64,000 nucleotides of DNA from Hymenobacter sp. CRA2 (GTDB lineage: Bacteria > Bacteroidota > Bacteroidia > Cytophagales > Hymenobacteraceae), in the NCBI RefSeq assembly GCF_002007105.1, contig NZ_MVBC01000011.1, positions 1 through 64,000 of the forward strand. Reading direction: 5' to 3'. The first letter of the stretch is position 1. Each line of letters begins with the position of its first letter. Below are positions 1 to 64,000 of this stretch, one piece after another. The notes below the pieces were generated by a model. That model was not told the DNA's origin. It did not search any database and saw only the letters and a program-made list of their open reading frames with translations. The translations under genes and the position numbers were made by a program.

Positions 1-111
1 TGGCTCAACTGCTTCCGCCGCCTAGTGGTCGACTACGAGCACCTGCCCGAAAGCCACGCCGCCTGGATTCTCTGGGCCAACATCACGCTCTGCCTAAATC
101 GAATCACCTAA
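1..111 (+). mobile_element. IS5-family transposase, C-terminal end (partial)
   Basis: The first 36 codons of the window, open from base 1 to a TAA at 109-111, read as the end of a DDE transposase of the IS5 group. The stretch DYEHLPESHAAWILW followed by a hydrophobic Leu/Asn/Arg tail is the usual last helix of these proteins (the family typically has KDYERLPE...A.I.LA.I.L..RR). The rest of the gene lies upstream of the window. The sequence after the stop (112-130) would hold the right terminal inverted repeat, but only one end is visible so it cannot be proven. Identification rests on motif memory. Confidence 0.65.
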
Positions 112-126
112 TTCCCCAACACGCTC

Positions 127-598
127 TTAGATACTCAGGGTCAAAAAAGAAACCTTTTTCTCGTAGTCAGCTATTGGGACAAACTTCATAGTATCAATGA
201 GGGACCTTTTCGCTGTCTGATCAATCACAGCCATCAGCATCAACTTTTGGCATGTGCCTGTCAACGATTTAAGCGCGCCAATATCAGTAGCCACGTCGGC
301 GATGAAATTGCTATTGATGTATTTGTGCGTTTGTGCTTTGATCTCTACAGCCGTGGGCGTGGTACCCCCCTAACTGACTATTAAGGACCCAATCGAGACG
401 CCCCCCGTACCCGAACATATGGGCCACTTCTCGCCGGAAGTCATACTGTGTACTGTGGAACACATCCAGATAGACGGGAAAGTCGATCTGAATCCAGTAT
501 TCCCAGCCACCCTCGATGTCGAGGATTGGGCTTAGGAACCTAGTCTTCATCCGCTTCTCGATATCTGTAGCAAGGGCGTCTACGTGGTATTGCTGCAT
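127..598 (-). pseudogene. Frameshifted hypothetical gene B beside the IS end
   Basis: Function not recognised. An ATG at 598 opens a frame (MQQYHVDALATDIEKRM...) that reads well to a run of six G (plus-strand CCCCCC at 365-370) and then soon stops at 311. Dropping one G from that run opens a second frame that continues with normal protein composition (TPTAVEIKAQTHKYINSNF...) to a TAA at 127-129, giving a protein of about 155 residues. So the gene has one extra base in the G-run: a true mutation, a phase-variable tract or a base-calling error. The restored stop lies only 15 bases from the transposase stop, so the natural C-terminus may have been replaced at the insertion boundary. It starts 10 bases after the stop of the gene upstream, so the two form an operon. 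Confidence 0.5.
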
Positions 599-608
599 GG
601 CGTACCGG

Positions 609-1164
609 CTAGCGGGTAGCCTTGAATCGAGCCAAGTCTTCCTCCCCTGGCGCCCATACTACCAGCGCGTAGTAGGACACGTAGAAGTTCTCCTGAGTGG
701 CCCAGTCTTGTGCTGAGGCTTCCTCAACGACGGAGTAACAAGCGCTTACATAAGTCGTGGTCTGCCCTGAGCCGTCTGCATTTGGAACTGGCGTCTTGGT
801 CGATTCGAACTGAGCACCGGTCTGGACGGAACCTGAACCGATAATATTATTTAGGACGGTGGTCACCACATCCAGGGCATCGGTTGCCACCTTTTGCTTA
901 TCGCCGTCAAATGCGGATTGCAGCAGCAGTTGTGCGCCTTCCGTGTATTCGTTAGCGATAGGGTCCGTCGAATAGACCATATCGAACTGCACAACCCGAA
1001 CGTCGGCCACCACGGCATTGGGCAGTGCCACCCCCACCCATGTTCGTCTGAAAATCATTGAACAGCGTGGCAGACATCTGCGCAGACAGCGCGTCCATTT
1101 TTGCAACGAGGTCAGAGCTGCTCTGTACTTGCTTCTGTATTTGGGTATTGGAATGGTGTCCCAT
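609..1164 (-). pseudogene. Frameshifted hypothetical gene A
   Basis: Function not recognised. The N-terminal part starts at ATG 1164 (MGHHSNTQIQKQVQSSSDLV..., polar helical, no signal peptide) and runs into NMGGGG at a five-G run near 1030-1035. The following frame, offset by one base, continues as VALPNAVVADVRVVQFDMVY and on to a stop at 609-611. Joining them gives about 184 residues with a Ser/Thr-rich middle and Trp/Tyr-rich end. A longer reading from ATG 1229 exists in the second frame, but its first 70 residues are the out-of-frame shadow of the true N-terminus (Arg/Cys-rich), so I reject that start. As in the next gene, removing one G restores the frame. Lower GC than the rest of the window. 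Confidence 0.5.
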
Positions 1165-1229
1165 TTAGGAAAGTTGTTGACAAAATGAGTTAAGGATATG
1201 TGTCCTACATTCTCTGAATTAGCGTGCAC

Positions 1230-1544
1230 GCAGAATTTTTTGAGTAGCAGAATTACAGCAGTAAATATTCCTTACTAAATCAAAAGTAAAAAGGAAATTA
1301 ATGCAATTATTGTGACTATTAATATCACAATCGTATGTATAATTATTGATTGTATATGTGATATTTTAAATTATAATAGTTCAATTATATCATTGCCCAT
1401 CTATTTCATGTTATTAGGGGTAAGTGAATTATTTTCAGTGCCTTACACCAATATAACCGGGCGTGTGTAACAAAAGGTCGATTGCCCTGCCTAGCCTGCA
1501 CGGGGGAAGCAGATAGCTTCACTACCGCATTCTGCCCCTGCCCG
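1230..1544. other. AT-rich gap upstream of genes A/B
   Basis: About 315 bases with no convincing gene. 1240-1440 is strongly AT-rich, unlike anything else in the window. It probably carries the promoter of the minus-strand pair and marks foreign DNA. From about 1450 onward the composition returns to the GC-rich norm. Confidence 0.6.
1281..1288 (-). promoter_or_regulatory. Possible -7 box for genes A/B
   Basis: The minus strand reads TACTTTTG, matching the Bacteroidota TAnnTTTG -7 consensus, about 117 bases before ATG 1164. A TTG lies 15 bases upstream, shorter than the usual 18-20 spacing, so the match could be chance in AT-rich DNA. Confidence 0.25.
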
Positions 1545-1974
1545 ATGAATCAGTTATTTGCCGCCGGTGTCGAGTTGGACCTCGATGAGCAGACGTTTAT
1601 CCTGCCCAACTTCGTGGTGTCGGGTTTAGTGGGCCCGACTAAGGTGCTCAGCGACACTACGCCCAAGGCCAGCCTGCCGGCCACCAGCAAGAACCACCAC
1701 GCCCTCAGCCAGGCGGCCTACGGACAGCAGCATCCAGCGGCTGCCCTACTGTTCCCTGCCCGACGTGACGCTCTAGGCCGACGGCGTGGACATCATGCCC
1801 CGCGCCTGGCTGCTGCTCAAAGGCTTCGACGGCCGCTATCAGGTGCAGCTGGTGGCCGGCAACAAGCGGCTGGTGGAAGCCCTGGGCGAGAAGACGCAGC
1901 GCGACCTGGACTTCGCCCGCTTCGACCATACCTGGACGCTCGCCAACGTGGAGCCCCCAACATGCCCCCTGAGC
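1545..1974 (+). pseudogene. Decayed gene remnant
   Basis: Not recognised. From ATG 1545 the frame reads as ordinary protein (MNQLFAAGVELDLDEQTFIL...) to about 1700. Around 1700-1735 the protein-like signal moves by one frame to IQRLPYCSLPDVTL, meets an in-frame TAG at 1774-1776, and continues as ADGVDIMPRAWLLLKGFDGR to a conserved-looking FDHTWTLANVEPP near 1965. One frameshift plus one nonsense codon indicate a dead gene. It runs convergently into the end of the DUF5703 gene. The long open frame that extends past 1776 to 3065 is only the antisense of that gene. Confidence 0.35.
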
Positions 1975-2000
1975 GTCAATATCACTATTTCACCATCTCA

Positions 2001-4310
2001 CTACTTTACCTCCACGTCCGCGCGCCGCGACTCCGGCGTCACCTTCAGCTCGGTGATTTTGCCATCCTTCACGGTACATTCCACGGTGGTCTGGTAGGGC
2101 GCGTGGAGCTTGAAATGCACGTCCCAGGCGCGGGGCCAGGCCGGCAGCAGGTAGATTTTCCGGTCGTCGGTTTGCAGCAGCATTTCCTGCAGCCCGATCA
2201 TGCCCGCGCCGCCCCAGTTGTGGTCGGGCGCCCAGTCGTAGCCGGGGCCCCAGAAGGCGGGAAAGCGGCGGCCCGAGTCCTGCAGCTTCTGCACCGTGAG
2301 GGCGGCGGCCTCGTCGGTCAGCCCCAGGCGGGCGGCGAAGATGTTGTGCTGCTTCCAGCCGATGTGGGTGCGGAATTTCTGCACGTCCGGGTCGTAGCGG
2401 TAGGTATTCTGCGCCACATCCAGATCGGGCCGGCCGATGCCGTACAGGCCCCAGGGAAACACCGGGTAGAGCTGCGGGCTTTCCACGTTGTTAACCCGCT
2501 CCCAGCTTTTGGCCGGCGCCAGCATCCTATGCCCGTCGATTTCGCGGAAGCTGATATTGGGGATGCGGCCGAGCATGGCCGTCCACGTCTTGCGCTGTTC
2601 CGCCGAGCCCATCTGCGGCGGCAAGGCCAGCAGGCGCGTGAGCACCGTGCGCAGGCCGCTGATGGTGGCGGTGGAGTTGTAGGCCATCTTGTAGGTCTCG
2701 GCTCCCGAACCGGGGTAGAGCACGAGGTGGCCTTCGCCGTCGAGGGCTTTGGCGCCGCGCTGCCGGGCCAGCTGCTGGTAGTGCTGGTCGAAGAAGGTCA
2801 GGCAGCTTTCGATGAAGGGCAAATACGGCCGCACGTCCTGGCCGCTGTACTGCCCGGCGTCGAGCATCATCAGGCAGAATTCCAGCACCGTGTCCCACTC
2901 GTATTCCAGCCAGGCGTTGTACTCCAGGCCGGGGTCAAAGCTGGGCGGCCGCTTCCAGCCGTACTCGGCGGGGTTGGGCAGGCCGAAGTTTTCGAGCTGT
3001 TCGGTAAAGCAGGCGCCGGGGTGCTGCCAGTACATCTGGCTGCGCAGTTCGGCGTTTTTGAGTAGGCGCAGGTAAAAATCGAACTGCGGCTTGAGTAGGG
3101 CCGCGTCGCCGCTTTTGAGCAGCGGCCAGTACACGAGGCGCTGGTTCTGGGCCGTGTGCGTGCCGCCGCCCCAGTTACGGAAGTCCGGGGTGAACTTCAG
3201 CGTGGAGTCGGTCAGGGCGGGGTCGTAGGTAAACAGGCCGCCGTTGAACTTGGTGGGCCACTGGCCCAGGCCATTGCAGCCGAGCATATAGCGCATCAGC
3301 TGATAATTGCGGCCGGCCTGCCACTCGGGGGCGTTTTCAGCGGCTCGGTCCGGCTGTACGTGGATGAAGCTGCGCTGCCAGAAGCTGCGCCACCAGGCCA
3401 GCGTCTGCTGCCGGGCGGCTTTGGGGTTTTGCCGGGCGGCTTGCTGGGTTTGCTGCAGCTCCCGCTGCCACTGCGCCAGGCTGGGCGCGTAGCTGGTGTG
3501 CAGGGCCAGCGTAAAGGCGTGGCTGCGGGCGGCGCTGCGGCTTTTCAGGGCATAGGCACGGTAGGGCGTGCGTTGGTATTGGCCCTCGGAGGTGCCGGCC
3601 GGCTGCATGTTCTCGCCGGTCAGCGCCCCGCCGAAGATGAGGTTCTGCAGCGGGTTGTACAGCTGCGCCTTCACGGCTTCGAGGCCCTGCTGGCGCACCG
3701 CCACGTCGAAGACGGTTGCGGGGCGGTTCTGGTGCACGAACTCCACCGCGCCGTTGCGGAAGCTGATGCTGTCGTGGCGCGTTCTGACCTCACCCTGTGG
3801 AGCCCACTTGTAGGAGTTCTGGTTGTTTTCCTTGCCCTTCGGCAGGCGGTCCTGGAAGCGCCAGCTTTCGTAGCGGGCCTCGGCCGTGAGCTTCTGGTTG
3901 CTGCTCACTTCCACGTGCACTACGGGGCGGAACACGTCGACCCAGATGTGCACCTGCGCTTGCAGGCCGCCTTGCGCGGCGGTCAGCGTCACGTCGCCCT
4001 GCCGTAGGTTCAGCGTCTGGGTGAAGGAGCCTTTTTCAAACGGATTCGGCGAGAGACGCAGGCGCACGCGGCCGAGCTTGAGCAGGGAGTTGTTTTCGTC
4101 GAAGGTGCCGCTGCGGGCGGCGTAGAAGAGCACATCGCCGTTTTCAGACCACACGTTCAGGCCCACGTCGCCGCCGCCGCAGGGCATGGACTCGGCGCTG
4201 TTGCGGCTCGGGCTGGTCCAGGTGATGTTGTTGGTGGCCAGTTCGGGGCTTTGGGCGGCAGCCGGGAGGCTGGCTAGTAGGAGCAGGCCGGCCCAGGCGA
4301 GGCGCCTCAC
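2001..4310 (-). CDS. DUF5703-containing glycoside hydrolase-like protein
   Basis: Exported carbohydrate-active protein of about 769 residues. After the signal sequence (core RRLAWAGLLLLASLPAAAQ) comes the DUF5703 N-terminal beta-sandwich, seen in NITWTSPSRNSAESMPCGGG and DVGLNVWSENGDVLFY. The rest looks like an (alpha/alpha)6 toroid as in GH95-like enzymes (GLEYNAWLEYEWDTVLEFCLMM, HNIFAARLGLTDEAAALTVQ). Family members sit in pectin loci; substrate unknown. Start: ATG 4439 overlaps the stop of the upstream gene as ATGA, but that reading adds 43 Pro/Arg-rich residues encoded by an intergenic palindrome, so GTG 4310 just before the signal peptide is preferred; coupling from ATG 4439 cannot be excluded. 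Last gene of the locus. Confidence 0.7.
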   Translation of the reverse strand: MRRLAWAGLLLLASLPAAAQSPELATNNITWTSPSRNSAESMPCGGGDVGLNVWSENGDVLFYAARSGTFDENNSLLKLGRVRLRLSPNPFEKGSFTQTLNLRQGDVTLTAAQGGLQAQVHIWVDVFRPVVHVEVSSNQKLTAEARYESWRFQDRLPKGKENNQNSYKWAPQGEVRTRHDSISFRNGAVEFVHQNRPATVFDVAVRQQGLEAVKAQLYNPLQNLIFGGALTGENMQPAGTSEGQYQRTPYRAYALKSRSAARSHAFTLALHTSYAPSLAQWQRELQQTQQAARQNPKAARQQTLAWWRSFWQRSFIHVQPDRAAENAPEWQAGRNYQLMRYMLGCNGLGQWPTKFNGGLFTYDPALTDSTLKFTPDFRNWGGGTHTAQNQRLVYWPLLKSGDAALLKPQFDFYLRLLKNAELRSQMYWQHPGACFTEQLENFGLPNPAEYGWKRPPSFDPGLEYNAWLEYEWDTVLEFCLMMLDAGQYSGQDVRPYLPFIESCLTFFDQHYQQLARQRGAKALDGEGHLVLYPGSGAETYKMAYNSTATISGLRTVLTRLLALPPQMGSAEQRKTWTAMLGRIPNISFREIDGHRMLAPAKSWERVNNVESPQLYPVFPWGLYGIGRPDLDVAQNTYRYDPDVQKFRTHIGWKQHNIFAARLGLTDEAAALTVQKLQDSGRRFPAFWGPGYDWAPDHNWGGAGMIGLQEMLLQTDDRKIYLLPAWPRAWDVHFKLHAPYQTTVECTVKDGKITELKVTPESRRADVEVK

Positions 4311-4313
4311 CCT

Positions 4314-4349
4314 CCGGCCCCCTCTCCGAAAAAGGAGAGGGGGAGCCGG
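4314..4349. repeat. Intergenic palindrome, CCCCTCTCC type
   Basis: Arms of about 14-16 bases (CCGGCCCCCTCTCC / GGAGAGGGGGAGCCGG) around a short A-rich loop. It is the same element type as at 27707-27743, and half copies occur near 9170, 17660, 20365, 27865 and 62415. Here it falls inside the ATG-4439 reading of the DUF5703 gene. Confidence 0.7.
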
Positions 4350-4435
4350 ACGACAAGGGGGCTGTTCTACAGGCGACGACGTTTGATAGCACGTCCTTCC
4401 TTCCGGAGGGAGGGGCACGGAATGAGGCGCTTGGT

Positions 4436-5872
4436 TCATTGCGCCCAGTCATCGGTGCGGAACGAGGACACCGGCAGGCCCTCGGTGCTGTAGAGCGTGG
4501 CGCGGGTGAAGTCCTGAAAGGCGTAGCGCACGGCCACCGGCTGCTTGACTTGCTCGGCCGTCACCTTGATGACGCTGCCGTCGATGCTGGCTTTGGCGGG
4601 AAACCATTTCTGGTCGGCCCCGGCCACTTCAAAGCCCGTCAGCGCCTCGCCGAAGGAGGTCATGCCGTTGGGTGCGTCCTTAAACTTCACCACCGCGGTG
4701 CCCTCCTTTACTTCCATCGATTCATACGCCGGGCTCACCGCCCCGAAGCCCTTGCGGCCGTAGATTTTCTGCAGGGCCAGCAGCGCCAGCCGCTGCCCGC
4801 CGGGCTCCTTGCGCATGGGGTGGATGCTGGCTTCCTCGCCCACGTCGAGCAGCACGGCCATGGCGGCGTTAGGAATCTGCGTTTCGGCCTTGCGCTGAGC
4901 GTCGCGGATAAAGGCCGAGTTGAACTTGCCGCCCTTGTTATAAGGCGGCAGCTGGGCGTAATTGTAGGGCGCAATCTGGGCGTAGTAGAACGGAAATTCG
5001 CCCTGGCCCCACTCCGCGCGCCACTGCTTCACCAGCGCCGCCAGCCGGGCCGGGTACTCGTCCGGGTGCTCGTAGTTCGACTCGCCCTGGTACCACAGGG
5101 CCCCGCGGATGCCGTAGCCCGCTACCGGGTGCAGCATGCCGTTGTAGAGCGTGGTGGGCGTGCGGTTAACCACCTTGATGGAGTCGGTTTTGGGTGGAAT
5201 CGTCACGCCCGCAAACTGCCGCAAGGTTTCCTCGCTCATCCACGCCTCGATGGTGGAGCCGCCGTAGCTGCAGTTAATCAGCCCAACGGGTACGTGCAAC
5301 TGCTCCTGCAACAGCCGACCGAAGTAGTAGGCCGTGGCGCTGAAATTGGCCACCGCCTCCGGCTCGGCCAGCTTCCAGGCAAAGGGCTTGCTGTTGTCCT
5401 TGGGCGCGGTGCGCGAGTTGCGCGGCACGTTGTAGAGGCGGATGTTGGGGTTCGTGGAGTGCAGAATGGCCTCGTTGGAGCCCAGAATCGGCTGGCCCTT
5501 GAAGCCCTTCATCGGCATCTCCATGTTCGACTGCCCCCCGCAGAGCCACACCTCGCCCACCAGTACGTTATTCAGCGTCAAGGGCTTGTCGTCGCCGCTG
5601 AAGTTGAGCGTGTAAGGCCCGCCCGCGGCCGGCGTCTTCACCCGCAGCTTCCAGCGGCCCTTGTCGTCGGCCTGGGCTTGGTACTTCTGCTTGGCCCACG
5701 ACGGGGATACGGTGATTTTAGCACCTGGCTTGGCCCAGCCCCAGACAGCGCACTCGGCCTGCTGCTGGAAAATCATGTTGTCGGTGAAGAGGGAGGGCAG
5801 GCGCAGCTCGGCCCGCAGCAGGAGCGGGGCCAGGAGCAGGGCGGCGGAAAGCAGGAGGGGCTTGGTGTTCAT
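4436..5872 (-). CDS. Sialate O-acetylesterase-type esterase (copy 1)
   Basis: Secreted SGNH-fold carbohydrate acetylesterase, 478 residues, expected to remove acetyl groups from pectic sugars so that glycosidases can act. Signal peptide MNTKPLLLSAALLLAPLLL. The catalytic serine lies in GEVWLCGGQSNMEMP; other blocks are ALWYQGESNY and the Asp/His region near GEEASIHPMRKEPGGQR. The family is named for sialate 9-O-acetylesterase, but in Bacteroidota pectin loci it acts on plant polysaccharides. The start at 5872 places the signal peptide at the N-terminus; the frame is open to ATG 5980 only because it crosses an intergenic palindrome. Second copy at 39494. Confidence 0.88.
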   Translation of the reverse strand: MNTKPLLLSAALLLAPLLLRAELRLPSLFTDNMIFQQQAECAVWGWAKPGAKITVSPSWAKQKYQAQADDKGRWKLRVKTPAAGGPYTLNFSGDDKPLTLNNVLVGEVWLCGGQSNMEMPMKGFKGQPILGSNEAILHSTNPNIRLYNVPRNSRTAPKDNSKPFAWKLAEPEAVANFSATAYYFGRLLQEQLHVPVGLINCSYGGSTIEAWMSEETLRQFAGVTIPPKTDSIKVVNRTPTTLYNGMLHPVAGYGIRGALWYQGESNYEHPDEYPARLAALVKQWRAEWGQGEFPFYYAQIAPYNYAQLPPYNKGGKFNSAFIRDAQRKAETQIPNAAMAVLLDVGEEASIHPMRKEPGGQRLALLALQKIYGRKGFGAVSPAYESMEVKEGTAVVKFKDAPNGMTSFGEALTGFEVAGADQKWFPAKASIDGSVIKVTAEQVKQPVAVRYAFQDFTRATLYSTEGLPVSSFRTDDWAQ

Positions 5873-5891
5873 GCGGAGAATGAAGCTAAAG

Positions 5892-6022
5892 CTAGCTCCC
5901 CTCCTCAGATGAGGAGGGGTTGGGGTGGTTGATGAGCTAGAGCTAGAAAGAGCTGGAATTAGAAGTTGTCCAAACGTCATTCAACCACCCCTAACCCCTC
6001 CTCATCTGAGGAGGGGAGCTAG
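5892..6022. repeat. Long inverted-repeat element between GH127 and esterase genes
   Basis: Arms at 5892-5932 and 5981-6022 (41/42 bases) are reverse complements with a single one-base difference, and each arm is itself a hairpin (CTCCTCAGATGAGGAG). The spacer is 48 bases. Resembles a small non-coding MITE/REP-type element. It lies between two co-directional genes, so it may attenuate or process the mRNA. Confidence 0.75.
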
Positions 6023-6042
6023 TCCTAGTCTAACTTTAGAAA

Positions 6043-8094
6043 CTACCGGCTCACCGGAATCCACACTTCCATGTCGGCGTGGCCGCGGTTGCCCCAGGCG
6101 TAGTAGGGCACCAGCGTCAGCGGCACAGCGGTGGGCTTGCGGGCCGATACCGGGCGGTAGAGCTGCCCCTGCCACTGCGGCTCGGCGGCCAGCTCGCCCT
6201 TGCCGGTCAGGCTCATCAGCTGGCTGCCGGCTATGGTCAGCGGCTTGGGCGTGAGCTTGATGCCGGCCGGGATGGTGAGGGCCGACAGCGGCTGGCCGGC
6301 CGGAAAGTCCTTGGTTTCGAGGCAGTACACGATGGGGCCGCGCTTGACGGCCACTTGGTTGCGGGTTTCCTCCACCAGCGGATTGGCTTCGACGAGCTGC
6401 GCGGGCATGGGCAGGGCCAGTTCTACCTTGTCGCCGCTTTTCCACGGGCGGTTGATTTCCGCGTACGTGCCGGGCGTCAGTGCCACCGCCTGGGCTTTGC
6501 CGTTCACGAGCACCTTGGCGCCCGCGGCCCAGGCCGGCACGCGCAGAAACAGGGAAAACGCGGCGGCCGGGGCTTCCTGCACCGTGAGCTGCACGGCGCC
6601 GTCCCAGGGGTAGTTGGTGGTTTGCTTGAGCTTGAGCGCGGCGCCGCTCTTGAGCTTGGTGGTTAGGTCGTTGGCGCCGTAGAGGTTCAGCCACAGGCCC
6701 CGGTCCGACACGCTGTAGGCGTAATTACCGACTTCGGCCACGGTGCGCACCACGTTGGGCGGGCAGCAGTTGGAGAGGCTGATGTAGTCGACGCGGTCCT
6801 TCGACCAGCGCTGCTGGAAGGGCAGCGCGTCGGAGTAGGCCAGGGGGTTGGTGTAGAGAAACTTCTTGCCGTCGAGGCTGATACCGCTGAGCACGCTGTT
6901 GTAGAGGGCCGTTTCCAGCACGTCGGCGTACCTGGCCTCGCCGGTGAGCTGCAGCATGCGCCAGTTCCAGAGCACGTTGCCGATGTTGGCGCAGGTTTCG
7001 CCGTGGGCCGTGTGGTTAGGCAGCTGGTAGTCGCGCCCGTAGGCCTGGTGGATTTTCTGCACCGTGTCGGGCTTGTAAGCCGTGCCGTCGGGCGAGACGC
7101 CGTCGTACAGGGCTCCGCAGGCCCCGGTCACGTACATCTTGCGCGAGGTCACGTCGTCCCACATCTTGTTGAGCGTGGTGAGCAGGGTCGCGTCGCCGGT
7201 TTCGGCGTACACGTCGGCCACCCCGGCGAAGAGGTAGTTGGCGCGCACGGCGTGGCCGCCGGCTTTCTGCATCTGCCGGAACGGCAGGCGGTCCTGGTTG
7301 TCGTCGGTGCCGATGTCGCCGGCCAGCCCGCGGATGTTGATCAGCTGCTGGGCCAGCTCCAGGTAGCGCGCATCCTGGGTGGTGCGGTACATTTCCACCA
7401 CGCCCATGTAGTGCGAGGGGCAAATGGCGTTGCGCGCCAGCTCGGGCGAGGAGCGTTGGTAGAAGTTGTAGAGGTAGTCGGTGGCCTTTTTCGCCAGGTC
7501 CAGCATCGTGGTCTTGCCCGTGGCGCGGTAGTGCACGCAGGCGGCCGTCATCAGGTGGCCCAGGTTGTAGCTCTCGAAGTTCAGCCGGTCCTGAAACGCG
7601 GTGCTCTTGCCCGTGTTCATAGCCGCAATGGTGGCCTGGGTGTTCAGGTAGCCGTCGGGCCGCTGGCACTTGGCAATGACTTGGATGGCCTCGTCCATCA
7701 TCTGGTCCAGCTTGGGGTCCTTGGTCACCGCGTAGGTCGCCGCCACCGATTCGAACAACTTGTAAAAGTCGCCGTCGTGGAAGGGCGGGCCCTTATGCTC
7801 GCCTTTCTGCAGGCCGGCCGCTATTTCGAAGTTGCGGAAGCTATGGTTGCGCACCGGGTCGTGGTAGAGCGCCCACATGGTCGGAATCATGGACTCGCGG
7901 CACACGCGGAACCGCTCCCCCCAGAAGCCCTGGGGCTGCCACTGCACGCTGCTCAAATCCACGCCGCTGAGCTTGGCGTGCTTGCTGGCGCTGGTATTGA
8001 CGAGGCCCTTGTCCTGGGCGGGCGCCGGGCGGGCGGCCACGGCCAAGCCGGTGAGCAGGGCGGCGGTGAGGAGTTTATGGGTGGGGAAATTCAT
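6043..8094 (-). CDS. GH127 beta-L-arabinofuranosidase
   Basis: Periplasmic glycoside hydrolase of 683 residues, expected to release beta-linked L-arabinofuranose from pectin side chains. Signal peptide MNFPTHKLLTAALLTGLAVA; the start at ATG 8094 is chosen because the upstream frame is repeat DNA. The (alpha/alpha)6 barrel and the unusual zinc/cysteine active site of GH127 are visible: HGETCANIGN supplies a Glu and Cys (about 366 and 368) and LSNCCPPNVVRT supplies the paired cysteines (about 443-444), one of which is the nucleophile in characterised members. A C-terminal beta-sandwich follows (from about 500). Same operon direction as the esterase downstream. Confidence 0.9.
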   Translation of the reverse strand: MNFPTHKLLTAALLTGLAVAARPAPAQDKGLVNTSASKHAKLSGVDLSSVQWQPQGFWGERFRVCRESMIPTMWALYHDPVRNHSFRNFEIAAGLQKGEHKGPPFHDGDFYKLFESVAATYAVTKDPKLDQMMDEAIQVIAKCQRPDGYLNTQATIAAMNTGKSTAFQDRLNFESYNLGHLMTAACVHYRATGKTTMLDLAKKATDYLYNFYQRSSPELARNAICPSHYMGVVEMYRTTQDARYLELAQQLINIRGLAGDIGTDDNQDRLPFRQMQKAGGHAVRANYLFAGVADVYAETGDATLLTTLNKMWDDVTSRKMYVTGACGALYDGVSPDGTAYKPDTVQKIHQAYGRDYQLPNHTAHGETCANIGNVLWNWRMLQLTGEARYADVLETALYNSVLSGISLDGKKFLYTNPLAYSDALPFQQRWSKDRVDYISLSNCCPPNVVRTVAEVGNYAYSVSDRGLWLNLYGANDLTTKLKSGAALKLKQTTNYPWDGAVQLTVQEAPAAAFSLFLRVPAWAAGAKVLVNGKAQAVALTPGTYAEINRPWKSGDKVELALPMPAQLVEANPLVEETRNQVAVKRGPIVYCLETKDFPAGQPLSALTIPAGIKLTPKPLTIAGSQLMSLTGKGELAAEPQWQGQLYRPVSARKPTAVPLTLVPYYAWGNRGHADMEVWIPVSR

Positions 8095-8112
8095 GATAGG
8101 AGAGGGCAAAAT

Positions 8113-8250
8113 GGCCGTCATGTCGAGCTTGTCGAGGCATCTCGCGGGCTGATGCCGGATAGCAACCTGTTCGTTCAACAAGAGAATTGCTACCTGGCGA
8201 GATTGGCTTACGCCTTCCTTCGGTTCCTCGACTTTGCTCGGAATGACGTT
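8113..8250. repeat. Composite REP/MITE-like element
   Basis: Begins GTCATGTCGAGCTTGTCGAG and continues GCATCTCGCGGGCTGATG, the same as one arm of the element at 18955-19069, but ends with a different arm (CCTCGACTTTGCTCGGAATG) like the one at 51971-52028. The centre holds a small palindrome with TAGCAA/TTGCTA ends. Mixing of arms suggests recombination between element families. Confidence 0.6.
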
Positions 8251-8253
8251 CGG

Positions 8254-11200
8254 TTATCTGGTCGGATTTGGTGCTGATTCCGTGGCTGTGCTGATGAGCA
8301 CCGGCCCGAGCAAGCCGGCGGGCAGCAGCGGCTTGGTGGCGGCTGGCGCGGGCGCCGTGGTCAGCGAGGTGCGGCGCTGCTCGGCCGGGAGGGCCGCGTC
8401 GCCGATGAGGCGGTTGGCCCAGGTGTTGGTCACCCGGATGCGCAGCTGATTGTCGCCCTTGCGCACGGCGTCGGTGATGTCGAGGCGGTAAGGTGCGGTC
8501 CAGGCCGTGCCGACGGACTGGCCATTCAACTCCACTTCGGCTAGGTTGTTTACCTGCCCGAGTTCGATATACACGCGCTGGTCGGACTTCTTTTTCGCTT
8601 TCCAACGGAAAGCCTTCGTGTAGTCGGCCGTGCCGGAGTAGTGGCGGATGCTTGCGTCGGCGTGTTGGCTCCAGTCACTTAGCTGCGCAAATGCCACGGG
8701 CTGGGCCGGGCCGCCGGCTTTGACATCGAACTGCACCTGCCAGGGACCGTTAAGCGTTTGCGCGGGCGTAGTCATCAGCCAGTTCTGGCCGTTGTGCGCA
8801 CTGAGTTGCGAGGTCGGCTGGCGGAAGACGACAAATATCGACCCGCTCGGCTCCAGGCGCAGCGGCAAGCGGGTGCGGCCGTGTTCCTGCTGCCAGTCCA
8901 GCGCCGGGCGGGTTTCGCCCGTTACCGCGTCCCATAGCTCCGGCTGCCGACCAGCCACGCGCAACGACAGGTCGATGGTCTGCAAGGAGTCAAGCTGATT
9001 GGACACGAAGTAAATGTCGAACTGCTCGGCCGTGCGGTGCGTCCAGGCAATGCCGCGGGCGCGCTGGCCGCCCGGGTAGCTGGCCGTCACGTCGCGGGTC
9101 AGGCCCAGCGGCTCGAAGGACTCGGCGGTGTAGGGGCCGCGCAGCAGGCGGCCATTCTGGCGGTTTGCCTCACCCTCCGGTGGAGAGGCGGAGCCAGACA
9201 CAGCAGAAGCCTGGGCGTCGGTGGTGGCGGTTTTCAGGCTGGCCGTCAGCTGCTGCACCTGCTGATCAGCCTGGGGGAAGTTGCGCAGTTCGGGCGAGCG
9301 GCTCGGCTGCCGGTCGAGCAGGACGGTGGCGCCGGCCTGCACCAGCTCCCGCAGCTTCTGCGCCACGGCGGGCGTCATGGAGGTGCTGTCGGGCCAGAGC
9401 GTGGTAGCGCCGGGCACTACGAGCAGGCCGTAGCTGGCGCCGCCGGGCAGCTCGATGCGGCCATTGCGGACCCGGGCCAGACGCAGCAGCGCATCGGGGT
9501 TGAAGGAATCGTAGGCGTAGCCGCGGAGTGGGTCCACCAGCATGGCGGCGGTGAAGCTGCCGGCCGTGGCCAATACTTTCTCAGGCATTTCGCGCATGGG
9601 CACGCCGGCGTTGGCCAGGCGCTTCCTTTCGCTTTCGACCTTCTGCGGGCCGACGATGCCGGGCAAGGTGGTCGTGAGGCGCTCGGGCAGCACGGCGCGG
9701 CGCGGGGTTTCCTCGCCGTTGAACACGGCCACGTCCACCACCGGGCGGCCCAGCTGCAAGAGCGCCTGGCAGCGGCGGGCGTAGTCGACCCAGGCGCGGC
9801 CGGGCCGCCACCAGGTCTGGTCGCGCTGGAAGTAGAGGCCCACGCCGTTGAGCGTCATACCTGGTTTTTTATCTAGCCAGGGGTTGTGGGCGAAGACGTG
9901 GTACACCAGGCGGTTGACGCCCAGCGCGTAGTTGCGGTCCTGCACCGATTTTAGCATGGCCGGGTGCTCGTCCCAGGCCATTTTCAGCTCGGTGAAGGAC
10001 TCGGCCTGCACCACGTTCTTGCCGTAGATATGCGCGCCGGAAATGGCGTCGAGCATGTCGTTGGGCTTGTCGTGGGTGGGGCTGCGCAGCCAGAACTCTC
10101 CCATGGGCGCGTCCACGTGCTGGTAGTGCAGCAGCCCGTCGCTGACCATGGTGGGGGCAATGGCTTCGGCCGAGAAGCTCACGCCTTTGGCCTTGGCTTC
10201 GGCGGCCAGCGTCACGTAGAATTTGTCGGCCACCAGCTCGGCAATGGTCTGGCGCACGTCGAAGAGCACGCGCTCCGATACCTCGGCGCTTTGCAGGGGC
10301 ACGCCGGCCAGCACCGGCAGGTAGGGCAGCAAATCGTAGCCGCGGCGCTGCCGGAACTCGGCGGCGAAGTTCTGGGACCAGTTCTGAGAGCCGCACTCCC
10401 AGCTGTCGACGTGCAGGGTCCGGAGCACGCGGCCGGCCAGCTCGGGGCCGCCCTGGCGCAGCGCTTCGCCAAACCAGCTGTCGAACTGCAGCTTCACGGC
10501 CTCAGGGTTGAATTTATCGCACTCCAAACCCAGGCCGCCGCCGCCGGTGTAGTTGGTGTAGCCGGTAGCGGTGTGGCCCACGCGCAGGATGGTCCAGCGC
10601 CCGGCCGGAGCGGTCCAGCTCAGACGGCCATCGGCCCCAAGCTTGTCGGTGAGGTTGAGGATCTTGCCCAGCGGCACGCACAGGGAATCGGGCAGCTCCC
10701 GGGCGGTGCTGCGCGGGCTCACGCGCCAGACTTCGCCGTTTTTGCCCTCAAACTGGTTGATGCGCGCCTCCGCCGACAGCCGGATTTCCGACACTTTCAG
10801 CGAGGGTTTCCACTTGGCAGCGTCCAGATCTTCGCCGCCCGGCTCGGAGCCGGCGGGGTCGTAGCGGAAGCGGAAAAAGCGGGCGGTGGTGGTCGGCAGC
10901 GCGTGCGTGACGGCGCTGCTGTCCTGCCAGCCGCTACGCGGCGGCGTCAGGCGCGTAACCGGCCGGAAGGTCTTACCGTCCTGGCTGGCTTCCACGATGA
11001 GGCGGTTGGCCTGGTAGTTATAACCGCTGGAGCGGATGCGCAGCGAGCGGGCCGTGAAGGGCTTGTCGAAAGCATACTGAATCCAGCCCGGCTCGGTGAG
11101 TTTGAAACCCTGCTTGTTGCCGGCCGTGGTCAGCAGCTCGGGCTTGCTCTCGGCGGCGCTGCTGGTCACCGTGGGCTTGGTCGTATAAGTCGAGACCCCG

Positions 11201-11775
11201 CCGCCGGCGGGCGTGGGGTAGGCGTACACGGCAATGTCGCGGTAGTAGCCCTTCACGGCCGCCGGCTGGGGCAGCTGAATGGCCTGCCGGCGCCCGCCCG
11301 TCAGCCGCGTTTCACTGAACACCACCTTCTGCATGGCCAGCTCGGGCGTAATCCAGGGCCCGCCGGCCAGGGCGAATCCGTCGCTCACGTGCATGGCCAG
11401 CTTCAGGCCCAGGCGGTCGGCTTCCGTCATGGCGTGGCGCACCATCTGCCACCAGCGCGGCGAGAGCTGCTCGGCCGGCGGCGTGACCAGCGGCTTGTCG
11501 CCCGCGCCGCGGATGGGCATCAGGTAGGCCCCGCCGATGCCGGCCTGCCGCATGGCTTCCAGATCGGCCGTGAGGCCCTCGGGCGTGACGGCCGCGTTCA
11601 TCCAGTACCAAAATACCCAGGGCTTGGCCGCCTCGGGTGGGTTTAGGAAGGCGGCCGGCAGCTCCGCCGCGGAGGTCGGCGCCGACTGCGCCCAGGCCGA
11701 ACCTGCCGGCAGCCAGCTCAGGGCGGGCAGCGCTAGGGTGAGCAGGGACAGGGAAAGAGTGTGCCGGTGCAGCAT
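8254..11775 (-). CDS. GH106 alpha-L-rhamnosidase
   Basis: Large exported glycosidase, 1173 residues, releasing terminal alpha-L-rhamnose. Signal peptide MLHRHTLSLSLLTLALPALS ending near AWAQS. The family N-terminus is clear: PWVFWYWMNAAVTPEGLTAD then LEAMRQAGIGGAYLMPI, the start of the TIM barrel, followed by the inserted beta-sandwich that carries the F5/8-type-looking region around 250-330. VDSWECGSQNW (about residue 440) and FSAEAIAPTM hold acidic residues typical of the active site. The C-terminal jelly roll (IYIELGQVNNLAEVELNGQ) is shared with GH2-like proteins. Length fits GH106. One of two rhamnosidases of different families in this locus. Confidence 0.88.
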   Translation of the reverse strand: MLHRHTLSLSLLTLALPALSWLPAGSAWAQSAPTSAAELPAAFLNPPEAAKPWVFWYWMNAAVTPEGLTADLEAMRQAGIGGAYLMPIRGAGDKPLVTPPAEQLSPRWWQMVRHAMTEADRLGLKLAMHVSDGFALAGGPWITPELAMQKVVFSETRLTGGRRQAIQLPQPAAVKGYYRDIAVYAYPTPAGGGVSTYTTKPTVTSSAAESKPELLTTAGNKQGFKLTEPGWIQYAFDKPFTARSLRIRSSGYNYQANRLIVEASQDGKTFRPVTRLTPPRSGWQDSSAVTHALPTTTARFFRFRYDPAGSEPGGEDLDAAKWKPSLKVSEIRLSAEARINQFEGKNGEVWRVSPRSTARELPDSLCVPLGKILNLTDKLGADGRLSWTAPAGRWTILRVGHTATGYTNYTGGGGLGLECDKFNPEAVKLQFDSWFGEALRQGGPELAGRVLRTLHVDSWECGSQNWSQNFAAEFRQRRGYDLLPYLPVLAGVPLQSAEVSERVLFDVRQTIAELVADKFYVTLAAEAKAKGVSFSAEAIAPTMVSDGLLHYQHVDAPMGEFWLRSPTHDKPNDMLDAISGAHIYGKNVVQAESFTELKMAWDEHPAMLKSVQDRNYALGVNRLVYHVFAHNPWLDKKPGMTLNGVGLYFQRDQTWWRPGRAWVDYARRCQALLQLGRPVVDVAVFNGEETPRRAVLPERLTTTLPGIVGPQKVESERKRLANAGVPMREMPEKVLATAGSFTAAMLVDPLRGYAYDSFNPDALLRLARVRNGRIELPGGASYGLLVVPGATTLWPDSTSMTPAVAQKLRELVQAGATVLLDRQPSRSPELRNFPQADQQVQQLTASLKTATTDAQASAVSGSASPPEGEANRQNGRLLRGPYTAESFEPLGLTRDVTASYPGGQRARGIAWTHRTAEQFDIYFVSNQLDSLQTIDLSLRVAGRQPELWDAVTGETRPALDWQQEHGRTRLPLRLEPSGSIFVVFRQPTSQLSAHNGQNWLMTTPAQTLNGPWQVQFDVKAGGPAQPVAFAQLSDWSQHADASIRHYSGTADYTKAFRWKAKKKSDQRVYIELGQVNNLAEVELNGQSVGTAWTAPYRLDITDAVRKGDNQLRIRVTNTWANRLIGDAALPAEQRRTSLTTAPAPAATKPLLPAGLLGPVLISTATESAPNPTR

Positions 11776-11933
11776 GAGGAAAGTGGTTGGGCGGAGCGGC
11801 CGGTTTGTGGAGCCGCAACCTTCTTGTCGTCAGAACGAAATCGGCTGACGGGACTTTAAAGCAAAATCGTGTTGGTGGCCCTGGTGGCGCCGACGAAGAG
11901 ACGCCAGGTTGCGGCGGCCCCACAGTTGACGTG

Positions 11934-13238
11934 CTAAACCAGCTTGTGGCGGATGCGGTAGCCGTACTGGCCGAAAAGCAGAATGACCAGGTAGCACACC
12001 AGCGGAATGAGGTAGCCAATCTGAATATTGTCGCCGCGCATGTCGATGAGCGTGCCCATGAGGTAGGGAATAATGGCCCCGCCCACGATGGACATCACCA
12101 GCCAGGACGAGCCGGGCTTGGTGTCGTCGCCCAGGCCGGCAATGCCCAGCGCGAAAATGGTGGGGAACATAATGCTCATAAAGAAGCCCAGGGCGCCCAG
12201 GGCGTAGATGACGTAGGCCCCGTCGCCGAACACGGCCACCGCGCACAAGGCCATGGCAATGACCGCGTAAATCGACAGCAGCCGTTGCGAGGCCACGTAC
12301 TTGAGCAGGGCCGTGCCCACGAAGCGCCCGATCATGAACAGCAGCCCGTACATGGCCAGGTAGTAGCCGGCGGTTTTCTCGTCGACGCCGGCGCCCTGCT
12401 TGGCCATGCGGATAAAGAAGCTGGTGACGCAGACCTGGGCCCCGACGTAGAAAAACTGCGCTACCACGGCCCAGGTCAGGTGCCGGTGCCGGAGCACGGC
12501 GAAGAAGCCGCCGCCCTGCGAGGGCTCGGCTTCGGCTGCTTTCACTTCGGGCAGCTTGCTGAAAAAGAAGAGCACCGCCACCGCCACCAGCACGCCGCCC
12601 AGCACCAGGTAGGGCAGTTTCACGGCGGCGGCTTCGTGGTTGAGGTAGGCAATGCGCTCGGCCGCGGGCATGGCCGCCAGCTGGGCCTTGCTGTACTCCG
12701 TGCCCGACAAAATCATGTTGGCCCCGACGATGGGCGCCACAAACACGGCCAGGCCGTTGAACGAGGCGGCCAGGTTCAGGCGGCTGGTGCTGCTTTCGGG
12801 CGGGCCGAGCACGGCAGCGTAGGGGTTGGCGGCGGTTTCGAGCGTGGTCAGCCCGCAGCCGATGATGAACAGCGCGGTCAGGAACAAACCGTAGGAGCGG
12901 GCATCAGCGGCGGGCACGAACAGGAACGCCCCTCCCGCAAAAGCCAGCAAACCCAGGATAATAGTGGTCTTGTAGCCCAGGCGCTGCAGCAGCATACCCG
13001 CCGGCATGGCCATCAGGAAGTAGGCCAGAAACACGGCCGTGTCCACCAGCGTCGACTGCCGGTTGTTGAGCTGGCAGGCCTTCTGCAGGTGCGGAATCAG
13101 GATGGAATCCAGGCTGTGCGCCATGCCCCAGAGGAAAAACACGCCCACCACCAGAATGAACGGGAGCAGGTAGGCGCGGGCGCTGGCGGGGGAGCCAGCG
13201 GCAACCGGCGGCGGGGTGGGAGCAGGGGCAAGGGCCAT
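11934..13238 (-). CDS. FucP-family sugar/proton symporter
   Basis: Inner-membrane MFS transporter of 434 residues in the L-fucose permease branch, with about 12 hydrophobic segments. Diagnostic stretches are YLLPFILVVGVFFLWGMAHS at TM1, NRQSTLVDTAVFLAYFLMAM, GCGLTTLETAANPY and LNLAASFNGLAVFVAPIVG. Expected to import a monosaccharide freed by the periplasmic glycosidases (rhamnose, galactose, arabinose or fucose; sequence alone does not decide). It sits downstream of the MaoC gene across a palindromic spacer and upstream of GH106. The start has a short Ala/Pro-rich cytoplasmic leader. Confidence 0.87.
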   Translation of the reverse strand: MALAPAPTPPPVAAGSPASARAYLLPFILVVGVFFLWGMAHSLDSILIPHLQKACQLNNRQSTLVDTAVFLAYFLMAMPAGMLLQRLGYKTTIILGLLAFAGGAFLFVPAADARSYGLFLTALFIIGCGLTTLETAANPYAAVLGPPESSTSRLNLAASFNGLAVFVAPIVGANMILSGTEYSKAQLAAMPAAERIAYLNHEAAAVKLPYLVLGGVLVAVAVLFFFSKLPEVKAAEAEPSQGGGFFAVLRHRHLTWAVVAQFFYVGAQVCVTSFFIRMAKQGAGVDEKTAGYYLAMYGLLFMIGRFVGTALLKYVASQRLLSIYAVIAMALCAVAVFGDGAYVIYALGALGFFMSIMFPTIFALGIAGLGDDTKPGSSWLVMSIVGGAIIPYLMGTLIDMRGDNIQIGYLIPLVCYLVILLFGQYGYRIRHKLV

Positions 13239-13328
13239 GGGGCGGAGCGGGTTGGGTGGGAGGTTCGGGTTGGATTTTGGGTTGGCGGGCTGTCGTCAGG
13301 CCCTGGTCAGGCTGTTAGCGGCGGCAGG

Positions 13329-13429
13329 CCGTCACGACGAGCTTGTCGAGACACGTCGCGTGTTTAGCCGGATAATAATTTCTATCCGACATCCGCACGC
13401 GAGCTGGCTCGCCAAGCTCGTCGTGACGG
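13329..13429. repeat. Inverted-repeat element between FucP and MaoC genes
   Basis: Perfect 17-base arms CCGTCACGACGAGCTTG (13329-13345) and CAAGCTCGTCGTGACGG (13413-13429) with a 67-base spacer that contains GCGTG/CACGC and CCGGATA/TATCCG sub-palindromes. Related in layout to 18955-19069. Confidence 0.75.
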
Positions 13430-13433
13430 GCAA

Positions 13434-13886
13434 TTAAGCGCTTTGCGGCCGCAGCTTGACCACCAGCAGATGGTCGCAGGCCAGCACGACTTCGCCGTGC
13501 TCGTTGAAGATTTCCACGTGCTCGGTCACCTGCCCGTAGCCTGGCTTTTTGCCCGCGGTTTTCTCCGAAATCGTGACTTCCGAGCGGATGGTGTTGCCGA
13601 TGAACACGGGCTTGATGAAGCGGAGCCGGTCGTAGCCCTTGGAAAAGGCCTCCGGGTTGATTTCCGAGGCCGTCAGCCCAATACCGATGCTGAACACCAT
13701 GGTGCCGTGGGCAATGCGCTGGCCGAAGGGCTGGGTTTTGCACCACTCCGCGTCGAGGTGGTGGGGAAAAAAGTCGCCCGTGTGCCCGGCATGGACCACG
13801 AAGTCGGTTTCGGTGAGCGTGCGGCCCAGCGTCACGCGCTTGTCGCCGAGGGTGTAGTCTTCGAAAAAGGTGGATTTGAAGTACAT
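13434..13886 (-). CDS. MaoC-like (R)-hydratase/dehydratase
   Basis: Cytoplasmic single hot-dog-fold protein of 150 residues. The hydratase-2 signature is complete: GHTGDFFPHHLDAEW with Asp38 and His43, then FGQRIAHGTM, as in PhaJ-type enzymes that add water to or remove it from 2-enoyl-CoA. It therefore most likely works on a CoA thioester, which fits the two CoA-transferases 3 kb upstream in the same direction. Start at ATG 13886 (MYFKSTFFEDYTLG); the longer frame to 13937 only adds Gly/Pro-rich spacer translation. Substrate unknown; inference is a sugar-derived hydroxyacyl-CoA. Confidence 0.85.
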   Translation of the reverse strand: MYFKSTFFEDYTLGDKRVTLGRTLTETDFVVHAGHTGDFFPHHLDAEWCKTQPFGQRIAHGTMVFSIGIGLTASEINPEAFSKGYDRLRFIKPVFIGNTIRSEVTISEKTAGKKPGYGQVTEHVEIFNEHGEVVLACDHLLVVKLRPQSA

Positions 13887-14063
13887 AGCAGGTTGAGCCT
13901 GGCCCCGGCCACCTTTCCCGAGAAGAGGCGAAGCCAATCAGCCGCAGTGAGTTCAGTTGCTCATCGACTTCGGCTGCCGACTGGTTCGTCGCTGTGGAGT
14001 GGTGTTCGGGGCTTAATGGGGTGGTTAAGGTGCGCGGTTAAAGCGTGGCAAGTGTCCTGTTCT

Positions 14064-15173
14064 CTACCGCTTTTCGAGAGTAGTGGCGGCAGCGGCGCCC
14101 GCAGCGCCGGGTGCCCCGTCACTAGCCGCGTACGCCGCTTCCACTACGGCCATGGTTTTGATGACGTCCTCCACGCTGGTGGGCAATACATCGATTTCGC
14201 CGTTTTTGAACTGCATCAAACTGCCCATGGTGCCCATGAAGGCGTCGGGGAACCATGAGCCTTCCAGCTCCACCGTGTGCCAGCTCGGGGCTTCGCCCTC
14301 GCGCACCAGGCAGTACTCAAACTTGTCGGGCACGCCGTGGGGGTAGTCCATGAGCAGGCCCATGCGGGCTTTGATGGCGCCTTTGGTGCCTTCCCACTTG
14401 ATAAAGCTTTCCTGGTTGTGCGGCCCGAAGGAGTGGTCGTGGTTGGTGTTGATGACCGCGTGCAGGGTGTCGCCGTAGTCGAAGAGGATGGTGGAACGCG
14501 AGGAAGACAGCGCCTTGGCCGGGTGCTTGAGCGTCTTGGCCATCACGCGCTGCGGCTCGCCCAGGAAGGAGCGAATCAGGTCGATGTAGTGGATGCTGTG
14601 GTACTGGATTTCCAGGCGCGGGTGCACCATCACGTGCGGAAACAGCTCCCAGGGCGTTTCCAGCGTCACGCGCACTTCCAGATCGTACAGCTCGCCGATC
14701 AGGCCCTGGGCCAGCATGTGGCGGGCGGCGGCCACGTAGGGGGCGAACCGCAGCTGGCAGTTGATGGCGGCCACCAGGTGTTTGCGCCGGCAGACCTCCA
14801 GGATTTGCTGGCTTTGCCAGAAATAGTCGCCCATGGGCTTCTGAATCAGTACGGCCGCCCCGTCGGGTAGCTGCTCCAGCGTTGCCACGAACTGCTCGGG
14901 CATGATGGTCACGTCGTAGACCGCGTCGGCGGGGGCGTACGCCACGGCCTCGGCCACCGAATCGTAGACGTGCGGAATGCCCCACTCCGCGGCCAGCTTT
15001 TCGGCCCGGGCGCGGGTGCGGTTGGTGATGCCCACGACTTCAAAGCCCGCCTTGCGGTAGGCCGGCAAATGGGCGTCGCCCACGATGCCGCCCGCGCCAA
15101 CGATGACGATGGGCAGCGGCCGGGCGGGCCGCTGGGGCTGGTAGGGAATTGGGGTACCGGCTATGCTAAACAT
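14064..15173 (-). CDS. Gfo/Idh/MocA-family oxidoreductase
   Basis: Cytoplasmic NAD(P)-dependent sugar or cyclitol dehydrogenase-like protein of 369 residues. Rossmann start at residues 20-45: PIVIVGAGGIVGDAHLPAYR, then a second strand GFEVVGITNRTRARAEKLA. The family's EKP motif appears as QKPMGDY, keeping the lysine. The C-terminal substrate domain follows (HPRLEIQYHSIHYIDLIRSF), with the conserved His-x3-Asp arrangement HYID. Its start overlaps the stop of the solute-binding gene by 8 bases, so the two are translationally coupled. The C-terminus is a low-complexity Ala/Gly tail. Part of the CoA/solute-binding module. Confidence 0.87.
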   Translation of the reverse strand: MFSIAGTPIPYQPQRPARPLPIVIVGAGGIVGDAHLPAYRKAGFEVVGITNRTRARAEKLAAEWGIPHVYDSVAEAVAYAPADAVYDVTIMPEQFVATLEQLPDGAAVLIQKPMGDYFWQSQQILEVCRRKHLVAAINCQLRFAPYVAAARHMLAQGLIGELYDLEVRVTLETPWELFPHVMVHPRLEIQYHSIHYIDLIRSFLGEPQRVMAKTLKHPAKALSSSRSTILFDYGDTLHAVINTNHDHSFGPHNQESFIKWEGTKGAIKARMGLLMDYPHGVPDKFEYCLVREGEAPSWHTVELEGSWFPDAFMGTMGSLMQFKNGEIDVLPTSVEDVIKTMAVVEAAYAASDGAPGAAGAAAATTLEKR

Positions 15174-16422
15174 GGTCGGGAGTGGTGTTTAGAGCGTTGA
15201 TTTTGGCTTGCGCAGCGGCCAGCAGCTCGGCTACCGGCTCTTCGGTGTTGAGGGCCTGCAGCACCACTTCGTCGATGACGGCGGCCAGCTGGGCCCAGTT
15301 GGCCTTGGCCGGTAGGGTTTCGGCCTGTTCGTGCAGCGCGGCCAGCTTGTGGTAGTAGGGCACCTGGGCGTTGATGTCGGCGTCGTGCCAGGTCGAGAGG
15401 CGGCAGCCGATGCCGCCTTCCAGCGTGAGTTGCTTGTCGTTTTCGGCGCTGGTGGCGAAGCGGATAAAGTCATAGGCTACGTCCTGGTGCCGGCTGCCCG
15501 CGGCTATGGCGTACAGCCAATACACGTTCAGCGAGGCGGAGCGGCCCGTTGCACTTTCGCCGCGCGGCACGGCGGTAATGTCGACTTTGCCGCGCACCGG
15601 GCAGGCCGCGTCCACCTCGCACACGGCCGCGAAGCCAAACCAGTTGATCATCAGCGCGGCCTCGCCGCGGGCAAAGGCCTGCCCGGCCTGCACCGACTCG
15701 TACTGCATGGACTGCGGGTGAATGGCCGCTTGGTCGCGCAGCAGCTGGCGGTAAAAGCTCAGGCCTTCCCGCGCCGCTGCGGAGTCAATCTGCACCCGCC
15801 CCTGCTCATCCAGCAACTGGCCGCCGCGGGTCCAGAGCTGCAGGCAAAAGTCGAAGACGGTGTTGTGCCCGTCGGGGTAGCCGGCAGCCACGAAGCCGTA
15901 CAAGTTCTGCGCCGGGCGGTGGAAAAAGCGGGCCACTTGCTGCAGCTCCGTCCAGGTAGTGGGCGGCTGCAAGGGGCGGCCGTGCTGCTGCTGAAAGGCG
16001 GCTTGCTCCTGCGGATTGTCGAAGAGGTCTTTGCGGTAAATCAGGCACTCCGGCCCGTCGTGGAAGGGCAGGCCCAGGGTGGTGGCGCCATAGCCCTGCA
16101 TGCCCAGCAACGAGGGACTCCAACCCTGCGGAAAGTCGGCCGGCGGGTTGTGCTCGATGAGCGGCGTGAGGTCCAGCAAAGCGCCGGCGGCCTGGGCTTC
16201 GGGCAGCCAGTCGGTGTTGATGTGGGCCAGGTCCCAGGCACCGGTTTCCAAGCCCTTGTCGGTGAGCAGGCTCTGGTGCAGCGGGTGCAGGTCCAGGGCC
16301 ACGAACTCGGCCGGCAGCGTGCAGCCGGAGTGCGCGCAGTAAGCCGTCCAGAGCTTCTGCATGTGGGCTTCGAAGGGCGCGAACTTGCGCACGGCCATGC
16401 GGAACGGGGTCGGCTCAGTCAT
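15166..16422 (-). CDS. Solute-binding-protein fold, no signal peptide (copy 1)
   Basis: 418 residues resembling family 1 extracellular solute-binding proteins of sugar ABC transporters: [20 protein letters not shown] then [41 protein letters not shown], and a hinge-region [20 protein letters not shown]. Unlike true binding proteins it starts [20 protein letters not shown], with no hydrophobic signal, lipobox or Tat motif. ATG 16422 overlaps the stop of the CoA-transferase gene (8 bases), which fixes the start, so a missed signal is unlikely. No ABC permease or ATPase gene is nearby. I infer a cytoplasmic protein that binds a sugar or sugar acid as a carrier, sensor or enzyme partner. Confidence 0.8.
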
Positions 16423-17578
16423 GCTGCGCGATGTTGCTGGTCATGAATTCCTGCTGCAGGCGGGCGTTGTCCTGGCCCAGCTGGGGCGAGCCGACAGCCG
16501 AGGTCAGCAGCTCCCCGTCGAGGCGGATGGGGCAGCGGGTGGTCTGGTATGCATAGCCGTCGGTCATCTGCACGGTCTGCGTCATGTCCAGGCCGCGGAA
16601 ACCCTCGTGCTGCAGCAGCTCGTCCCAGCGCAGCACGCCAGCGCACCAGATATCGGCGGGCTCCAGCACGGCCAGCCAGGCTTCCGTCGTGTTGGTGCGC
16701 AGGTGCTGAGCCAGCGTGGCCTTGATGTCGTCGCGCTGCTCGAAGGCCTGCTTCGGGTCGGGATACGCCAGTAGGGCCGGGCAGCCGAGCAGCTCACCCA
16801 GCTTGGGGATGGAGCCCATGGCCAGGGCCAGGTAGCCGTTCTGCGTCTGGTAGATGCCGTAGGGCGCGCCGAGGTAGGCGTGGGCGCTGTTGTGGCGGGT
16901 GCGCTGGGGCAGTTGGCCGCCGTCGTTGAAGTGCGTGGTCAGCGTCTCGAACTGAAAGTCAATGGCCGATTCGAGCATGCTCACCTGCACCAAACCTCCC
17001 TCGCCGCGCAAACTGCGGCGCACCAGGCAGGCCAGCAGCCCCTGCGCCAGGTGCGCCCCGGCCAGCATATCCACGATGGAGAGGCCCATGGGCACCGGGC
17101 CGCTGTTCGCGTTGCCGCTCAGCCAAGTCAGGCCCGAAACGGACTGCAGGAGCAAATCCTGGCCGGGCTTGTCGCGCCAGGGGCCGTCGGGGCCGTAGCC
17201 GGAAATTTCGCCGTAGACCACGCTGGGGTTCTGGGCCCGCACGCTCGCGTAGTCGAAACCCAGGCGCTCCATCACGCCGGGGCGGTAGTTGTGCATCACC
17301 ACGTCGGCGCGGCGCACCAGCTCCCAGACCTGGGCGCGGTCGGCTTCGCTCTTGAGGTCGGCGGCAAAGCTTTCCTTGTTGCGGTTGATGGCGTGAAACA
17401 CCGACGACTCCCCGTTCATGATGACGTTGGAGGTGTAGAGGTGCCGGCAGATGTCGCCGGTTTCGGGCCGCTCAATCTTGATGACCCGCGCCCCGAAATC
17501 GGCCAGGCGCAGGGCCGCCGAGGGGCCGGAGAGGAACTGGCTGAAATCAACCACTAAGTAGTCTTCGAGCGGCTTCAT
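16415..17578 (-). CDS. Class III CoA-transferase (CaiB/BaiF family), copy 1
   Basis: Cytoplasmic enzyme of 387 residues that moves CoA between carboxylic acids through an aspartyl-CoA intermediate. N-terminus [20 protein letters not shown] then [17 protein letters not shown] is classical; the catalytic Asp is residue 170 in [17 protein letters not shown], equivalent to Asp169 of formyl-CoA transferase. Other family blocks: [33 protein letters not shown]. The start is ATG 17578; an ATG 24 bases upstream adds only MTFHFLLP. Overlaps the following solute-binding gene. Paralogue of the next upstream gene; two such proteins might form a hetero-interlocked dimer or act on two acids. Confidence 0.9.
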
Positions 17579-17599
17579 GGGAAGTAGAAAGTGGAACGT

Positions 17600-17760
17600 C
17601 ATGTCCAGCGCAGTCGGGACATCTCGCGGGCTTCGTTGCGCCGCACGGGCCCCCTCGGGGGCCGGCCCCTCTCCGAAAAGGGAAATGCGCCTCAGGCATT
17701 TCTTCGGGGAAGCCAGACGATGTAGGCTTGGGGCGCTGGATTTTGACGCGGCGTTCCTGG
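17600..17760. repeat. Spacer with composite palindrome fragments
   Basis: Non-coding spacer between the two CoA-transferase genes. Contains a half element GTCCAGCGCAGTCGGGACATCTCGCGGGCTT (related to 18955-19069; given here only as position 17606-17635 in effect) followed by a CCCCTCTCCGAAAAGGG hairpin near 17667-17684. No gene seen. Confidence 0.45.
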
Positions 17761-18927
17761 TCAGTTGCTGATGGTGGTTCGTAGGTTGAATTCCGCGTCT
17801 AGGGCGGCGGTGTGCTGGCCGGGGCGCGGGGCGGCCTGGGGCGCGTACAGCTTCTGGCCGTCGATGCGGATGGGGCAGCGGGTGGTGGCCAGCTGCTGGC
17901 CGTCAGGTAGCTGCACGCGCTGCTGCATGCCCAGGGCCTGGAAACCGGGGCTGCTGGTGGCCTGCTGGTAGTCGAGCACCTGAGCGCACCAGATGCCCAG
18001 CGGCTCCAGCGTGGTCAACCAATGCTGGGTCGGCTTTTCGCGCAGGGCGGCGGTAAGTTTTTCGGCAATGGCGTCGCGGAACTCAAACCACGACGCGGGC
18101 TCGGGATACGCCTCCAGGATGCCGCAGCCCAAGGTTTCATCAAGCTGGGGCAGGTTGCCCATGGCCAGGGCCAGGTAGCCGTCCTGGGTGGGGTAGAGGC
18201 CGTAGGGCGCGCTCAGGTAAGGGTGGGCGGTGCCGCGCACGGCCCCGCGCTGGGGCAGCTGCCCGCCGTCGTTGAAGTGGGTGGTCAGCAGCTCAAACTG
18301 CATGTCGAGCACCGATTCCAGCAGGCTGGCTTCCACCAGCACACTTTGGCCCGTCTTGCCGCGCTTCAACAGGCCGGCCAGCAGCCCCTGGGCGAAGTGC
18401 GAGCCGCAGATGATGTCGGCCACCGCAATGCCGAAGGGGGTGGGGCCGTCCTGGGCGGTGCCGCTCAGCCAGGTCAGCCCCGACATGGATTGCACCAGCA
18501 AATCCTGCCCCGGCTTGGTGGCCCAGGGGCCCGTCGGGCCGTAGCCCGTCACCACGCCGTATACGATGCGCGGGTTCAGGGCGCGCACGGCGTCGTAGTC
18601 CAGCCCGATTTTCTCCATGATGCCCGGCCGGAAGTTGTGGGTCATCACGTCGGCCCGGGCCAGCAGCTGCTTCACGCGGGCCAGGTCCTCGGGGTTTTTC
18701 AGGTCGGCCGCGTAGGATTCCTTGTGGCGGTTGATGGTGTGAAACACCAGGCTGGAGCCGTCGATAAACAGGTTCTTGATGGCAATCTGCCGGCCTGCCT
18801 CGCCCGCGCCCGGCCGCTCGATCTTGATGACGCGCGCGCCGAGGTCGGCCAGGCGCAGTCCCGCCGAGGGCGCGGCCAAAAACTGGCTGAACTCGATGAC
18901 TAGCAGACCTTCCAGGGGAAGTGACAT
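17761..18927 (-). CDS. Class III CoA-transferase (CaiB/BaiF family), copy 2
   Basis: 388 residues, clearly homologous to the copy downstream along its full length ([78 protein letters not shown]). Catalytic Asp171 lies in [17 protein letters not shown]. Both copies share the late motif [13 protein letters not shown] and the C-terminal [10 protein letters not shown], suggesting they diverged after a local duplication. Cytoplasmic. Lies between two palindromic spacers in the module with two solute-binding-fold proteins, MaoC and Gfo/Idh/MocA. Confidence 0.9.
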
Positions 18928-18954
18928 AGAAGTTTATTCGGGGTTCTTTGGGTT

Positions 18955-19069
18955 GTCCTGTCGAGCTTATCGAGGCATCTCGCGGGCTGACGTCCGAGAG
19001 TATTGTTCCGATGCCGCGTTTACTATCTCGCATCAGCCCGCGAGATGTCTCGGCTTCGCTCGACAGGAC
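18955..19069. repeat. Inverted-repeat element, 'GTCCTGTCGAG' type
   Basis: Arms start GTCCTGTCGAGC and end GCTCGACAGGAC; further in, GCATCTCGCGGGCTGA pairs with TCAGCCCGCGAGATG with few mismatches. About 115 bases, non-coding, between the CoA-transferase and solute-binding genes. Same family as part of 8113-8250. Likely a REP/MITE-type element rather than a gene-specific control site. Confidence 0.75.
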
Positions 19070-19148
19070 GGGCTGCTTTTTTTGTTCAGGCGAAGCGGTA
19101 GAGCTGCTTCGACTGCGCTCCGCATGACGTTCTTATTTGCTCGTTCAG

Positions 19149-20345
19149 TTAGCGTTGCGCAGCAGCGGCGGTCGGTGCTTCGGCCGCCTGCATCTGCCGC
19201 GACTCGCGGTAGAGCTGGTTTAGCTCCTGCAGCAAGGCCCGCTCGTCGCCGCCGTGCTTGAGGTACTGGCGTACCGGCTCGCCGGCGTGGTCCTGGAAGA
19301 ACATGTGGCCGTGGTAGCGGGGGCGCAGGAAAGCGCGCTGCAGCGTGGGCAGGGTGGCGCGGAAATAGTCGTGGCTCTGCTCGTTGGGGTGCGCGGCCTG
19401 CCAGGCGGCGAGGTGGCCGGGCTGGCCGCCGTTGTCGAAGTACAGGGTTTGCTGGCAGGCGGGCGAGGCCACAAACGCGGCGTACTGAACTGCTACTTCC
19501 ACGTGCTGGCACTTGGCGGAAATAGCCAGGCCGGTGCCGCCGAGGGTGCTGCGCATGGGCGTGCCGCCGGGCTGCAAGGCCACTAAGTCGTGGAAGTGCA
19601 GCAGCTGGCGGGCGTAGCCGCGGCGGGCGTAGTTTGAGTAGCCGTAGGCGAAGGGGCAGTAAGCCAGCGAGTCGGTCTGGGTCATAGCCTCGTACACCTG
19701 AATGGGGTTGCGCTGGAAGCAGGCCGGATCGACCTTGCTGGCCAGCTCCCGGAACAGCTGCAGGGCCTGCACGCCCACGGCTTCGCTCACCACCTCGTCC
19801 TCGCGCTGGCAGGGGTCTTCGCCCAGCGAGCAGCAGAACATGTAGAAGCTCATCAGCGTGTCGATGGGAATCAGTGCGAAGGCCACCAGGCCGCGGTCGG
19901 CCAGCCGGAGCAGCTCCTCGAAGGTCTGCGGCACCTGCAGGCCGTGCCGGGCCAGCAGATCGGGGCGGCTGGCGGCTACGGGCGTGGCCGCGTCGATGGG
20001 CAGGGCCCACTGGTGCCCGCTGAAGGAGTAGCTTTCGTAGGAGTGGCCCACGGTGTTCTGCTGCTGATCGGCCAGGAAGGCGGCGGGCAGGTGCTGGTCG
20101 AGGGGCAGAATGGAGCCGGTGCGGGCGGCAAAGCCGGCCCAGGGGTGGTCGATGACCAGCAGATCAAACCGCTCGGCCAGCTGCTGAATGGACTCATCGG
20201 CAAACTGCTGCAGGCTGCGCTTTTCCCAGCTGATGCTCACGTTCGGGTGCAGCTCCGAAAAGCGCTGCGCGGTGGCGGCCATGGGCACGAAGCCGCGGCT
20301 GTGGTTCCAGGTAATGCCTTTCAGGTGAATGTGTTCGGCGGACAT
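19149..20345 (-). CDS. Solute-binding-protein fold, no signal peptide (copy 2)
   Basis: 398 residues with the layout of family 1 sugar-binding proteins: HIHLKGITWNHSRGFVPMAA, AQRFSELHPNVSISWEKRSL, FDLLVIDHPWAGFAA, LPIDAATPVAASRPDLLARH, TLGGTGLAISAKCQHVEVAV, AFVASPACQQTLYFDNGGQP. The start MSAEHIHLKG at ATG 20345 has no signal peptide or lipobox; upstream codons to 20552 translate a palindromic spacer. Only distantly like the other signal-less binding protein at 15166, so not a recent duplicate. First gene of the module in transcription order. No permease or ATPase in the window. Function unknown; cytoplasmic ligand binding is inferred. Confidence 0.78.
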   Translation of the reverse strand: MSAEHIHLKGITWNHSRGFVPMAATAQRFSELHPNVSISWEKRSLQQFADESIQQLAERFDLLVIDHPWAGFAARTGSILPLDQHLPAAFLADQQQNTVGHSYESYSFSGHQWALPIDAATPVAASRPDLLARHGLQVPQTFEELLRLADRGLVAFALIPIDTLMSFYMFCCSLGEDPCQREDEVVSEAVGVQALQLFRELASKVDPACFQRNPIQVYEAMTQTDSLAYCPFAYGYSNYARRGYARQLLHFHDLVALQPGGTPMRSTLGGTGLAISAKCQHVEVAVQYAAFVASPACQQTLYFDNGGQPGHLAAWQAAHPNEQSHDYFRATLPTLQRAFLRPRYHGHMFFQDHAGEPVRQYLKHGGDERALLQELNQLYRESRQMQAAEAPTAAAAQR

Positions 20346-20445
20346 GTTGGAGCGGTGCGCCTCACCCCCCGGCCCCCTCTCCTCAACAGTCGAGGGGGAG
20401 CCAGGCGCAGGATTTAGCGGCTTTGATGAAATGAATTTTAGGAAC

Positions 20446-23883
<3,438 letters not shown>

Positions 23884-23887
23884 TTAC

Positions 23888-26353
23888 TTAGTTGCCCGCG
23901 GTGCCGGCGGCTGCGGCGCCTTTGGCGGCGGTGGAAGAAGCTTCGCTTTTGAGCAGCAACGAGGCGGGCTGCAGCCCGTCGGCCACGGCCTGCACCACGA
24001 TGGTGCCGGGCTGCTCGGTGGTTTGCACAATGGCCAGGCACATGCCGTTGTAGGCCCTGCGCTCCGTGGCCTTGAAAGGCTCCAGGCTGGCCTGGTAGCC
24101 GTTGTCGACGCCGGCCACGAGGCCGGGCCCGCTCAGGCCGAAGCGGATCTGGTGGGCGGCGTCGGGCACTAGGTTGCCCTGGGCATCGAGCACGCGTACG
24201 GTCACGAAGGACAGGTCTTTGCCATCGGCGCCGAGGGTGCTGCGGTCGGCCGTCAGCTCAATCCTGGTTGCCGGGCCGGCCGTGCGGATGGTGCGCGTGA
24301 GTACGGCTTGCCCGCCGCGGCGCGACACGGCCTGCAGGGTGCCCGGCTCGTACTTCACCCGCCACGCTACGTGCAGCTCGTCGCCCTGCTTTTTCTTTAC
24401 GCCCAAGGACTTGCCGTTGAGTAGCAGCTCCACTTCCTCGGCCTGGCTGTAGTAGGCCCACACGTCCACCATCTGGCCCGGGCGCCAGTTCCAGTGCGGC
24501 AGCACGTGCAGCACCGGCTGGTTGGTCCACTCGCTCTGGTAGAGGTAGTAGGCGTCCTTGGGGAAGCCGGCGAGGTCGACGAGGCCGAAGTAAGAGCTGC
24601 GCGCCGGCCAGGGGTAGGGCAGCGGCTCGCCCAGGTAATCAAAGCCCGACCACACGAACAGGCCCGCGATGTGCGGGTTCTGCTTGACGCCCCGCCAGGC
24701 GCTTTCGTGCGTGGCGCCCCAGTAGGGTCGGGCGTTGTCGTAGGACGAGGCCGTGAAGTCGCGGTTGCCCGTCGTGAGCTTGGTTTTGCCGTCCAGGGGC
24801 CACACGCGCACGCTGTCGGCGGGCATATCGTAGTGGCCGCGGGTTTCGAAGGCGGCGGCAGTTTCGGTGGCCAGAAATACCTGCCCGGGGAAGCTCTTGG
24901 GCAGCAGCGGGTAGCCCTCGTGCTTGTAGTTGAAGCTCAGAATGTCGAGCACGCCGGCCTGGCTGATGTAGTTCTTGTCCGGCTCCTGTTCTGTCAGGGC
25001 GGAGGTAACGGGACGTGTGGAATCCAGGCGCTTCACCGTGGCCGTGAGTTCCTTGGTCAGGCGCACGCCGGTGCTGTCGAACTGCTCCCGGATTTCGTTT
25101 CCGATGCTCCAGGCGATGATGCTGGGGTGGTTTCGGTCGCGGCGCACCATGTCCTGCAGGTCGCGGCGGTGCCACTGCTTGAAGTCCTTGTGGTAGTCTT
25201 GGCCGTTTTTCTTTTTCTGCCACTGGTCGAAAGCCTCGTCCATCACCAGAAAGCCCATCCGGTCGCAGAGGTCCAGCAACTCGGGCGCGGGCGGGTTATG
25301 CGCCATGCGAATGGCGTTGCAGCCCATCCTGCGCAGGATTTCCAGCTGCCGCTCCATGGCGCGCACGTTCACGGCGGCGCCCAACGCGCCCAGGTCGTGG
25401 TGCTGGTTCACGCCCAGGATGCGCAGCGGCGCGCCGTTGAGCGAGAAGCCGCTCTGGGCATTGAACTCGAAAAAGCGGATGCCCAGCGGGGTTTCGTACT
25501 CGTCCACCAGCGTCTTGCCGTCGAACACGCGCGTCTGCACCCGGTACAGGGTGGGGCGGTACAGCGACCAGAGCTGCGGCTTCTTAAGCTGCAGCGTCTG
25601 GGTCACCACGCCCGAGTCGGCCAGCGTGACGTTGTCGGAGCTGTGCCGGGCCACGGTTTTGCCCTTGGCGTCGACGACGGCCGTTTCCACGTGCACGCGC
25701 CGCCGCCCGCCGCTGGCGCTGCGCAGGGTGGTTTCGACGGCCACGGTAGCGGCCTCGCGGCTGACCTGCGGCGTGGTCACGAAGGTGCCCCACTGGTCCA
25801 CGGCTACCGCGTTGGTGGTCAGCAGGCGCACGTTGCGGTAAATGCCCGAGCCCGAGTACCAGCGCGAGTTGGGCTGGGCCGAGTTGTCGACGCGCACGGC
25901 CAGCACGTTGGTGCCCCCGGTGCGGCGCAGGTGCGGGGTCAGGTCGTAGCGAAACGACACGTAGCCGTTGGGCCGCCGACCCAGCAGCTGCCCGTTCAGC
26001 CACACCTCGCTGTTGCGGTACACCCCGTCGAACTCGATGTACACGCGCTGGCCGGCCGTGGCGGGCAGCACGAAGGTTTTGCGGTACCAGCCTACGCCGG
26101 TGGGCAGGCCGCCGCCCTCGGGCTTGGCCGGGTTTTTCTCGTCGAACCTGCCCTCGATGCTCCAGTCGTGGGGCAGGGTGAGCGGGCGCCAGCTGGCGTC
26201 GTTGAAACCCGAGTCCTTGGCCCGGGCGTCGTCGCCGAGGTAAAACTTCCAGTCTTTATTGAAGTCCTCCACCCGCCGCGTTTGCGGGGGCGCGGCCACC
26301 ACGTGGCCGGGGAAGCTTAGCGACAACAGCAGGAGGGCAAAAAGCCGGAGCAT
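23888..26353 (-). CDS. GH2 glycosidase with DUF4982
   Basis: Exported glycosidase, 821 residues, beta-galactosidase-like. Signal MLRLFALLLLSLSFPGHVVA; ATG 26353 is preferred to ATG 26371, which adds six residues. Jelly roll with LPHDWSIEGRFDEKNPA, GVGWYRKTF, WLNGQLLGRRPNGY; Ig-like domain to about 300; TIM barrel with acid/base Glu420 in WSIGNEIREQ and nucleophile Glu497 in VFLATETAAAFETRG. DUF4982 (DVWAYYSQAEEVELLLNGKS) and a final Ig-like domain follow. Could be a beta-galactosidase or a beta-glucuronidase-like enzyme; specificity is not readable. Confidence 0.88.
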   Translation of the reverse strand: MLRLFALLLLSLSFPGHVVAAPPQTRRVEDFNKDWKFYLGDDARAKDSGFNDASWRPLTLPHDWSIEGRFDEKNPAKPEGGGLPTGVGWYRKTFVLPATAGQRVYIEFDGVYRNSEVWLNGQLLGRRPNGYVSFRYDLTPHLRRTGGTNVLAVRVDNSAQPNSRWYSGSGIYRNVRLLTTNAVAVDQWGTFVTTPQVSREAATVAVETTLRSASGGRRRVHVETAVVDAKGKTVARHSSDNVTLADSGVVTQTLQLKKPQLWSLYRPTLYRVQTRVFDGKTLVDEYETPLGIRFFEFNAQSGFSLNGAPLRILGVNQHHDLGALGAAVNVRAMERQLEILRRMGCNAIRMAHNPPAPELLDLCDRMGFLVMDEAFDQWQKKKNGQDYHKDFKQWHRRDLQDMVRRDRNHPSIIAWSIGNEIREQFDSTGVRLTKELTATVKRLDSTRPVTSALTEQEPDKNYISQAGVLDILSFNYKHEGYPLLPKSFPGQVFLATETAAAFETRGHYDMPADSVRVWPLDGKTKLTTGNRDFTASSYDNARPYWGATHESAWRGVKQNPHIAGLFVWSGFDYLGEPLPYPWPARSSYFGLVDLAGFPKDAYYLYQSEWTNQPVLHVLPHWNWRPGQMVDVWAYYSQAEEVELLLNGKSLGVKKKQGDELHVAWRVKYEPGTLQAVSRRGGQAVLTRTIRTAGPATRIELTADRSTLGADGKDLSFVTVRVLDAQGNLVPDAAHQIRFGLSGPGLVAGVDNGYQASLEPFKATERRAYNGMCLAIVQTTEQPGTIVVQAVADGLQPASLLLKSEASSTAAKGAAAAGTAGN

Positions 26354-26533
26354 GGCGGGTGAAATAGTCAAGGCAGTTGGCAGGTTGGGGTTAGGGCGTC
26401 ATGCGTCGGGGCCGCCGCGCCTGATGCAGCGGTTGGCGGTTCCGGGGGCGCTCGACGCCCTAATTTCACGGTTGATTGCGCATTGACAACTTCTGCGGGT
26501 GCTGCTTGCGGGGTCGCACCCGGCTTTTCGGGC
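26354..26533. other. Spacer with short inverted repeat
   Basis: 180-base gap between the GH43-like and GH2 genes. Holds an inverted repeat TTAGGGCGTC (26391-26400) / GACGCCCTAA (26454-26463). No gene seen. Confidence 0.5.
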
Positions 26534-27685
26534 CTAGTTAGTTGAGGCCTTGCCCTCTTTTTTCTTCTTTTCCGGCGGGGCAATGAACGTCACCTGGCTC
26601 TTGCCCAAATCCTTTGAGGTGGCCACGGCAATGCCGCGTTGGTCGGGCTTGTTCACGGCGCAGTAGTAGTGGTACACCACGCCCTTGTGCTTCACCACGA
26701 AGGACTTGTGGGCAAACAGCTCGTCGTAGGGCTCGGAGGGCTCGATGAGGTTCTGCCCGCTCCAGTCGGTCCAGTGGGTCAGGTCGTAGGAGCAGGCGAA
26801 GCGGTTCACGGCGCCCTTGATGCCGGGGTAGAAGGCCCCGAAGTAAAACATCACCCACAGGTCCTTGTCAATTCCGTCAACCTTCTGCAGGTAGGCGTCG
26901 CCGGTGATGCCCTTGTGGTGATTCAGCACCGGGTTGCGCAGGTAGCGCGACCAGTGCACCATATCATCCGACACGGCCATGCCGATGCGCTCGGCCCCGC
27001 GCTTCGTGTCGAGCGAGTCGCCGTTGGCGTTGTAGTACATCACGAAGGGGTGGCCAGTCGTCTTTTGCTGGTCCCAGATGACGGAGCTTTTGTAGATGGT
27101 GTGGTTTTCCCACCAGCGCACATCCTTGTCGTCGGGCCGGAGCACGGGCTGGGGCAGGCGCTGCCAGGCGTGCACCTTCGTCGGGTCTTTGTCGGTGTAG
27201 GCCATGCCGATGGAGAGCAGGCCCTTCTCGTAGCCCCGGCTCTTGCCGCCGAAGTAGGACATCCAGTACCGGCCCGCGTACGGCTGCCACTGGTACGAGC
27301 CGCCCCACTTGTGGTCCTGCAGGGCCACGTAGCCGGCTTTCTGGTTGGTGTCCCAGTCGGTGGTGTCGGTGAAGGCCATGATTTTGCCCTTGGTTTCCCA
27401 CTTGAGCAGGTCCTTGCTCTGCGCCAGCCAGGTTTCGTAGCCCCGGCCGTCGTAGATGATGTAGGTCATGTACCACTTGTTGCCCTTGCGGAACACGCTG
27501 GGGCAATCCATCTTCTTCTGGTTGTCGTCGGTGACGAGCACCAGGCCGTACTTGTAGGGCGTTTTCACTTCCTCGTACACCCGCTGCATCACGTCGGTAG
27601 GTACCTCCCGGGGCTTGGCCGATTGGGCGTAGGTCTGCGGGCCGATAAGGCCCAGGAGCAGGAGGCTGGCGAGTTGAAGTTTCAT
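26534..27685 (-). CDS. GH43-like five-bladed propeller glycosidase
   Basis: Exported protein of 383 residues; signal MKLQLASLLLLGLIGPQTYA. The repeated blade pattern of GH43/GH32/GH130-type propellers is visible: KKMDCPSVFRKGNKWYMTYI, ETWLAQSKDLLKWETKGKI, SYQWQPYAGRYWMSYFGG, PFVMYYNANG, RIGMAVSDDMVHWSRY, DLWVMFYFGAF, FACSYDLTHWTDW, YHYYCAVNK. The Asp in MDCPS sits where the GH43 base would be. Exact family and substrate (arabinose or galactose side chains) cannot be assigned. C-terminus is a lysine-rich tail. Confidence 0.7.
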   Translation of the reverse strand: MKLQLASLLLLGLIGPQTYAQSAKPREVPTDVMQRVYEEVKTPYKYGLVLVTDDNQKKMDCPSVFRKGNKWYMTYIIYDGRGYETWLAQSKDLLKWETKGKIMAFTDTTDWDTNQKAGYVALQDHKWGGSYQWQPYAGRYWMSYFGGKSRGYEKGLLSIGMAYTDKDPTKVHAWQRLPQPVLRPDDKDVRWWENHTIYKSSVIWDQQKTTGHPFVMYYNANGDSLDTKRGAERIGMAVSDDMVHWSRYLRNPVLNHHKGITGDAYLQKVDGIDKDLWVMFYFGAFYPGIKGAVNRFACSYDLTHWTDWSGQNLIEPSEPYDELFAHKSFVVKHKGVVYHYYCAVNKPDQRGIAVATSKDLGKSQVTFIAPPEKKKKEGKASTN

Positions 27686-27706
27686 GCGGGAAGGGCGCCT
27701 CGCCCC

Positions 27707-27743
27707 CCGGCTCCCCCTCTCCGAAAAGGAGAGGGGGAGCCGG
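27707..27743. repeat. Intergenic palindrome, CCCCTCTCC type
   Basis: Perfect 16-base arms CCGGCTCCCCCTCTCC / GGAGAGGGGGAGCCGG with a GAAAA loop, directly 5' of the GH43-like gene. A degenerate copy overlaps the 3' end of the GH78 gene near 27857-27895. Confidence 0.75.
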
Positions 27744-27807
27744 ACGATTTCGGGCCGTTGAGTTCAGGAGAATCGGTAAAGAAGCGTAGGTCGGATGCGC
27801 AGCTAGG

Positions 27808-30705
27808 TCAGTTTTGATTGGTCGGGGCAGGCGTCGACTGTTTGCTGTCAGAACGCCCCCCCTCTCCACCGGAGAGGGGGCCGGCCCCGGAGGGGTCCCG
27901 TGAGGCGCTACGAAACCGGTACACCCCCGAACCCAAGGCAATGCGCGCCCGGCCTTGCTCCACGCCCAGCAGCTTCAATTCCGGCTGCCGGCTCAGCGGC
28001 TGCCCGCCTTCGGTGATGGTAGCGGCGTCGGCCGCCGGTAGGTACACCGTGGCGGTGGTATTGGCCGGAATGGTGCAGCTCAGCTCAAAGCCGGAGGCCG
28101 TCTTCTGCCACTCGCTGGCAATCAGCCCGTAAGGCGAAAGGTGCGTGGCCTTGGCCGACGTCACGTCGCCCACGGGCTCGGGGCGGATGTCGATTTTATC
28201 AAAAGCCACGGAGCCCGCGGCCGGCCGGATGCCGGCCAGCGCGCCGTACAGCCACTCCTGCAAGTGGCCCAGCATCAGGTGGTTGTTCGATACCGTGGGC
28301 AGGGCAGCCCAGCTTTCGGTGAGAGCGGTGGCGCCCTGGGCCAGCTGGTAGCCGTAGCCGGGCACGTCCCGGCGGTTGTTCATGGCGAAGATGACGTCGG
28401 AGCGGCCCGCGTCTTCGAGCACGCGCAGCAGGTAGCGGTAGCCGATGTCGCCGGCCGTCAGGGCATTGTTGCGGTCCTGAATGTCGCGCACGAGGTTGTC
28501 GACCACGGCCGCCCGGTGCTCAGGCTGCACCAGGCCCATGTACACGGCCATGGCGTTGGCGGCCTGGCTGCCGCTGGCGTACTGCCGGGTTTGGGGGTTG
28601 AAGAACTTCGCGTTGAAGGCCGTGCGCACTTCGCGAGCCAGCTGCTCGTACTTCGCCGCGTCGTCGGGCTTGCCGAGCAGGCGCGCCACGGCGCCCAGCG
28701 TGGTCAGGTCGTAGTAATAAGTAGCGGTGCCCGTCACGCCCATCGGCGTGAGCTGCGAGACGCCCGGCGGCTTGGGGCCCAGGTCGTACCAGTCGCCGAG
28801 GCCCTGCGTGAGGATGTGGCCCTGGGCCTTGGTGGCGAGGTAGGCCGCGTAGCGCTGCATCATGGGGTAGCTTTCGGCCAGCACCTGCCGGTCGCCGTAC
28901 CACTGATACACGTACCACGGCAACAGGATGCTGCTGCTGCCCCATTCGGGCGAGTCGCGGAACATGTCGCCGCCCCACTCGAACTTCACGTACTCCGGCG
29001 CAATTTCCGGCACCAGGCCATTGTCGAGCTGCGACACCTGCAGGTCCCGGATAATCTTGCGGTTGAGCGTGGCCACGTTGTAGGCGTAGCGGATGGAGGC
29101 GCCCATCAGGTGCGTCTGCTCCTGCCAGCCCAGCTTTTCGCGGTGGGGGCAGTCGGTGAGCACGCTAGCCATGTTGCTCTTCACGGCCCAGTCGATGAGC
29201 GTGTTGGTCTGGTTGAGTAGCTCGTTGGAGCAGCTGAAGGTGCCCGCCGCTGCCGCCGCGTTGCGGGTGTGCAGCATGGTCAGGGCCTGTACTACCGGGC
29301 GGTTTTTGGGGTTGGCCTCGCCCGCGGGCACGGCGCCTTCCAGCTGCGCGTAGCGGAAGCCGTAGTAGCTGAAGCGCGGGCGCCAGGTTTCCACGCCGGT
29401 GCCGCGCAGCACGTAGGTGAAGTAGTAGGGGCTGCCGCTATTTTTCTGGTTCACGGTGCCATCGGCCCGGCGCAGCTCGGCCGGCGCGATGCGCACCGTG
29501 TCGCCGGCGCGGCCCTGCACCCGCAGTTCGATGATGCCCGAGGCGTTCTGCCCGAAGTCGTACACGAACCGGCCGGGCTGCGGCTGTGTCACCTGCCGGG
29601 GCCGGAACTGCTCGTGTACCTTCAGCGGCTCGGTCTGCTGGCTTTCCAGCCGGGCAGGGCCATCCACCAGCACCACCGGCTTCCATGCCTGGGCACCCCC
29701 GAAGCCAGGGGCGTCCCAGCCGGCTTGCTCGCGGCGGGCGTCGTAGTCCTCGCCGCCGTAGATGCTGCTGAAGGTCACCGGCCCGGCCGTGGTCTGCCAG
29801 GAGGCGTCCGTGACGACGTTTTCCTGGGCGCCGTCCTGGTAGTCGAGCTGCACGCGGCACAGCAGCTTGGGGTAGCCGAAAGCGGTTTTGAGCTTGCGGA
29901 AGCGGCCCTTCACCGGCGGCACGTAGTAGAAGCCGTTGCCGAGCATCACGCCCACCGTGTTGTCGCCCTTGCGCAGCTGCTCCGTCACGTCGAAGGTCAC
30001 GTACTGGGCGTGCTGATCGTACTTGGTCCAGGCCGGGTCGAGGAAATGGTCCCCGACTTTCTGCCCGTTCAGGCGCAGCTCAAACTGCCCCAAGCCGCAC
30101 ACGTAGGCCGTGGCCCGGCGCAGCTTCTTCTTCACCTGGAAATCCTTGCGCAGCAGCGGCAGCACGTTGCCGCCCTGGTAGCTGTCCTTCCGGCCATCCA
30201 CGGGCAGCACCGTGACGTGCTCGGCCGGCAGCTGCTCATAGGCAATCCACCGGGCGCCGTGCCAGTCGGCGGGCGTGAGCAGGCCCATCTGCCAGCGGGC
30301 CGGCTGGCTCCAGCCTGAGGCCTGCTGCCGGTCGTCCCACACCATCACCTTCCAGTAGTAGGTTTTGGTGGGCTGCAGCGCCGGCCCGGCGTAGGGCACC
30401 TGAATGGAGGCGGCGGAGCTGGTTTTCTGCGAGTCCCACACGTTGCCCTGGTTGCGGGCGAGCAGCTTCTCGTCGTCGGCCACCAGCACACGGTAGGCGG
30501 TCTGACGGGCGTTGCGGTGGTCGGCCATTAGCTCCCAGCTCAGGTTCGGGGCCGGCAGCTGCACGCCCAAGGGATTCGGGCGGTAGCCGCAGCGCAGGTT
30601 CAGGGCCGCTGGCGCCTTGGCTTCGGCCTGGTCCACGCCCGATAGCAGCCCCGTCAGCAAAGCCAGGGTAGACAACGCAGAAGCAACCGGGGAAGGGCAG
30701 TGCAT
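27808..30705 (-). CDS. GH78 alpha-L-rhamnosidase
   Basis: Exported glycosidase of 965 residues cutting alpha-L-rhamnosides. Signal peptide MHCPSPVASALSTLALLTGL; ATG 30705 chosen because the open frame above it has no protein character. Order: Fn3-like N-terminal domain (LRCGYRPNPLGVQLPAPNLS, TYYWKVMVWDD), two beta-sandwiches (LGQFELRLNGQKVGDHFLDP, FVYDFGQNASGIIELRVQG), the (alpha/alpha)6 barrel with the family signature LTDCPHREKLGWQEQTH at about 516-532, where Glu529 is in the general-acid position, and a C-terminal beta-sandwich. The 3' end is encoded by palindrome sequence, giving a Gly/Pro/Ser-rich tail of doubtful function. Confidence 0.92.
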   Translation of the reverse strand: MHCPSPVASALSTLALLTGLLSGVDQAEAKAPAALNLRCGYRPNPLGVQLPAPNLSWELMADHRNARQTAYRVLVADDEKLLARNQGNVWDSQKTSSAASIQVPYAGPALQPTKTYYWKVMVWDDRQQASGWSQPARWQMGLLTPADWHGARWIAYEQLPAEHVTVLPVDGRKDSYQGGNVLPLLRKDFQVKKKLRRATAYVCGLGQFELRLNGQKVGDHFLDPAWTKYDQHAQYVTFDVTEQLRKGDNTVGVMLGNGFYYVPPVKGRFRKLKTAFGYPKLLCRVQLDYQDGAQENVVTDASWQTTAGPVTFSSIYGGEDYDARREQAGWDAPGFGGAQAWKPVVLVDGPARLESQQTEPLKVHEQFRPRQVTQPQPGRFVYDFGQNASGIIELRVQGRAGDTVRIAPAELRRADGTVNQKNSGSPYYFTYVLRGTGVETWRPRFSYYGFRYAQLEGAVPAGEANPKNRPVVQALTMLHTRNAAAAAGTFSCSNELLNQTNTLIDWAVKSNMASVLTDCPHREKLGWQEQTHLMGASIRYAYNVATLNRKIIRDLQVSQLDNGLVPEIAPEYVKFEWGGDMFRDSPEWGSSSILLPWYVYQWYGDRQVLAESYPMMQRYAAYLATKAQGHILTQGLGDWYDLGPKPPGVSQLTPMGVTGTATYYYDLTTLGAVARLLGKPDDAAKYEQLAREVRTAFNAKFFNPQTRQYASGSQAANAMAVYMGLVQPEHRAAVVDNLVRDIQDRNNALTAGDIGYRYLLRVLEDAGRSDVIFAMNNRRDVPGYGYQLAQGATALTESWAALPTVSNNHLMLGHLQEWLYGALAGIRPAAGSVAFDKIDIRPEPVGDVTSAKATHLSPYGLIASEWQKTASGFELSCTIPANTTATVYLPAADAATITEGGQPLSRQPELKLLGVEQGRARIALGSGVYRFRSASRDPSGAGPLSGGEGGRSDSKQSTPAPTNQN

Positions 30706-30782
30706 GGGCAGCGGGTGGGAGAGGCGGAGCGAAGACGCCAAGGGCCGCCGCCTAGCCAGCGACGGCGCAGTTGGAGCCTCTA

Positions 30783-30790
30783 CAAAAGTA
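30783..30790 (-). promoter_or_regulatory. Probable -7 box for the GH78 operon
   Basis: The minus strand reads TACTTTTG, a full match to TAnnTTTG, 78 bases before the GH78 start and after a terminator. No good TTG at the -33 position; activator-dependent start is possible. Confidence 0.45.
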
Positions 30791-31001
30791 ACCGCCCGCG
30801 TCCCGCGCCTTTGCCGCCGTTTGACAAGTTGTTGTAGGATGTTAGCACGGCCGTACGCCGCGGTCCGGGGCTGCTGCGGCTCTGGCGCAGCGGAAGCCAC
30901 GGCCGTTCAGCCCCTCGGATGAGGCCCACGAATCGCCGCTGGTCGCGCACCGAAGTGGCCGTGCCAGGTAGCCAGGGCTTCCGGTTGATGTTAGCTTCCT
31001 A

Positions 31002-31042
31002 CAAAAAGCCGCCGCGCCCCCTGAGTTCAGGCAGCGCGGCGG
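31002..31042 (-). terminator. Rho-independent terminator after the zinc ADH gene
   Basis: Reading the minus strand: CCGCCGCGC (31042-31034), loop, GCGCGGCGG (31017-31009), then GCTTTTTG. Nine-base GC stem followed by five T. Confidence 0.75.
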
Positions 31043-31091
31043 TTGGCACCCTGCGTCCTCTGCGGGCCAAGAGGTGCCAGGCTCGTAAGCG

Positions 31092-32111
31092 TTAGTTCAG
31101 CTCCACCATCGCCTTGATGACGCCCGTGGCCGGATCGAGCCAGCCGGCAAACTGCTGCTGCACCTGCCCAAAATCCACGCGGTGCGTGATGTACGTCGTT
31201 GGCTTCACCAGCCCAGCCTTCATCGAGCGGATGACGTGCTCGAAGTCCTCGCGGGTGGCGTTGCGGCTGCTCATCAGCGTGGCCTCGCGCTTGTGGAACT
31301 CGGGGTGGGCGAAGCTGATGTCGCCCTTCTGCAGGCCCACCAGCACGAACCGCCCGCCGTGGGCCAGGTACGCAAAGGCCCCGTTGATGGCCCGCTGGCT
31401 GCCCGTTGCGTCGATGACCACGGTGGGCATGTCGCCATGCGTAATAGCGCGCAGCTGCTCCGCTACATCGTTGGCGGCGGCGTTGATGGTGTGCTCTACC
31501 CCGAGCTGCGCGCGGCAGAAGTCCAGGCGCTGCTGGTTCAGGTCGAGGGCAATGACGCGGGCGCCGGCAATGCGGGCAAACTCCATCACGCCCAGCCCGA
31601 TGGGGCCGGCCCCGACCACCAGCACGAACTCGCCCGGCCGCACCCCGGCCCGGCGCACGCCGTGCGCCCCGATGGCCAGCGGCTCCACCAGGGCCAGCTC
31701 GTCGTAGCTCAGGTCCTGGCCGTGCACCAGCGCGGCGGCGGGCACGGCCAGCAGCTCCGTCATACCCCCATCCACGTGCACGCCGCACACGTTGATCTGG
31801 GTGCAGCAGTTGGGCAGCCCGTTGCGGCAGGCCACGCAGTGGCCGCAGCTGAAGTAGGGGATGAACGTGACGGCCGCGCCGGGCTCGAAGCCCTCGGCCC
31901 CACCGGCATCTACCACCTCACCGGCCAGCTCATGGCCCAGCACCCGCGGGTAGCTGAAAAAGGGCTGCGTGCCCTCGTAGGCGTGCAGATCGGTGCCGCA
32001 GATGCCAATGCGACGGATGCGCAGCAGCGCGTGGCCGGGCGCGGCGGTGGGCGCAGGACGCTGCTCGTAAGTGAGTTGGCCGGGCTGGCGGCAGACAAGC
32101 GTGTTCATCAT
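31092..32111 (-). CDS. Zinc-dependent alcohol/sugar-acid dehydrogenase
   Basis: Cytoplasmic MDR-superfamily NAD(P) dehydrogenase of 339 residues. Catalytic-zinc motifs GICGTDLHAYEG and LGHELAGEVVDAGG, the four-cysteine structural-zinc loop CGHCVACRNGLPNCC, and the Rossmann motif VLVVGAGPIGLGVMEFARI are all present. In related gut and soil bacteria this subgroup includes L-galactonate, L-fuconate and sorbitol-type dehydrogenases; here a role in oxidising a sugar or sugar acid from pectin is inferred. Two adjacent ATGs (32111 and 32108) are possible. Lies between SusD and GH78, with terminators on both sides, so it is probably its own unit. Confidence 0.87.
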   Translation of the reverse strand: MMNTLVCRQPGQLTYEQRPAPTAAPGHALLRIRRIGICGTDLHAYEGTQPFFSYPRVLGHELAGEVVDAGGAEGFEPGAAVTFIPYFSCGHCVACRNGLPNCCTQINVCGVHVDGGMTELLAVPAAALVHGQDLSYDELALVEPLAIGAHGVRRAGVRPGEFVLVVGAGPIGLGVMEFARIAGARVIALDLNQQRLDFCRAQLGVEHTINAAANDVAEQLRAITHGDMPTVVIDATGSQRAINGAFAYLAHGGRFVLVGLQKGDISFAHPEFHKREATLMSSRNATREDFEHVIRSMKAGLVKPTTYITHRVDFGQVQQQFAGWLDPATGVIKAMVELN

Positions 32112-32214
32112 GGAAAAGTCGGTAGTTGGTAGTAGGCAGCCGGCAGCACGGCTACTGCACAAAGCTGCGGCTCCGGCCTCGGGCAGCTCTCCTGAGCCTA
32201 CCCGGCCTTCTGTA

Positions 32215-32378
32215 AGTTGTGAGATGGTGAGGTGGTGAGTGCCGTTCAAACAGCACCCATTTACCGACTGACTCAGCCCAGGAAATTCAAACGGCCCCGA
32301 CAACCTGTGTTGCCGGGGCCGTTTGCGCATCTAGGGTTGTTTGAACGTCAAACTCACCATCTCCACAACTCACCACCT
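32215..32378. repeat. Palindromic element with GTGAGATGGTGA core
   Basis: Upstream arm carries AGTTGTGAGATGGTGAGG and the downstream arm the reverse-complement words CTCACCATCT, CACAACT and CACCACCT; inside, GTTCAAAC faces GTTTGAAC. Its end overlaps the SusD stop codon at 32377. The same core recurs at 52894-52987. Confidence 0.6.
32289..32324 (-). terminator. Terminator after susD
   Basis: Arms AAACGGCCCCGACAAC (32289-32304) and GTTGCCGGGGCCGTTT (32309-32324) form a 16-base stem with one mismatch and a CTGT loop. Strong hairpin just beyond the SusD gene; the T-run is short, so it may also stabilise the mRNA end. Confidence 0.7.
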
Positions 32379-34176
32379 ACTGCAGCGGGTCGAAGGCGCC
32401 GCCCCAGGTGTTGTTCTGCACCAAGCGCGGGTTGTTGTCGAGGGCCGACTGCGGAATGGCGAAGAAGTAGTACTCGGGGCGCCAGTTGATGTTGTAGCGC
32501 GTATCGAGGTCCTTTTCTTCGAGGGCGAAGTAGTCCGTGTACACCTGGTCCAAATTCAGCCCGTCGCGCGTGGTAGCGAAGTTGGCGGGGGCGTTGGCCT
32601 TCAGGGTGATGACCAAGCGCTTGCGGCGTTTGCCGTTGAGCACGCTCTCAAACTTCTTCCAGCGGCGCAGGTCCCAGAAACGCTTGCCTTCGAAAGCAAA
32701 CTCGATCTGACGTTCGAACAGGATGGCCTCGAACATCTGCGAGCGGCTCATGCCCGTCTGCAGGCCGTAGTTGCTGCCGCTGCCTGCCTCGATGCCGGCG
32801 CGCTGGCGGATGGCCTTCAGCTGGGTGAGGGCCTCGGGCAGGCGGTTGACGCCGGCGGCGGCCTCGGCCAGGTTCAGCAGCACTTCCGCGTAGCGGATTT
32901 CCATCCAGTCGGTGCCCACGTACTGGGCCGCCCCGATGGCCACGTTCGGATCAACGGCTTTGCGGCAGTAGAAGCCCGTGGTGCTGGCGCGCGGCTCCAC
33001 CGAGGTGGTGCCGGCGGTGTTGAAGTAGGTCCAGAGGCGGTAGCTGGTGTTGCCGTTGAGGGGCCAGGTGGCCCCGTTATAGGCAATGGTCTTGTCGAAG
33101 CGCGGGTCGCGGTTCTTGTAGAACTGCTGCTGGTTGTAGGTGTAGGCCCCGGGTTCGTTGATTTTCTTGCCGTCCTTCATCGGGAAGGCCTTCACCAAAT
33201 CCCAGGTGGGCTGGTGCGAGCCGCCGCCGGTGCCCGTGTACGAGGGGCGGGCGCCGTTGTCGAAGGAGTTGTTCTTCTTGGTCTGGTCGCCGGTGGAGGT
33301 GTTGAAGCCGGTGATGAACACGGCTTCCTTGTTGCCGACCTCCTGGAACCACATCTGGTCGAAGGAGGCGTGCAGGCCGTAGCCGCCGGCGTTGCACAGG
33401 GCCACGGCCTGCACGCTGGCGTCGTAGGCCGCCTGCCACTTGGCCTGGTCGTCGGAGGGGTTAAACTGCGGGCTGGCGGCGTAGAGCAGGGCGCGGGCCT
33501 TGAGGGCGGCAGCGGCCCCGCGGCTGATGCGGCCCCAGTCGGCCGAGGCCGACCACTTCACCGGCAGGAACATGATGGCCGAGTCCAGGTCGCTGGTAAT
33601 CTGGCGGAAGGTTTCGCTGGTGGTGTTGCGCGGCAGGTAGGCCGCTTCGCGGGCGTCTTCACCCACGCCGGCCAGCGGCTTGAGCACCAGCGGCACCCCG
33701 CCGTAGAGGCGCACCAGATCAAAGTAGCGCCAGGCCCGGAAGAAGTACGCCTGGGCCATCAAGCGGTTCTTGGTCTGCTGCACCGGAATGGTGCCGTTGC
33801 GCACGGCCCGCAAGAACATATTGGTCGTGCGGATCTTGCCGTAGTTGGTGTTGGTGGCGTGCAGCTGGGTGCCGAAGTCGGCCACGTCGTTGGGCTGCAG
33901 CGTGCCCTCAAAGAACTTGCTTTCCCCGCCGCTCTCGTCCGAGAGCTTGCTCAGGTTCTGGTCGCTCAGGGTTTGGGCCCCGCCCCAGGCGGTGGGCAGG
34001 TTCTGGTCGTAGACGTAGTCGAGGTTCATCTGCGCCAGCGTCGAGTCGGCGAAGAGCATCTGCTCGTTGGCCGAGTTCAGGTCGACTTTGTCCAGCACGT
34101 CTTCGCAGCTGCTCAGGGCGAGCAGGCCCGCGGAGCAGGCGGCGGCCAGGGCCAGAGAAGTATAGTAGCGTTTCAT
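32377..34176 (-). CDS. SusD/RagB-family glycan-binding lipoprotein
   Basis: Outer-membrane surface lipoprotein of 599 residues that caps its SusC partner and captures oligosaccharides. Lipobox LLALSSC after signal MKRYYTSLALAAACSAG; then the helical TPR scaffold (TLAQMNLDYVYDQNLPTAWG, AQAYFFRAWRYFDLVRLYGG with following VPLV) and the late SusD block WMEIRYAEVLLNLAEAAAGV, IRQRAGIE, RQIEFAFEGKRFWDLRRWKK. The last residues DNNPRLVQNNTWGG are typical for the family end. Starts 19 bases after SusC. Confidence 0.95.
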   Translation of the reverse strand: MKRYYTSLALAAACSAGLLALSSCEDVLDKVDLNSANEQMLFADSTLAQMNLDYVYDQNLPTAWGGAQTLSDQNLSKLSDESGGESKFFEGTLQPNDVADFGTQLHATNTNYGKIRTTNMFLRAVRNGTIPVQQTKNRLMAQAYFFRAWRYFDLVRLYGGVPLVLKPLAGVGEDAREAAYLPRNTTSETFRQITSDLDSAIMFLPVKWSASADWGRISRGAAAALKARALLYAASPQFNPSDDQAKWQAAYDASVQAVALCNAGGYGLHASFDQMWFQEVGNKEAVFITGFNTSTGDQTKKNNSFDNGARPSYTGTGGGSHQPTWDLVKAFPMKDGKKINEPGAYTYNQQQFYKNRDPRFDKTIAYNGATWPLNGNTSYRLWTYFNTAGTTSVEPRASTTGFYCRKAVDPNVAIGAAQYVGTDWMEIRYAEVLLNLAEAAAGVNRLPEALTQLKAIRQRAGIEAGSGSNYGLQTGMSRSQMFEAILFERQIEFAFEGKRFWDLRRWKKFESVLNGKRRKRLVITLKANAPANFATTRDGLNLDQVYTDYFALEEKDLDTRYNINWRPEYYFFAIPQSALDNNPRLVQNNTWGGAFDPLQ

Positions 34177-34195
34177 GTCGCGGGTGGGAAGGGAA

Positions 34196-37100
34196 TTACA
34201 AACCAACGTTCAAGCCCAGCGACAAGGAGCGCAGCGTGGGGTAGGCGTCGTAGGCGCCCGAGTAGGCCTTGTAATCGTAGGGATTGTAGAAGTTGATGGG
34301 GTTGATGGCCACGAAGTACAGCTTCACGCTGCCCATGCCCATGCGGTTGGTGAAGGTGGCGGGCAGGGTGTACGACACGTTGGCGTTGCGCATGCCGGCC
34401 GACAGCGAGCTGCGGAACCAGAAGGCCGACGGCTGGTCGTAGCTGCCAGAGTAGTAGGGGGCCGGGTACTTGGCGCCCTGGTTTTCCGGCGTCCAGTGGT
34501 CGGCCCAGAAAGCCGGGCGGTTGGAGGTAGCCGTAGCCGCCTTGCGGGCCGCCGATTCCACCATGGCCTGCCCGCCCCACGAGATGCCCATGGTCATGGA
34601 CACCGTCAGGCCGCGCCAGGTAACGCTGGGGTTGAAGCCGGCGCCGAAGTGGTTGTTCTGCTTTTTGGTCAGGTATTCCATGTCCACGTCGGTGATTTTG
34701 CCGTCGGGGCCGGTGTACTGGCCGGAAGCGTCTTTGGGGCCGCGCAGGTCGGCGTAGTAGAGCATGCCCGGGCGGGGTGCCTGGCCGAAGAGGGTGTAGT
34801 TCCGGTTTTCCGGCAGGGCCATCCACGCGTCCACTTCACCCTGGTTGCGGAACATGCCCAGGTAGCGGAAGCCCTGCAAGCCCATGTCGGAGGAGCGGCC
34901 GGTGGGGTCTTCGTAGGTGCCGATCCTGCCCCGCTCCACGTCCACTTTCGCCTGCTTGTTGTCGTTCCAGGAGAAGAAGGTGTTGACGCGGTAAGCCAGG
35001 TCGGTGCCCACCTGCCCGGAGTAGCCCAAGGACACTTCGGTGCCGAAGCCGTTCACCGCGGCAAAGTTTTCGGAGGGCAGCGTGGCCCCGATCAGCCACG
35101 GCGCCGAGCTGGTGATGTTGGTCAGCACGTTGTAGCGCTTGTCGTAGTAGCCGTCCACCGACAAGGATACCTTGTTGTTGAGGAACTGCACGTCGAAGCC
35201 GCCGTTGTACTTGGTGTTGTCGTCCCAGCGGGCCTTGCGGTTGGCCATGGTGTTGTTGGCCGCGAAGACGAGGCCGCGGTCGTTGTTGCCGCCAAACACC
35301 GGGGCCTTGCCCGTCTGAATCTTGTAGCTCTCCAGCCACATGTAAGGCTTGGTGGCGTCGCCGCCAAGGAAGCCCACCGAGCCGCGTACCTTCAGCATGT
35401 CGATGAAGCTGACGTTGTTGCGGAAGAACGGTTCTTCCGAAATCACCCAGCCCGCCGACACGGAGGGGAAGAAGCCCCAGCGCAGTTCCGGCGCGAAGTT
35501 GGTGGAGGCGTCGTAGCGCAGCGAGGTTTCGAGCAGGTACTTGTTGGCGAAGCTGTAGTTGATGCGGGCGGCGTAGGAGAGCAGCCCGCTTTCCACTTCG
35601 CTTTCGGGGCCTACCGTCTGCGTGCCGGTGGCGAAGCCCAGGTTGGCGCCCGCGCCCAGGATGGTGCCCTGGGCCATGGAGGCAATACCGTCGCTGGTTG
35701 ATTCCGTCTGCTCGAAGAAGGCAATGGCCGACACGCGGTGCTTACCGAATTCGCGGTCGTAATTCAGGTAGCCGTTCAGCTGGTAGCTGTCGAGGAAGGT
35801 GGGGTTCCAGCGCACCCGGTCGCCGTTGTCGAGCACGGAAGTGCCCAGCAGGCGGCCGCCCTGAATGTGCTTATGCTCGCCCAGGCCTTCGTAGCGGTAC
35901 ACGGTGTACTTGGTGCCGTACTGCTTGCCGAAGGAGTTGTCCATGGTCTTGCTGTAGAGCACCCGCGCCTTCAGCCCCTTGAGGAAGGGAAACTCGTAGT
36001 CCAGCTCGGCCCGGATGTTCAGGCCGGTGTTGCGCGTGGCCGTGAAGTTGTCGGAGCGCTGCACCTCGAAGAAGTGGAAAGCGTCCACCGAGTTGGCGTT
36101 ACCAGTCGAGAGCAGCACGGGTTTGCCATCGATGTACGGCAGGTTGAACTGCGGCGTGTACAGCAGGCTCTTCATGTCATTCTCCGGATTCTCCCCGCCT
36201 TGCTTGAGGTAGTACATCCGCTTCTGGTACAAGTCGCCGCTGACCTGCAGGTTGGCCCGCAGGCCCTTGGCCAGCTGCACGTCCGTGTTGGCCCGGAACG
36301 TCCACTTGTTGGCGTTGATGTTGTCGAAGTTGCCGTTCTGGTAGTTGTACGACACCCCGGCGAAGTACGTGGCGCGCTCCGAACCGCCGCTGACGTTGAA
36401 GGCGTGGCGCGTGACGATGGCCGGCTTCCAGGCCTCCTTCAGCCAGTTGTAGTTGTAGTTGCGGAAGTGCTCCAGCTCGTCGGGGGTGTAAATCTCGGCG
36501 TCGCCGGGCCGCCGGCCCCGCTCGAAGTTGTAGTCGTTCAGCCAGGTCGCGTGCTGCACCGCGTCCATCATGTTGGGCAGGCGCACCGCGTCGGCGGCGC
36601 CCACCGAGCCGCTGTAGCTCAGCTTGGGCGGACCGGCCTTGCCGCGCTTGGTCGTTACCATCACCACGCCTTGGTTGGAACGGGCCCCGTAGATGGCCGC
36701 CGCCGCGTCCTTCAGAATGGAAATGGACTCCACCTCCGACTGGTCGAGCAGGTTGAAGTCTTCCGAGGTGCGCACCACGTTGTCGATAACGAACAGCGGC
36801 TGCAGCGTGCCCCCGTCCTTGGAGAGCAGGGTGGGGTTGCGCACCGTAATCTGGCCCGGGTCGCCGGGGCGGCCGGTGCCGCCGCTCACGCTCACGCCGG
36901 GCAGCTGGCCCTGCAGGGCCGTGGAGAGGCTGCCCACGGGCAGCTCCTGAATGGCCTTCATGTCCACGGTGCCCACCGAGCCCGTCAGGCTGGCTTTGGT
37001 CTGGGTGCCGTAGCCCACCACCACCACCTCGTTGAGCGCGGAGGTTTCGTCCTGCAGCGTCACGTCGACGGTGGTGCGGCCGTTGATGGGTACTTCGATT

Positions 37101-37423
37101 TTCTTGAAGCCCACCGAGCTGATAATCAGCGTTTCGTTGCCGCTCGGCACGTTGATGCGGAACACGCCCTGCGCGTCGGTGGAGGTGCCGGTGGTCGTGC
37201 CTTTCAGCACCACGCTGGCGCCGGGAATCACGCCGCCTTTGGCGTCTTTCACCGTGCCGGTAATGTTCACGTTGACGCTCCGGTCGGCCGCGGACGGAGG
37301 GGTAGGAGTGCCGGGTAACGCAGCCTGGGCCGCGCCCGTGCCGACGAGCAGGCCACCGAGCAGCGCGCACGCGATGCGCGGCGCGTGGCCGGCAGCGGGA
37401 AGCGTGGGTAAAAGTTTTTTCAT
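34196..37423 (-). CDS. SusC/RagA-family TonB-dependent outer-membrane transporter
   Basis: 22-strand TonB-dependent porin of 1075 residues for import of pectic oligosaccharides, working with SusD. Signal MKKLLPTLPAAGHAPRIACA and a long hydrophobic stretch; carboxypeptidase-regulatory-like domain (NITGTVKDAKGGVIPGASVV), TonB-box-like EVVVVGYGTQT, plug domain with LFVIDNVVR and SILKDAAAAIYGARSNQGVV, then the barrel ending LRSLSLGLNVGL. Start ATG 37423 fits the signal peptide; upstream codons belong to the end of the DUF3826 gene, which overlaps the longer frame. No STN domain, so no direct anti-sigma signalling is expected. Confidence 0.95.
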   Translation of the reverse strand: MKKLLPTLPAAGHAPRIACALLGGLLVGTGAAQAALPGTPTPPSAADRSVNVNITGTVKDAKGGVIPGASVVLKGTTTGTSTDAQGVFRINVPSGNETLIISSVGFKKIEVPINGRTTVDVTLQDETSALNEVVVVGYGTQTKASLTGSVGTVDMKAIQELPVGSLSTALQGQLPGVSVSGGTGRPGDPGQITVRNPTLLSKDGGTLQPLFVIDNVVRTSEDFNLLDQSEVESISILKDAAAAIYGARSNQGVVMVTTKRGKAGPPKLSYSGSVGAADAVRLPNMMDAVQHATWLNDYNFERGRRPGDAEIYTPDELEHFRNYNYNWLKEAWKPAIVTRHAFNVSGGSERATYFAGVSYNYQNGNFDNINANKWTFRANTDVQLAKGLRANLQVSGDLYQKRMYYLKQGGENPENDMKSLLYTPQFNLPYIDGKPVLLSTGNANSVDAFHFFEVQRSDNFTATRNTGLNIRAELDYEFPFLKGLKARVLYSKTMDNSFGKQYGTKYTVYRYEGLGEHKHIQGGRLLGTSVLDNGDRVRWNPTFLDSYQLNGYLNYDREFGKHRVSAIAFFEQTESTSDGIASMAQGTILGAGANLGFATGTQTVGPESEVESGLLSYAARINYSFANKYLLETSLRYDASTNFAPELRWGFFPSVSAGWVISEEPFFRNNVSFIDMLKVRGSVGFLGGDATKPYMWLESYKIQTGKAPVFGGNNDRGLVFAANNTMANRKARWDDNTKYNGGFDVQFLNNKVSLSVDGYYDKRYNVLTNITSSAPWLIGATLPSENFAAVNGFGTEVSLGYSGQVGTDLAYRVNTFFSWNDNKQAKVDVERGRIGTYEDPTGRSSDMGLQGFRYLGMFRNQGEVDAWMALPENRNYTLFGQAPRPGMLYYADLRGPKDASGQYTGPDGKITDVDMEYLTKKQNNHFGAGFNPSVTWRGLTVSMTMGISWGGQAMVESAARKAATATSNRPAFWADHWTPENQGAKYPAPYYSGSYDQPSAFWFRSSLSAGMRNANVSYTLPATFTNRMGMGSVKLYFVAINPINFYNPYDYKAYSGAYDAYPTLRSLSLGLNVGL

Positions 37424-37461
37424 AAAGGTTGGTGTGTGGGAAAGCAGGGTCGGTGGTGGAG

Positions 37462-38151
37462 CTATTTTTGGCCGGCGCCGGCCGCCTGGGCCCGCCGCAC
37501 CTCCCAATCCTTACCGGCCTGCTTCATGTCGATGCCAGCCGCGGATAGGTAGTTGTTGATCTTGCCTTTGTACTTGCCGAACCAGGCGTGTTTCTGCTCC
37601 GAGGTGCCGGCGTCCATGGCCTTTTCGCGGGCTTCGGTCAGCCAAGCCACGATCTGCGTTTTCTGGGCCTCGGTCAGGTCGGGCAGCATGTCGTTGTAGG
37701 CCCGTACCGTGATGGGCAGCACCCCGTAGGTCATGCCGTCCTTCACCTGCTCGATCTGCGCCGTGGTGAGCTGCTTGCCCAGGCGCTTCAGGTACTGCGG
37801 GTGCAGCTTGTCGAGGGCCGCCGTGGTTTCGGCTTCAATCTTCTCGGTTTGGGCCTTCTTGGTGGCCTCGTCCGGGTTCTGGGCTTTCAGCGCGGCCAGC
37901 CGGGCTTTGCGCGCTTCGTGAATCTCGTTCAGGGCCCGGTACTGGTCCACTATCACGCTGCGCACCTTGGGAGCCTTGGCCGGGGCCAGGTCGGGGAGCT
38001 TGGCCACAATCTTGTCGGCGCGCTCGGTGATGGTGCGGGTATAGGCTGCGTCCTTCGACTCCGGAGCTTGCGGGGATTGGGCCAGGGCCCGTGGGGTGCC
38101 GCTGGCGGCCAGCAGGCCAGCGAGGAGCAAACTTCTGAGGAGCAAGGTCAT
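37462..38151 (-). CDS. DUF3826 exported protein
   Basis: Exported helical protein of 229 residues; signal MTLLLRSLLLAGLLAASGTP. Charged helices follow: YTRTITERADKIVAKLPDLA, HEARKARLAALKAQNPDEAT, YLKRLGKQLTTAQIEQVKDG, MTYGVLPITVRAYNDMLPDL. This matches DUF3826, a family often found in pectin loci and without an assigned activity. It is the first gene of the SusCD transcription unit (38 bases before the SusC start), which suggests a periplasmic or outer-membrane accessory role. Confidence 0.8.
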   Translation of the reverse strand: MTLLLRSLLLAGLLAASGTPRALAQSPQAPESKDAAYTRTITERADKIVAKLPDLAPAKAPKVRSVIVDQYRALNEIHEARKARLAALKAQNPDEATKKAQTEKIEAETTAALDKLHPQYLKRLGKQLTTAQIEQVKDGMTYGVLPITVRAYNDMLPDLTEAQKTQIVAWLTEAREKAMDAGTSEQKHAWFGKYKGKINNYLSAAGIDMKQAGKDWEVRRAQAAGAGQK

Positions 38152-38556
38152 AAACGGCTTGTAACTGCGATACTGGCAGCAAATTACAAGCTCAAGGAAG
38201 CGGCGGAATGCAGGTTTTGACCAACTTATTGTACTAAATTAGCATACCATTAACCTCTTCCTATACTGGCTGCTAACATCCGCAAACTCCGAGGGCAAAA
38301 CCTCTGGCTTCAGAGCCGGCAAGCAGGTAAAGCCCGGCAGTAAGAGTGGGTGGGCTGGCTTGCTGGTAGATATCGGGTAAGTACGTGGTATTAAACGTAT
38401 AAGGCCCCGCAAACAGGACCTAGTCGGAGCATCAGGCCAGCTACGGTGCGGAAGATGATAATGCTGGTAATGCTGAGCCGGTGAGGACTTACTTACTCGT
38501 AGCCAGAGGTAATATATTGGAATGCCCGGCGCTGCGCAGCAAGGCCGACGTCGTGC
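38152..38556. other. 405-base gap upstream of the DUF3826-SusCD unit
   Basis: No gene. The part at 38180-38290 is relatively AT-rich and likely carries the SusCD promoter; on the minus strand TTC-N19-TAATTTGC is the best near-match to the TTG/TAnnTTTG consensus (about 38180-38212), which is weak. No clear terminator for the upstream gene was found. Confidence 0.5.
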
Positions 38557-39456
38557 CTAAATCGCCTGAAAAATAGACTTCATGTAAGCCGTGTTGGCCC
38601 CGAAGTTCTTCTTCACGTTGCGCGGGTCGTTGGCGTCGCGCGAGCGTTCAATCACCAGCCAGCCCTGCCAGCCCATGTCGGCCAGGGTTTGCTTTACGCG
38701 GTTCATATCCAGGCGGGTGTTGTTTTGCAGCCACACGCCGTCGTCGTCGGTGCAGTGAATCTGGCAGATGCGCTTGCGGCCCAAGGTGCGCAGCTCCTGG
38801 TACAGGTCGCGGCCGTTCTTCAGCGGGTTCGAGAAGTTGAAGTAGATCTGCACGTGCTTCGAGCCGATGTCCTTGAGCAGCTGCACCTCGCCGGCCGCGT
38901 CCAGCGCCGTCTCGATGCCGACTACGACGCCGGCCTTTTCGGCCATCTTGCCCACCACCCGCAGCCGCTCCACGATGGCCGGACGCAACTCGGGGTGTTG
39001 AACCAGGTCGCCTTGGTTGCCCAGCGGCAGAAAGGCCACCTTCACGTTCATCTGCCGCATCGTGTCGATGCAGTCCTGCACCATGCGCTCATAAGTGGGG
39101 CGCGTGGCGAAAGACTGCGCGTAGAAACCCGTCATGGCCAGGGAGCAGATTTCCAGGTTCAGCTCCTTGGCTTTGTCGAGAAACTGCTGCCGGATTTCGG
39201 GCTTGCTGAGCTGGCTGTCGAAGGTGTCGCGGTTGCCGAGGCCGCCCATGTCCACTTCCACGCCGTCGGCTCCGATATCCTTGGTGAGCTGCAGCGCGCC
39301 CAGCTTCTGGCGCTTCAGAATCATCAGGTCCACCACGGCAATCTTGTAGGTGAGCTTGCGGCGGTGGGCCAGCGCCGCCAACGGGCGCGGCAGTACGAGG
39401 CCCGCGGTCAGCAGCAGGCCGGCGGAAAGAAAGTCGCGGCGGGAGAGAGGAGCCAT
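38557..39456 (-). CDS. Tat-exported xylose-isomerase-like TIM-barrel protein
   Basis: 299 residues in the sugar phosphate isomerase/epimerase (AP endonuclease 2-like) superfamily. N-terminus APLSRRDFLSAGLLLTAGLV has a twin-arginine motif, so the folded protein is probably exported. Metal-ligand-bearing strands are visible: VEVDMGG, AGVVVGIETALDAAGEV, HVQIYFNFSNPLKNG, ICQIHCTDDDGVW, GWLVIERSRD. Reaction unknown; a periplasmic isomerase/epimerase or lyase acting on a pectin sugar is inferred. Start ATG 39456 gives the Tat signal at the N-terminus. Downstream of the second acetylesterase by 37 bases. Confidence 0.8.
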   Translation of the reverse strand: MAPLSRRDFLSAGLLLTAGLVLPRPLAALAHRRKLTYKIAVVDLMILKRQKLGALQLTKDIGADGVEVDMGGLGNRDTFDSQLSKPEIRQQFLDKAKELNLEICSLAMTGFYAQSFATRPTYERMVQDCIDTMRQMNVKVAFLPLGNQGDLVQHPELRPAIVERLRVVGKMAEKAGVVVGIETALDAAGEVQLLKDIGSKHVQIYFNFSNPLKNGRDLYQELRTLGRKRICQIHCTDDDGVWLQNNTRLDMNRVKQTLADMGWQGWLVIERSRDANDPRNVKKNFGANTAYMKSIFQAI

Positions 39457-39493
39457 GGCGGAAGGAATAACTGAGTAGTCAGCAAGCGGGGCA

Positions 39494-40954
39494 TTAGCGG
39501 CCAAGCGACACGTCACCAGCAGCCGTGGGCGTGGGCTTGTCGGTGCGGAAGGGCCGGGCCGGCAGTCCTTCGCTGGAAAACAGGTTGGGCTGGGCGGCTT
39601 CGTGCCAGGCAAAGCGAACCGCCGTGGGCCGCGCCACTCCCGTCGCCGATACCACTACTTTTCGGCCCTGGATGCGGGCCTCGGCGGGCACGAACTGACC
39701 ATCGGTGCTGGCCACGGTGAAGCCTGTGAGCGGCTGCCCGTCCCGGCTGACGAGGTGGCCTCGCAGCGGCTGAAAACGAATTTCGGCGGTCTGGCCCTTG
39801 AGTTTGAGGCTACGAAACACCGGTCCGCTGGCGGCTACCTCGCGGCGGCCGTAGGTATCGGCCAGCGCCAGCCGCGCCAGCCGCCGGCCGATTTCCCACT
39901 TGTAGGGCGGGTGAATGTCGTCGAGCTTGGTCACCAGGTCGGTGGTCACAATCAGGCCAGTCCGCGGGACCTGGGCCAATACCGCCTCCTGCGCCTCCCG
40001 AAACAGCGGCAGCGTTACGGGCGTCAGCGGCGCCTTGGGCTCCTTGGATTCGGAGTACTTGAACGGGGCCAGTTGCACCAAGTAAAACGGCAGACCTGTG
40101 TCCTGCCAGGCCGCGCGCCAGCTGCTGATGAGCGTGCGCATCTTGTGGGTGTAGGAGCTGGTTTCGGCCAGAAAGCAGTTTGATTCGCCCTGGTACCAGC
40201 AAAAGCCGCGCAGCGCGAAGGGCGCCAGCGGCCGGATCATCGGCTCGTAGAATTTGCCCGGGTCGCCGCCGACGGGCTGCTGGTAGTAGCTGTCGGCCCC
40301 GAAGGCTACCGTGCTGATCCACGGCTCGATGCGGCTGCCCGGCACGGCGGAGCTGATGACGCCCACCGGCACGCCCAGCCGTTGCTGCAGCTCCTGGGCA
40401 AAAAAGTACGCCGGCGCCGAAAAGGAACGCAGCGCCGAATCCTGCGCGATGCTCCAGCCGCGGTGCAGGGAGTCGGGCCGGTCCAGCTCCTTGCGGTTGA
40501 CCAGAAAGATGCGAATCTGCGGATTGTGGGCCCGCTCCAGTTCCGTGAGTGGGTTGGGCTCGGGCTGCGGCGGCACGGTCGCCTTGCTGTTCTTGCGCAT
40601 GGTGTACTCCATGTTCGACTGCCCCGAGCACAGCCACACTTCGCCCACCAGCACGTCGCGCAGGCGGATTTCGTTGGTGCCGCGTACCGTTAGCTCAGCA
40701 CCGGCGGCGCTGGCTTTCAGCGGCGTCAAGCGCACTTGCCAGTGCCCATCGGCGCCGGCGGTAGTGCGCTGCTGCTGGCCGCCGAACTGCACCGTTACGG
40801 CCTCGCCCGGCGCGGCCGTGCCCCAGATGGGCACCGGTTTCTCGCGCTGCAGCACCATGCCATGGCCCAGCACCCGCGGCAGCACCACCCGCGCCTGAGC
40901 GGCAGGCGCTGCAAGGGCTAAAAAGGGGAGTAGGGCGAGCAGGCGCAGGTTCAT
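39494..40954 (-). CDS. Sialate O-acetylesterase-type esterase (copy 2)
   Basis: Secreted SGNH-type acetylesterase of 486 residues. Signal MNLRLLALLPFLALAAPAAQ. N-terminal beta-sandwich ARVVLPRVLGHGMVLQREKP with WGTAAPGEAVTV; catalytic serine in GEVWLCSGQSNMEYTMR; GFCWYQGESN; catalytic Asp/His region TKLDDIHPPYKWEIGRR. Same architecture as the copy at 4436 but far diverged. Two copies at opposite ends of the locus suggest different acetyl positions. A hairpin (40973-41012) separates it from the lyase gene. Confidence 0.88.
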   Translation of the reverse strand: MNLRLLALLPFLALAAPAAQARVVLPRVLGHGMVLQREKPVPIWGTAAPGEAVTVQFGGQQQRTTAGADGHWQVRLTPLKASAAGAELTVRGTNEIRLRDVLVGEVWLCSGQSNMEYTMRKNSKATVPPQPEPNPLTELERAHNPQIRIFLVNRKELDRPDSLHRGWSIAQDSALRSFSAPAYFFAQELQQRLGVPVGVISSAVPGSRIEPWISTVAFGADSYYQQPVGGDPGKFYEPMIRPLAPFALRGFCWYQGESNCFLAETSSYTHKMRTLISSWRAAWQDTGLPFYLVQLAPFKYSESKEPKAPLTPVTLPLFREAQEAVLAQVPRTGLIVTTDLVTKLDDIHPPYKWEIGRRLARLALADTYGRREVAASGPVFRSLKLKGQTAEIRFQPLRGHLVSRDGQPLTGFTVASTDGQFVPAEARIQGRKVVVSATGVARPTAVRFAWHEAAQPNLFSSEGLPARPFRTDKPTPTAAGDVSLGR

Positions 40955-40972
40955 GGAGTAAATAAAAAGGCT

Positions 40973-41012
40973 AAGGCTAGCTCCCCCTCAGCTGAGCAGG
41001 GGAGCTAGCCTT
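40973..41012. repeat. Hairpin between lyase and esterase genes
   Basis: Arms AAGGCTAGCTCCCC (40973-40986) and GGGGAGCTAGCCTT (40999-41012) pair perfectly around a short self-complementary CTCAGCTGAG loop region. Co-directional genes on both sides, so either a partial terminator or an mRNA-stability element. Confidence 0.65.
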
Positions 41013-41033
41013 GGCTTAATTAAAGCATGTGCC

Positions 41034-42674
41034 TTACATCGACGGGCGCACGTTTTTCACGGCTACCAGGCTGTTGAGGTACTCCTCGATGTTGGTGTAG
41101 CCGTCCTTGCCGCGTACCTGGCGGGCGTCGGCGGGGTCGTTGGGGTTCAGCTTGTTTTTCTTCTCGTACTGGTCGGGCATGCCGTCCTTGTCCGAGTCCT
41201 GGTAGGGCGTGCCGGCGTAGGTGGGGTAGCCGCCCACCTGGCTGATGTCGGTGATGATGCCCTGCTTGTAGGAGTCGATGGGCAGGCGGCGGTGCTTAAA
41301 CTGCGTTTCGGGCAGCTTCACACCCTCGCGGTAGGTGATTTTGCCAGTGCGCACCTGCTCCACCACGCGGGCGTCCACCGGGTCGCGCTTGGGCAGGGTG
41401 GCGCCGGCATTTTCCAGCACGTAATCGTAGGCTTTCTGGGCGGGCATGATGGTGAGCTGCGGCATGGGCAGCGGCGCATTCACGCGCATGTCGGCCATGT
41501 ACTTGCCGGCATCGGCCTGCTCTTCCACCTGCACGCCGCCGTTCCAGTTGTCCTTGGTTACTTTCTCGTTGCCGTCCACGATGTTGCCCGCCACGTAGGC
41601 GCGGCCGTACACCTGGTACTTCAGCTTGCTGCGGCCCGATTCGGGCTTGAGGATGCGGTAACCCACCGGCGAGTTTTTGGGCGTAAGGGGCCCCGGCTTG
41701 TAGTAGTTGTTGATGATGTTGTACATGGCCCGGTAGTCGCCGCCGTCGGTGGAGCGGTGCACCCAGTTGAACATCACGTTGTTGGCGAAGTTGAACACCC
41801 CGTTCCAGCCAATCGATGGGTTGCGGCCCGCGTTGTCGGCCCAGAGGTTGCGCATGAAGGTGCAGTTCTCCCCGCCCAGGGTGCTGCCGAAGGCGTGGTT
41901 CCAGGTGTCCAGGGCTTCCGAGAAGATGCTGTTCTGGATGGTGATGTTCACCGTGCCCAGCTTCTGCTCCGCAATGCCGGTGCTGTCGTTGTACATGTGG
42001 CGGTACATCGACATGTTCTCGTCCAGCCCCCACGAGGCCGACACGTGGTCAATCATGATGTTGCCGATGGGGTTGCCGCCGATGGCGTCGTCGCGGCGGC
42101 CCACGTTCGTCTCGCCGCGACGGAAGCGCATGTAGCGGATAATCACGTCGTGGGTGTTGATCCACACCGATTCGCCGGCCACGCACACGCCATCACCCGG
42201 TGCCGACTGGCCCGCAATGGTGATGTAGGGCGCGCGAATCATCAGCGGCGACTTCAGGCGGATGATGCCGGCCACGTTGAACACCACCGTGCGCGCGCCG
42301 CCCTGCTCACAAGCTTCGCGCAGCGTGCCGGGGCCGCTGTCTTCCAGGCTCGTCACCACGATAACGCGCCCACCGCGCCCGCCAAACGAATATGCTCCGC
42401 CGCCCTCCGCGCCGGGGAATGCCGGAATCGGGGCCTGTGGCAGATCGATGGGGCGGGCCGCCCACGGAATGTAGGGCTTGCCCTGCCGGGCTTCCTGCTG
42501 AATGATGGGGTAGGCCTTGGCCCAGGCAATGTCGGACTGGCGGCGGGCTTCCTTCATCAGCTCGTCGCTGGCTTTCTGGATGTCGGGCGGAATCGAGGGA
42601 TACTGCGCCAGGGCCACCGGCGCGGTCGACAAGACGAGGCCTAGGCAGGCAAGGAAAGCAGCGGACGTTTTCAT
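41034..42674 (-). CDS. Pectate lyase (PL1-like beta-helix)
   Basis: Secreted polysaccharide lyase of 546 residues. Signal MKTSAAFLACLGLVLSTAPV. After a helical segment comes the right-handed beta-helix start FPGAEGGGAYSFGGRGG, VIVVTSLEDSGPGTLREACE, then coils NVAGIIRLKSPLMIRAPYIT, IIRYMRFRRGETNVGRRDDA, IMIDHVSASWGLDENMS, TWNHAFGSTLGGENCTFMRN. The DHVSASW block is the metal/active-site strand of PL1 enzymes. The C-terminus has a calcium-binding-like DSDKDGMPDQYEKKNKLNP segment. Expected to cleave homogalacturonan or methyl-pectin by beta-elimination. First gene of the locus in transcription order. ATG 42674 chosen for the signal peptide. Confidence 0.88.
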   Translation of the reverse strand: MKTSAAFLACLGLVLSTAPVALAQYPSIPPDIQKASDELMKEARRQSDIAWAKAYPIIQQEARQGKPYIPWAARPIDLPQAPIPAFPGAEGGGAYSFGGRGGRVIVVTSLEDSGPGTLREACEQGGARTVVFNVAGIIRLKSPLMIRAPYITIAGQSAPGDGVCVAGESVWINTHDVIIRYMRFRRGETNVGRRDDAIGGNPIGNIMIDHVSASWGLDENMSMYRHMYNDSTGIAEQKLGTVNITIQNSIFSEALDTWNHAFGSTLGGENCTFMRNLWADNAGRNPSIGWNGVFNFANNVMFNWVHRSTDGGDYRAMYNIINNYYKPGPLTPKNSPVGYRILKPESGRSKLKYQVYGRAYVAGNIVDGNEKVTKDNWNGGVQVEEQADAGKYMADMRVNAPLPMPQLTIMPAQKAYDYVLENAGATLPKRDPVDARVVEQVRTGKITYREGVKLPETQFKHRRLPIDSYKQGIITDISQVGGYPTYAGTPYQDSDKDGMPDQYEKKNKLNPNDPADARQVRGKDGYTNIEEYLNSLVAVKNVRPSM

Positions 42675-42891
42675 GGGCGGGAAGGCTAATTTAACGGTGG
42701 CTAAGGTCGGGGCTGTAGCGAGCGGCACCGTGTACCATTTTTTCGAGCCTGTGTATAATCTTAGCATGGCCGCGCCTACCCGGGGTAAAAACGGCAAGCC
42801 AAGATGCTAGAATAGAGTAGGATTTATGGGTAAGCACCGATGGGTAGAATTGGGCAACTGCAGAAGACAAGCAAGGTTGATGGGCTATAAC

Positions 42892-42997
42892 TGTCATCCT
42901 GAGCCGCAGGCGAAGGACCTCTTCCTGTTTGAACAACTGCCACAACATCGACTCGTTCTGACGTGGTAAGGTCCTTCGCCTGCGGCTCAGGATGACA
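42892..42997. repeat. Perfect 29-base inverted-repeat element
   Basis: Arms 42892-42920 (TGTCATCCTGAGCCGCAGG...) and 42969-42997 are exact reverse complements over 29 bases with a 48-base spacer. It sits between the divergently oriented lyase and mtgA genes and marks the border of the pectin locus. MITE/REP-like. Confidence 0.8.
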
Positions 42998-43038
42998 AAC
43001 GAAACACCCCCGCGTTACTTGTTAAGCTACCACAGTGC

Positions 43039-43068
43039 TTGGGCGCCGGGCCCGGGCTGTTAATTTCG
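43039..43068 (+). promoter_or_regulatory. Promoter of mtgA
   Basis: TTG at 43039-43041, 19-base spacer, then TAATTTCG at 43061-43068, one mismatch to TAnnTTTG. Spacing is right for the Bacteroidota primary sigma factor; start codon 52 bases downstream. Confidence 0.55.
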
Positions 43069-43119
43069 CCGCCGGACGGCCGCCGCTCGGCCGCTTCGCT
43101 ACATCATCTTCTTCCGCTC

Positions 43120-43866
43120 ATGGCAGAGTTTGCGGACCAGCTGCGGCTGGCGCGGCGCGTGGCGCTGCAAGTATTGGCCTCCTTGTTCCTCGTCACGGTG
43201 GCCTGGGTGCTGGTGTACCGCTGGGTGTCGCCGCCGGCCACCTGGCTGATGCTGGAGCGCCGTAGCCACCGCCCCGAGGCCAACTACGGCGGCCTGCTGC
43301 CCGAAAATGCCTCGCGCCGCATTCACTACGACTTCGTGACGCTCGACGAGGTGTCGCCGCAGCTGCCGCTGGCCCTGGTGGCCGCCGAAGACCAGCGCTT
43401 CCTCATGCACCACGGTTTCGATACCGATGCCATCATCAAAGCCGCCAAGCACAACTTCGGCGAGAAAAACGGCGGCATCCGCGGGGGCAGCACCATCTCG
43501 CAACAGGTGGCCAAAAACGTGTTTTTATGGCAGGGCCGCAGCTACATCCGCAAAGCGGCCGAAGCCTACTTCACCGTGCTCATCGAGCTGCTCTGGAGCA
43601 AAGAGCGCATTCTGGAAGTGTACCTGAACGTGGCCGAAATGGGCGACTGCGTGTTCGGGGCCGAAGCCGCCGCGCAGAAGCACTTTGGTAAGTCGGCCAA
43701 GCAGCTTACGCCCAGCCAGGCCGCGCTGCTGGCCGCCGTGCTGCCCAACCCGCTGAAGTTTCAGGCGGGCCGCCCAGGGCCCCAGGCCCGCACCAAGCAG
43801 CAGCGCGTGCTGCGCAATATGCGCCGCCTGGGCGGTACCAAGTTCATCCAAACCATTCTGAATTAA
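43120..43866 (+). CDS. mtgA: Monofunctional peptidoglycan glycosyltransferase
   Basis: Inner-membrane GT51 enzyme of 248 residues that polymerises lipid II into glycan strands in the periplasm. One N-terminal membrane segment (VALQVLASLFLVTVAWVLVY); catalytic motif 1 ALVAAEDQRFLMHHGFD with the essential Glu; motif 2 GGSTISQQVAKNVFLW; RKAAEAYFTVLIELLWSKER; YLNVAEMG; AALLAAVLPNP. No transpeptidase domain, and the length is right for MtgA. Start ATG 43120, where the protein character begins. The DUF4440 gene follows after 5 bases, so it shares the transcript. Confidence 0.93.
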   Translation: MAEFADQLRLARRVALQVLASLFLVTVAWVLVYRWVSPPATWLMLERRSHRPEANYGGLLPENASRRIHYDFVTLDEVSPQLPLALVAAEDQRFLMHHGFDTDAIIKAAKHNFGEKNGGIRGGSTISQQVAKNVFLWQGRSYIRKAAEAYFTVLIELLWSKERILEVYLNVAEMGDCVFGAEAAAQKHFGKSAKQLTPSQAALLAAVLPNPLKFQAGRPGPQARTKQQRVLRNMRRLGGTKFIQTILN

Positions 43867-43871
43867 CCGCT

Positions 43872-44336
43872 ATGCAGCCCTGGAAATCGGTTTTACTCAG
43901 CCTTTCGCTGGGCGTATTACTGGCCTGTACCAGTACCCGCGTAGCCGTGCCCACCGCCGCGCAGTTCGCTTCCGAGGAAGCCAAGATCCGGGCTGTGCTC
44001 AGCACCCAAGCCGCCGCCTGGAGCCGCGGCGACCTGCCGGGCTACATGGATGGCTACTGGCACTCGGATTCGCTGCTGTTCATCGGCAAAAACGGCCCGC
44101 AGCGCGGCTGGCAGCGCACCCTGGACAACTACCAGCGCAGCTACTCCACTGCCACCGTCATGGGCCAATTGGACTTCTCGCAGCTACAGATTACCCCGCT
44201 CAGTCCCGCCGCCGCGCACGTGGTAGGCCACTGGCACCTGGCCCGGCCCCAAATCGGCGACCTGCAGGGCTGGTTCACGTTGCTGTTCCGCAAAATCGAC
44301 GGGAAATGGGTTATCGTGGCAGATCATTCCAGCTAA
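43872..44336 (+). CDS. DUF4440/SnoaL-like lipoprotein
   Basis: 154-residue exported protein with lipobox GVLLACTS after MQPWKSVLLSLSL, then an NTF2-like fold: EEAKIRAVLSTQAAAWSRGD, GYMDGYWHSDSLLFIGKNG, QRTLDNYQRSY, HVVGHWHLARP, WFTLLFRKIDGKWVIVADHSS. The ending matches DUF4440. Function of such lipoproteins is unknown. Co-transcribed with mtgA and closed by a strong terminator. Confidence 0.82.
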   Translation: MQPWKSVLLSLSLGVLLACTSTRVAVPTAAQFASEEAKIRAVLSTQAAAWSRGDLPGYMDGYWHSDSLLFIGKNGPQRGWQRTLDNYQRSYSTATVMGQLDFSQLQITPLSPAAAHVVGHWHLARPQIGDLQGWFTLLFRKIDGKWVIVADHSS

Positions 44337-44363
44337 GAGCGGTAGTAGCTGGCTGGTAAAAAT

Positions 44364-44400
44364 AAAACAGGCCTTGTTCGCGGTGAACAAGGCCTGTTTT
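44364..44400. terminator. Bidirectional terminator
   Basis: Perfect 16-base stem AAAACAGGCCTTGTTC / GAACAAGGCCTGTTTT with a GCGGT loop, A-run on one side and T-run on the other. Serves the convergent DUF4440 and DUF2183 genes. Confidence 0.9.
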
Positions 44401-44434
44401 GATGAAGTCAGGACAGGTACGTCCTGACAACAAC

Positions 44435-45601
44435 TCACTTCGTGCCTGCTTGCTCGGCTGCTTCACCAGGGTCTTCGGGTGTGGCTTCGTCCTTTTGTTT
44501 CTCGGCCTGCACAGCAGGTACAGCTTCCGTAAAGACCAGCCCCGAGGCAACGGCGTGCTCGGCTGCCTGCACGGTGTCTTTCACCAGCAGCATTTCCACC
44601 TTGTCGCCGCGCAGCTCCTCGGCCACGCGCTGCACCATGGCGGTGCGCTCGGGCAGGTTCACGTCGCGGATGTAGATGGCCAGCACGCGGCCGGGGTGGC
44701 GGCGCACCACTTCGCGGTAGATGTTGGCGTCTTCCTGGCCCGAGTCGCCGATGAGCACAAAGGGCAACTGCGGGTACGTGAGCAGCAGGTTGTCGATTTC
44801 CTTGAGCTTGTGGCCGTGGTGGGCCGAGGCGTCACCCGAGGCCTTTTTCTTCAGAGCCATGTCGCGCAGCAGCAGGGGGCCGGGCGGAATCTGATTGAGC
44901 GCCAGGAAGTCTTCGAGCAGGTCGTACAGGTTCCAGGGCGACGAGGAGACATAGAAGAAGGGGTTGTTGCGCTTGCCGTTGCGGCCCAGTTGCAGCTGCC
45001 GGTAGAATTCGGCCACGCCCTTGAAGGGCAGGCGCGAGCGGGCGTTGCGCAGCAGCACCGTGCGGGCCATGCGCAGCAAATCGGTGGCCGACGTCTGGAT
45101 TACCGTGTCGTCGAGGTCCGAAATGATGCCGTATTCCGCATCGGTGGGGGGCACCAGCACGGGTGCCGCGGCGCTGCGTTGCGTGGGCAGCGGCGCGGGC
45201 GCGTGCACCAGCTCCACTTCCACCGGGTGCCAAAGGAAATCTACCGCCGGGTTCAGCTCCCGGGGCTCGATGTTGAGCACGAAGTAGCCTTCCTCGTCGG
45301 TTACCACGGGGTGCTCGGTGCCGTCGCCGGGGCGAATGATGAGCTGGGCGCCGGGCATCTCCTGCGAATCAAAGCGGCGGTACATGTTCAGCAGGTTGTG
45401 CCAGCGCGAATCGGACGGATCTGGTTCGCCGATGCCTTTGTCGGTGAGCACGCGGCCTTTCACGTAGAGGCGCGTGGGCGTGCCGTAGCTGCGGTAAGGC
45501 AGAATCTGTACCGGGTGCAGGAGGCCCAGGCGGGTGCGGGCGCGGCGCAGCAAATCGTCGGCGCTTTCGGCCAGGTCGCTGAGGCGGTCGAGTAGGGACA
45601 T
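44435..45601 (-). CDS. DUF2183 (App1-like) phosphatase
   Basis: Cytoplasmic protein of 388 residues in the HAD-like App1/DUF2183 family, whose yeast member is a phosphatidate phosphatase. N-terminal beta domain (PTRLYVKGRVLTDKGIGEP, EEGYFVLNI), then the HAD motif YGIISDLDDTVIQTSAT carrying the nucleophile Asp, FFYVSSSPWNLYDLLEDFL, and motif IV LPFVLIGDSGQEDANIY. C-terminus is Glu/Ala-rich and disordered. No signal peptide. Bacterial substrate unproven; lipid phosphate is the family-based guess. Standalone gene. Confidence 0.87.
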   Translation of the reverse strand: MSLLDRLSDLAESADDLLRRARTRLGLLHPVQILPYRSYGTPTRLYVKGRVLTDKGIGEPDPSDSRWHNLLNMYRRFDSQEMPGAQLIIRPGDGTEHPVVTDEEGYFVLNIEPRELNPAVDFLWHPVEVELVHAPAPLPTQRSAAAPVLVPPTDAEYGIISDLDDTVIQTSATDLLRMARTVLLRNARSRLPFKGVAEFYRQLQLGRNGKRNNPFFYVSSSPWNLYDLLEDFLALNQIPPGPLLLRDMALKKKASGDASAHHGHKLKEIDNLLLTYPQLPFVLIGDSGQEDANIYREVVRRHPGRVLAIYIRDVNLPERTAMVQRVAEELRGDKVEMLLVKDTVQAAEHAVASGLVFTEAVPAVQAEKQKDEATPEDPGEAAEQAGTK

Positions 45602-45703
45602 GAGCTTGGAATAAGAAGGACGCGAAACTACTGAACGGTTCGGGCTGCCGTCCCGTTGCGGTAGCTTTAAATGCGCCTCCGTACCCCGTATCCCTTGGTT
45701 GCC

Positions 45704-46234
45704 ATGATAAAGTCTTCGCTTGCGGCCCTGCTATTGCTGCTGTCAGGGGCTTCCGTGCCCGCTTTTCGGAGCCCGCAGCCCGCACCGGAAGGTGTGACGG
45801 TGTCGCTGGCTGCGGAAGCCACAGCTGCCTACAACATCGTTTGGCTGCGGGCCACTATCGTCAACAACACGGGCAAGTCCGTGAAGCTGCTGAACCCGAT
45901 GGATACCGTCGAAACGGCCTGCCCGCGCGCTGCCAGCTTCGTGCTGCAGGTGCTAACGCCCAGTCAGGACACGGCCGTTTTCTGCCGCCGCTGCAACGAG
46001 GACTTGGCCCCCAACCGCACCCAAAAATTGCGCCCCGGTCAGCAGTGGACCACCCATCTGCAGGTGGATCTGAACCGGGTGTTGCCCCGCGCCGTGGCGG
46101 ATACGATGCGCAACTGCCGGCAATACAACAACCGCACGTTGGGCGCCTACCGCTTTTACCTCTCGCACAACTTTGGCGTGACCAATGGCCCGCCCCGCGC
46201 TAGCAACATGGTAACGGTATACCGCAAAAAATAA
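45704..46234 (+). CDS. Hypothetical exported protein
   Basis: 176 residues, not recognised. Signal MIKSSLAALLLLLSGASVPA, then an all-beta sequence with Ig-like features (LRATIVNNTGKSVKLLNPMD, LRPGQQWTTHLQVDL, GAYRFYLSHNFG) and four cysteines (ACPR, FCRRC, NCRQY) that could form disulfides in the periplasm. The DNA 40 bases upstream has TTC-N20-TAGCTTTA, a weak promoter match. An alternative ATG at 45671 adds 11 residues. Confidence 0.65.
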   Translation: MIKSSLAALLLLLSGASVPAFRSPQPAPEGVTVSLAAEATAAYNIVWLRATIVNNTGKSVKLLNPMDTVETACPRAASFVLQVLTPSQDTAVFCRRCNEDLAPNRTQKLRPGQQWTTHLQVDLNRVLPRAVADTMRNCRQYNNRTLGAYRFYLSHNFGVTNGPPRASNMVTVYRKK

Positions 46235-46286
46235 GGCCAGCCGGTGGAGCGACTGACCTTATCGGCACTAGAAAAAATCGGGGGCG

Positions 46287-47108
46287 TTACAGCAGGCTTT
46301 TCAGCTCCTGCAGGCCGCTGCTGTTCACCTGGCGGTTGCGGCAGTTCAGCTCGTCGGCCTTGGTCTGGATGGCCTGGATGCGGTTGTCGGGGTTGGGGTG
46401 GGTGCTCAGGAACTCGGGCGGGTTGGCCTGGCCTTCGTTCTGGGCCTTGATGAAGAAGCCGGCAGCGCCGTCGCAGGCGTAGTAGCCGGTGCCGTTGAGG
46501 TATACCACCGAGTACTGGTCGGCTTCCTTCTCAAAATCGCGGCTGAACTTCAGCTCACCCAGGCCGGTGGCAATTTGCACCAGTTGGCTGGGGTTTTCGC
46601 CGAGCACCACGCTCAGCAGCAGGTTGATACCGTACTGGTTTTGCAGCTGGCGGGAGGTGTGGCGGCGGTCGGCGTGGGCAATTTCGTGGCCCAGCACGCC
46701 GGCCAGCTGGCTTTCGTCGTCGAGGTACTTAATCAGGCCCGTGAACACGTAAATGTGGCCGCCGGGGGTAGCAAAGGCGTTCTGCGTCGCGTCGTCCTTG
46801 ATGATTTTGACATCCCAGGGAAACTCGTTGCGGTACTGCAGCTGGCCCGAGTTCAGCACGCGGTTCACCACGGCGTCGAGCAGCTGATAGGCGCGGGCGT
46901 TGCGCGGGTCGGTGCGCAGCAGCAGCTGGCCCTGAGCCTGGTAGGTGGAATCGGTTTGGTGGGCTACCTGGTCGCCCAGGGTTTTATCGTCTTCGATGCT
47001 GAACAGGACGGGGTTGCCGTTTTCGTCGGTGCAGGAGCTAGTGGCAAAGCCCAGCGACAGAGTCAGGGCGCCGAGCAGGTAGAGACGGGAAAAAGTGCGT
47101 CGGAACAT
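46287..47108 (-). CDS. M48-family metalloprotease lipoprotein
   Basis: Exported zinc protease of 273 residues, BepA/LoiP type, expected to take part in outer-membrane protein quality control. Lipobox ATSSCTDENG after MFRRTFSRLYLLGALTLSLG. Catalytic motif LAGVLGHEIAHADRRHTSRQ (HExxH), downstream zinc-ligand Glu in FSRDFEKEADQYSVVYL, and the C-terminal FLSTHPNPDNRIQAI. Length is right for the short form without TPRs. Start at ATG 47108 gives the lipoprotein signal; the frame to 47222 is spacer. Confidence 0.9.
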   Translation of the reverse strand: MFRRTFSRLYLLGALTLSLGFATSSCTDENGNPVLFSIEDDKTLGDQVAHQTDSTYQAQGQLLLRTDPRNARAYQLLDAVVNRVLNSGQLQYRNEFPWDVKIIKDDATQNAFATPGGHIYVFTGLIKYLDDESQLAGVLGHEIAHADRRHTSRQLQNQYGINLLLSVVLGENPSQLVQIATGLGELKFSRDFEKEADQYSVVYLNGTGYYACDGAAGFFIKAQNEGQANPPEFLSTHPNPDNRIQAIQTKADELNCRNRQVNSSGLQELKSLL

Positions 47109-47381
47109 GCGGGTAAGTAGGGCAGGTGAGTGAGAGAAAAGCGCGGCTGAATCGGCCCAAAGAAAAAACGGTGCCAAAACCATCCGCCGAGCGATACGCG
47201 CCGCGGTGGTAGCGCGTTGCACCCAAACCGGGTAGTTGGGTTTAGGCGGGGGCGCAAGGATTTGGCCAGCTGGTCCTTAAAACCACTCATCCAGCCGCAA
47301 ATTGGCCGCCTGGGCACCGGTTTACGTACACTTTTTGCCGCCACCAGCTCGGGGCGGCTTTTCGTTTTCATCAGCCCGCTC

Positions 47382-48500
47382 ATGCCTACCGCCGCTACTG
47401 CTCCCCGCCTCAAAATCCGCAAAAAGAAACTCGCGCCCGCGGACGCCGACGTGCACGAGCTCTATAAAGACCCCGCCCGCCAGGCTGAACTGGCGGGCCT
47501 GCGGTACTTCCCCGACACCAAGCCCGGCATCACGCGCCAGCTGGGCCGCAACGGCGAGTTTCGCTACGTCAACGCCAAAGGGGAGAAGGTCGCCGACGAG
47601 AAGACGCTGGCCCGCATTCAGGGCTTTGTCATTCCGCCGGCCTGGAGCGACGTGTGGATTTCGCCCTCGGCCAATACCCACCTGCAAGTCACCGGCCGCG
47701 ACGCCAAGGGCCGCAAGCAGTACATCTACCACCCGCTCTGGGACCAGGCGCGCAGCCTCACCAAATTCAGCCGCCTGCGGGCTTTCGGCGAAAAGCTGGG
47801 CGAGCTGCGCCAGCGCCTGCAAAAAGACCTGCAACGCCCACAGCTCGACAAGCAGAAAGTGGTGGCCCTGGTACTCACCCTCATGGATCAGTCCTTTATC
47901 CGCGTCGGCAACCGCGAATACGCCAAGAAAAACAAGAGCTACGGCCTGACCACGCTGCGCGACCGGCACGTGCAGGTGGAGGGGGCCGACGTGCGCTTTG
48001 CCTTCGTCGGCAAAAAAGGCGTAGCCCACGACGTGACCCTGCACGACCGGAAGCTGGCTCGCCTGGTGCAGAAGTGCAAGGAAATACCCGGCCAGCACCT
48101 GTTTCAGTACTACGATGCCAACGGCCACCGGCAGGAGCTGGAGTCGGGCGACGTGAACGACTACCTGCGCGAAGCCACCGGCCTGCAGCTCTCGGCCAAG
48201 GACTTCCGTACCTGGGGCGGCACCGTGCGCATGGTGCGGTGCTTGGAGCAGGTGCTGCACGAGGAGCCCGAACTGCCTAAGGATAAGGTGCTGAAAAAAG
48301 CCGTGAAGGACGTAGCCAAAGACCTCGGCAACACGCCCACGGTGTGCTCCAAGTACTACATTCACCCGCAGGTGGTGGAGCTGTTTCAGTCCGATAAGCT
48401 CATCAACTATCTGCGCCGCCACGACGCCGACCCTGCCGAAGACGACCTGCTCACGCCCAACGAGCACCTGGTGCTGGAAATGCTGCAGGAAGTGGCTTAA
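47382..48500 (+). CDS. DNA topoisomerase IB
   Basis: Cytoplasmic poxvirus-type topoisomerase of 372 residues that relaxes supercoils by nicking and rejoining one strand. N-terminal domain YVNAKGEKVADEKTLARIQG, IPPAWSDVWISPSANTHLQV, GRDAKGRKQYIYHP; catalytic domain IRVGNREYAKKNKSYGLTTL, FVGKKGVAHDV, FRTWGGTVRM; tyrosine nucleophile in SKYYIHPQVVELF (about residue 330). Start ATG 47382; the longer frame to 47217 overlaps the divergent protease promoter region. Its stop codon lies inside the large palindrome that follows. Confidence 0.93.
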   Translation: MPTAATAPRLKIRKKKLAPADADVHELYKDPARQAELAGLRYFPDTKPGITRQLGRNGEFRYVNAKGEKVADEKTLARIQGFVIPPAWSDVWISPSANTHLQVTGRDAKGRKQYIYHPLWDQARSLTKFSRLRAFGEKLGELRQRLQKDLQRPQLDKQKVVALVLTLMDQSFIRVGNREYAKKNKSYGLTTLRDRHVQVEGADVRFAFVGKKGVAHDVTLHDRKLARLVQKCKEIPGQHLFQYYDANGHRQELESGDVNDYLREATGLQLSAKDFRTWGGTVRMVRCLEQVLHEEPELPKDKVLKKAVKDVAKDLGNTPTVCSKYYIHPQVVELFQSDKLINYLRRHDADPAEDDLLTPNEHLVLEMLQEVA

Positions 48501-48583
48501 TGTGCTAATGCGGTCAGGTGCTGATGTGCTCTGAAGTCAGACCAGACATTAATACATCAGTACCTGACCGCATTAGCACATTA
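48498..48583. terminator. Large palindrome containing both flanking stop codons
   Basis: Arms 48498-48527 and 48554-48583 match over 30 bases with one mismatch (TAATGTGCTAATGCGGTCAGG...). The TAA at 48498-48500 ends the topoisomerase and the TTA at 48581-48583 is the reversed TAA that ends the convergent gene. Works as a bidirectional terminator; likely a REP-type insertion that supplied both stops. Confidence 0.75.
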
Positions 48584-50179
48584 TCGCCCTGACCCGTCGC
48601 GGTCGAAGGCGTGGGTAGTGACGCCGCTTTGGGTTTTGACTTTGAGTTCGGAGGCCAGCTCCGCGTTGTTGTTGCGCTTGGTGTCGTAGAAGCGCGTCAT
48701 TTTGCGCAGGCCCGCCACGCGCGAGCTGTCCGCAACGGTGTCCTCGCCGGGCCCGCCGTAGATGTCGATGCGCGGGGAGTGGCGTACTTGGCCGCGCAAC
48801 TCGAAGACGTCCTTGCCGCCAAGGCCGTGGAGCGTGACTAGCTTGGTTTCGGTGGGATGAAAGCGGCGGCGGTACAGCAACTGGGCCGGCGCTTCGTCCT
48901 TGGGCTGGCTGAACACTGACACCACGGTGAGCGTGTCGCTGAGCCGCTCCACCACGAACCGCTCGCTGCCGTCGGTGCCCGGCACCACCACTTCCTTCGC
49001 TTGCAGGCGGTAAAACTCCATGGCCACCCGCGGCAGCTCGGCCCGGCGCGCGCGCAGTCCGGCCTCCAGCCGGGCGCCTTCCAGCTGATACACCTCCCGG
49101 GGCAGGCGGCGGGCAGCCGTGCTGATGACCTCATCGGTGAGGGCCTGCTGCAGCGCAGTGGCCGTAGCTGCGTACTGGGCCCGCGTGGGTTCGTTCAGGC
49201 AGCGCGAGTCGATGAAGCGGGCGTTGCGGGTGTAGCCCTCGACGCTCTCGTAGCGCGGCCCGAAGGTGCGGAACTTGCGGACCGCCTTGCTGGCCAGCCA
49301 GGGCAGCACGCCATCGTCGAAGCGAAAGAATACCTGGTCCCGGTCGATGGGAATAGGGCGGTAGAGCAGGCGGCCGTTGGGTTGGCGGTAGGCTACCCAA
49401 TCCCACTGGCCCTCGTGCCGGTCCCAGTCGCCCAGCCACAAATCGAGCAACCGGGCGCGCAGAAAGGCCGGTTGATCGATGTAGTGCTGCGCATCCTGGT
49501 ACACCGAAGCCAGCACGTCGTCGCTTTCCTCCAGGTCCACCGCATTGGGCCCGAACACGGGACCGAGGTTCTGCTTGCTTTCGTATTTCTCTTCCAGTAG
49601 CACCACCTTGCCTTGAAAGCGCTTCGACGCTGAGCCCAGGCCTTGCTCATTGGCCGGCACGTAGAAGGGCCGCGGCACGGTGTGCAGCACCCCGGCCGCC
49701 TGGGCCAGGGGCGGCACCACAAACGCGCCGTAGGGGTTGCCGGCCGAGGTAGCGTCGCGCACCACGTTTAGCACGAAGGTGTGGCGCAGTACTTTGGGCA
49801 GCGTTTTGTACGGGTCCTTATCGAGGCTGCGCAGGGCGTAGGTACGGTCGCCGGCGCCATTGAGCGTCATGCTGGTGGTCTGAAAGCCGCCGCCCATTTT
49901 GCCCGCCGTCAGCGGCCCGCCGGGCACCGCGCGGGCCAGGTCCAGTACAGGTAAAGTGACGGGCTGTGCCCACACGGCGCGGTAGTGCGGGCCAAACCAC
50001 AGCCGCCCGATGGCATTGCGCCGGTAGTGGCGGCCGGCCGTCACGCGGGCACTATCGGGCGCAGTAGCGGTACTGCCCGGCACGCGCGCATCGGGTTGAA
50101 AAAAATGCTCACGCGCGCAGCCAGGGGCGGCAAGTGAGCCAATGAGCAGAAGCAAAAGGCCGGTGGGGCGGCGCGTCAT
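48581..50179 (-). CDS. Kinase-like exported lipoprotein, intact DRH motif
   Basis: 532 residues; lipobox LAAPGCAR (Cys21). Family known only as a hypothetical Bacteroidota group, in larger relatives of which a similar region precedes an outer-membrane barrel. Seen: GGGFQTTSMTLNG then TYALRSLDKDPYKTLPKVLR (about 96-132), PYGAFVVPPLAQAAGVLHTV, LLDLWLGDWDRHEGQWDW (250-255 GDWDRH) and PIPIDRDQVFFRFDDG (275-290). A Gly-rich loop, basic strand, catalytic-type DRH and a later Asp pair resemble HipA/Fam20-type kinases; this is inference by motif order, not proof. C-terminal part is beta-rich (LHGLGGKDVFELRGQV, IYGGPGEDTV). Divergent from its paralogue at 50348. Confidence 0.6.
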   Translation of the reverse strand: MTRRPTGLLLLLIGSLAAPGCAREHFFQPDARVPGSTATAPDSARVTAGRHYRRNAIGRLWFGPHYRAVWAQPVTLPVLDLARAVPGGPLTAGKMGGGFQTTSMTLNGAGDRTYALRSLDKDPYKTLPKVLRHTFVLNVVRDATSAGNPYGAFVVPPLAQAAGVLHTVPRPFYVPANEQGLGSASKRFQGKVVLLEEKYESKQNLGPVFGPNAVDLEESDDVLASVYQDAQHYIDQPAFLRARLLDLWLGDWDRHEGQWDWVAYRQPNGRLLYRPIPIDRDQVFFRFDDGVLPWLASKAVRKFRTFGPRYESVEGYTRNARFIDSRCLNEPTRAQYAATATALQQALTDEVISTAARRLPREVYQLEGARLEAGLRARRAELPRVAMEFYRLQAKEVVVPGTDGSERFVVERLSDTLTVVSVFSQPKDEAPAQLLYRRRFHPTETKLVTLHGLGGKDVFELRGQVRHSPRIDIYGGPGEDTVADSSRVAGLRKMTRFYDTKRNNNAELASELKVKTQSGVTTHAFDRDGSGR

Positions 50180-50347
50180 AGACAGACTGAAAGAGCCAGG
50201 ACCAGTGTGTTGGTGCATCCTTGAACGCAACCGCCCGGCAAACGGCTGAAATAGCACTGCAATGGCACAACCGCGCCGCGGCACCCGCGGTATAAGAGGC
50301 GGCCGGTCAGGCCCGAGCCGTACCCGCCTCGCTCTTCAGTTGCCGTT
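50180..50347. other. Divergent spacer of the kinase-like pair
   Basis: 168 bases between two diverging paralogues; any shared promoters lie here. A short palindrome CCGCGGCACCCGCGG is at about 50276-50290. No full TAnnTTTG box seen on either strand. Confidence 0.4.
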
Positions 50348-51949
50348 TTGCTCACGCTGTTGCCTACTTCCCGTTTGTTGCTGCTGGCCTTGGGGTTGCC
50401 GGTGGCTTCTCCCACGCATGGCGTGGCGCAAATGCCCCTGCCCGTTATCGGGGCCGATTCGTTGGTGCACGTAGCGGCCGGGCCGCAGTACCGGCGCGGC
50501 TGGCTGCATCAGCTGCTGTGGGGATTTCACTACCGCAAGGAATGGGCTACCCCGGTGACGGCGCCGGTATTTAACCTGCGCACGGTGGTGCCGGGCGGGC
50601 TGAAGCCGGTGAAGGAAGGCGGCAGCTTTCAAACGCACAACCTGCGCCTCGTAGCCCCGGACGGCCGCCAGTACGTGCTGCGCTCCGTCGACAAAGACGC
50701 CACGGCCGCTCTGCCCGAAGAGCTACGCAACGGCTGGATAGGTCGCCTGATGAAGGACCAGACCAGTGTTATACACCCGTACGGTGCCTACATCGTGCCC
50801 CGGCTGGCACGGGCTGCGGGTGTGTACCACACCAATCCCCAGCTGTATTTTCTGCCCGACGACCCGGCTCTGGGCGAGTTTCGCAAGAGCTTCGCCAACG
50901 CGCTGTACCTGTTTGAGGAGCGGCCCGAAGGCGACCAGCGGCAGGTGCTCAGCTTCGGCGGGTCGGCGCAGGTGGTCAGTTCCCGCCACGTGTTCGGCCA
51001 GCTGATGGCCACAGCGCAGGCGCACGTAGATGCCCGCCGCTACCTGCGCAGCCGCCTGTTCGATATGTGGCTGGGCGACTGGAGCCGCCGCGAAGACCAG
51101 TGGCGCTGGGCCAGCTTCCCGACCCCCGACAGCACTACCGTGTACCGCCCCATTCCCCGCGACCGGGACCACGCCTTTTTCAAGTTCGATGACGGCGTGG
51201 TCACGCGTCTGGTGAGCTTCTTCAAGACCAACTACCAGACCTTCAGCCGCGACATCAAGCTGCACGACGTGGAGGGGCTGAACCGCGCGGCGCGACCCAT
51301 GGACAAGTCCCTGCTGGCCTATCTTTCCGAGCAGGACTTCCGGCAGATAGCCGATTCGCTCCGGCAGGCCTTGCCCGACCCGGTCATCAGCGAAGCCTTG
51401 CAGGTGTGGCCCAAGGAGGTGTACGCGCTGTCGGGCGAGGAATTCAGGGACAAGCTTCGTAGCCGCCGCGAGCAGCTACCGCGGGTGGCCGAGGAGTTCT
51501 TTCGCCAGCTCGCCCGCGACGTGGAAATTCCCGGCACCGACCAGTCCGAACGCTTTGTCATCGAGGCCACGGGGCCCTGGAAAGTAGCGCTGCAGGTATA
51601 CGTGCTGCGCCCCGACGGCACCAACGGCCGCCTCATAGGCCGGCGTACCTTTGATGCGCGGCAGACGGGCTCCCTGAGCTTGTTTGGGCTCGGTGGCAAC
51701 GATGAGTTTCAGATTATCGGCCAGCCCGACCGCCGCCTGCGCATCAAGATTTACGATGGGCAGGGCCAGGATGTGGTGCAGCAGCTGCAAGTGCCCGTCC
51801 GGGCCACCAAGTCGCGCGTCACCATCTACGATTCGGGCGACGGCAACACCCTGCGCGTAGAGAAAAAGCTGATCGACACGGAAGCCTACCAGCCCAAAGC
51901 CAACGAGTACGACGGTGCCGGCTGGCTCCTGCGCCACCGGTTGTATTAA
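50348..51949 (+). CDS. Kinase-like exported protein, degenerate DRH motif
   Basis: 533 residues, paralogue of the divergent gene. Signal MLTLLPTSRLLLLALGLPVA without a lipobox. Shared blocks: EGGSFQTHNLRLVAPDGRQY, VLRSVDKDATAALPEELR, HPYGAYIVPRLARAAGVYHT, DMWLGDWSRREDQWRW, PIPRDRDHAFFKFDDG, LSLFGLGGNDEFQIIG. In the putative catalytic loop Asp and His are replaced (GDWSRR, Ser246 and Arg248), so if the fold is a kinase this copy may be a pseudokinase. The C-terminus ends YDGAGWLLRHRLY without the outer-membrane barrel of larger relatives. Role unknown. Confidence 0.6.
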   Translation: MLTLLPTSRLLLLALGLPVASPTHGVAQMPLPVIGADSLVHVAAGPQYRRGWLHQLLWGFHYRKEWATPVTAPVFNLRTVVPGGLKPVKEGGSFQTHNLRLVAPDGRQYVLRSVDKDATAALPEELRNGWIGRLMKDQTSVIHPYGAYIVPRLARAAGVYHTNPQLYFLPDDPALGEFRKSFANALYLFEERPEGDQRQVLSFGGSAQVVSSRHVFGQLMATAQAHVDARRYLRSRLFDMWLGDWSRREDQWRWASFPTPDSTTVYRPIPRDRDHAFFKFDDGVVTRLVSFFKTNYQTFSRDIKLHDVEGLNRAARPMDKSLLAYLSEQDFRQIADSLRQALPDPVISEALQVWPKEVYALSGEEFRDKLRSRREQLPRVAEEFFRQLARDVEIPGTDQSERFVIEATGPWKVALQVYVLRPDGTNGRLIGRRTFDARQTGSLSLFGLGGNDEFQIIGQPDRRLRIKIYDGQGQDVVQQLQVPVRATKSRVTIYDSGDGNTLRVEKKLIDTEAYQPKANEYDGAGWLLRHRLY

Positions 51950-51970
51950 GTCGTAGTCGGTAATAACACC

Positions 51971-52028
51971 AGAACGTCATTCCGAGCGCCTCGCTTTGGT
52001 TCCTCGGCTGCGCTCGGAATGACGTTCT
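51971..52028. terminator. Inverted repeat between convergent genes
   Basis: Perfect 19-base arms AGAACGTCATTCCGAGCGC (51971-51989) and GCGCTCGGAATGACGTTCT (52010-52028). Located between the ends of the kinase-like and MbnP-like genes; works as a bidirectional terminator and belongs to the GAATGACG element family also seen at 8230-8250. Confidence 0.75.
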
Positions 52029-52042
52029 GAGGGCTTTGGCCG

Positions 52043-52810
52043 TTAATTCCCGTGCACGTGGTCGATGCGGAACATGCCGGCGGCGTAGTTGTCGGCCAGT
52101 TGCATAGCCGGAGCACCGCCCGCCGCCGAGTTTAAGCTGGCGAAGCGCACTGGACGCGGCCCGTCGAATGCCTTGAGCACATCGGCTTTGATGTGCATTT
52201 CGGGTGCCTCGTCGCCGCCGCGCACGTGCAGAGCGGCGGTGCCGTTGGGCAGAGTGAGCGTGACGGTTCGAATGGTGTTGTACGGGTGGCGGAAGCCGGC
52301 TACGTCGTAGAACAGGCCGCCATTGCCCGGTGCCTGTGGCGACGAGCCATTGAGCCGGAAGAAAACGTAGCCCTGGTTCCAGTCCCAGAACATGCCGTGC
52401 ATGGGGTCCAGCGCCCCGGTTTGCACGCCGCGGGTGTTGCGCACGCTGTCCACCCCGATGGTCATCATCACCTTCGCGTAATCTCCCAGCGGCACCTCTG
52501 ACAGGGTGAACTTCCCGGAAGTAGGGTCGGCCTGGTCGATGAGGTAGTAGCTGTCCGGCGCGTCCCAGCTCGTGCCGTCGGCGCGCAGCAGCCGGATGTT
52601 GGAAAGGTAGTACGTCAGGGTGGATACCCGAAAGGCGTCGCCGGCGGCCGTGGTGTACGGCGTATTCAGCGCCAGCGGGCTGCTGCCGGCCACGTTTTCC
52701 ACGTGCAGCTCCACGGTACCTAGTTGGGGCTCGGGCTGTTCTTTTTTGCTTTCGCAGGCGGCCAGCGCCAGCAAGCCGGCGAGCAGGAGGGGGTACGTGG
52801 TGCGGTTCAT
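52043..52810 (-). CDS. MbnP-like lipoprotein
   Basis: Exported lipoprotein of 255 residues; lipobox LLALAACES after MNRTTYPLLLAG. Sequence follows the MbnP/copper-associated family: LGTVELHVENVAGSSPLALN, FRVSTLTYYLSNIRLLRADG, SYYLIDQADP, GVDSVRNTRGVQTGALDPMH, GMFWDWNQGYVFFRLNGSSP, and the C-terminal FRIDHVHGN with His residues. The methanobactin-locus relatives suggest metal (copper) binding in the periplasm or at the surface; no MbnH peroxidase partner is adjacent, so the function is uncertain. ATG 52810 gives the lipoprotein signal. Confidence 0.8.
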   Translation of the reverse strand: MNRTTYPLLLAGLLALAACESKKEQPEPQLGTVELHVENVAGSSPLALNTPYTTAAGDAFRVSTLTYYLSNIRLLRADGTSWDAPDSYYLIDQADPTSGKFTLSEVPLGDYAKVMMTIGVDSVRNTRGVQTGALDPMHGMFWDWNQGYVFFRLNGSSPQAPGNGGLFYDVAGFRHPYNTIRTVTLTLPNGTAALHVRGGDEAPEMHIKADVLKAFDGPRPVRFASLNSAAGGAPAMQLADNYAAGMFRIDHVHGN

Positions 52811-52893
52811 AGACAACGATGCGGCGGGTTGAGAGGGCTGCCGTTTTGCCTTCTCACTCGCAGCTACCGCCCCAAAGGTTGCCCCGGGCACAC

Positions 52894-52987
52894 GGTGAGA
52901 TGGTGAAAGGGTGAGTCTCGTGCTACTTGCGCGGAGTCGCGCCGTCAGAACATCAAACTCACTATTTCACAACTTCACCATCTCACC
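52894..52987. repeat. Palindromic element with GTGAGATGGTGA core (second copy)
   Basis: Perfect 14-base arms GGTGAGATGGTGAA (52894-52907) and TTCACCATCTCACC (52974-52987), spacer 66 bases, just before the exonuclease stop. Shares its core and the ATCAAACTCAC word with 32215-32378. Confidence 0.7.
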
Positions 52988-52989
52988 AC

Positions 52990-54471
52990 CTAGGCAAACA
53001 CCTTCACCTTGTCCTTGTGCTTGGTACGCATGTACTGGCGGATAATCTGCTGTACATCCTTGTTGTCGACCTGCGCCTTGATGACGTCCTTGAACGCCTC
53101 CATGCGCCGCGCCGTGAACGTCTCGTCGATGTAGCCGAAGCCCAGGTAGCGCCCGTGCTCCACCACCACCACCGACCGCTCGCCCGCCCGGCGCCCTTCG
53201 CCGATGATGACGAAGGATTGGTGCTCGTAGGTGATGCTCTCCACGGCCTCGTCCACGCGCCGGTTGTAGTCCTCGACCGGCTCCAGCCCGATGCACGCAC
53301 CCTTGCAGCGGTGCACCTGGTAATCAAAGCAGGAACTGCTGGTCTTGTACAGGTCGCAGAGCTTCTGGCAGAGGTTGTACTTGGCTACCTTATGGTACAG
53401 GAAGCCCTTGGCCTTGAACTGATTGCCCAGCGCGATGATGGGTATTTCCTGATTGTTGGCGTCGGCGCGGCCGTAGTAGAGGCGCTTGTAGCCGTTCTCG
53501 TCCACCCGCATGTAGATGCCGGCCGGAAACACCGAGCGGCGCTGCGCCCGGTTGTAGTGCGGCTTCAGCCGCTTGATTTCCGACGACTCGTGCAGCAGGG
53601 CCACCAGCTCCGAGCCCGTCAGCTCCCAGGTGATGTCGGCAATGGAGTTTTTAAAATCCAGCGACTTCCGGGACTTGTAATCCACCGCGAAGTGCTGCTG
53701 AATCCGCTTGTAGATGTTGATGCTCTTACCCACGTAAATCACTTCGCCGTGCTCGTCGTGGAAGTAGTACACACCCGCTTCCTGCGGCAGCGAAGCCACT
53801 TTCTCCGGCGTAATCAGCGGCGGGAGCAGGGCCGTCTTGATGGCCTGCTGCACGGCCGCCACCTTGCGGGCCGTGGGCTTCTTCAGTGCTGGGCGGTTGC
53901 CCATGGGCGCGGCGGCATCCACGGCCATGAGCTTGTCGGTGGCGGCCGCTTCCTCGTAGCCCGGCGCATCGGCCTCCTGGCTTATCTTAAGCAGGCGGTC
54001 AAACAGAATAGCCGTAGCCTCGGCGTCGCCGGCGGCGCGGTGGCGGTTGTGCAGCTCGATGCCGATGTTGGCGCACAGCTTGCCCAGCGAGTAGCTCGGC
54101 TGCCCCGGAATCAGGGAGCGGCTCAGGCGCACGGTGCACAGCGTTTTGCGCGAGTAGGTATAGCCCAGGTCGGCAAACTCCTTTTTCAGAAACGAGTAGT
54201 CGAAGCGCACGTTGTGGGCCACGAACACGCAACCCTCCGTCATCTGCACCACCTTTTTGGCCACCTCGTGGAAGCGCGGCGCTTCCTTCACCATTTCGTC
54301 GGTGATGCCGGTGAGCTGCTGAATGTAGAAAGGAATAGGCCGACCGGGGTTGAGCAGGGTCGAAAACGAATCGACCACTTTATCCCCGTCGTGGATGAAA
54401 ATGGCTATTTCCGTAATGCGGTCCTGCGTCGGCTGGCCCCCAGTGGTTTCAAGGTCGATGATGGCGTACAA
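52990..54471 (-). CDS. DnaQ-like exonuclease fused to GIY-YIG nuclease
   Basis: Cytoplasmic DNA-processing protein of 493 residues. Residues 1-165 are a DEDDh 3'-5' exonuclease of the Pol III epsilon type (MYAIIDLETTGGQPTQDRIT, FVAHNVRFDYSFLKKEF, HRAAGDAEATAILFDRLL). Residues about 225-310 are a GIY-YIG domain as in UvrC/Cho (QEAGVYYFHDEHGEVIYVGK, NIYKRIQQHF, ALLHESSEIKRLKPHYNRAQ), followed by a UvrC-like Cys-bearing linker (CFDYQVHRCKGACIG). This fusion is common in Bacteroidota and Actinobacteria and probably works in repair. A well-matched -7 box lies 45 bases upstream. Confidence 0.9.
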   Translation of the reverse strand: MYAIIDLETTGGQPTQDRITEIAIFIHDGDKVVDSFSTLLNPGRPIPFYIQQLTGITDEMVKEAPRFHEVAKKVVQMTEGCVFVAHNVRFDYSFLKKEFADLGYTYSRKTLCTVRLSRSLIPGQPSYSLGKLCANIGIELHNRHRAAGDAEATAILFDRLLKISQEADAPGYEEAAATDKLMAVDAAAPMGNRPALKKPTARKVAAVQQAIKTALLPPLITPEKVASLPQEAGVYYFHDEHGEVIYVGKSINIYKRIQQHFAVDYKSRKSLDFKNSIADITWELTGSELVALLHESSEIKRLKPHYNRAQRRSVFPAGIYMRVDENGYKRLYYGRADANNQEIPIIALGNQFKAKGFLYHKVAKYNLCQKLCDLYKTSSSCFDYQVHRCKGACIGLEPVEDYNRRVDEAVESITYEHQSFVIIGEGRRAGERSVVVVEHGRYLGFGYIDETFTARRMEAFKDVIKAQVDNKDVQQIIRQYMRTKHKDKVKVFA

Positions 54472-54515
54472 TCAGGCAGCGGCTTAGTAGCGTCCGGGAT
54501 GGTGACGGTTGATAA

Positions 54516-54523
54516 CAAACTTA
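54516..54523 (-). promoter_or_regulatory. -7 box of the exonuclease/GIY-YIG gene
   Basis: The minus strand reads TAAGTTTG, a full TAnnTTTG match, 45 bases before the start codon. No clear TTG at -33. Confidence 0.5.
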
Positions 54524-54594
54524 GCACGAGAAAAGGTGCCGGATTAGTAATCCAGGTAGGAGAGGGGGCAATTAGCGCCAGTCCCGAAGCGGTC

Positions 54595-54799
54595 CACCGG
54601 CAGTCATTGCGAGCAACGCGCGGCAATCGGTCCTGGCCAATGTGCTGACCGTAAAAACGAGCACCGCCCAAAACCAGCAGCTGTAGTTTCGGCCGGTGCC
54701 GTTTTTGGTCGGTAGGTACTATCTCCGCGGTGCTACTAGCAGAAGGGTTTGCTCTGCCTTCCTGCGGTTGCCGCGCTCTGCTCGCAATGACTGCCGGTG
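54595..54799. repeat. 205-base inverted-repeat element
   Basis: Outer arms of 21 bases, CACCGGCAGTCATTGCGAGC... (54595-54615) and its exact reverse complement at 54779-54799, with inner weaker pairing (CGCGCGGCAATCGG / TGCGGTTGCCGCG) and a central GGTGCCGTTTTTGG. Size and structure fit a MITE. Confidence 0.7.
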
Positions 54800-54820
54800 C
54801 TACCGTTTCGGATGGCCCTA

Positions 54821-54854
54821 AAACAAAAGAACGGCCCGCCTTTCGACGGACCGT
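54821..54854 (-). terminator. Rho-independent terminator after the PA2169-type gene
   Basis: Minus strand: ACGGTCCG, loop TCGAAAGG, CGGGCCGT, then TCTTTTGTTTT. Eight-base stem with one G-T pair followed by a T-rich tract. Confidence 0.8.
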
Positions 54855-54880
54855 CCCTTCTCTCAACAGCCAGGTTAACC

Positions 54881-55351
54881 CTAGCGGTTGGATCCTTTCC
54901 ACTGCGTAATCTGGTTTTTGGCAGCCAGAATTTCGCCGTGTTGCTTTTGAACTACCGAGGATACCTGAGCCGGAATCCCCGATTTCAGTGCCGTTTCGTA
55001 AGCCTGCAGGGCCACTTGGTCACCGGTTTCGCACTCGCCCAGGATGGCGTCGTCGCTTTGGCCGGTGATGGCCGATTTCAGGTTGATCCAGCCACGGTGC
55101 ACGGCCGCAGCCGCATCGGCTACTACGCCTTCTACCGTGTTGTCGTTCGTTACGTCGATGCCGGCTTGGCGGGCTTGCTGCTCCAGCTCCGAAACGAACT
55201 GGGCGCGTTGCTGGCTCAGGCGGCTCAGCTCCGATTTCAGTTGCGGGTTCGAAACGCCTTCGGCAGCTTCTTGGTAGCCTTTGGCGCCGGTTTTAGCAAT
55301 TTCAACGAGGTCGTTGAAAGCGCGGGCTGCATCAGAATTTATCGCGGCCAT
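54881..55351 (-). CDS. PA2169-family four-helix-bundle protein (DUF2383)
   Basis: Cytoplasmic helical protein of 156 residues, ferritin-like in shape. FNDLVEIAKTGAKGYQEAAE, LKSELSRLSQQRAQFVSELE, VEGVVADAAAAVHRGWINLK, DAILGECETGDQVALQAYET and IPAQVSSVVQKQHGEILAAK are the family's helices with conserved Glu/His residues. Often stress-induced in related bacteria; molecular function unknown. Single-gene unit with its own terminator. Confidence 0.88.
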   Translation of the reverse strand: MAAINSDAARAFNDLVEIAKTGAKGYQEAAEGVSNPQLKSELSRLSQQRAQFVSELEQQARQAGIDVTNDNTVEGVVADAAAAVHRGWINLKSAITGQSDDAILGECETGDQVALQAYETALKSGIPAQVSSVVQKQHGEILAAKNQITQWKGSNR

Positions 55352-55489
55352 AGTGGTGGTGTCTTGGTTTTGGGTGTGGATAGGGAAGCCGAAGCGCGGC
55401 GGTAAGAAAAGTGCGCTTGCGGTTTCTGAGGGCTTATACTTCGGGCTGCGGCGCGGGGTTACGCCCCACGGAATAATTTCTTGCGCAGC

Positions 55490-56674
55490 TTACTTGCCCA
55501 CCATGTGCCAGAGGCGCCGGTACCACGGGCGTATTTCCGCTTCCGCTTGTTTTTTGCTGGTTACGCTGTCTTCCCCATCGGCCACGTCGCCGAGCAGGAA
55601 GCCGAATGGCTCCAGCGGCTTGTAGGCGTCGAAAACCACTTTCAGGATGGCCGTCAGCGGAATGCTCAGAATCATACCCGGCGTGCCCCACAAGGCCCCG
55701 CCCAGAATCAGCGCCAGGATGGCCGCCAGCGGGTTGATGCTGACCGAGGTGCCCGTAATCATGGGCGTGATGAAGTTGCCTTCCAGAAACTGCACCACCA
55801 CAAACACCCCAATCACCAGCGCTGCCTGCAGCGGGGAGCCGGTTTCTACCAAGGTAATAATGGCCGGAACGGTGGCCCCGATCATGATGCCGATGTAGGG
55901 AATGACCGCCAGCACCGACGCGAAAATGGCAAAGAACACCGCGAACTTGACGTTCAGCACCACCAGCCCGATGCCGTTCAGGATGCTCACGATGATAATC
56001 ACCTTCACCAGGCCTGTGATGTAGGCCTGCACCACCGTCTGAATGCTGTCGACGGTGTTAAGCACCGTGGTGCGCTTATCGGGGGCTACGAAGCGGAACA
56101 TGAACTGCCGCAGATGGTCGCGGTAGTACAGGAAGCAGAAGATGTAGATGAGCACCTGCGCCAGGTTGCTGAGCACGGCCGTGGTGGTGTTGAACGTGGT
56201 ACCCAGGTACGTAGTGCCCGATTTTTTCAGCGCCTTCACCGTCGAGTCCTTCACTTCCTCAATGCTCATCGGCTCGTAGCCGAACCGGTCGTGGGCCCAG
56301 CTCTGTGCCTCGTTGAAAAAGTCCATCACCTTGGCCTGCAGCTTCGGCAGCTCGTCGCGGAACTGCGTCAGCTGCGACCCAAATCCCAGGATAATGCCCG
56401 TGAAAATCAGCAGCACCAGCAGCAGGCACAGCACAATGGCCAGCACCCGCGGCACCTTGTGCACCTCCAGCCAGCGACAGATGGGCAGCAATAGCAGGGT
56501 GAAGACGGCCGAAAAAGCTATGGGCAGCAGAATGTCATCGAGTTTGTGCAGCACGAAGACCAGCAGCGTGAGCCCGATGAGCATGAATGTATAGTGGATG
56601 ACGGGCGCCTGCTTGATTTCCGGCGCCTGATGCGGGTGCTGCGGCCGGTTAAAATTGTTGGGAGGAGGGAGCAT
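55490..56674 (-). CDS. AI-2E family membrane transporter
   Basis: Inner-membrane protein of 394 residues with about eight membrane segments in the AI-2E/PerM arrangement: IHYTFMLIGLTLLVFVLHKL, RVLAIVLCLLLVLLIFTGII, a long cytoplasmic/periplasmic helix region, VLIYIFCFLYYRDHLRQFMF, GLVKVIIIVSILNGIGLVVL, FFAIFASVLAVIPYIGIMIG, and the typical NPLAAILALILGGALWG then PGMILSIPLTA. Named for autoinducer-2 export, but most members transport other or unknown solutes, some as Na+/H+ antiporters. Short disordered N-terminus rich in Pro/His/Asn. Confidence 0.9.
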   Translation of the reverse strand: MLPPPNNFNRPQHPHQAPEIKQAPVIHYTFMLIGLTLLVFVLHKLDDILLPIAFSAVFTLLLLPICRWLEVHKVPRVLAIVLCLLLVLLIFTGIILGFGSQLTQFRDELPKLQAKVMDFFNEAQSWAHDRFGYEPMSIEEVKDSTVKALKKSGTTYLGTTFNTTTAVLSNLAQVLIYIFCFLYYRDHLRQFMFRFVAPDKRTTVLNTVDSIQTVVQAYITGLVKVIIIVSILNGIGLVVLNVKFAVFFAIFASVLAVIPYIGIMIGATVPAIITLVETGSPLQAALVIGVFVVVQFLEGNFITPMITGTSVSINPLAAILALILGGALWGTPGMILSIPLTAILKVVFDAYKPLEPFGFLLGDVADGEDSVTSKKQAEAEIRPWYRRLWHMVGK

Positions 56675-56881
56675 TTGCTAAAATTATTGGGAGAAAGGTG
56701 TGGGCGGAGCGTGCAGATTTGGCGGCTTTTTCGGAAATTTGACTGAACCTACTCCGAGCAGCGGCGGTTAGGAAACGGGCGGTTTGCCAAAATCAGTAGC
56801 AAGCCGGCTAGGCGCGGCAAGGCGGGAAACCTGCCTTTTCTGCGTTATTTTACCGCTTAAACGTATTGAAGGATTTACCGA

Positions 56882-58828
56882 ATGGCTGAGCAGCAACTGC
56901 CTCTCGACAGCGCAACGACCCCCACCGCCGACCACGGCTACAACGAGGATTCCATCCGTTCGTTGGACTGGCGGGAGCACATCCGCCTGCGCCCGGGCAT
57001 GTACATCGGCAAGCTGGGCGACGGCTCCTCGCCCGACGACGGCATTTACATCCTCTTCAAGGAGGTGCTCGACAACTCCATCGACGAGCACATGATGGGC
57101 TACGGCCGCACCATCGACGTCAAAATCACGGAGCAGCGCGTGAGCGTGCGCGACTACGGCCGCGGCATTCCGCTGGGCAAAGTTGTGGACGTGGTCAGCA
57201 AGATCAACACCGGCGGCAAGTACGACTCCAAGGTCTTCCAGAAGTCGGTGGGCCTGAACGGGGTGGGTACCAAGGCCGTCAACGCCCTGAGCACCACTTT
57301 CGTGGTGCAGAGCGTGCGCGACGGGCTGATGAAGTCGGCCGAGTTTCAGAACGGGCAGCTCGTCAGCGACGACAAGCCGGTGAAGACCTCGCAGCGCAAC
57401 GGCACCATGATGGCCTTCGAGCCGGACCCGAGCATCTTCCGCAACTTCAAGTTCAAGACGGAGTTCCTGGAAAGCCAGATCTGGAACTATGCCTACCTGA
57501 ATGCGGGCCTGACCATCAACTACAACGGGCAGAAATACCACTCCGAAAACGGCCTGCGCGACCTGCTGGAGCGCAAAACCGACCCGGAGGCCATTCGTTA
57601 CCCGGTCATTCACCTGAAGGGCACGGACATCGAAATGGCTCTGACCCACGGCAATGACTACGGCGAGGAGTACTACTCCTTCGTCAACGGGCAGAACACC
57701 ACCCAGGGCGGCACCCACCTGGCGGCTTACCGCGAGGGCATCGTCAAGACCCTGCGCGAGTTCTACAAGAAGGACTACGACGCCTCCGACATCCGCGCCA
57801 GCATCGTGGGCGCCATTGCCATTCGGGTGCAGGAGCCGGTGTTTGAGTCGCAGACCAAGACCAAGCTGGGCTCCATCACCATGGAGCCGGAAGGGGCCGT
57901 GACGGTGCGCAACTTCGTGGTGGATTTCGTGAAGGAGCACCTCGACAACTACCTGCACAAAAACCCCGAAACGGCCGAAGCCCTGCGCCGCCGCATCGAG
58001 CAGAGCGAGCGGGAGCGGAAGGACATGGCCGGCGTGAAGAAGCTGGCCAACCAGCGTGCCAAGAAAGCCAGCCTGCACAACCGCAAGCTGCGCGACTGCC
58101 GCTTCCACTTCGGCGAGGGCAAGGTCGTCGACAAAGAGGCGCTGACTACGCTCTTCATCACCGAAGGCGACTCCGCGTCGGGCTCCATCACCAAGAGCCG
58201 CAACGTGGAGCTGGAGGCTGTGTTTAGCCTGCGCGGCAAGCCGCTGAACTGCTTCGGGATGAAGAAGAAAATCGTCTACGAAAATGAGGAGCTGAACCTG
58301 CTGCAACACGCCCTGAACATCGAGGAAGGGCTGGAGGGGCTGCGCTACAACCGCGTGGTCATTGCCACCGACGCCGACGTGGACGGCATGCACATCCGCC
58401 TGTTGCTGCTCACCTTCTTCCTGCAGTTTTTTCCCGACCTGGTGCGCAACGGCCACGTCTACATCCTGGAGACGCCCCTGTTCCGCGTCCGCAACAAGAA
58501 GCAGACGATTTACTGCTACGACGAGCGTGAAAAGCAGGCGGCCATCCGCAAGCTGGGCCGCAACCCGGAAATCACCCGCTTTAAGGGCTTGGGCGAGATT
58601 TCGCCGGACGAGTTCGGCAAGTTCATCGGCGACAACATCCGCCTGGAGCCGGTGATTCTGCAGTCGGACCGCTCGATTCAGAAGCTGCTGACCTACTACA
58701 TGGGCAAGAACACGCCCGACCGCCAGAACTTCATCATCGACCACCTGCGCATCGAGAAGGACCTGGTGACTTCCGACACGCTGCCGCTGAGCGAGACGGT
58801 AGTGCCGGCCGAGGCGGAGCTGGTGTAA
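56882..58828 (+). CDS. parE: DNA topoisomerase IV subunit B
   Basis: Cytoplasmic type IIA topoisomerase ATPase subunit, 648 residues, which decatenates chromosomes with ParC. GHKL ATPase: [55 protein letters not shown]; transducer lysine region; [23 protein letters not shown] and [21 protein letters not shown]-terminal [17 protein letters not shown]. Compared with GyrB it lacks the long insertion and fits the Bacteroidota ParE form. No parC follows: a terminator and an unrelated minus-strand gene do, so the partner is elsewhere. Confidence 0.92.
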
Positions 58829-58847
58829 GCCGGTTTTTCGCCCATGC

Positions 58848-58884
58848 AAAAGCGCCCCCGTGCCAGCCGGTACGGGGGCGCTTT
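58848..58884. terminator. Bidirectional terminator after parE
   Basis: Arms AAAGCGCCCCCGTGCC (58849-58864) and GGTACGGGGGCGCTTT (58869-58884), 16 bases with one wobble pair and an AGCC loop. Shared by the convergent parE and hypothetical genes. Confidence 0.85.
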
Positions 58885-58898
58885 GCGTGTGGGGGAAT

Positions 58899-60041
58899 TC
58901 AGAAGTTCAGGTCGTCCGGCTCGTTCAGGGCGCGGCGGCCTTCGCGGATCAACTCAGCCTGTTCATCGAAGTGCGTCTCGTCGCCCAGGTCGGGAATTCT
59001 CCATTCGTGGCGGTGCTCCGGGTGCTGAATGCCCAGGCTCTCGCGCTGGCAGTAGTCCTCATACACCTGGGGCAGGGAGGCGCGCAGCTGGTCGAGGTAA
59101 TGCCGGTTGGCTGCTTCGATAACGGCTATGCGCCAGTCGGCGTGGGCCCCGATGGGCACCGGGCGGCCGGCGTTCTGCAGGCGCTCCAGGGCCAGGGGCA
59201 GGTCGTCCACGTCCTGCTCGGCATCGAAGGCCTTGAGCTGCTCTTTAATGTCAAACTGCCGCCGCTTGACCGCCGGCTCGTAGCGCCCCAGCCACTCGCG
59301 CACCAGCGCGTCGAAATCGGGGCCGTAGGTGGGGGCATGCGGGCGCGGGTCCTGCGGCGTGGCGGGCGCTGGGGGCTGCTGGGCCCGGCGGGCCTCACGG
59401 GCCGCTCTTTCGTAGCGGTGCTCCAACTCCCCGCGCCGGTCGGGCAGGGTGCGCAGGTAGCCCGTGCCGCGGTGCAGGTCCCAGAACTGGGTCCACTCGG
59501 TCAGGTCGTTGAGCCGGTCCTGGTCGTCGTCATCGTCGTCCTGGAACCCGGGGTAGCGGCGGTGCAGCCAAAACTCACCGCCCGGATTGCCCACGGTCAG
59601 CGCCTTGGGGTCGGCGAGCTGGGCCAGAAAGGCGTCGAAGGTGGCCAGCTCCTCGGCGGTGATGGGTGGCAGCACCGGGCAGGCGGCAATGTCGTCGTGC
59701 CAGTCCTCGAAATCGGCGGTCAGCTGGGCGTCAGGCACCTCCACCAGGCCGGCGCGCCACTGGCATTCCAGGTCGAAGAGCTTCTGGTGCTGTATCATCC
59801 AGAGGTAGGTGCGCGCGTCCGCTTCGTGCTGGTGCAACAGGTACTCCAGGTTCGATTCGTACACTTGGCCGTTGCGGGCCAAATCGGCCAGCACGGCGGC
59901 GTAGCCGCGCAGGCACTGCTCGTGAAAAAGGGGCTGGTAATGGCTGAGGGCTGCCCGCAGGCGCGGGTCGGCCAGGATGTCGGCTTCGCTGCGCGGCGCG
60001 GGGGCAGCGGGCTGGGATTCTTCGAGGGGCGTATCGGCCAT
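58899..60041 (-). CDS. Hypothetical acidic cytoplasmic protein
   Basis: 380 residues, not recognised. No signal peptide or membrane segment. Mostly helical and rich in Asp, Glu, Arg and Trp (LRAALSHYQPLFHEQCLRGY, ARTYLWMIQHQKLFDLECQW), with a run of six Asp near 176 and a Pro/Ala linker near 235 (QQPPAPATPQDPRPHAP) that splits it into two halves. Start ATG 60041; codons up to 60167 are low-quality. Divergent from the NHL-repeat gene. Confidence 0.7.
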   Translation of the reverse strand: MADTPLEESQPAAPAPRSEADILADPRLRAALSHYQPLFHEQCLRGYAAVLADLARNGQVYESNLEYLLHQHEADARTYLWMIQHQKLFDLECQWRAGLVEVPDAQLTADFEDWHDDIAACPVLPPITAEELATFDAFLAQLADPKALTVGNPGGEFWLHRRYPGFQDDDDDDQDRLNDLTEWTQFWDLHRGTGYLRTLPDRRGELEHRYERAAREARRAQQPPAPATPQDPRPHAPTYGPDFDALVREWLGRYEPAVKRRQFDIKEQLKAFDAEQDVDDLPLALERLQNAGRPVPIGAHADWRIAVIEAANRHYLDQLRASLPQVYEDYCQRESLGIQHPEHRHEWRIPDLGDETHFDEQAELIREGRRALNEPDDLNF

Positions 60042-60208
60042 GAGCGGAATAGGGAGAGGTAACGCGTCGGAGCAGGAATGTACGGCATTGTCGGGTTTGG
60101 CGCAATGGCCGCGCCCGGCCCCGCAAAGTCCGCCGCTGACCACCCGCTGCCCGTCGTTCACCCACATTTAGCGCCCCCGGAGCCCGGTAGTTGCCAATTT
60201 TCGGCTCG

Positions 60209-60237
60209 TTGCTCCGCTACTCTGCTAGATACCTTTC
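60209..60237 (+). promoter_or_regulatory. Promoter of the NHL-repeat gene
   Basis: TTG at 60209-60211, 18-base spacer, TACCTTTC at 60230-60237, one mismatch to TAnnTTTG. Transcription would begin close to ATG 60243, which argues for the later start ATG 60267. Confidence 0.5.
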
Positions 60238-60266
60238 TCCGAATGCCCACCGCCTCCCTGCTGCTT

Positions 60267-62300
60267 ATGCCTCGCTCCATACCCGTTTTATGCGCCGCGC
60301 TGACGGCCTGCCTGCTCTGCCCGCTCAGCCTTCGGGCCCAGTCCGTCGGCGTGGGCACCACTACGCCCGACGCCTCGGCTGCCCTCGACATCAAAGCCAC
60401 CGACAAGGGCCTGCTGCCGCCGCGCCTGACCTCGGCCCAGCGCGCGGCCATCAGCAGCCCGGCTACCGGCCTGCTGGTGTACCAGACCGACGGCGTGGCC
60501 GGCTACTACTACTTCTCCGGCACCGCCTGGCTGAACCTGAGCACCGGCATCCAGCCCGACGCCAGCGGCCTGCTGCCCGGCGCGCCGACCAGTGGCCTAG
60601 TCAGCACCCTGGCCGGCTCGGGCCAAAACAACTTCACCGACGGGCCGGCCACCGCCGCCGCCTTTCGCGCCATCCGGGGCGTGGCCGTGGACGCGTACGG
60701 CACGGTGTACGTGGCCGACCAGTTGTCCCACCGCATCCGCGTGATTCGCAACGGGGTAGTGAGTACGCTGGCCGGCACCGGCACCGCCGGCAGCACCGAT
60801 GGAGCCGCCGCCTCGGCCCAGTTTAACGGCCCGGTGGGCGTGGCCGTCGATGCGGCCGGCACCACGGTGTACGTGGCTGATTTGGACAACCGCAAAATCC
60901 GCGTCATCCAGGGCGGGCAGGTGAGTACGCTGGCCGGCACCGGCGCCGCCGGCAGTACCAACGGGCCCGCCGCTGCCGCTACCTTTCGCGGGCCGTTCGG
61001 CGTGGCCGTCGATGCCCAGGGCCGGGTGTACGTGGCCGACTACCTGGCCAATACCATTCGCCTCATCCAGGGTGGGCAGGTGAGTACGCTGGCCGGCACC
61101 GGCACCGCCGGCAGCGCCAACGGGCCCGCCGCCTCGGCCCAGTTCTTCCAGCCCTATGGCCTGGCCGTAGATGCCGCCGGGGCCGTGTACGTGGCCGATC
61201 AAGGCAACGCCAAAGTCCGCCTCATCCGCGATGGGCAGGTGAGCACCCTGGCCGGCTCGGGTGCCCTGGGGTACGCCGACGGGCCCGCGGCCACCGCCCA
61301 GTTTACGTCGGTCACCGGGGTGGCCGTCGACGGGCAGGGGGCCGTGTACGTGGCCGACCCCAACAGCCACCGGGTGCGCGTGGTGCGCGGCGGGCAGGTG
61401 AGTACCGTGGCCGGCAACGGCACCGCCGGCAGCACCGACGGGCCGGGCGCCGCGGCCTCGTTCAACACGCCCATCGGCCTGGCCGTGGACCGGCAGGGCA
61501 GCGTGTACGTGGCTGACTACAACGGCTACAAAGTCCGCCTGATTGGGGGCGCCACCGCGCCGGTGCCGGCCCTGAGTGTGAACGGGCAGACGCTGACGGT
61601 GGCCGGCGGCAACTCCGTGACCCTGCCCACGCCCACGCTAACGCTGAGCGGGCAGACGCTGGGCATCAGCGGGAGCAACTCGGTGACCTTGCCCGCCCCC
61701 ACGCTGAGCATAAGCGGGCAGACGCTGACGGTGGCCGGTGGCAACTCCGTGACCCTGCCGAACAACGCCGACAACCTCGGTAACCACACCGCCACCATGC
61801 CCATCCGCTACAGCACCAACGACGCGGACAAAATCTGGTTTACCCAGGCCAGCGGGGCCAACGGCTCCAAGCTCGAACACGGCGCGGGCTGGCTGCTCAA
61901 CTACTACGCCGGCCCCAACAACAGCATCGCCGGCACCCACCGCTTCCTCACCGGCATCGGCGGCGGCTGGCAGGAGCGGATGCGCATCGCGCCCTCCGGC
62001 AACGTGGGCATCGGTACCAACAACCCCCAGCGCACCCTCGACGTGAACGGCACCATCCGCCAAACCACCTACTCCCAAAACCTGAACCTGGGCGCCGGCA
62101 TCCAGGGCCACTTCCCCTGGACGCACAACCTGGGCTACAAGCCTAACCTGATGTTGAGCGTCGAGGACTCCGGGAACGGAGGCGCGGGCATGTACATCAC
62201 CCTCAGCTACGAGCACGTCGACAACAACGTGACCAATATCTGGGTCCGTAACACCGGATCCGCGGCCACCTTTCGCGTCCGCTGGATTCGCGTCGATTAA
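60267..62300 (+). CDS. Secreted NHL-repeat protein with fibre-like C-terminus
   Basis: 677 residues. Signal [20 protein letters not shown] ending LRAQS. Residues about 30-85 have the [20 protein letters not shown] and [15 protein letters not shown] motifs found at the start of many Bacteroidota surface/fibre proteins. Then six NHL blades, each with the pattern [13 protein letters not shown]...[15 protein letters not shown], which would form a six-bladed propeller. Next come three 15-21-residue repeats of [16 protein letters not shown] type, and a C-terminal domain with [20 protein letters not shown], as in tail-fibre-like proteins. Probably a surface adhesin or binding protein. ATG 60243 is an alternative start. 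Confidence 0.8.
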
Positions 62301-62653
62301 GAGCCGTTCCGGAAAGCCGCCTGAAAGGGCAAAAACGCCGTCATGCTCCATCTGGCGTCCGCGAAGTCGAACCGAAGGAAGGCGTAGCCAAGCATCTCTA
62401 CCACGTCGTCTGGCTCCCCCTCTCCTTTTCGGAGCGGGAGATGAGGCGCAACGAAGCGCGGACGCCCGATGAGCATAACGGTCTGGGTTTGCCGGCTACG
62501 CACCAAGCGGCTACTGGCTTTCGGCGGTCCGGCCCAGCGGGGCTGATGCCCAAGCGGCGAACCAGCTGCCCCACGACCAACGCGCCCCACCTGGTTGAGG
62601 AACCGGGTGGGGCGCGTTGGTCGTGGGGCCGGATGGGCAGCCGGAAGCCCGCC
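62301..62653. other. Repeat-filled gap
   Basis: 353 bases with no gene. 62338-62470 consists of fragments of palindromic elements (a CGAAGTCGAACCGAAGGAAGG arm and a CCCCTCTCCTTTTCGGAG arm), followed by the long hairpin at 62569-62628. Confidence 0.6.
62569..62628. terminator. Very long hairpin
   Basis: Perfect 23-base arms CCCCACGACCAACGCGCCCC... (62569-62591) and 62606-62628, extended inward by a T-G pair and GGTT/AACC to a 28-base stem with a GAGG tetraloop. No T-run, so it may stop transcription by folding or be an inserted element. Confidence 0.7.
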
Positions 62654-62955
62654 TCAGCTTGTGGCGGCCTCGGGCGCGGCCTTACCGGCCGTAGCCGCCT
62701 CTGGGGCAGGCGCGTCATAAATCACGTAGCGCCGTGCCGCACCACGTCCGTTTGCACGAAGGCCGACTTGCCGGCCTCGCAGAGGGCCGCCAACTCGTCG
62801 TACAGGGCGTTGCCGGCCGTCAGGCGCTGCTGCGTGGCCGTAACCGCCGCCGATTCGGCGTCGTGCTGCTTGCCCACGGCCGCGAGCAGAGCCGCGTTCT
62901 GCGCTTCGAGCTGATCCAGCAGCGAAGCCGTCAGGCCCTTGGCCGCGTAGGTGGC
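62654..62955 (-). pseudogene. Gene remnant (C-terminal part, frameshifted)
   Basis: Not recognised beyond a helical hypothetical. The minus strand reads LTASLLDQLEAQNAALLAAV, GKQHDAESAAVTATQQRLTA, GNALYDELAALCEAGKSAF, VQTDVVRHG; a one-base shift near 62728 then gives RYVIYDAPAPEAATAGKAAP and a TGA at 62654-62656. The upstream part is missing: protein character ends near 62955, where another gene's remnant begins on the opposite strand. Confidence 0.45.
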
Positions 62956-62959
62956 CAAG

Positions 62960-63234
62960 CCGGCCCGGCCCCGCGCTACCTGGTCGTGCTGGCCCCGGCC
63001 TGCGACGGGTGGCTGCACGCCGTAGCGTCGGCGGCGGGCTTGGAGCTGCCGGCGTTTGGCTTGCCAGTGGCCCTGCCGGCGTTCCTGGATTTTACCAAGC
63101 AGAAGGGCGTTGAAAACAAGTCGGAGCTGAAGCGGCTATTGCGGGCCATCGGGGCGGCCAGCCCAGCGGCCTACCGCGAGCTGGCCGACTTCGTGGCCGG
63201 GGTCATGGGGCTGCCATCCGCGCACCGGCCCTGA
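62960..63234 (+). pseudogene. Gene remnant (C-terminal part)
   Basis: Not recognised. The plus strand from about 62960 reads RYLVVLAPACDGWLHAVASA, AGLELPAFGLPVALPAFLDF, TKQKGVENKSELKRLLRAIG, AASPAAYRELADFVAGVMGL and stops at 63232-63234. No start codon with protein character exists at its 5' side; codons before 62960 are the antisense of the neighbouring remnant. Looks like a gene cut by a rearrangement. Confidence 0.4.
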
Positions 63235-63436
63235 GGCATCGACGTGAAAATCCGGACTCTTTACTCCGGACCGGGTGAGGTATCAGCCGCCGCAAGTCCT
63301 GCTATAAAGCCCGGGGATGCCGTTTGAGCCCAAAAACCCGTACCTTGCCCGTCTTAGCGGTGCTGTACCTGATCTGTCCGCTGAGCTTTAAGGCGTGAGG
63401 CCGCTGCTCGCCCTGTCCGTTGTTGCCAACCTTCCT

Positions 63437-64000
63437 ATGACCGCTGCCTCCGCGCTGCCCCAATTACCCAAAGCCCCTACGGGCATCGATGGCCTCGATG
63501 AAATAACCAACGGCGGCTTGCCCAAGGGCCGGCCTACGCTCATCTGCGGTTCGGCCGGCTGCGGCAAGACGCTGATGAGCGTGGAGTTTCTGGTGCGCGG
63601 CATCCTGGAGCACGACGAGCCCGGCGTGCTCATGGCCTTCGAAGAAACCGCCGACGAGCTGTCTTCCAACGTCACCTCGCTGGGCATCGACCTGAAGCAG
63701 CTGGTAGCCGACAAGAAGCTGCGGCTCGACCACGTGCACGTCGACCGCTCCGAAATCGAAGAAACCGGCGAGTACGACCTGGAAGGCCTGTTTATCCGGC
63801 TGGGCTACGCCATCGACAGCATCGGGGCCAAGCGCGTGGTACTCGATACCATCGAGTCGTTGTTTTCGGGCTTCACCAACCAGGCCATTCTGCGTTCCGA
63901 AATCCGGCGCCTGTTTCGCTGGCTCAAGGACAAGGGCGTCACCACCATCATCACCGCCGAGCGGGGCGAAGGCCAGCTGACGCGCCAGGGACTGGAAGAG
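63437..64000 (+). CDS. KaiC-like RecA-fold ATPase (N-terminal part)
   Basis: First 188 residues of a KaiC-domain protein; the gene runs off the window. Start MTAASALPQLPKAPTGIDGL is followed by DEITNGGLPKGRPTLICGSA and Walker A GSAGCGKT, then MSVEFLVRGILEHDEPGVLM, AFEETADELSSN (paired catalytic Glu), Walker B RVVLDTIESLFSGF and TTIITAERGEGQLTRQGLEE. Members outside cyanobacteria commonly have two KaiC domains and work in stress or signalling, not in a clock. TTTG (63323) and TACCTTGC (63341) upstream are possible promoter parts but too closely spaced. Confidence 0.9.
   Translation, partial: MTAASALPQLPKAPTGIDGLDEITNGGLPKGRPTLICGSAGCGKTLMSVEFLVRGILEHDEPGVLMAFEETADELSSNVTSLGIDLKQLVADKKLRLDHVHVDRSEIEETGEYDLEGLFIRLGYAIDSIGAKRVVLDTIESLFSGFTNQAILRSEIRRLFRWLKDKGVTTIITAERGEGQLTRQGLEE

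Follow-up and report, generated by a model that had tools for sequence, protein, structure and literature searches.

Gene layout and conservation

The window, by which we mean the whole 64,000-nucleotide stretch that was analysed, contains six module ORFs on the minus strand, from 20345 to 13434. Along this strand the gene order is SBP1, CoAT1, CoAT2, SBP2, Gfo/Idh and MaoC, and each of the six proteins passed the Pfam gathering score. The first-pass annotation had described six co-directional genes here, and every ORF was confirmed at its coordinates and strand. These genes and two others from the window are as follows.

19149..20345, minus strand: SBP1, signal-less family-1 solute-binding fold, 398 aa, ATG start (Pfam SBP_bac_1)
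17761..18927, minus strand: CoAT1, class III (CaiB/BaiF) CoA-transferase, 388 aa (Pfam CoA_transf_3)
16415..17602, minus strand: CoAT2, class III (CaiB/BaiF) CoA-transferase, 395 aa (Pfam)
15166..16422, minus strand: SBP2, second signal-less family-1 solute-binding fold, 418 aa (Pfam SBP_bac_1)
14064..15173, minus strand: Gfo/Idh/MocA oxidoreductase, 369 aa (Pfam; no NCBIfam cut-off reached)
13434..13886, minus strand: MaoC-type hydratase, 150 aa (Pfam MaoC)
11934..13238, minus strand: FucP-type MFS sugar symporter (TIGR00885 (fucP), 371.8 bits against a cut-off of 280.4)
31095..32330, minus strand: Zn-dependent dehydrogenase in the polysaccharide locus, a relative of the Zn-dehydrogenase at Flavobacterium tagetis locus L109

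The listed ORF of MaoC begins further upstream, at a TTG. Because our script called ORFs greedily as the longest frame, which gives false ORFs among the high-G+C Hymenobacter neighbours, we used tblastn to locate the core genes. In the window, two of the five junctions (CoAT2/SBP2 and SBP2/Gfo) overlap by 8 nt each and the other three are gaps of 158-221 nt. The claim that three junctions overlap or nearly do so is thus corrected to two overlaps. In relatives, the SBP1 and CoAT1 genes usually overlap (median -4 nt; 20 nt or less in 64 of 71 measured), and the CoAT2-SBP2 junction was 12 nt or less in all 67 measured.

We compared the best 80 of 522 relatives, and the identical six-gene order was found in 77 of these 80 loci. 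Of 58 near relatives, which include the genome of the window, 9 have SBP1, and exactly these 9 also have SBP2. When 296 Bacteroidota genomes were drawn, SBP2 was found in 10, each of which belongs to the 16 with a strong SBP1 match. The hypergeometric p values, in which relatedness is ignored, are approximately 1e-10 for the 58 relatives and 7e-15 for the draw. Chance adjacency is ruled out by the conserved order and this co-occurrence, and the proposed linkage across Bacteroidota genomes is borne out. The six genes apparently form a widely conserved module, a description of which was not found among the papers listed in searches of the open-access literature.

Binding proteins, export signals and transport

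The structures of SBP1 (pLDDT 91.5) and SBP2 (pLDDT 92.5) were predicted, and the nearest solved relatives of the two proteins are CUT1 sugar-binding proteins. The best PDB matches of SBP1 are sugar SBPs, and the best Foldseek match of SBP2 is MalE3 (6dtq, TM 0.84). For both models, the 50 matches listed, of more than 1000 with E ≤0.001, are binding proteins throughout, with TM values (by query) of 0.66-0.85 and identities of 13-25%. On these models, both proteins can confidently be assigned sugar-binding folds. Residues 12-18 of SBP1 form the motif T-W-x-H-[SPT]-R-G. T12, W13, H15, R17 and G18 are unchanged in all 39 sequences compared, the lowest identity among which is 34%; in the model, this segment sits where strand 1 meets helix 1.

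Starting from the start codon nearest to the homologous N-terminus, an export-signal-like stretch was found in none of 77 SBP1 and none of 78 SBP2 proteins, whereas all 12 annotated ABC binding proteins from plasmid clusters, used as positive controls, were positive in this test, which is a hydrophobicity test and not SignalP. The claim that the binding proteins begin without a signal peptide is upheld on this measure. If the two were instead ordinary periplasmic proteins whose starts had been misread, and served an ABC importer elsewhere, the family-1 fold and the CUT1 sugar SBPs as nearest solved relatives would be expected. Moreover, a start further upstream could give a hydrophobic N-terminus in 2 of 77 SBP1 loci (GTG in L070 and ATG in L109). 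However, among the upstream starts checked, none gave SBP2 a hydrophobic N-terminus at any locus, and none gave a signal to either SBP in the window. Missed signal peptides are thus unsupported.

No ABC permease or ATPase adjoins the module genes in the window, as the first-pass annotation had claimed; the neighbour is the MFS symporter. Two of the 80 loci (L050 and L052) have genes for an ABC permease, an ATPase and an FGGY kinase downstream, encoded on the other strand, which is a further point for the misread-start explanation. A dedicated ABC pair, named earlier as a refuting condition, did not appear next to the module in the window. With the failed search for signals against it, we consider the misread-start explanation very improbable. 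A FucP-type relative with 61-95% identity to the window symporter is present at 77 of the 80 loci, and FucP or RhaT transporters accompany the module versions. The FucP-type symporter is likely the module's importer.

In Alphaproteobacteria, an ABC operon lies near the CoA-transferase-SBP1 genes, but it has its own signal-bearing SBP. SBP2-like matches in these clusters (four compared) are only 25.8-28.2% identical to the window SBP2 over part of its length. They were rejected as orthologues and are signal-bearing CUT1 SBPs.

CoA-transferases, hydratase and other versions of the module

CoAT1 and CoAT2 are a conserved gene pair with 55% identity between the proteins, and they are fused into one in 9 Hymenobacter loci. 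The candidate catalytic residue is D171 in CoAT1 and D178 in CoAT2, or D170 if the methionine of MKPLED is the start; with that start, these residues fit the intact Asp reported at 170 and 171. Asp occupies this column in 25 of 25 aligned CoA-transferases, and we take it to be catalytic after formyl-CoA transferase. Both proteins score under every NCBIfam cut-off listed. CoAT1 and CoAT2 thus carry the class III domain and the Asp, and CoA transfer itself is predicted from their sequences. A fusion of an SBP with a CoA-transferase was not found, judged by ORF length, in the 80 loci and 11 others; a 641-residue frame in L111 overlaps two separately annotated genes and was taken as a frame artefact.

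MaoC matches PDB 4ffu with E 6e-63 and has the MaoC domain and the Asp/His pair D38/H43. The motif G-D-x(3,4)-H was present in 77 of 77 relatives having MaoC, which agrees with the intact Asp/His noted earlier. In L199, L201, Streptomyces, Sinorhizobium medicae pSymA and Variovorax, a crotonase is found in place of MaoC. The idea of a (de)hydration step is strengthened because MaoC is replaced by crotonase in these versions. MaoC and crotonase have unrelated folds and one chemistry.

A class III CoA-transferase is also the neighbour of SBP1 in Alphaproteobacteria, Streptomyces and Variovorax, and the two genes overlap, CoA-transferase first, in S. medicae, Streptomyces, Thalassospira, Roseibium, Variovorax, Shinella and Labrenzia. 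In a haloarchaeon, SBP2 stands in for SBP1 with a class III CoA-transferase, and an AMP-binding gene of the CoA ligase type adjoins it. SBP2 is missing in several versions, and in four of them an amidohydrolase occupies its position. The SBP1 gene of Microvirga overlaps a UxuA-like gene, and the annotation of the 21 kb shown includes no CoA-transferase. SBP1 is separate from the CoA-transferases in G339 and in G023/G027, in the latter paired with Gfo.

The absence of SBP2, the Microvirga arrangement and the separate SBP1 genes count against the route proposed below. SBP1, and perhaps SBP2, might itself be an enzyme, for example a lactonase, epimerase or dehydratase acting via the TWxHxRG segment, with the CoA-transferases performing separate steps. 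The invariance and placement of that segment, the pairings with UxuA-like and Gfo genes and the amidohydrolase at the position of the missing SBP2 are consistent with this. However, the 50 matches listed for each model are binding proteins and the gene coupling is mainly with CoA-transferases, and we consider such a function unlikely. Alternatively, the SBPs could act in the cytoplasm as ligand carriers or sensors, buffering the imported sugar or reporting its presence, and form no stable complex with the CoA-transferases. This would suit their sugar-binding folds and conserved segments, as well as an IclR-type regulator cluster, which includes an annotated IclR, in 32 of the 80 loci. However, the IclR gene would already be the expected sensor, two SBPs per operon would be hard to account for, and neither tight coupling to the CoA-transferases nor a kept order with them would be needed; a carrier or sensor role thus seems quite improbable. 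We infer that the SBPs may act as subunits of an enzyme, and not as carriers, as sensors or as enzymes in their own right, and that CoA transfer may be the reaction concerned.

Sugar context, proposed route and known systems

The polysaccharide locus in the window encodes SusC/D, GH78, GH106, GH127, two GH2 proteins and esterases, which fits the earlier description of a pectin locus. Genes of the L-fucose oxidative type are frequent neighbours of module versions. At F. tagetis locus L109, the fucose-type operon divergent from the module encodes an L-fucose dehydrogenase that scores over the cut-off, and its Zn-dehydrogenase is 59% identical to that of the window. In the Roseibium cluster there are an annotated L-fuconate dehydratase, a fuconolactonase-like amidohydrolase and an FAH protein; the lactonase- and FAH-type matches, there as elsewhere, fall below the NCBIfam cut-offs. 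Among the relatives of the oxidative L-fucose set searched for in the window, only the Zn-dehydrogenase was found, and by sequence it is a possible member of the pathway. RhaM is present in five alphaproteobacterial clusters.

We considered whether the module supplies the missing L-fuconate dehydratase in every case. This idea was weakened, since classical dehydratases coexist with the module: L-fuconate dehydratase and a second MR protein co-occur with it in alphaproteobacterial clusters, altronate-dehydratase-type (UxaA) proteins are encoded next to fucose genes at other sites in Bacteroidota genomes that have the module (one of three Pfam-scanned), and in G267 an MR-family gene lies a few kb past a cluster which first appeared free of one. 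Therefore, L-fucose itself need not be the sugar for which the module supplies a dehydratase. The module could instead remove or process a pectic sugar that is acidic or modified, for example aceric acid or a methylated fucose, both constituents of rhamnogalacturonan II, and feed the ordinary L-fucose route. Ordinary L-rhamnose and L-fucose genes are kept in relatives and in the host, where the L-rhamnose genes and an oxidative L-fucose operon (the pathway only in part) are on another contig. This, the RG-type enzymes GH106, GH78, GH127 and GH2 of the window, and three loci with a GH141-RhaM fusion close to the module (one Pfam-scanned, the others by clustering) favour such a role. However, marine, haloarchaeal and actinobacterial versions adjoin fucosidases, a sulfatase or ABC importers, not the RG-II set, and we regard a modified-sugar substrate as possible, on balance doubtful.

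From the genomic context, the substrate, direction, SBP-CoAT contact and reaction order can be proposed as follows. A 6-deoxy-L-sugar of the L-fucose/L-rhamnose type, or its acid, would be freed from rhamnogalacturonan-like pectin and would enter the cell through the FucP-type symporter. Gfo/Idh would oxidise the sugar, yielding a lactone or acid. In the cytosol, the sugar acid would be bound by SBP1 and SBP2, CUT1-type proteins that have lost their signal peptide, and handed to a heteromeric class III CoA-transferase of CoAT1 and CoAT2, which would convert it to an acyl-CoA. MaoC would then (de)hydrate the acyl-CoA, in effect substituting for a metal-dependent aldonate dehydratase, and CoA would be handed to the next substrate. 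The resulting 2-keto-3-deoxy acid would undergo dehydrogenation and hydrolysis by genes elsewhere.

The original interpretation, a sugar-derived acid activated by CoA transfer and then (de)hydrated, is supported by the signal loss, the absence, next to the module in the window, of an ABC system dedicated to it, the linkage and the hydratase swap. A fucose-like plant sugar acid is probably broken down via attachment to coenzyme A. We place about even confidence in the proposal that the six genes serve the CoA-dependent breakdown of a 6-deoxy-L-sugar or its acid in the cytoplasm, with the SBPs as subunits of a heteromeric CoA-transferase. The ABC genes at L050 and L052, the host's own L-rhamnose and L-fucose genes, the coexisting dehydratases and the low scores of the lactonase- and FAH-type matches weigh against it. 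More tentatively, SBPs may have moved to the cytosol as substrate-presenting subunits of such an enzyme, giving a sugar-acid route via CoA thioesters, with CoA-dependent aldonate dehydration, that has apparently not been described before. The proposed range of this route covers Bacteroidota, Proteobacteria, Streptomyces and the haloarchaeon, in which SBP2 replaces SBP1. Textbook sugar-acid catabolism proceeds via free acids; if the proposal is true, a CoA-thioester branch would be added to it, and candidates would be supplied for the catabolism of unusual pectic deoxy-sugars. The database records examined name the SBP1 and SBP2 proteins extracellular solute-binding or ABC substrate-binding proteins; therefore, a class of cytoplasmic metabolic proteins would be misnamed.

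The fold and Pfam family SBP_bac_1 are common to SBP1, SBP2 and the SBPs of CUT1 ABC importers (MalE3, trehalose/maltose-binding protein, SmoF). In contrast to these, SBP1 and SBP2 have no signal peptide or ABC partner in the operon, and their genes are coupled to CoA-transferases. CoAT1 and CoAT2 share their family and the Asp column with formyl-CoA transferase, YfdE and succinate-HMG CoA-transferase. The class III benzylsuccinate CoA-transferase BbsEF is built of two different subunits, and CoAT1 and CoAT2 may likewise be two different subunits of one enzyme. Unlike these class III enzymes, they are associated with solute-binding proteins and a sugar-type neighbourhood.

For deoxyribonate catabolism in Klebsiella michiganensis, a sugar acid is proposed to be degraded as CoA thioesters, and the cluster includes a CoA-transferase (PMC6365646). 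That cluster differs in having a CoA synthetase, a dehydrogenase and a thiolase, and the terms MaoC, solute-binding and substrate-binding are absent from the main text (PMC6365646). Gene families of the oxidative L-fucose pathway neighbour the module in Alphaproteobacteria and F. tagetis. This pathway consists of fucose dehydrogenase, fuconolactonase, fuconate dehydratase, KDF dehydrogenase and a diketo-acid hydrolase; to our knowledge, it involves no CoA, CoA-transferase or SBP. In the carnitine system CaiB/CaiD, CoA transfer by a class III enzyme is combined with an enoyl-CoA hydratase. The module likewise has a class III CoA-transferase gene next to a hydratase gene, whose product in some versions is a crotonase; it differs from CaiB/CaiD in its sugar context, its SBPs and the use of MaoC in most of the versions seen.

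Gene order and distribution of the module

The window belongs to contig C2 of the host genome (5.9 Mb, 45 contigs). It carries, inside a polysaccharide utilisation locus, genes for two family-1 solute-binding proteins (SBP1 and SBP2), two class III (CaiB/BaiF) CoA-transferases (CoAT1 and CoAT2), a Gfo/Idh oxidoreductase and a MaoC hydratase, as follows.

20345 to 13434, minus strand: SBP1, CoAT1, CoAT2, SBP2, Gfo/Idh, MaoC; then a FucP-type MFS symporter
Upstream side of the polysaccharide locus: SusC- and SusD-type genes, Zn-dehydrogenase, GH78, GH130-like protein, two GH2
Downstream side: GH106, GH127, SASA esterase, DUF5703 protein
2001 to 4439: the DUF5703 protein, of unknown function, ending the pectin locus

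Another DUF5703 protein is annotated close to the module in Rufibacter.

A profile search of genome contigs with SBP1 gave 522 relatives in scored stretches, and the best 80 of the 522 were taken as loci. These come from Hymenobacter (the closest among the 80), Pedobacter, Mucilaginibacter, Sphingobacterium, Olivibacter, Flavobacterium and others. The same six-gene order on a single strand was found in 77 of the 80 loci; of the remaining three, two sit on short contigs, of 5.7 and 6.3 kb, and one has its SBP2 near an end of a separate contig. In the window, only the CoAT2/SBP2 and SBP2/Gfo junctions overlap, by 8 nt each. Of the junctions measured in the 80 loci, 64/71 between SBP1 and CoAT1 (median -4) and 69/74 between SBP2 and Gfo (median -4) are 20 nt or less, and 67/67 between CoAT2 and SBP2 (median -8) are 12 nt or less. 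Greedy ORF calling, cut contigs and gene fusions account for the junctions missing from these totals.

SBP1 and SBP2 occur in the identical 9 of 58 near relatives (own genome included). In a draw of 296 Bacteroidota genomes, 16 have strong SBP1 (E <= 1e-169; seven more with weak partial matches only were left out), and all 10 genomes with SBP2 (E <= 1e-40) are among these 16. Thus, the module is patchy in distribution, yet its parts travel together. Such patchiness is expected of a horizontally moving catabolic unit.

Several versions dispense with SBP2. Among the six strong-SBP1, SBP2-negative genomes of the draw, four have an amidohydrolase at the SBP2 position, and in two MaoC and Gfo give way to a crotonase and a gene resembling aldehyde dehydrogenases. 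Pfam confirmed both crotonases and one amidohydrolase. The four amidohydrolases (loci L198, L200, L202 and L203) are 28-31% identical to a fuconolactonase-like protein.

Other neighbours were also observed. Six of the 80 loci (L047, L097, L098, L099, L101 and L102) have a RuBisCO-like protein downstream of the MFS gene, with a four-carbon acid sugar kinase-type protein and an Asp/Glu racemase-like gene. A GH141 protein is fused to an L-rhamnose mutarotase domain in L103:4766-7291 (Pfam), and likewise in L106 and L109 (by clustering). In L050:17748-21136 and L052:17544-21140, genes for an ABC permease, an ABC ATPase and an FGGY kinase (assigned by clustering in L052) lie just past the transporter gene on the opposite strand; we read them as a separate operon.

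Binding proteins and the CoA-transferase pair

An export signal was scored as a Kyte-Doolittle mean above 1.6 over 12 residues, from the start nearest the homologous N-terminus. Such a hydrophobic stretch was found in 0/77 SBP1 (three of the 80 loci have no in-frame start) and 0/78 SBP2 proteins, and in 12/12 annotated ABC binding proteins of the fetched plasmid clusters, used as controls. When all upstream in-frame starts were allowed, a hydrophobic N-terminus was possible in two SBP1 loci (L070 and L109) and in no SBP2 locus; none of these starts yields one in the window's own SBP1 and SBP2.

The predicted models are of high confidence (mean pLDDT 91.5 for SBP1, 92.5 for SBP2), and the best matches of both are sugar-binding CUT1 proteins. 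SBP1 residues T12, W13, H15, R17 and G18 are invariant in 39/39 sequences from Bacteroidota, Alphaproteobacteria, Variovorax and Streptomyces. In the model, this segment is placed where the first strand meets the first helix; the equivalent segment presumably lines the sugar cleft in maltose-binding protein.

In nine Hymenobacter loci, CoAT1 and CoAT2 are joined in one frame of 792-835 residues, and this fusion argues that the pair may act as one heteromeric enzyme. The fused frames (L034, L035, L036, L038-L042 and L044) lie near 11160-13873. In a tree of 25 CoA-transferases, CoAT1 (100/100) and CoAT2 (98/98) are two clades, and the fork uniting them is weaker (82/85). The alphaproteobacterial enzymes fall outside both clades, and those of Streptomyces, Variovorax, Sinorhizobium medicae pSymA and the haloarchaeon are far away.

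Constant core and probable substrate

By tblastn, SBP1 has matches in 146 plasmid records; the weakest among the matches listed (Deinococcus, 21.7% identity) is probably a generic solute-binding protein. A CoA-transferase gene comes first and overlaps SBP1 in S. medicae, Thalassospira, Roseibium, Shinella and Labrenzia, and is 14 nt from it in Qingshengfaniella. Several such alphaproteobacterial clusters add amidohydrolase, IclR, RhaM, Gfo, MaoC and a CUT1-type ABC importer with its own signal-bearing binding protein. The Roseibium cluster adds SDR, an annotated L-fuconate dehydratase and FAH. Similar parts are present on pSymB of S. meliloti, where CoAT-SBP1 lies some 10 kb from them. Crotonase replaces MaoC in Streptomyces, S. 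medicae pSymA and Variovorax. CoA-transferase, MaoC, Gfo and fucosidase genes accompany both binding proteins in Croceibacterium and SBP2 in the archaeon Halostagnicola, where an AMP-binding protein of the CoA ligase type is encoded as well. The exception to the usual pairing is a Microvirga ossetica plasmid (L140:8985-11170), where the gene that SBP1 overlaps is one for a UxuA-like mannonate dehydratase and the 21 kb shown have no annotated CoA-transferase.

Most of these versions share a constant core: a binding protein like SBP1 or SBP2, a class III CoA-transferase and a CoA-thioester hydratase that has either of two unrelated folds. Sugar transporters (FucP, RhaT, ABC, TRAP) and sugar dehydrogenases differ from version to version. 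Such a pattern is difficult to account for unless an acid derived from a sugar is processed as a CoA thioester.

The substrate sugar probably belongs to the 6-deoxy-L type. FucP relatives with 61-95% identity to the symporter of the window are present in 77/80 loci; the three without one are the three incomplete loci. RhaT is found in six further loci (L026 and L113 being apparently a single Rufibacter plasmid) and in L200, L202 and L203. The genes divergent from the module in Flavobacterium tagetis include one for an L-fucose dehydrogenase that scores over its cut-off; a fuconolactonase-like protein and a diketo-acid hydrolase, each below its cut-off, are encoded there too. The Zn-dehydrogenase of this fucose-type operon is 59% identical to that of the window.

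Several results stand against the simplest model, among them the versions that do without SBP2 or have an amidohydrolase in its place, and the ABC genes of L050 and L052. In the host, an L-rhamnose isomerase-like gene scores below the cut-offs and a rhamnulose-phosphate aldolase-dehydrogenase over its own, and contig C9 carries a separate L-fucose operon. Altronate-dehydratase-type proteins of 551-554 residues, one of the three confirmed by Pfam, adjoin fucose genes in three other stretches of module-bearing genomes, and ordinary dehydratases are also present in the alphaproteobacterial clusters. Therefore, the compound used may be a modified or branched sugar related to fucose, not fucose itself. 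On C9 (95000-111969), the L-rhamnose genes adjoin the oxidative L-fucose operon, with a second FucP and a GH28.

Relation to known systems

We found no paper on such a module among the open-access papers searched; PMC9007349, PMC3454389, PMC11378808 and PMC4961836 give background only. For a sugar acyl-CoA, the only published precedent found is deoxyribonyl-CoA, which PMC6365646 proposes for Klebsiella. The protein families themselves are already known, whereas their combination, the cytoplasmic binding proteins and the inferred chemistry appear to be undescribed. If the binding proteins prove to be CoA-transferase subunits, the reading of the module would be a categorically new one.
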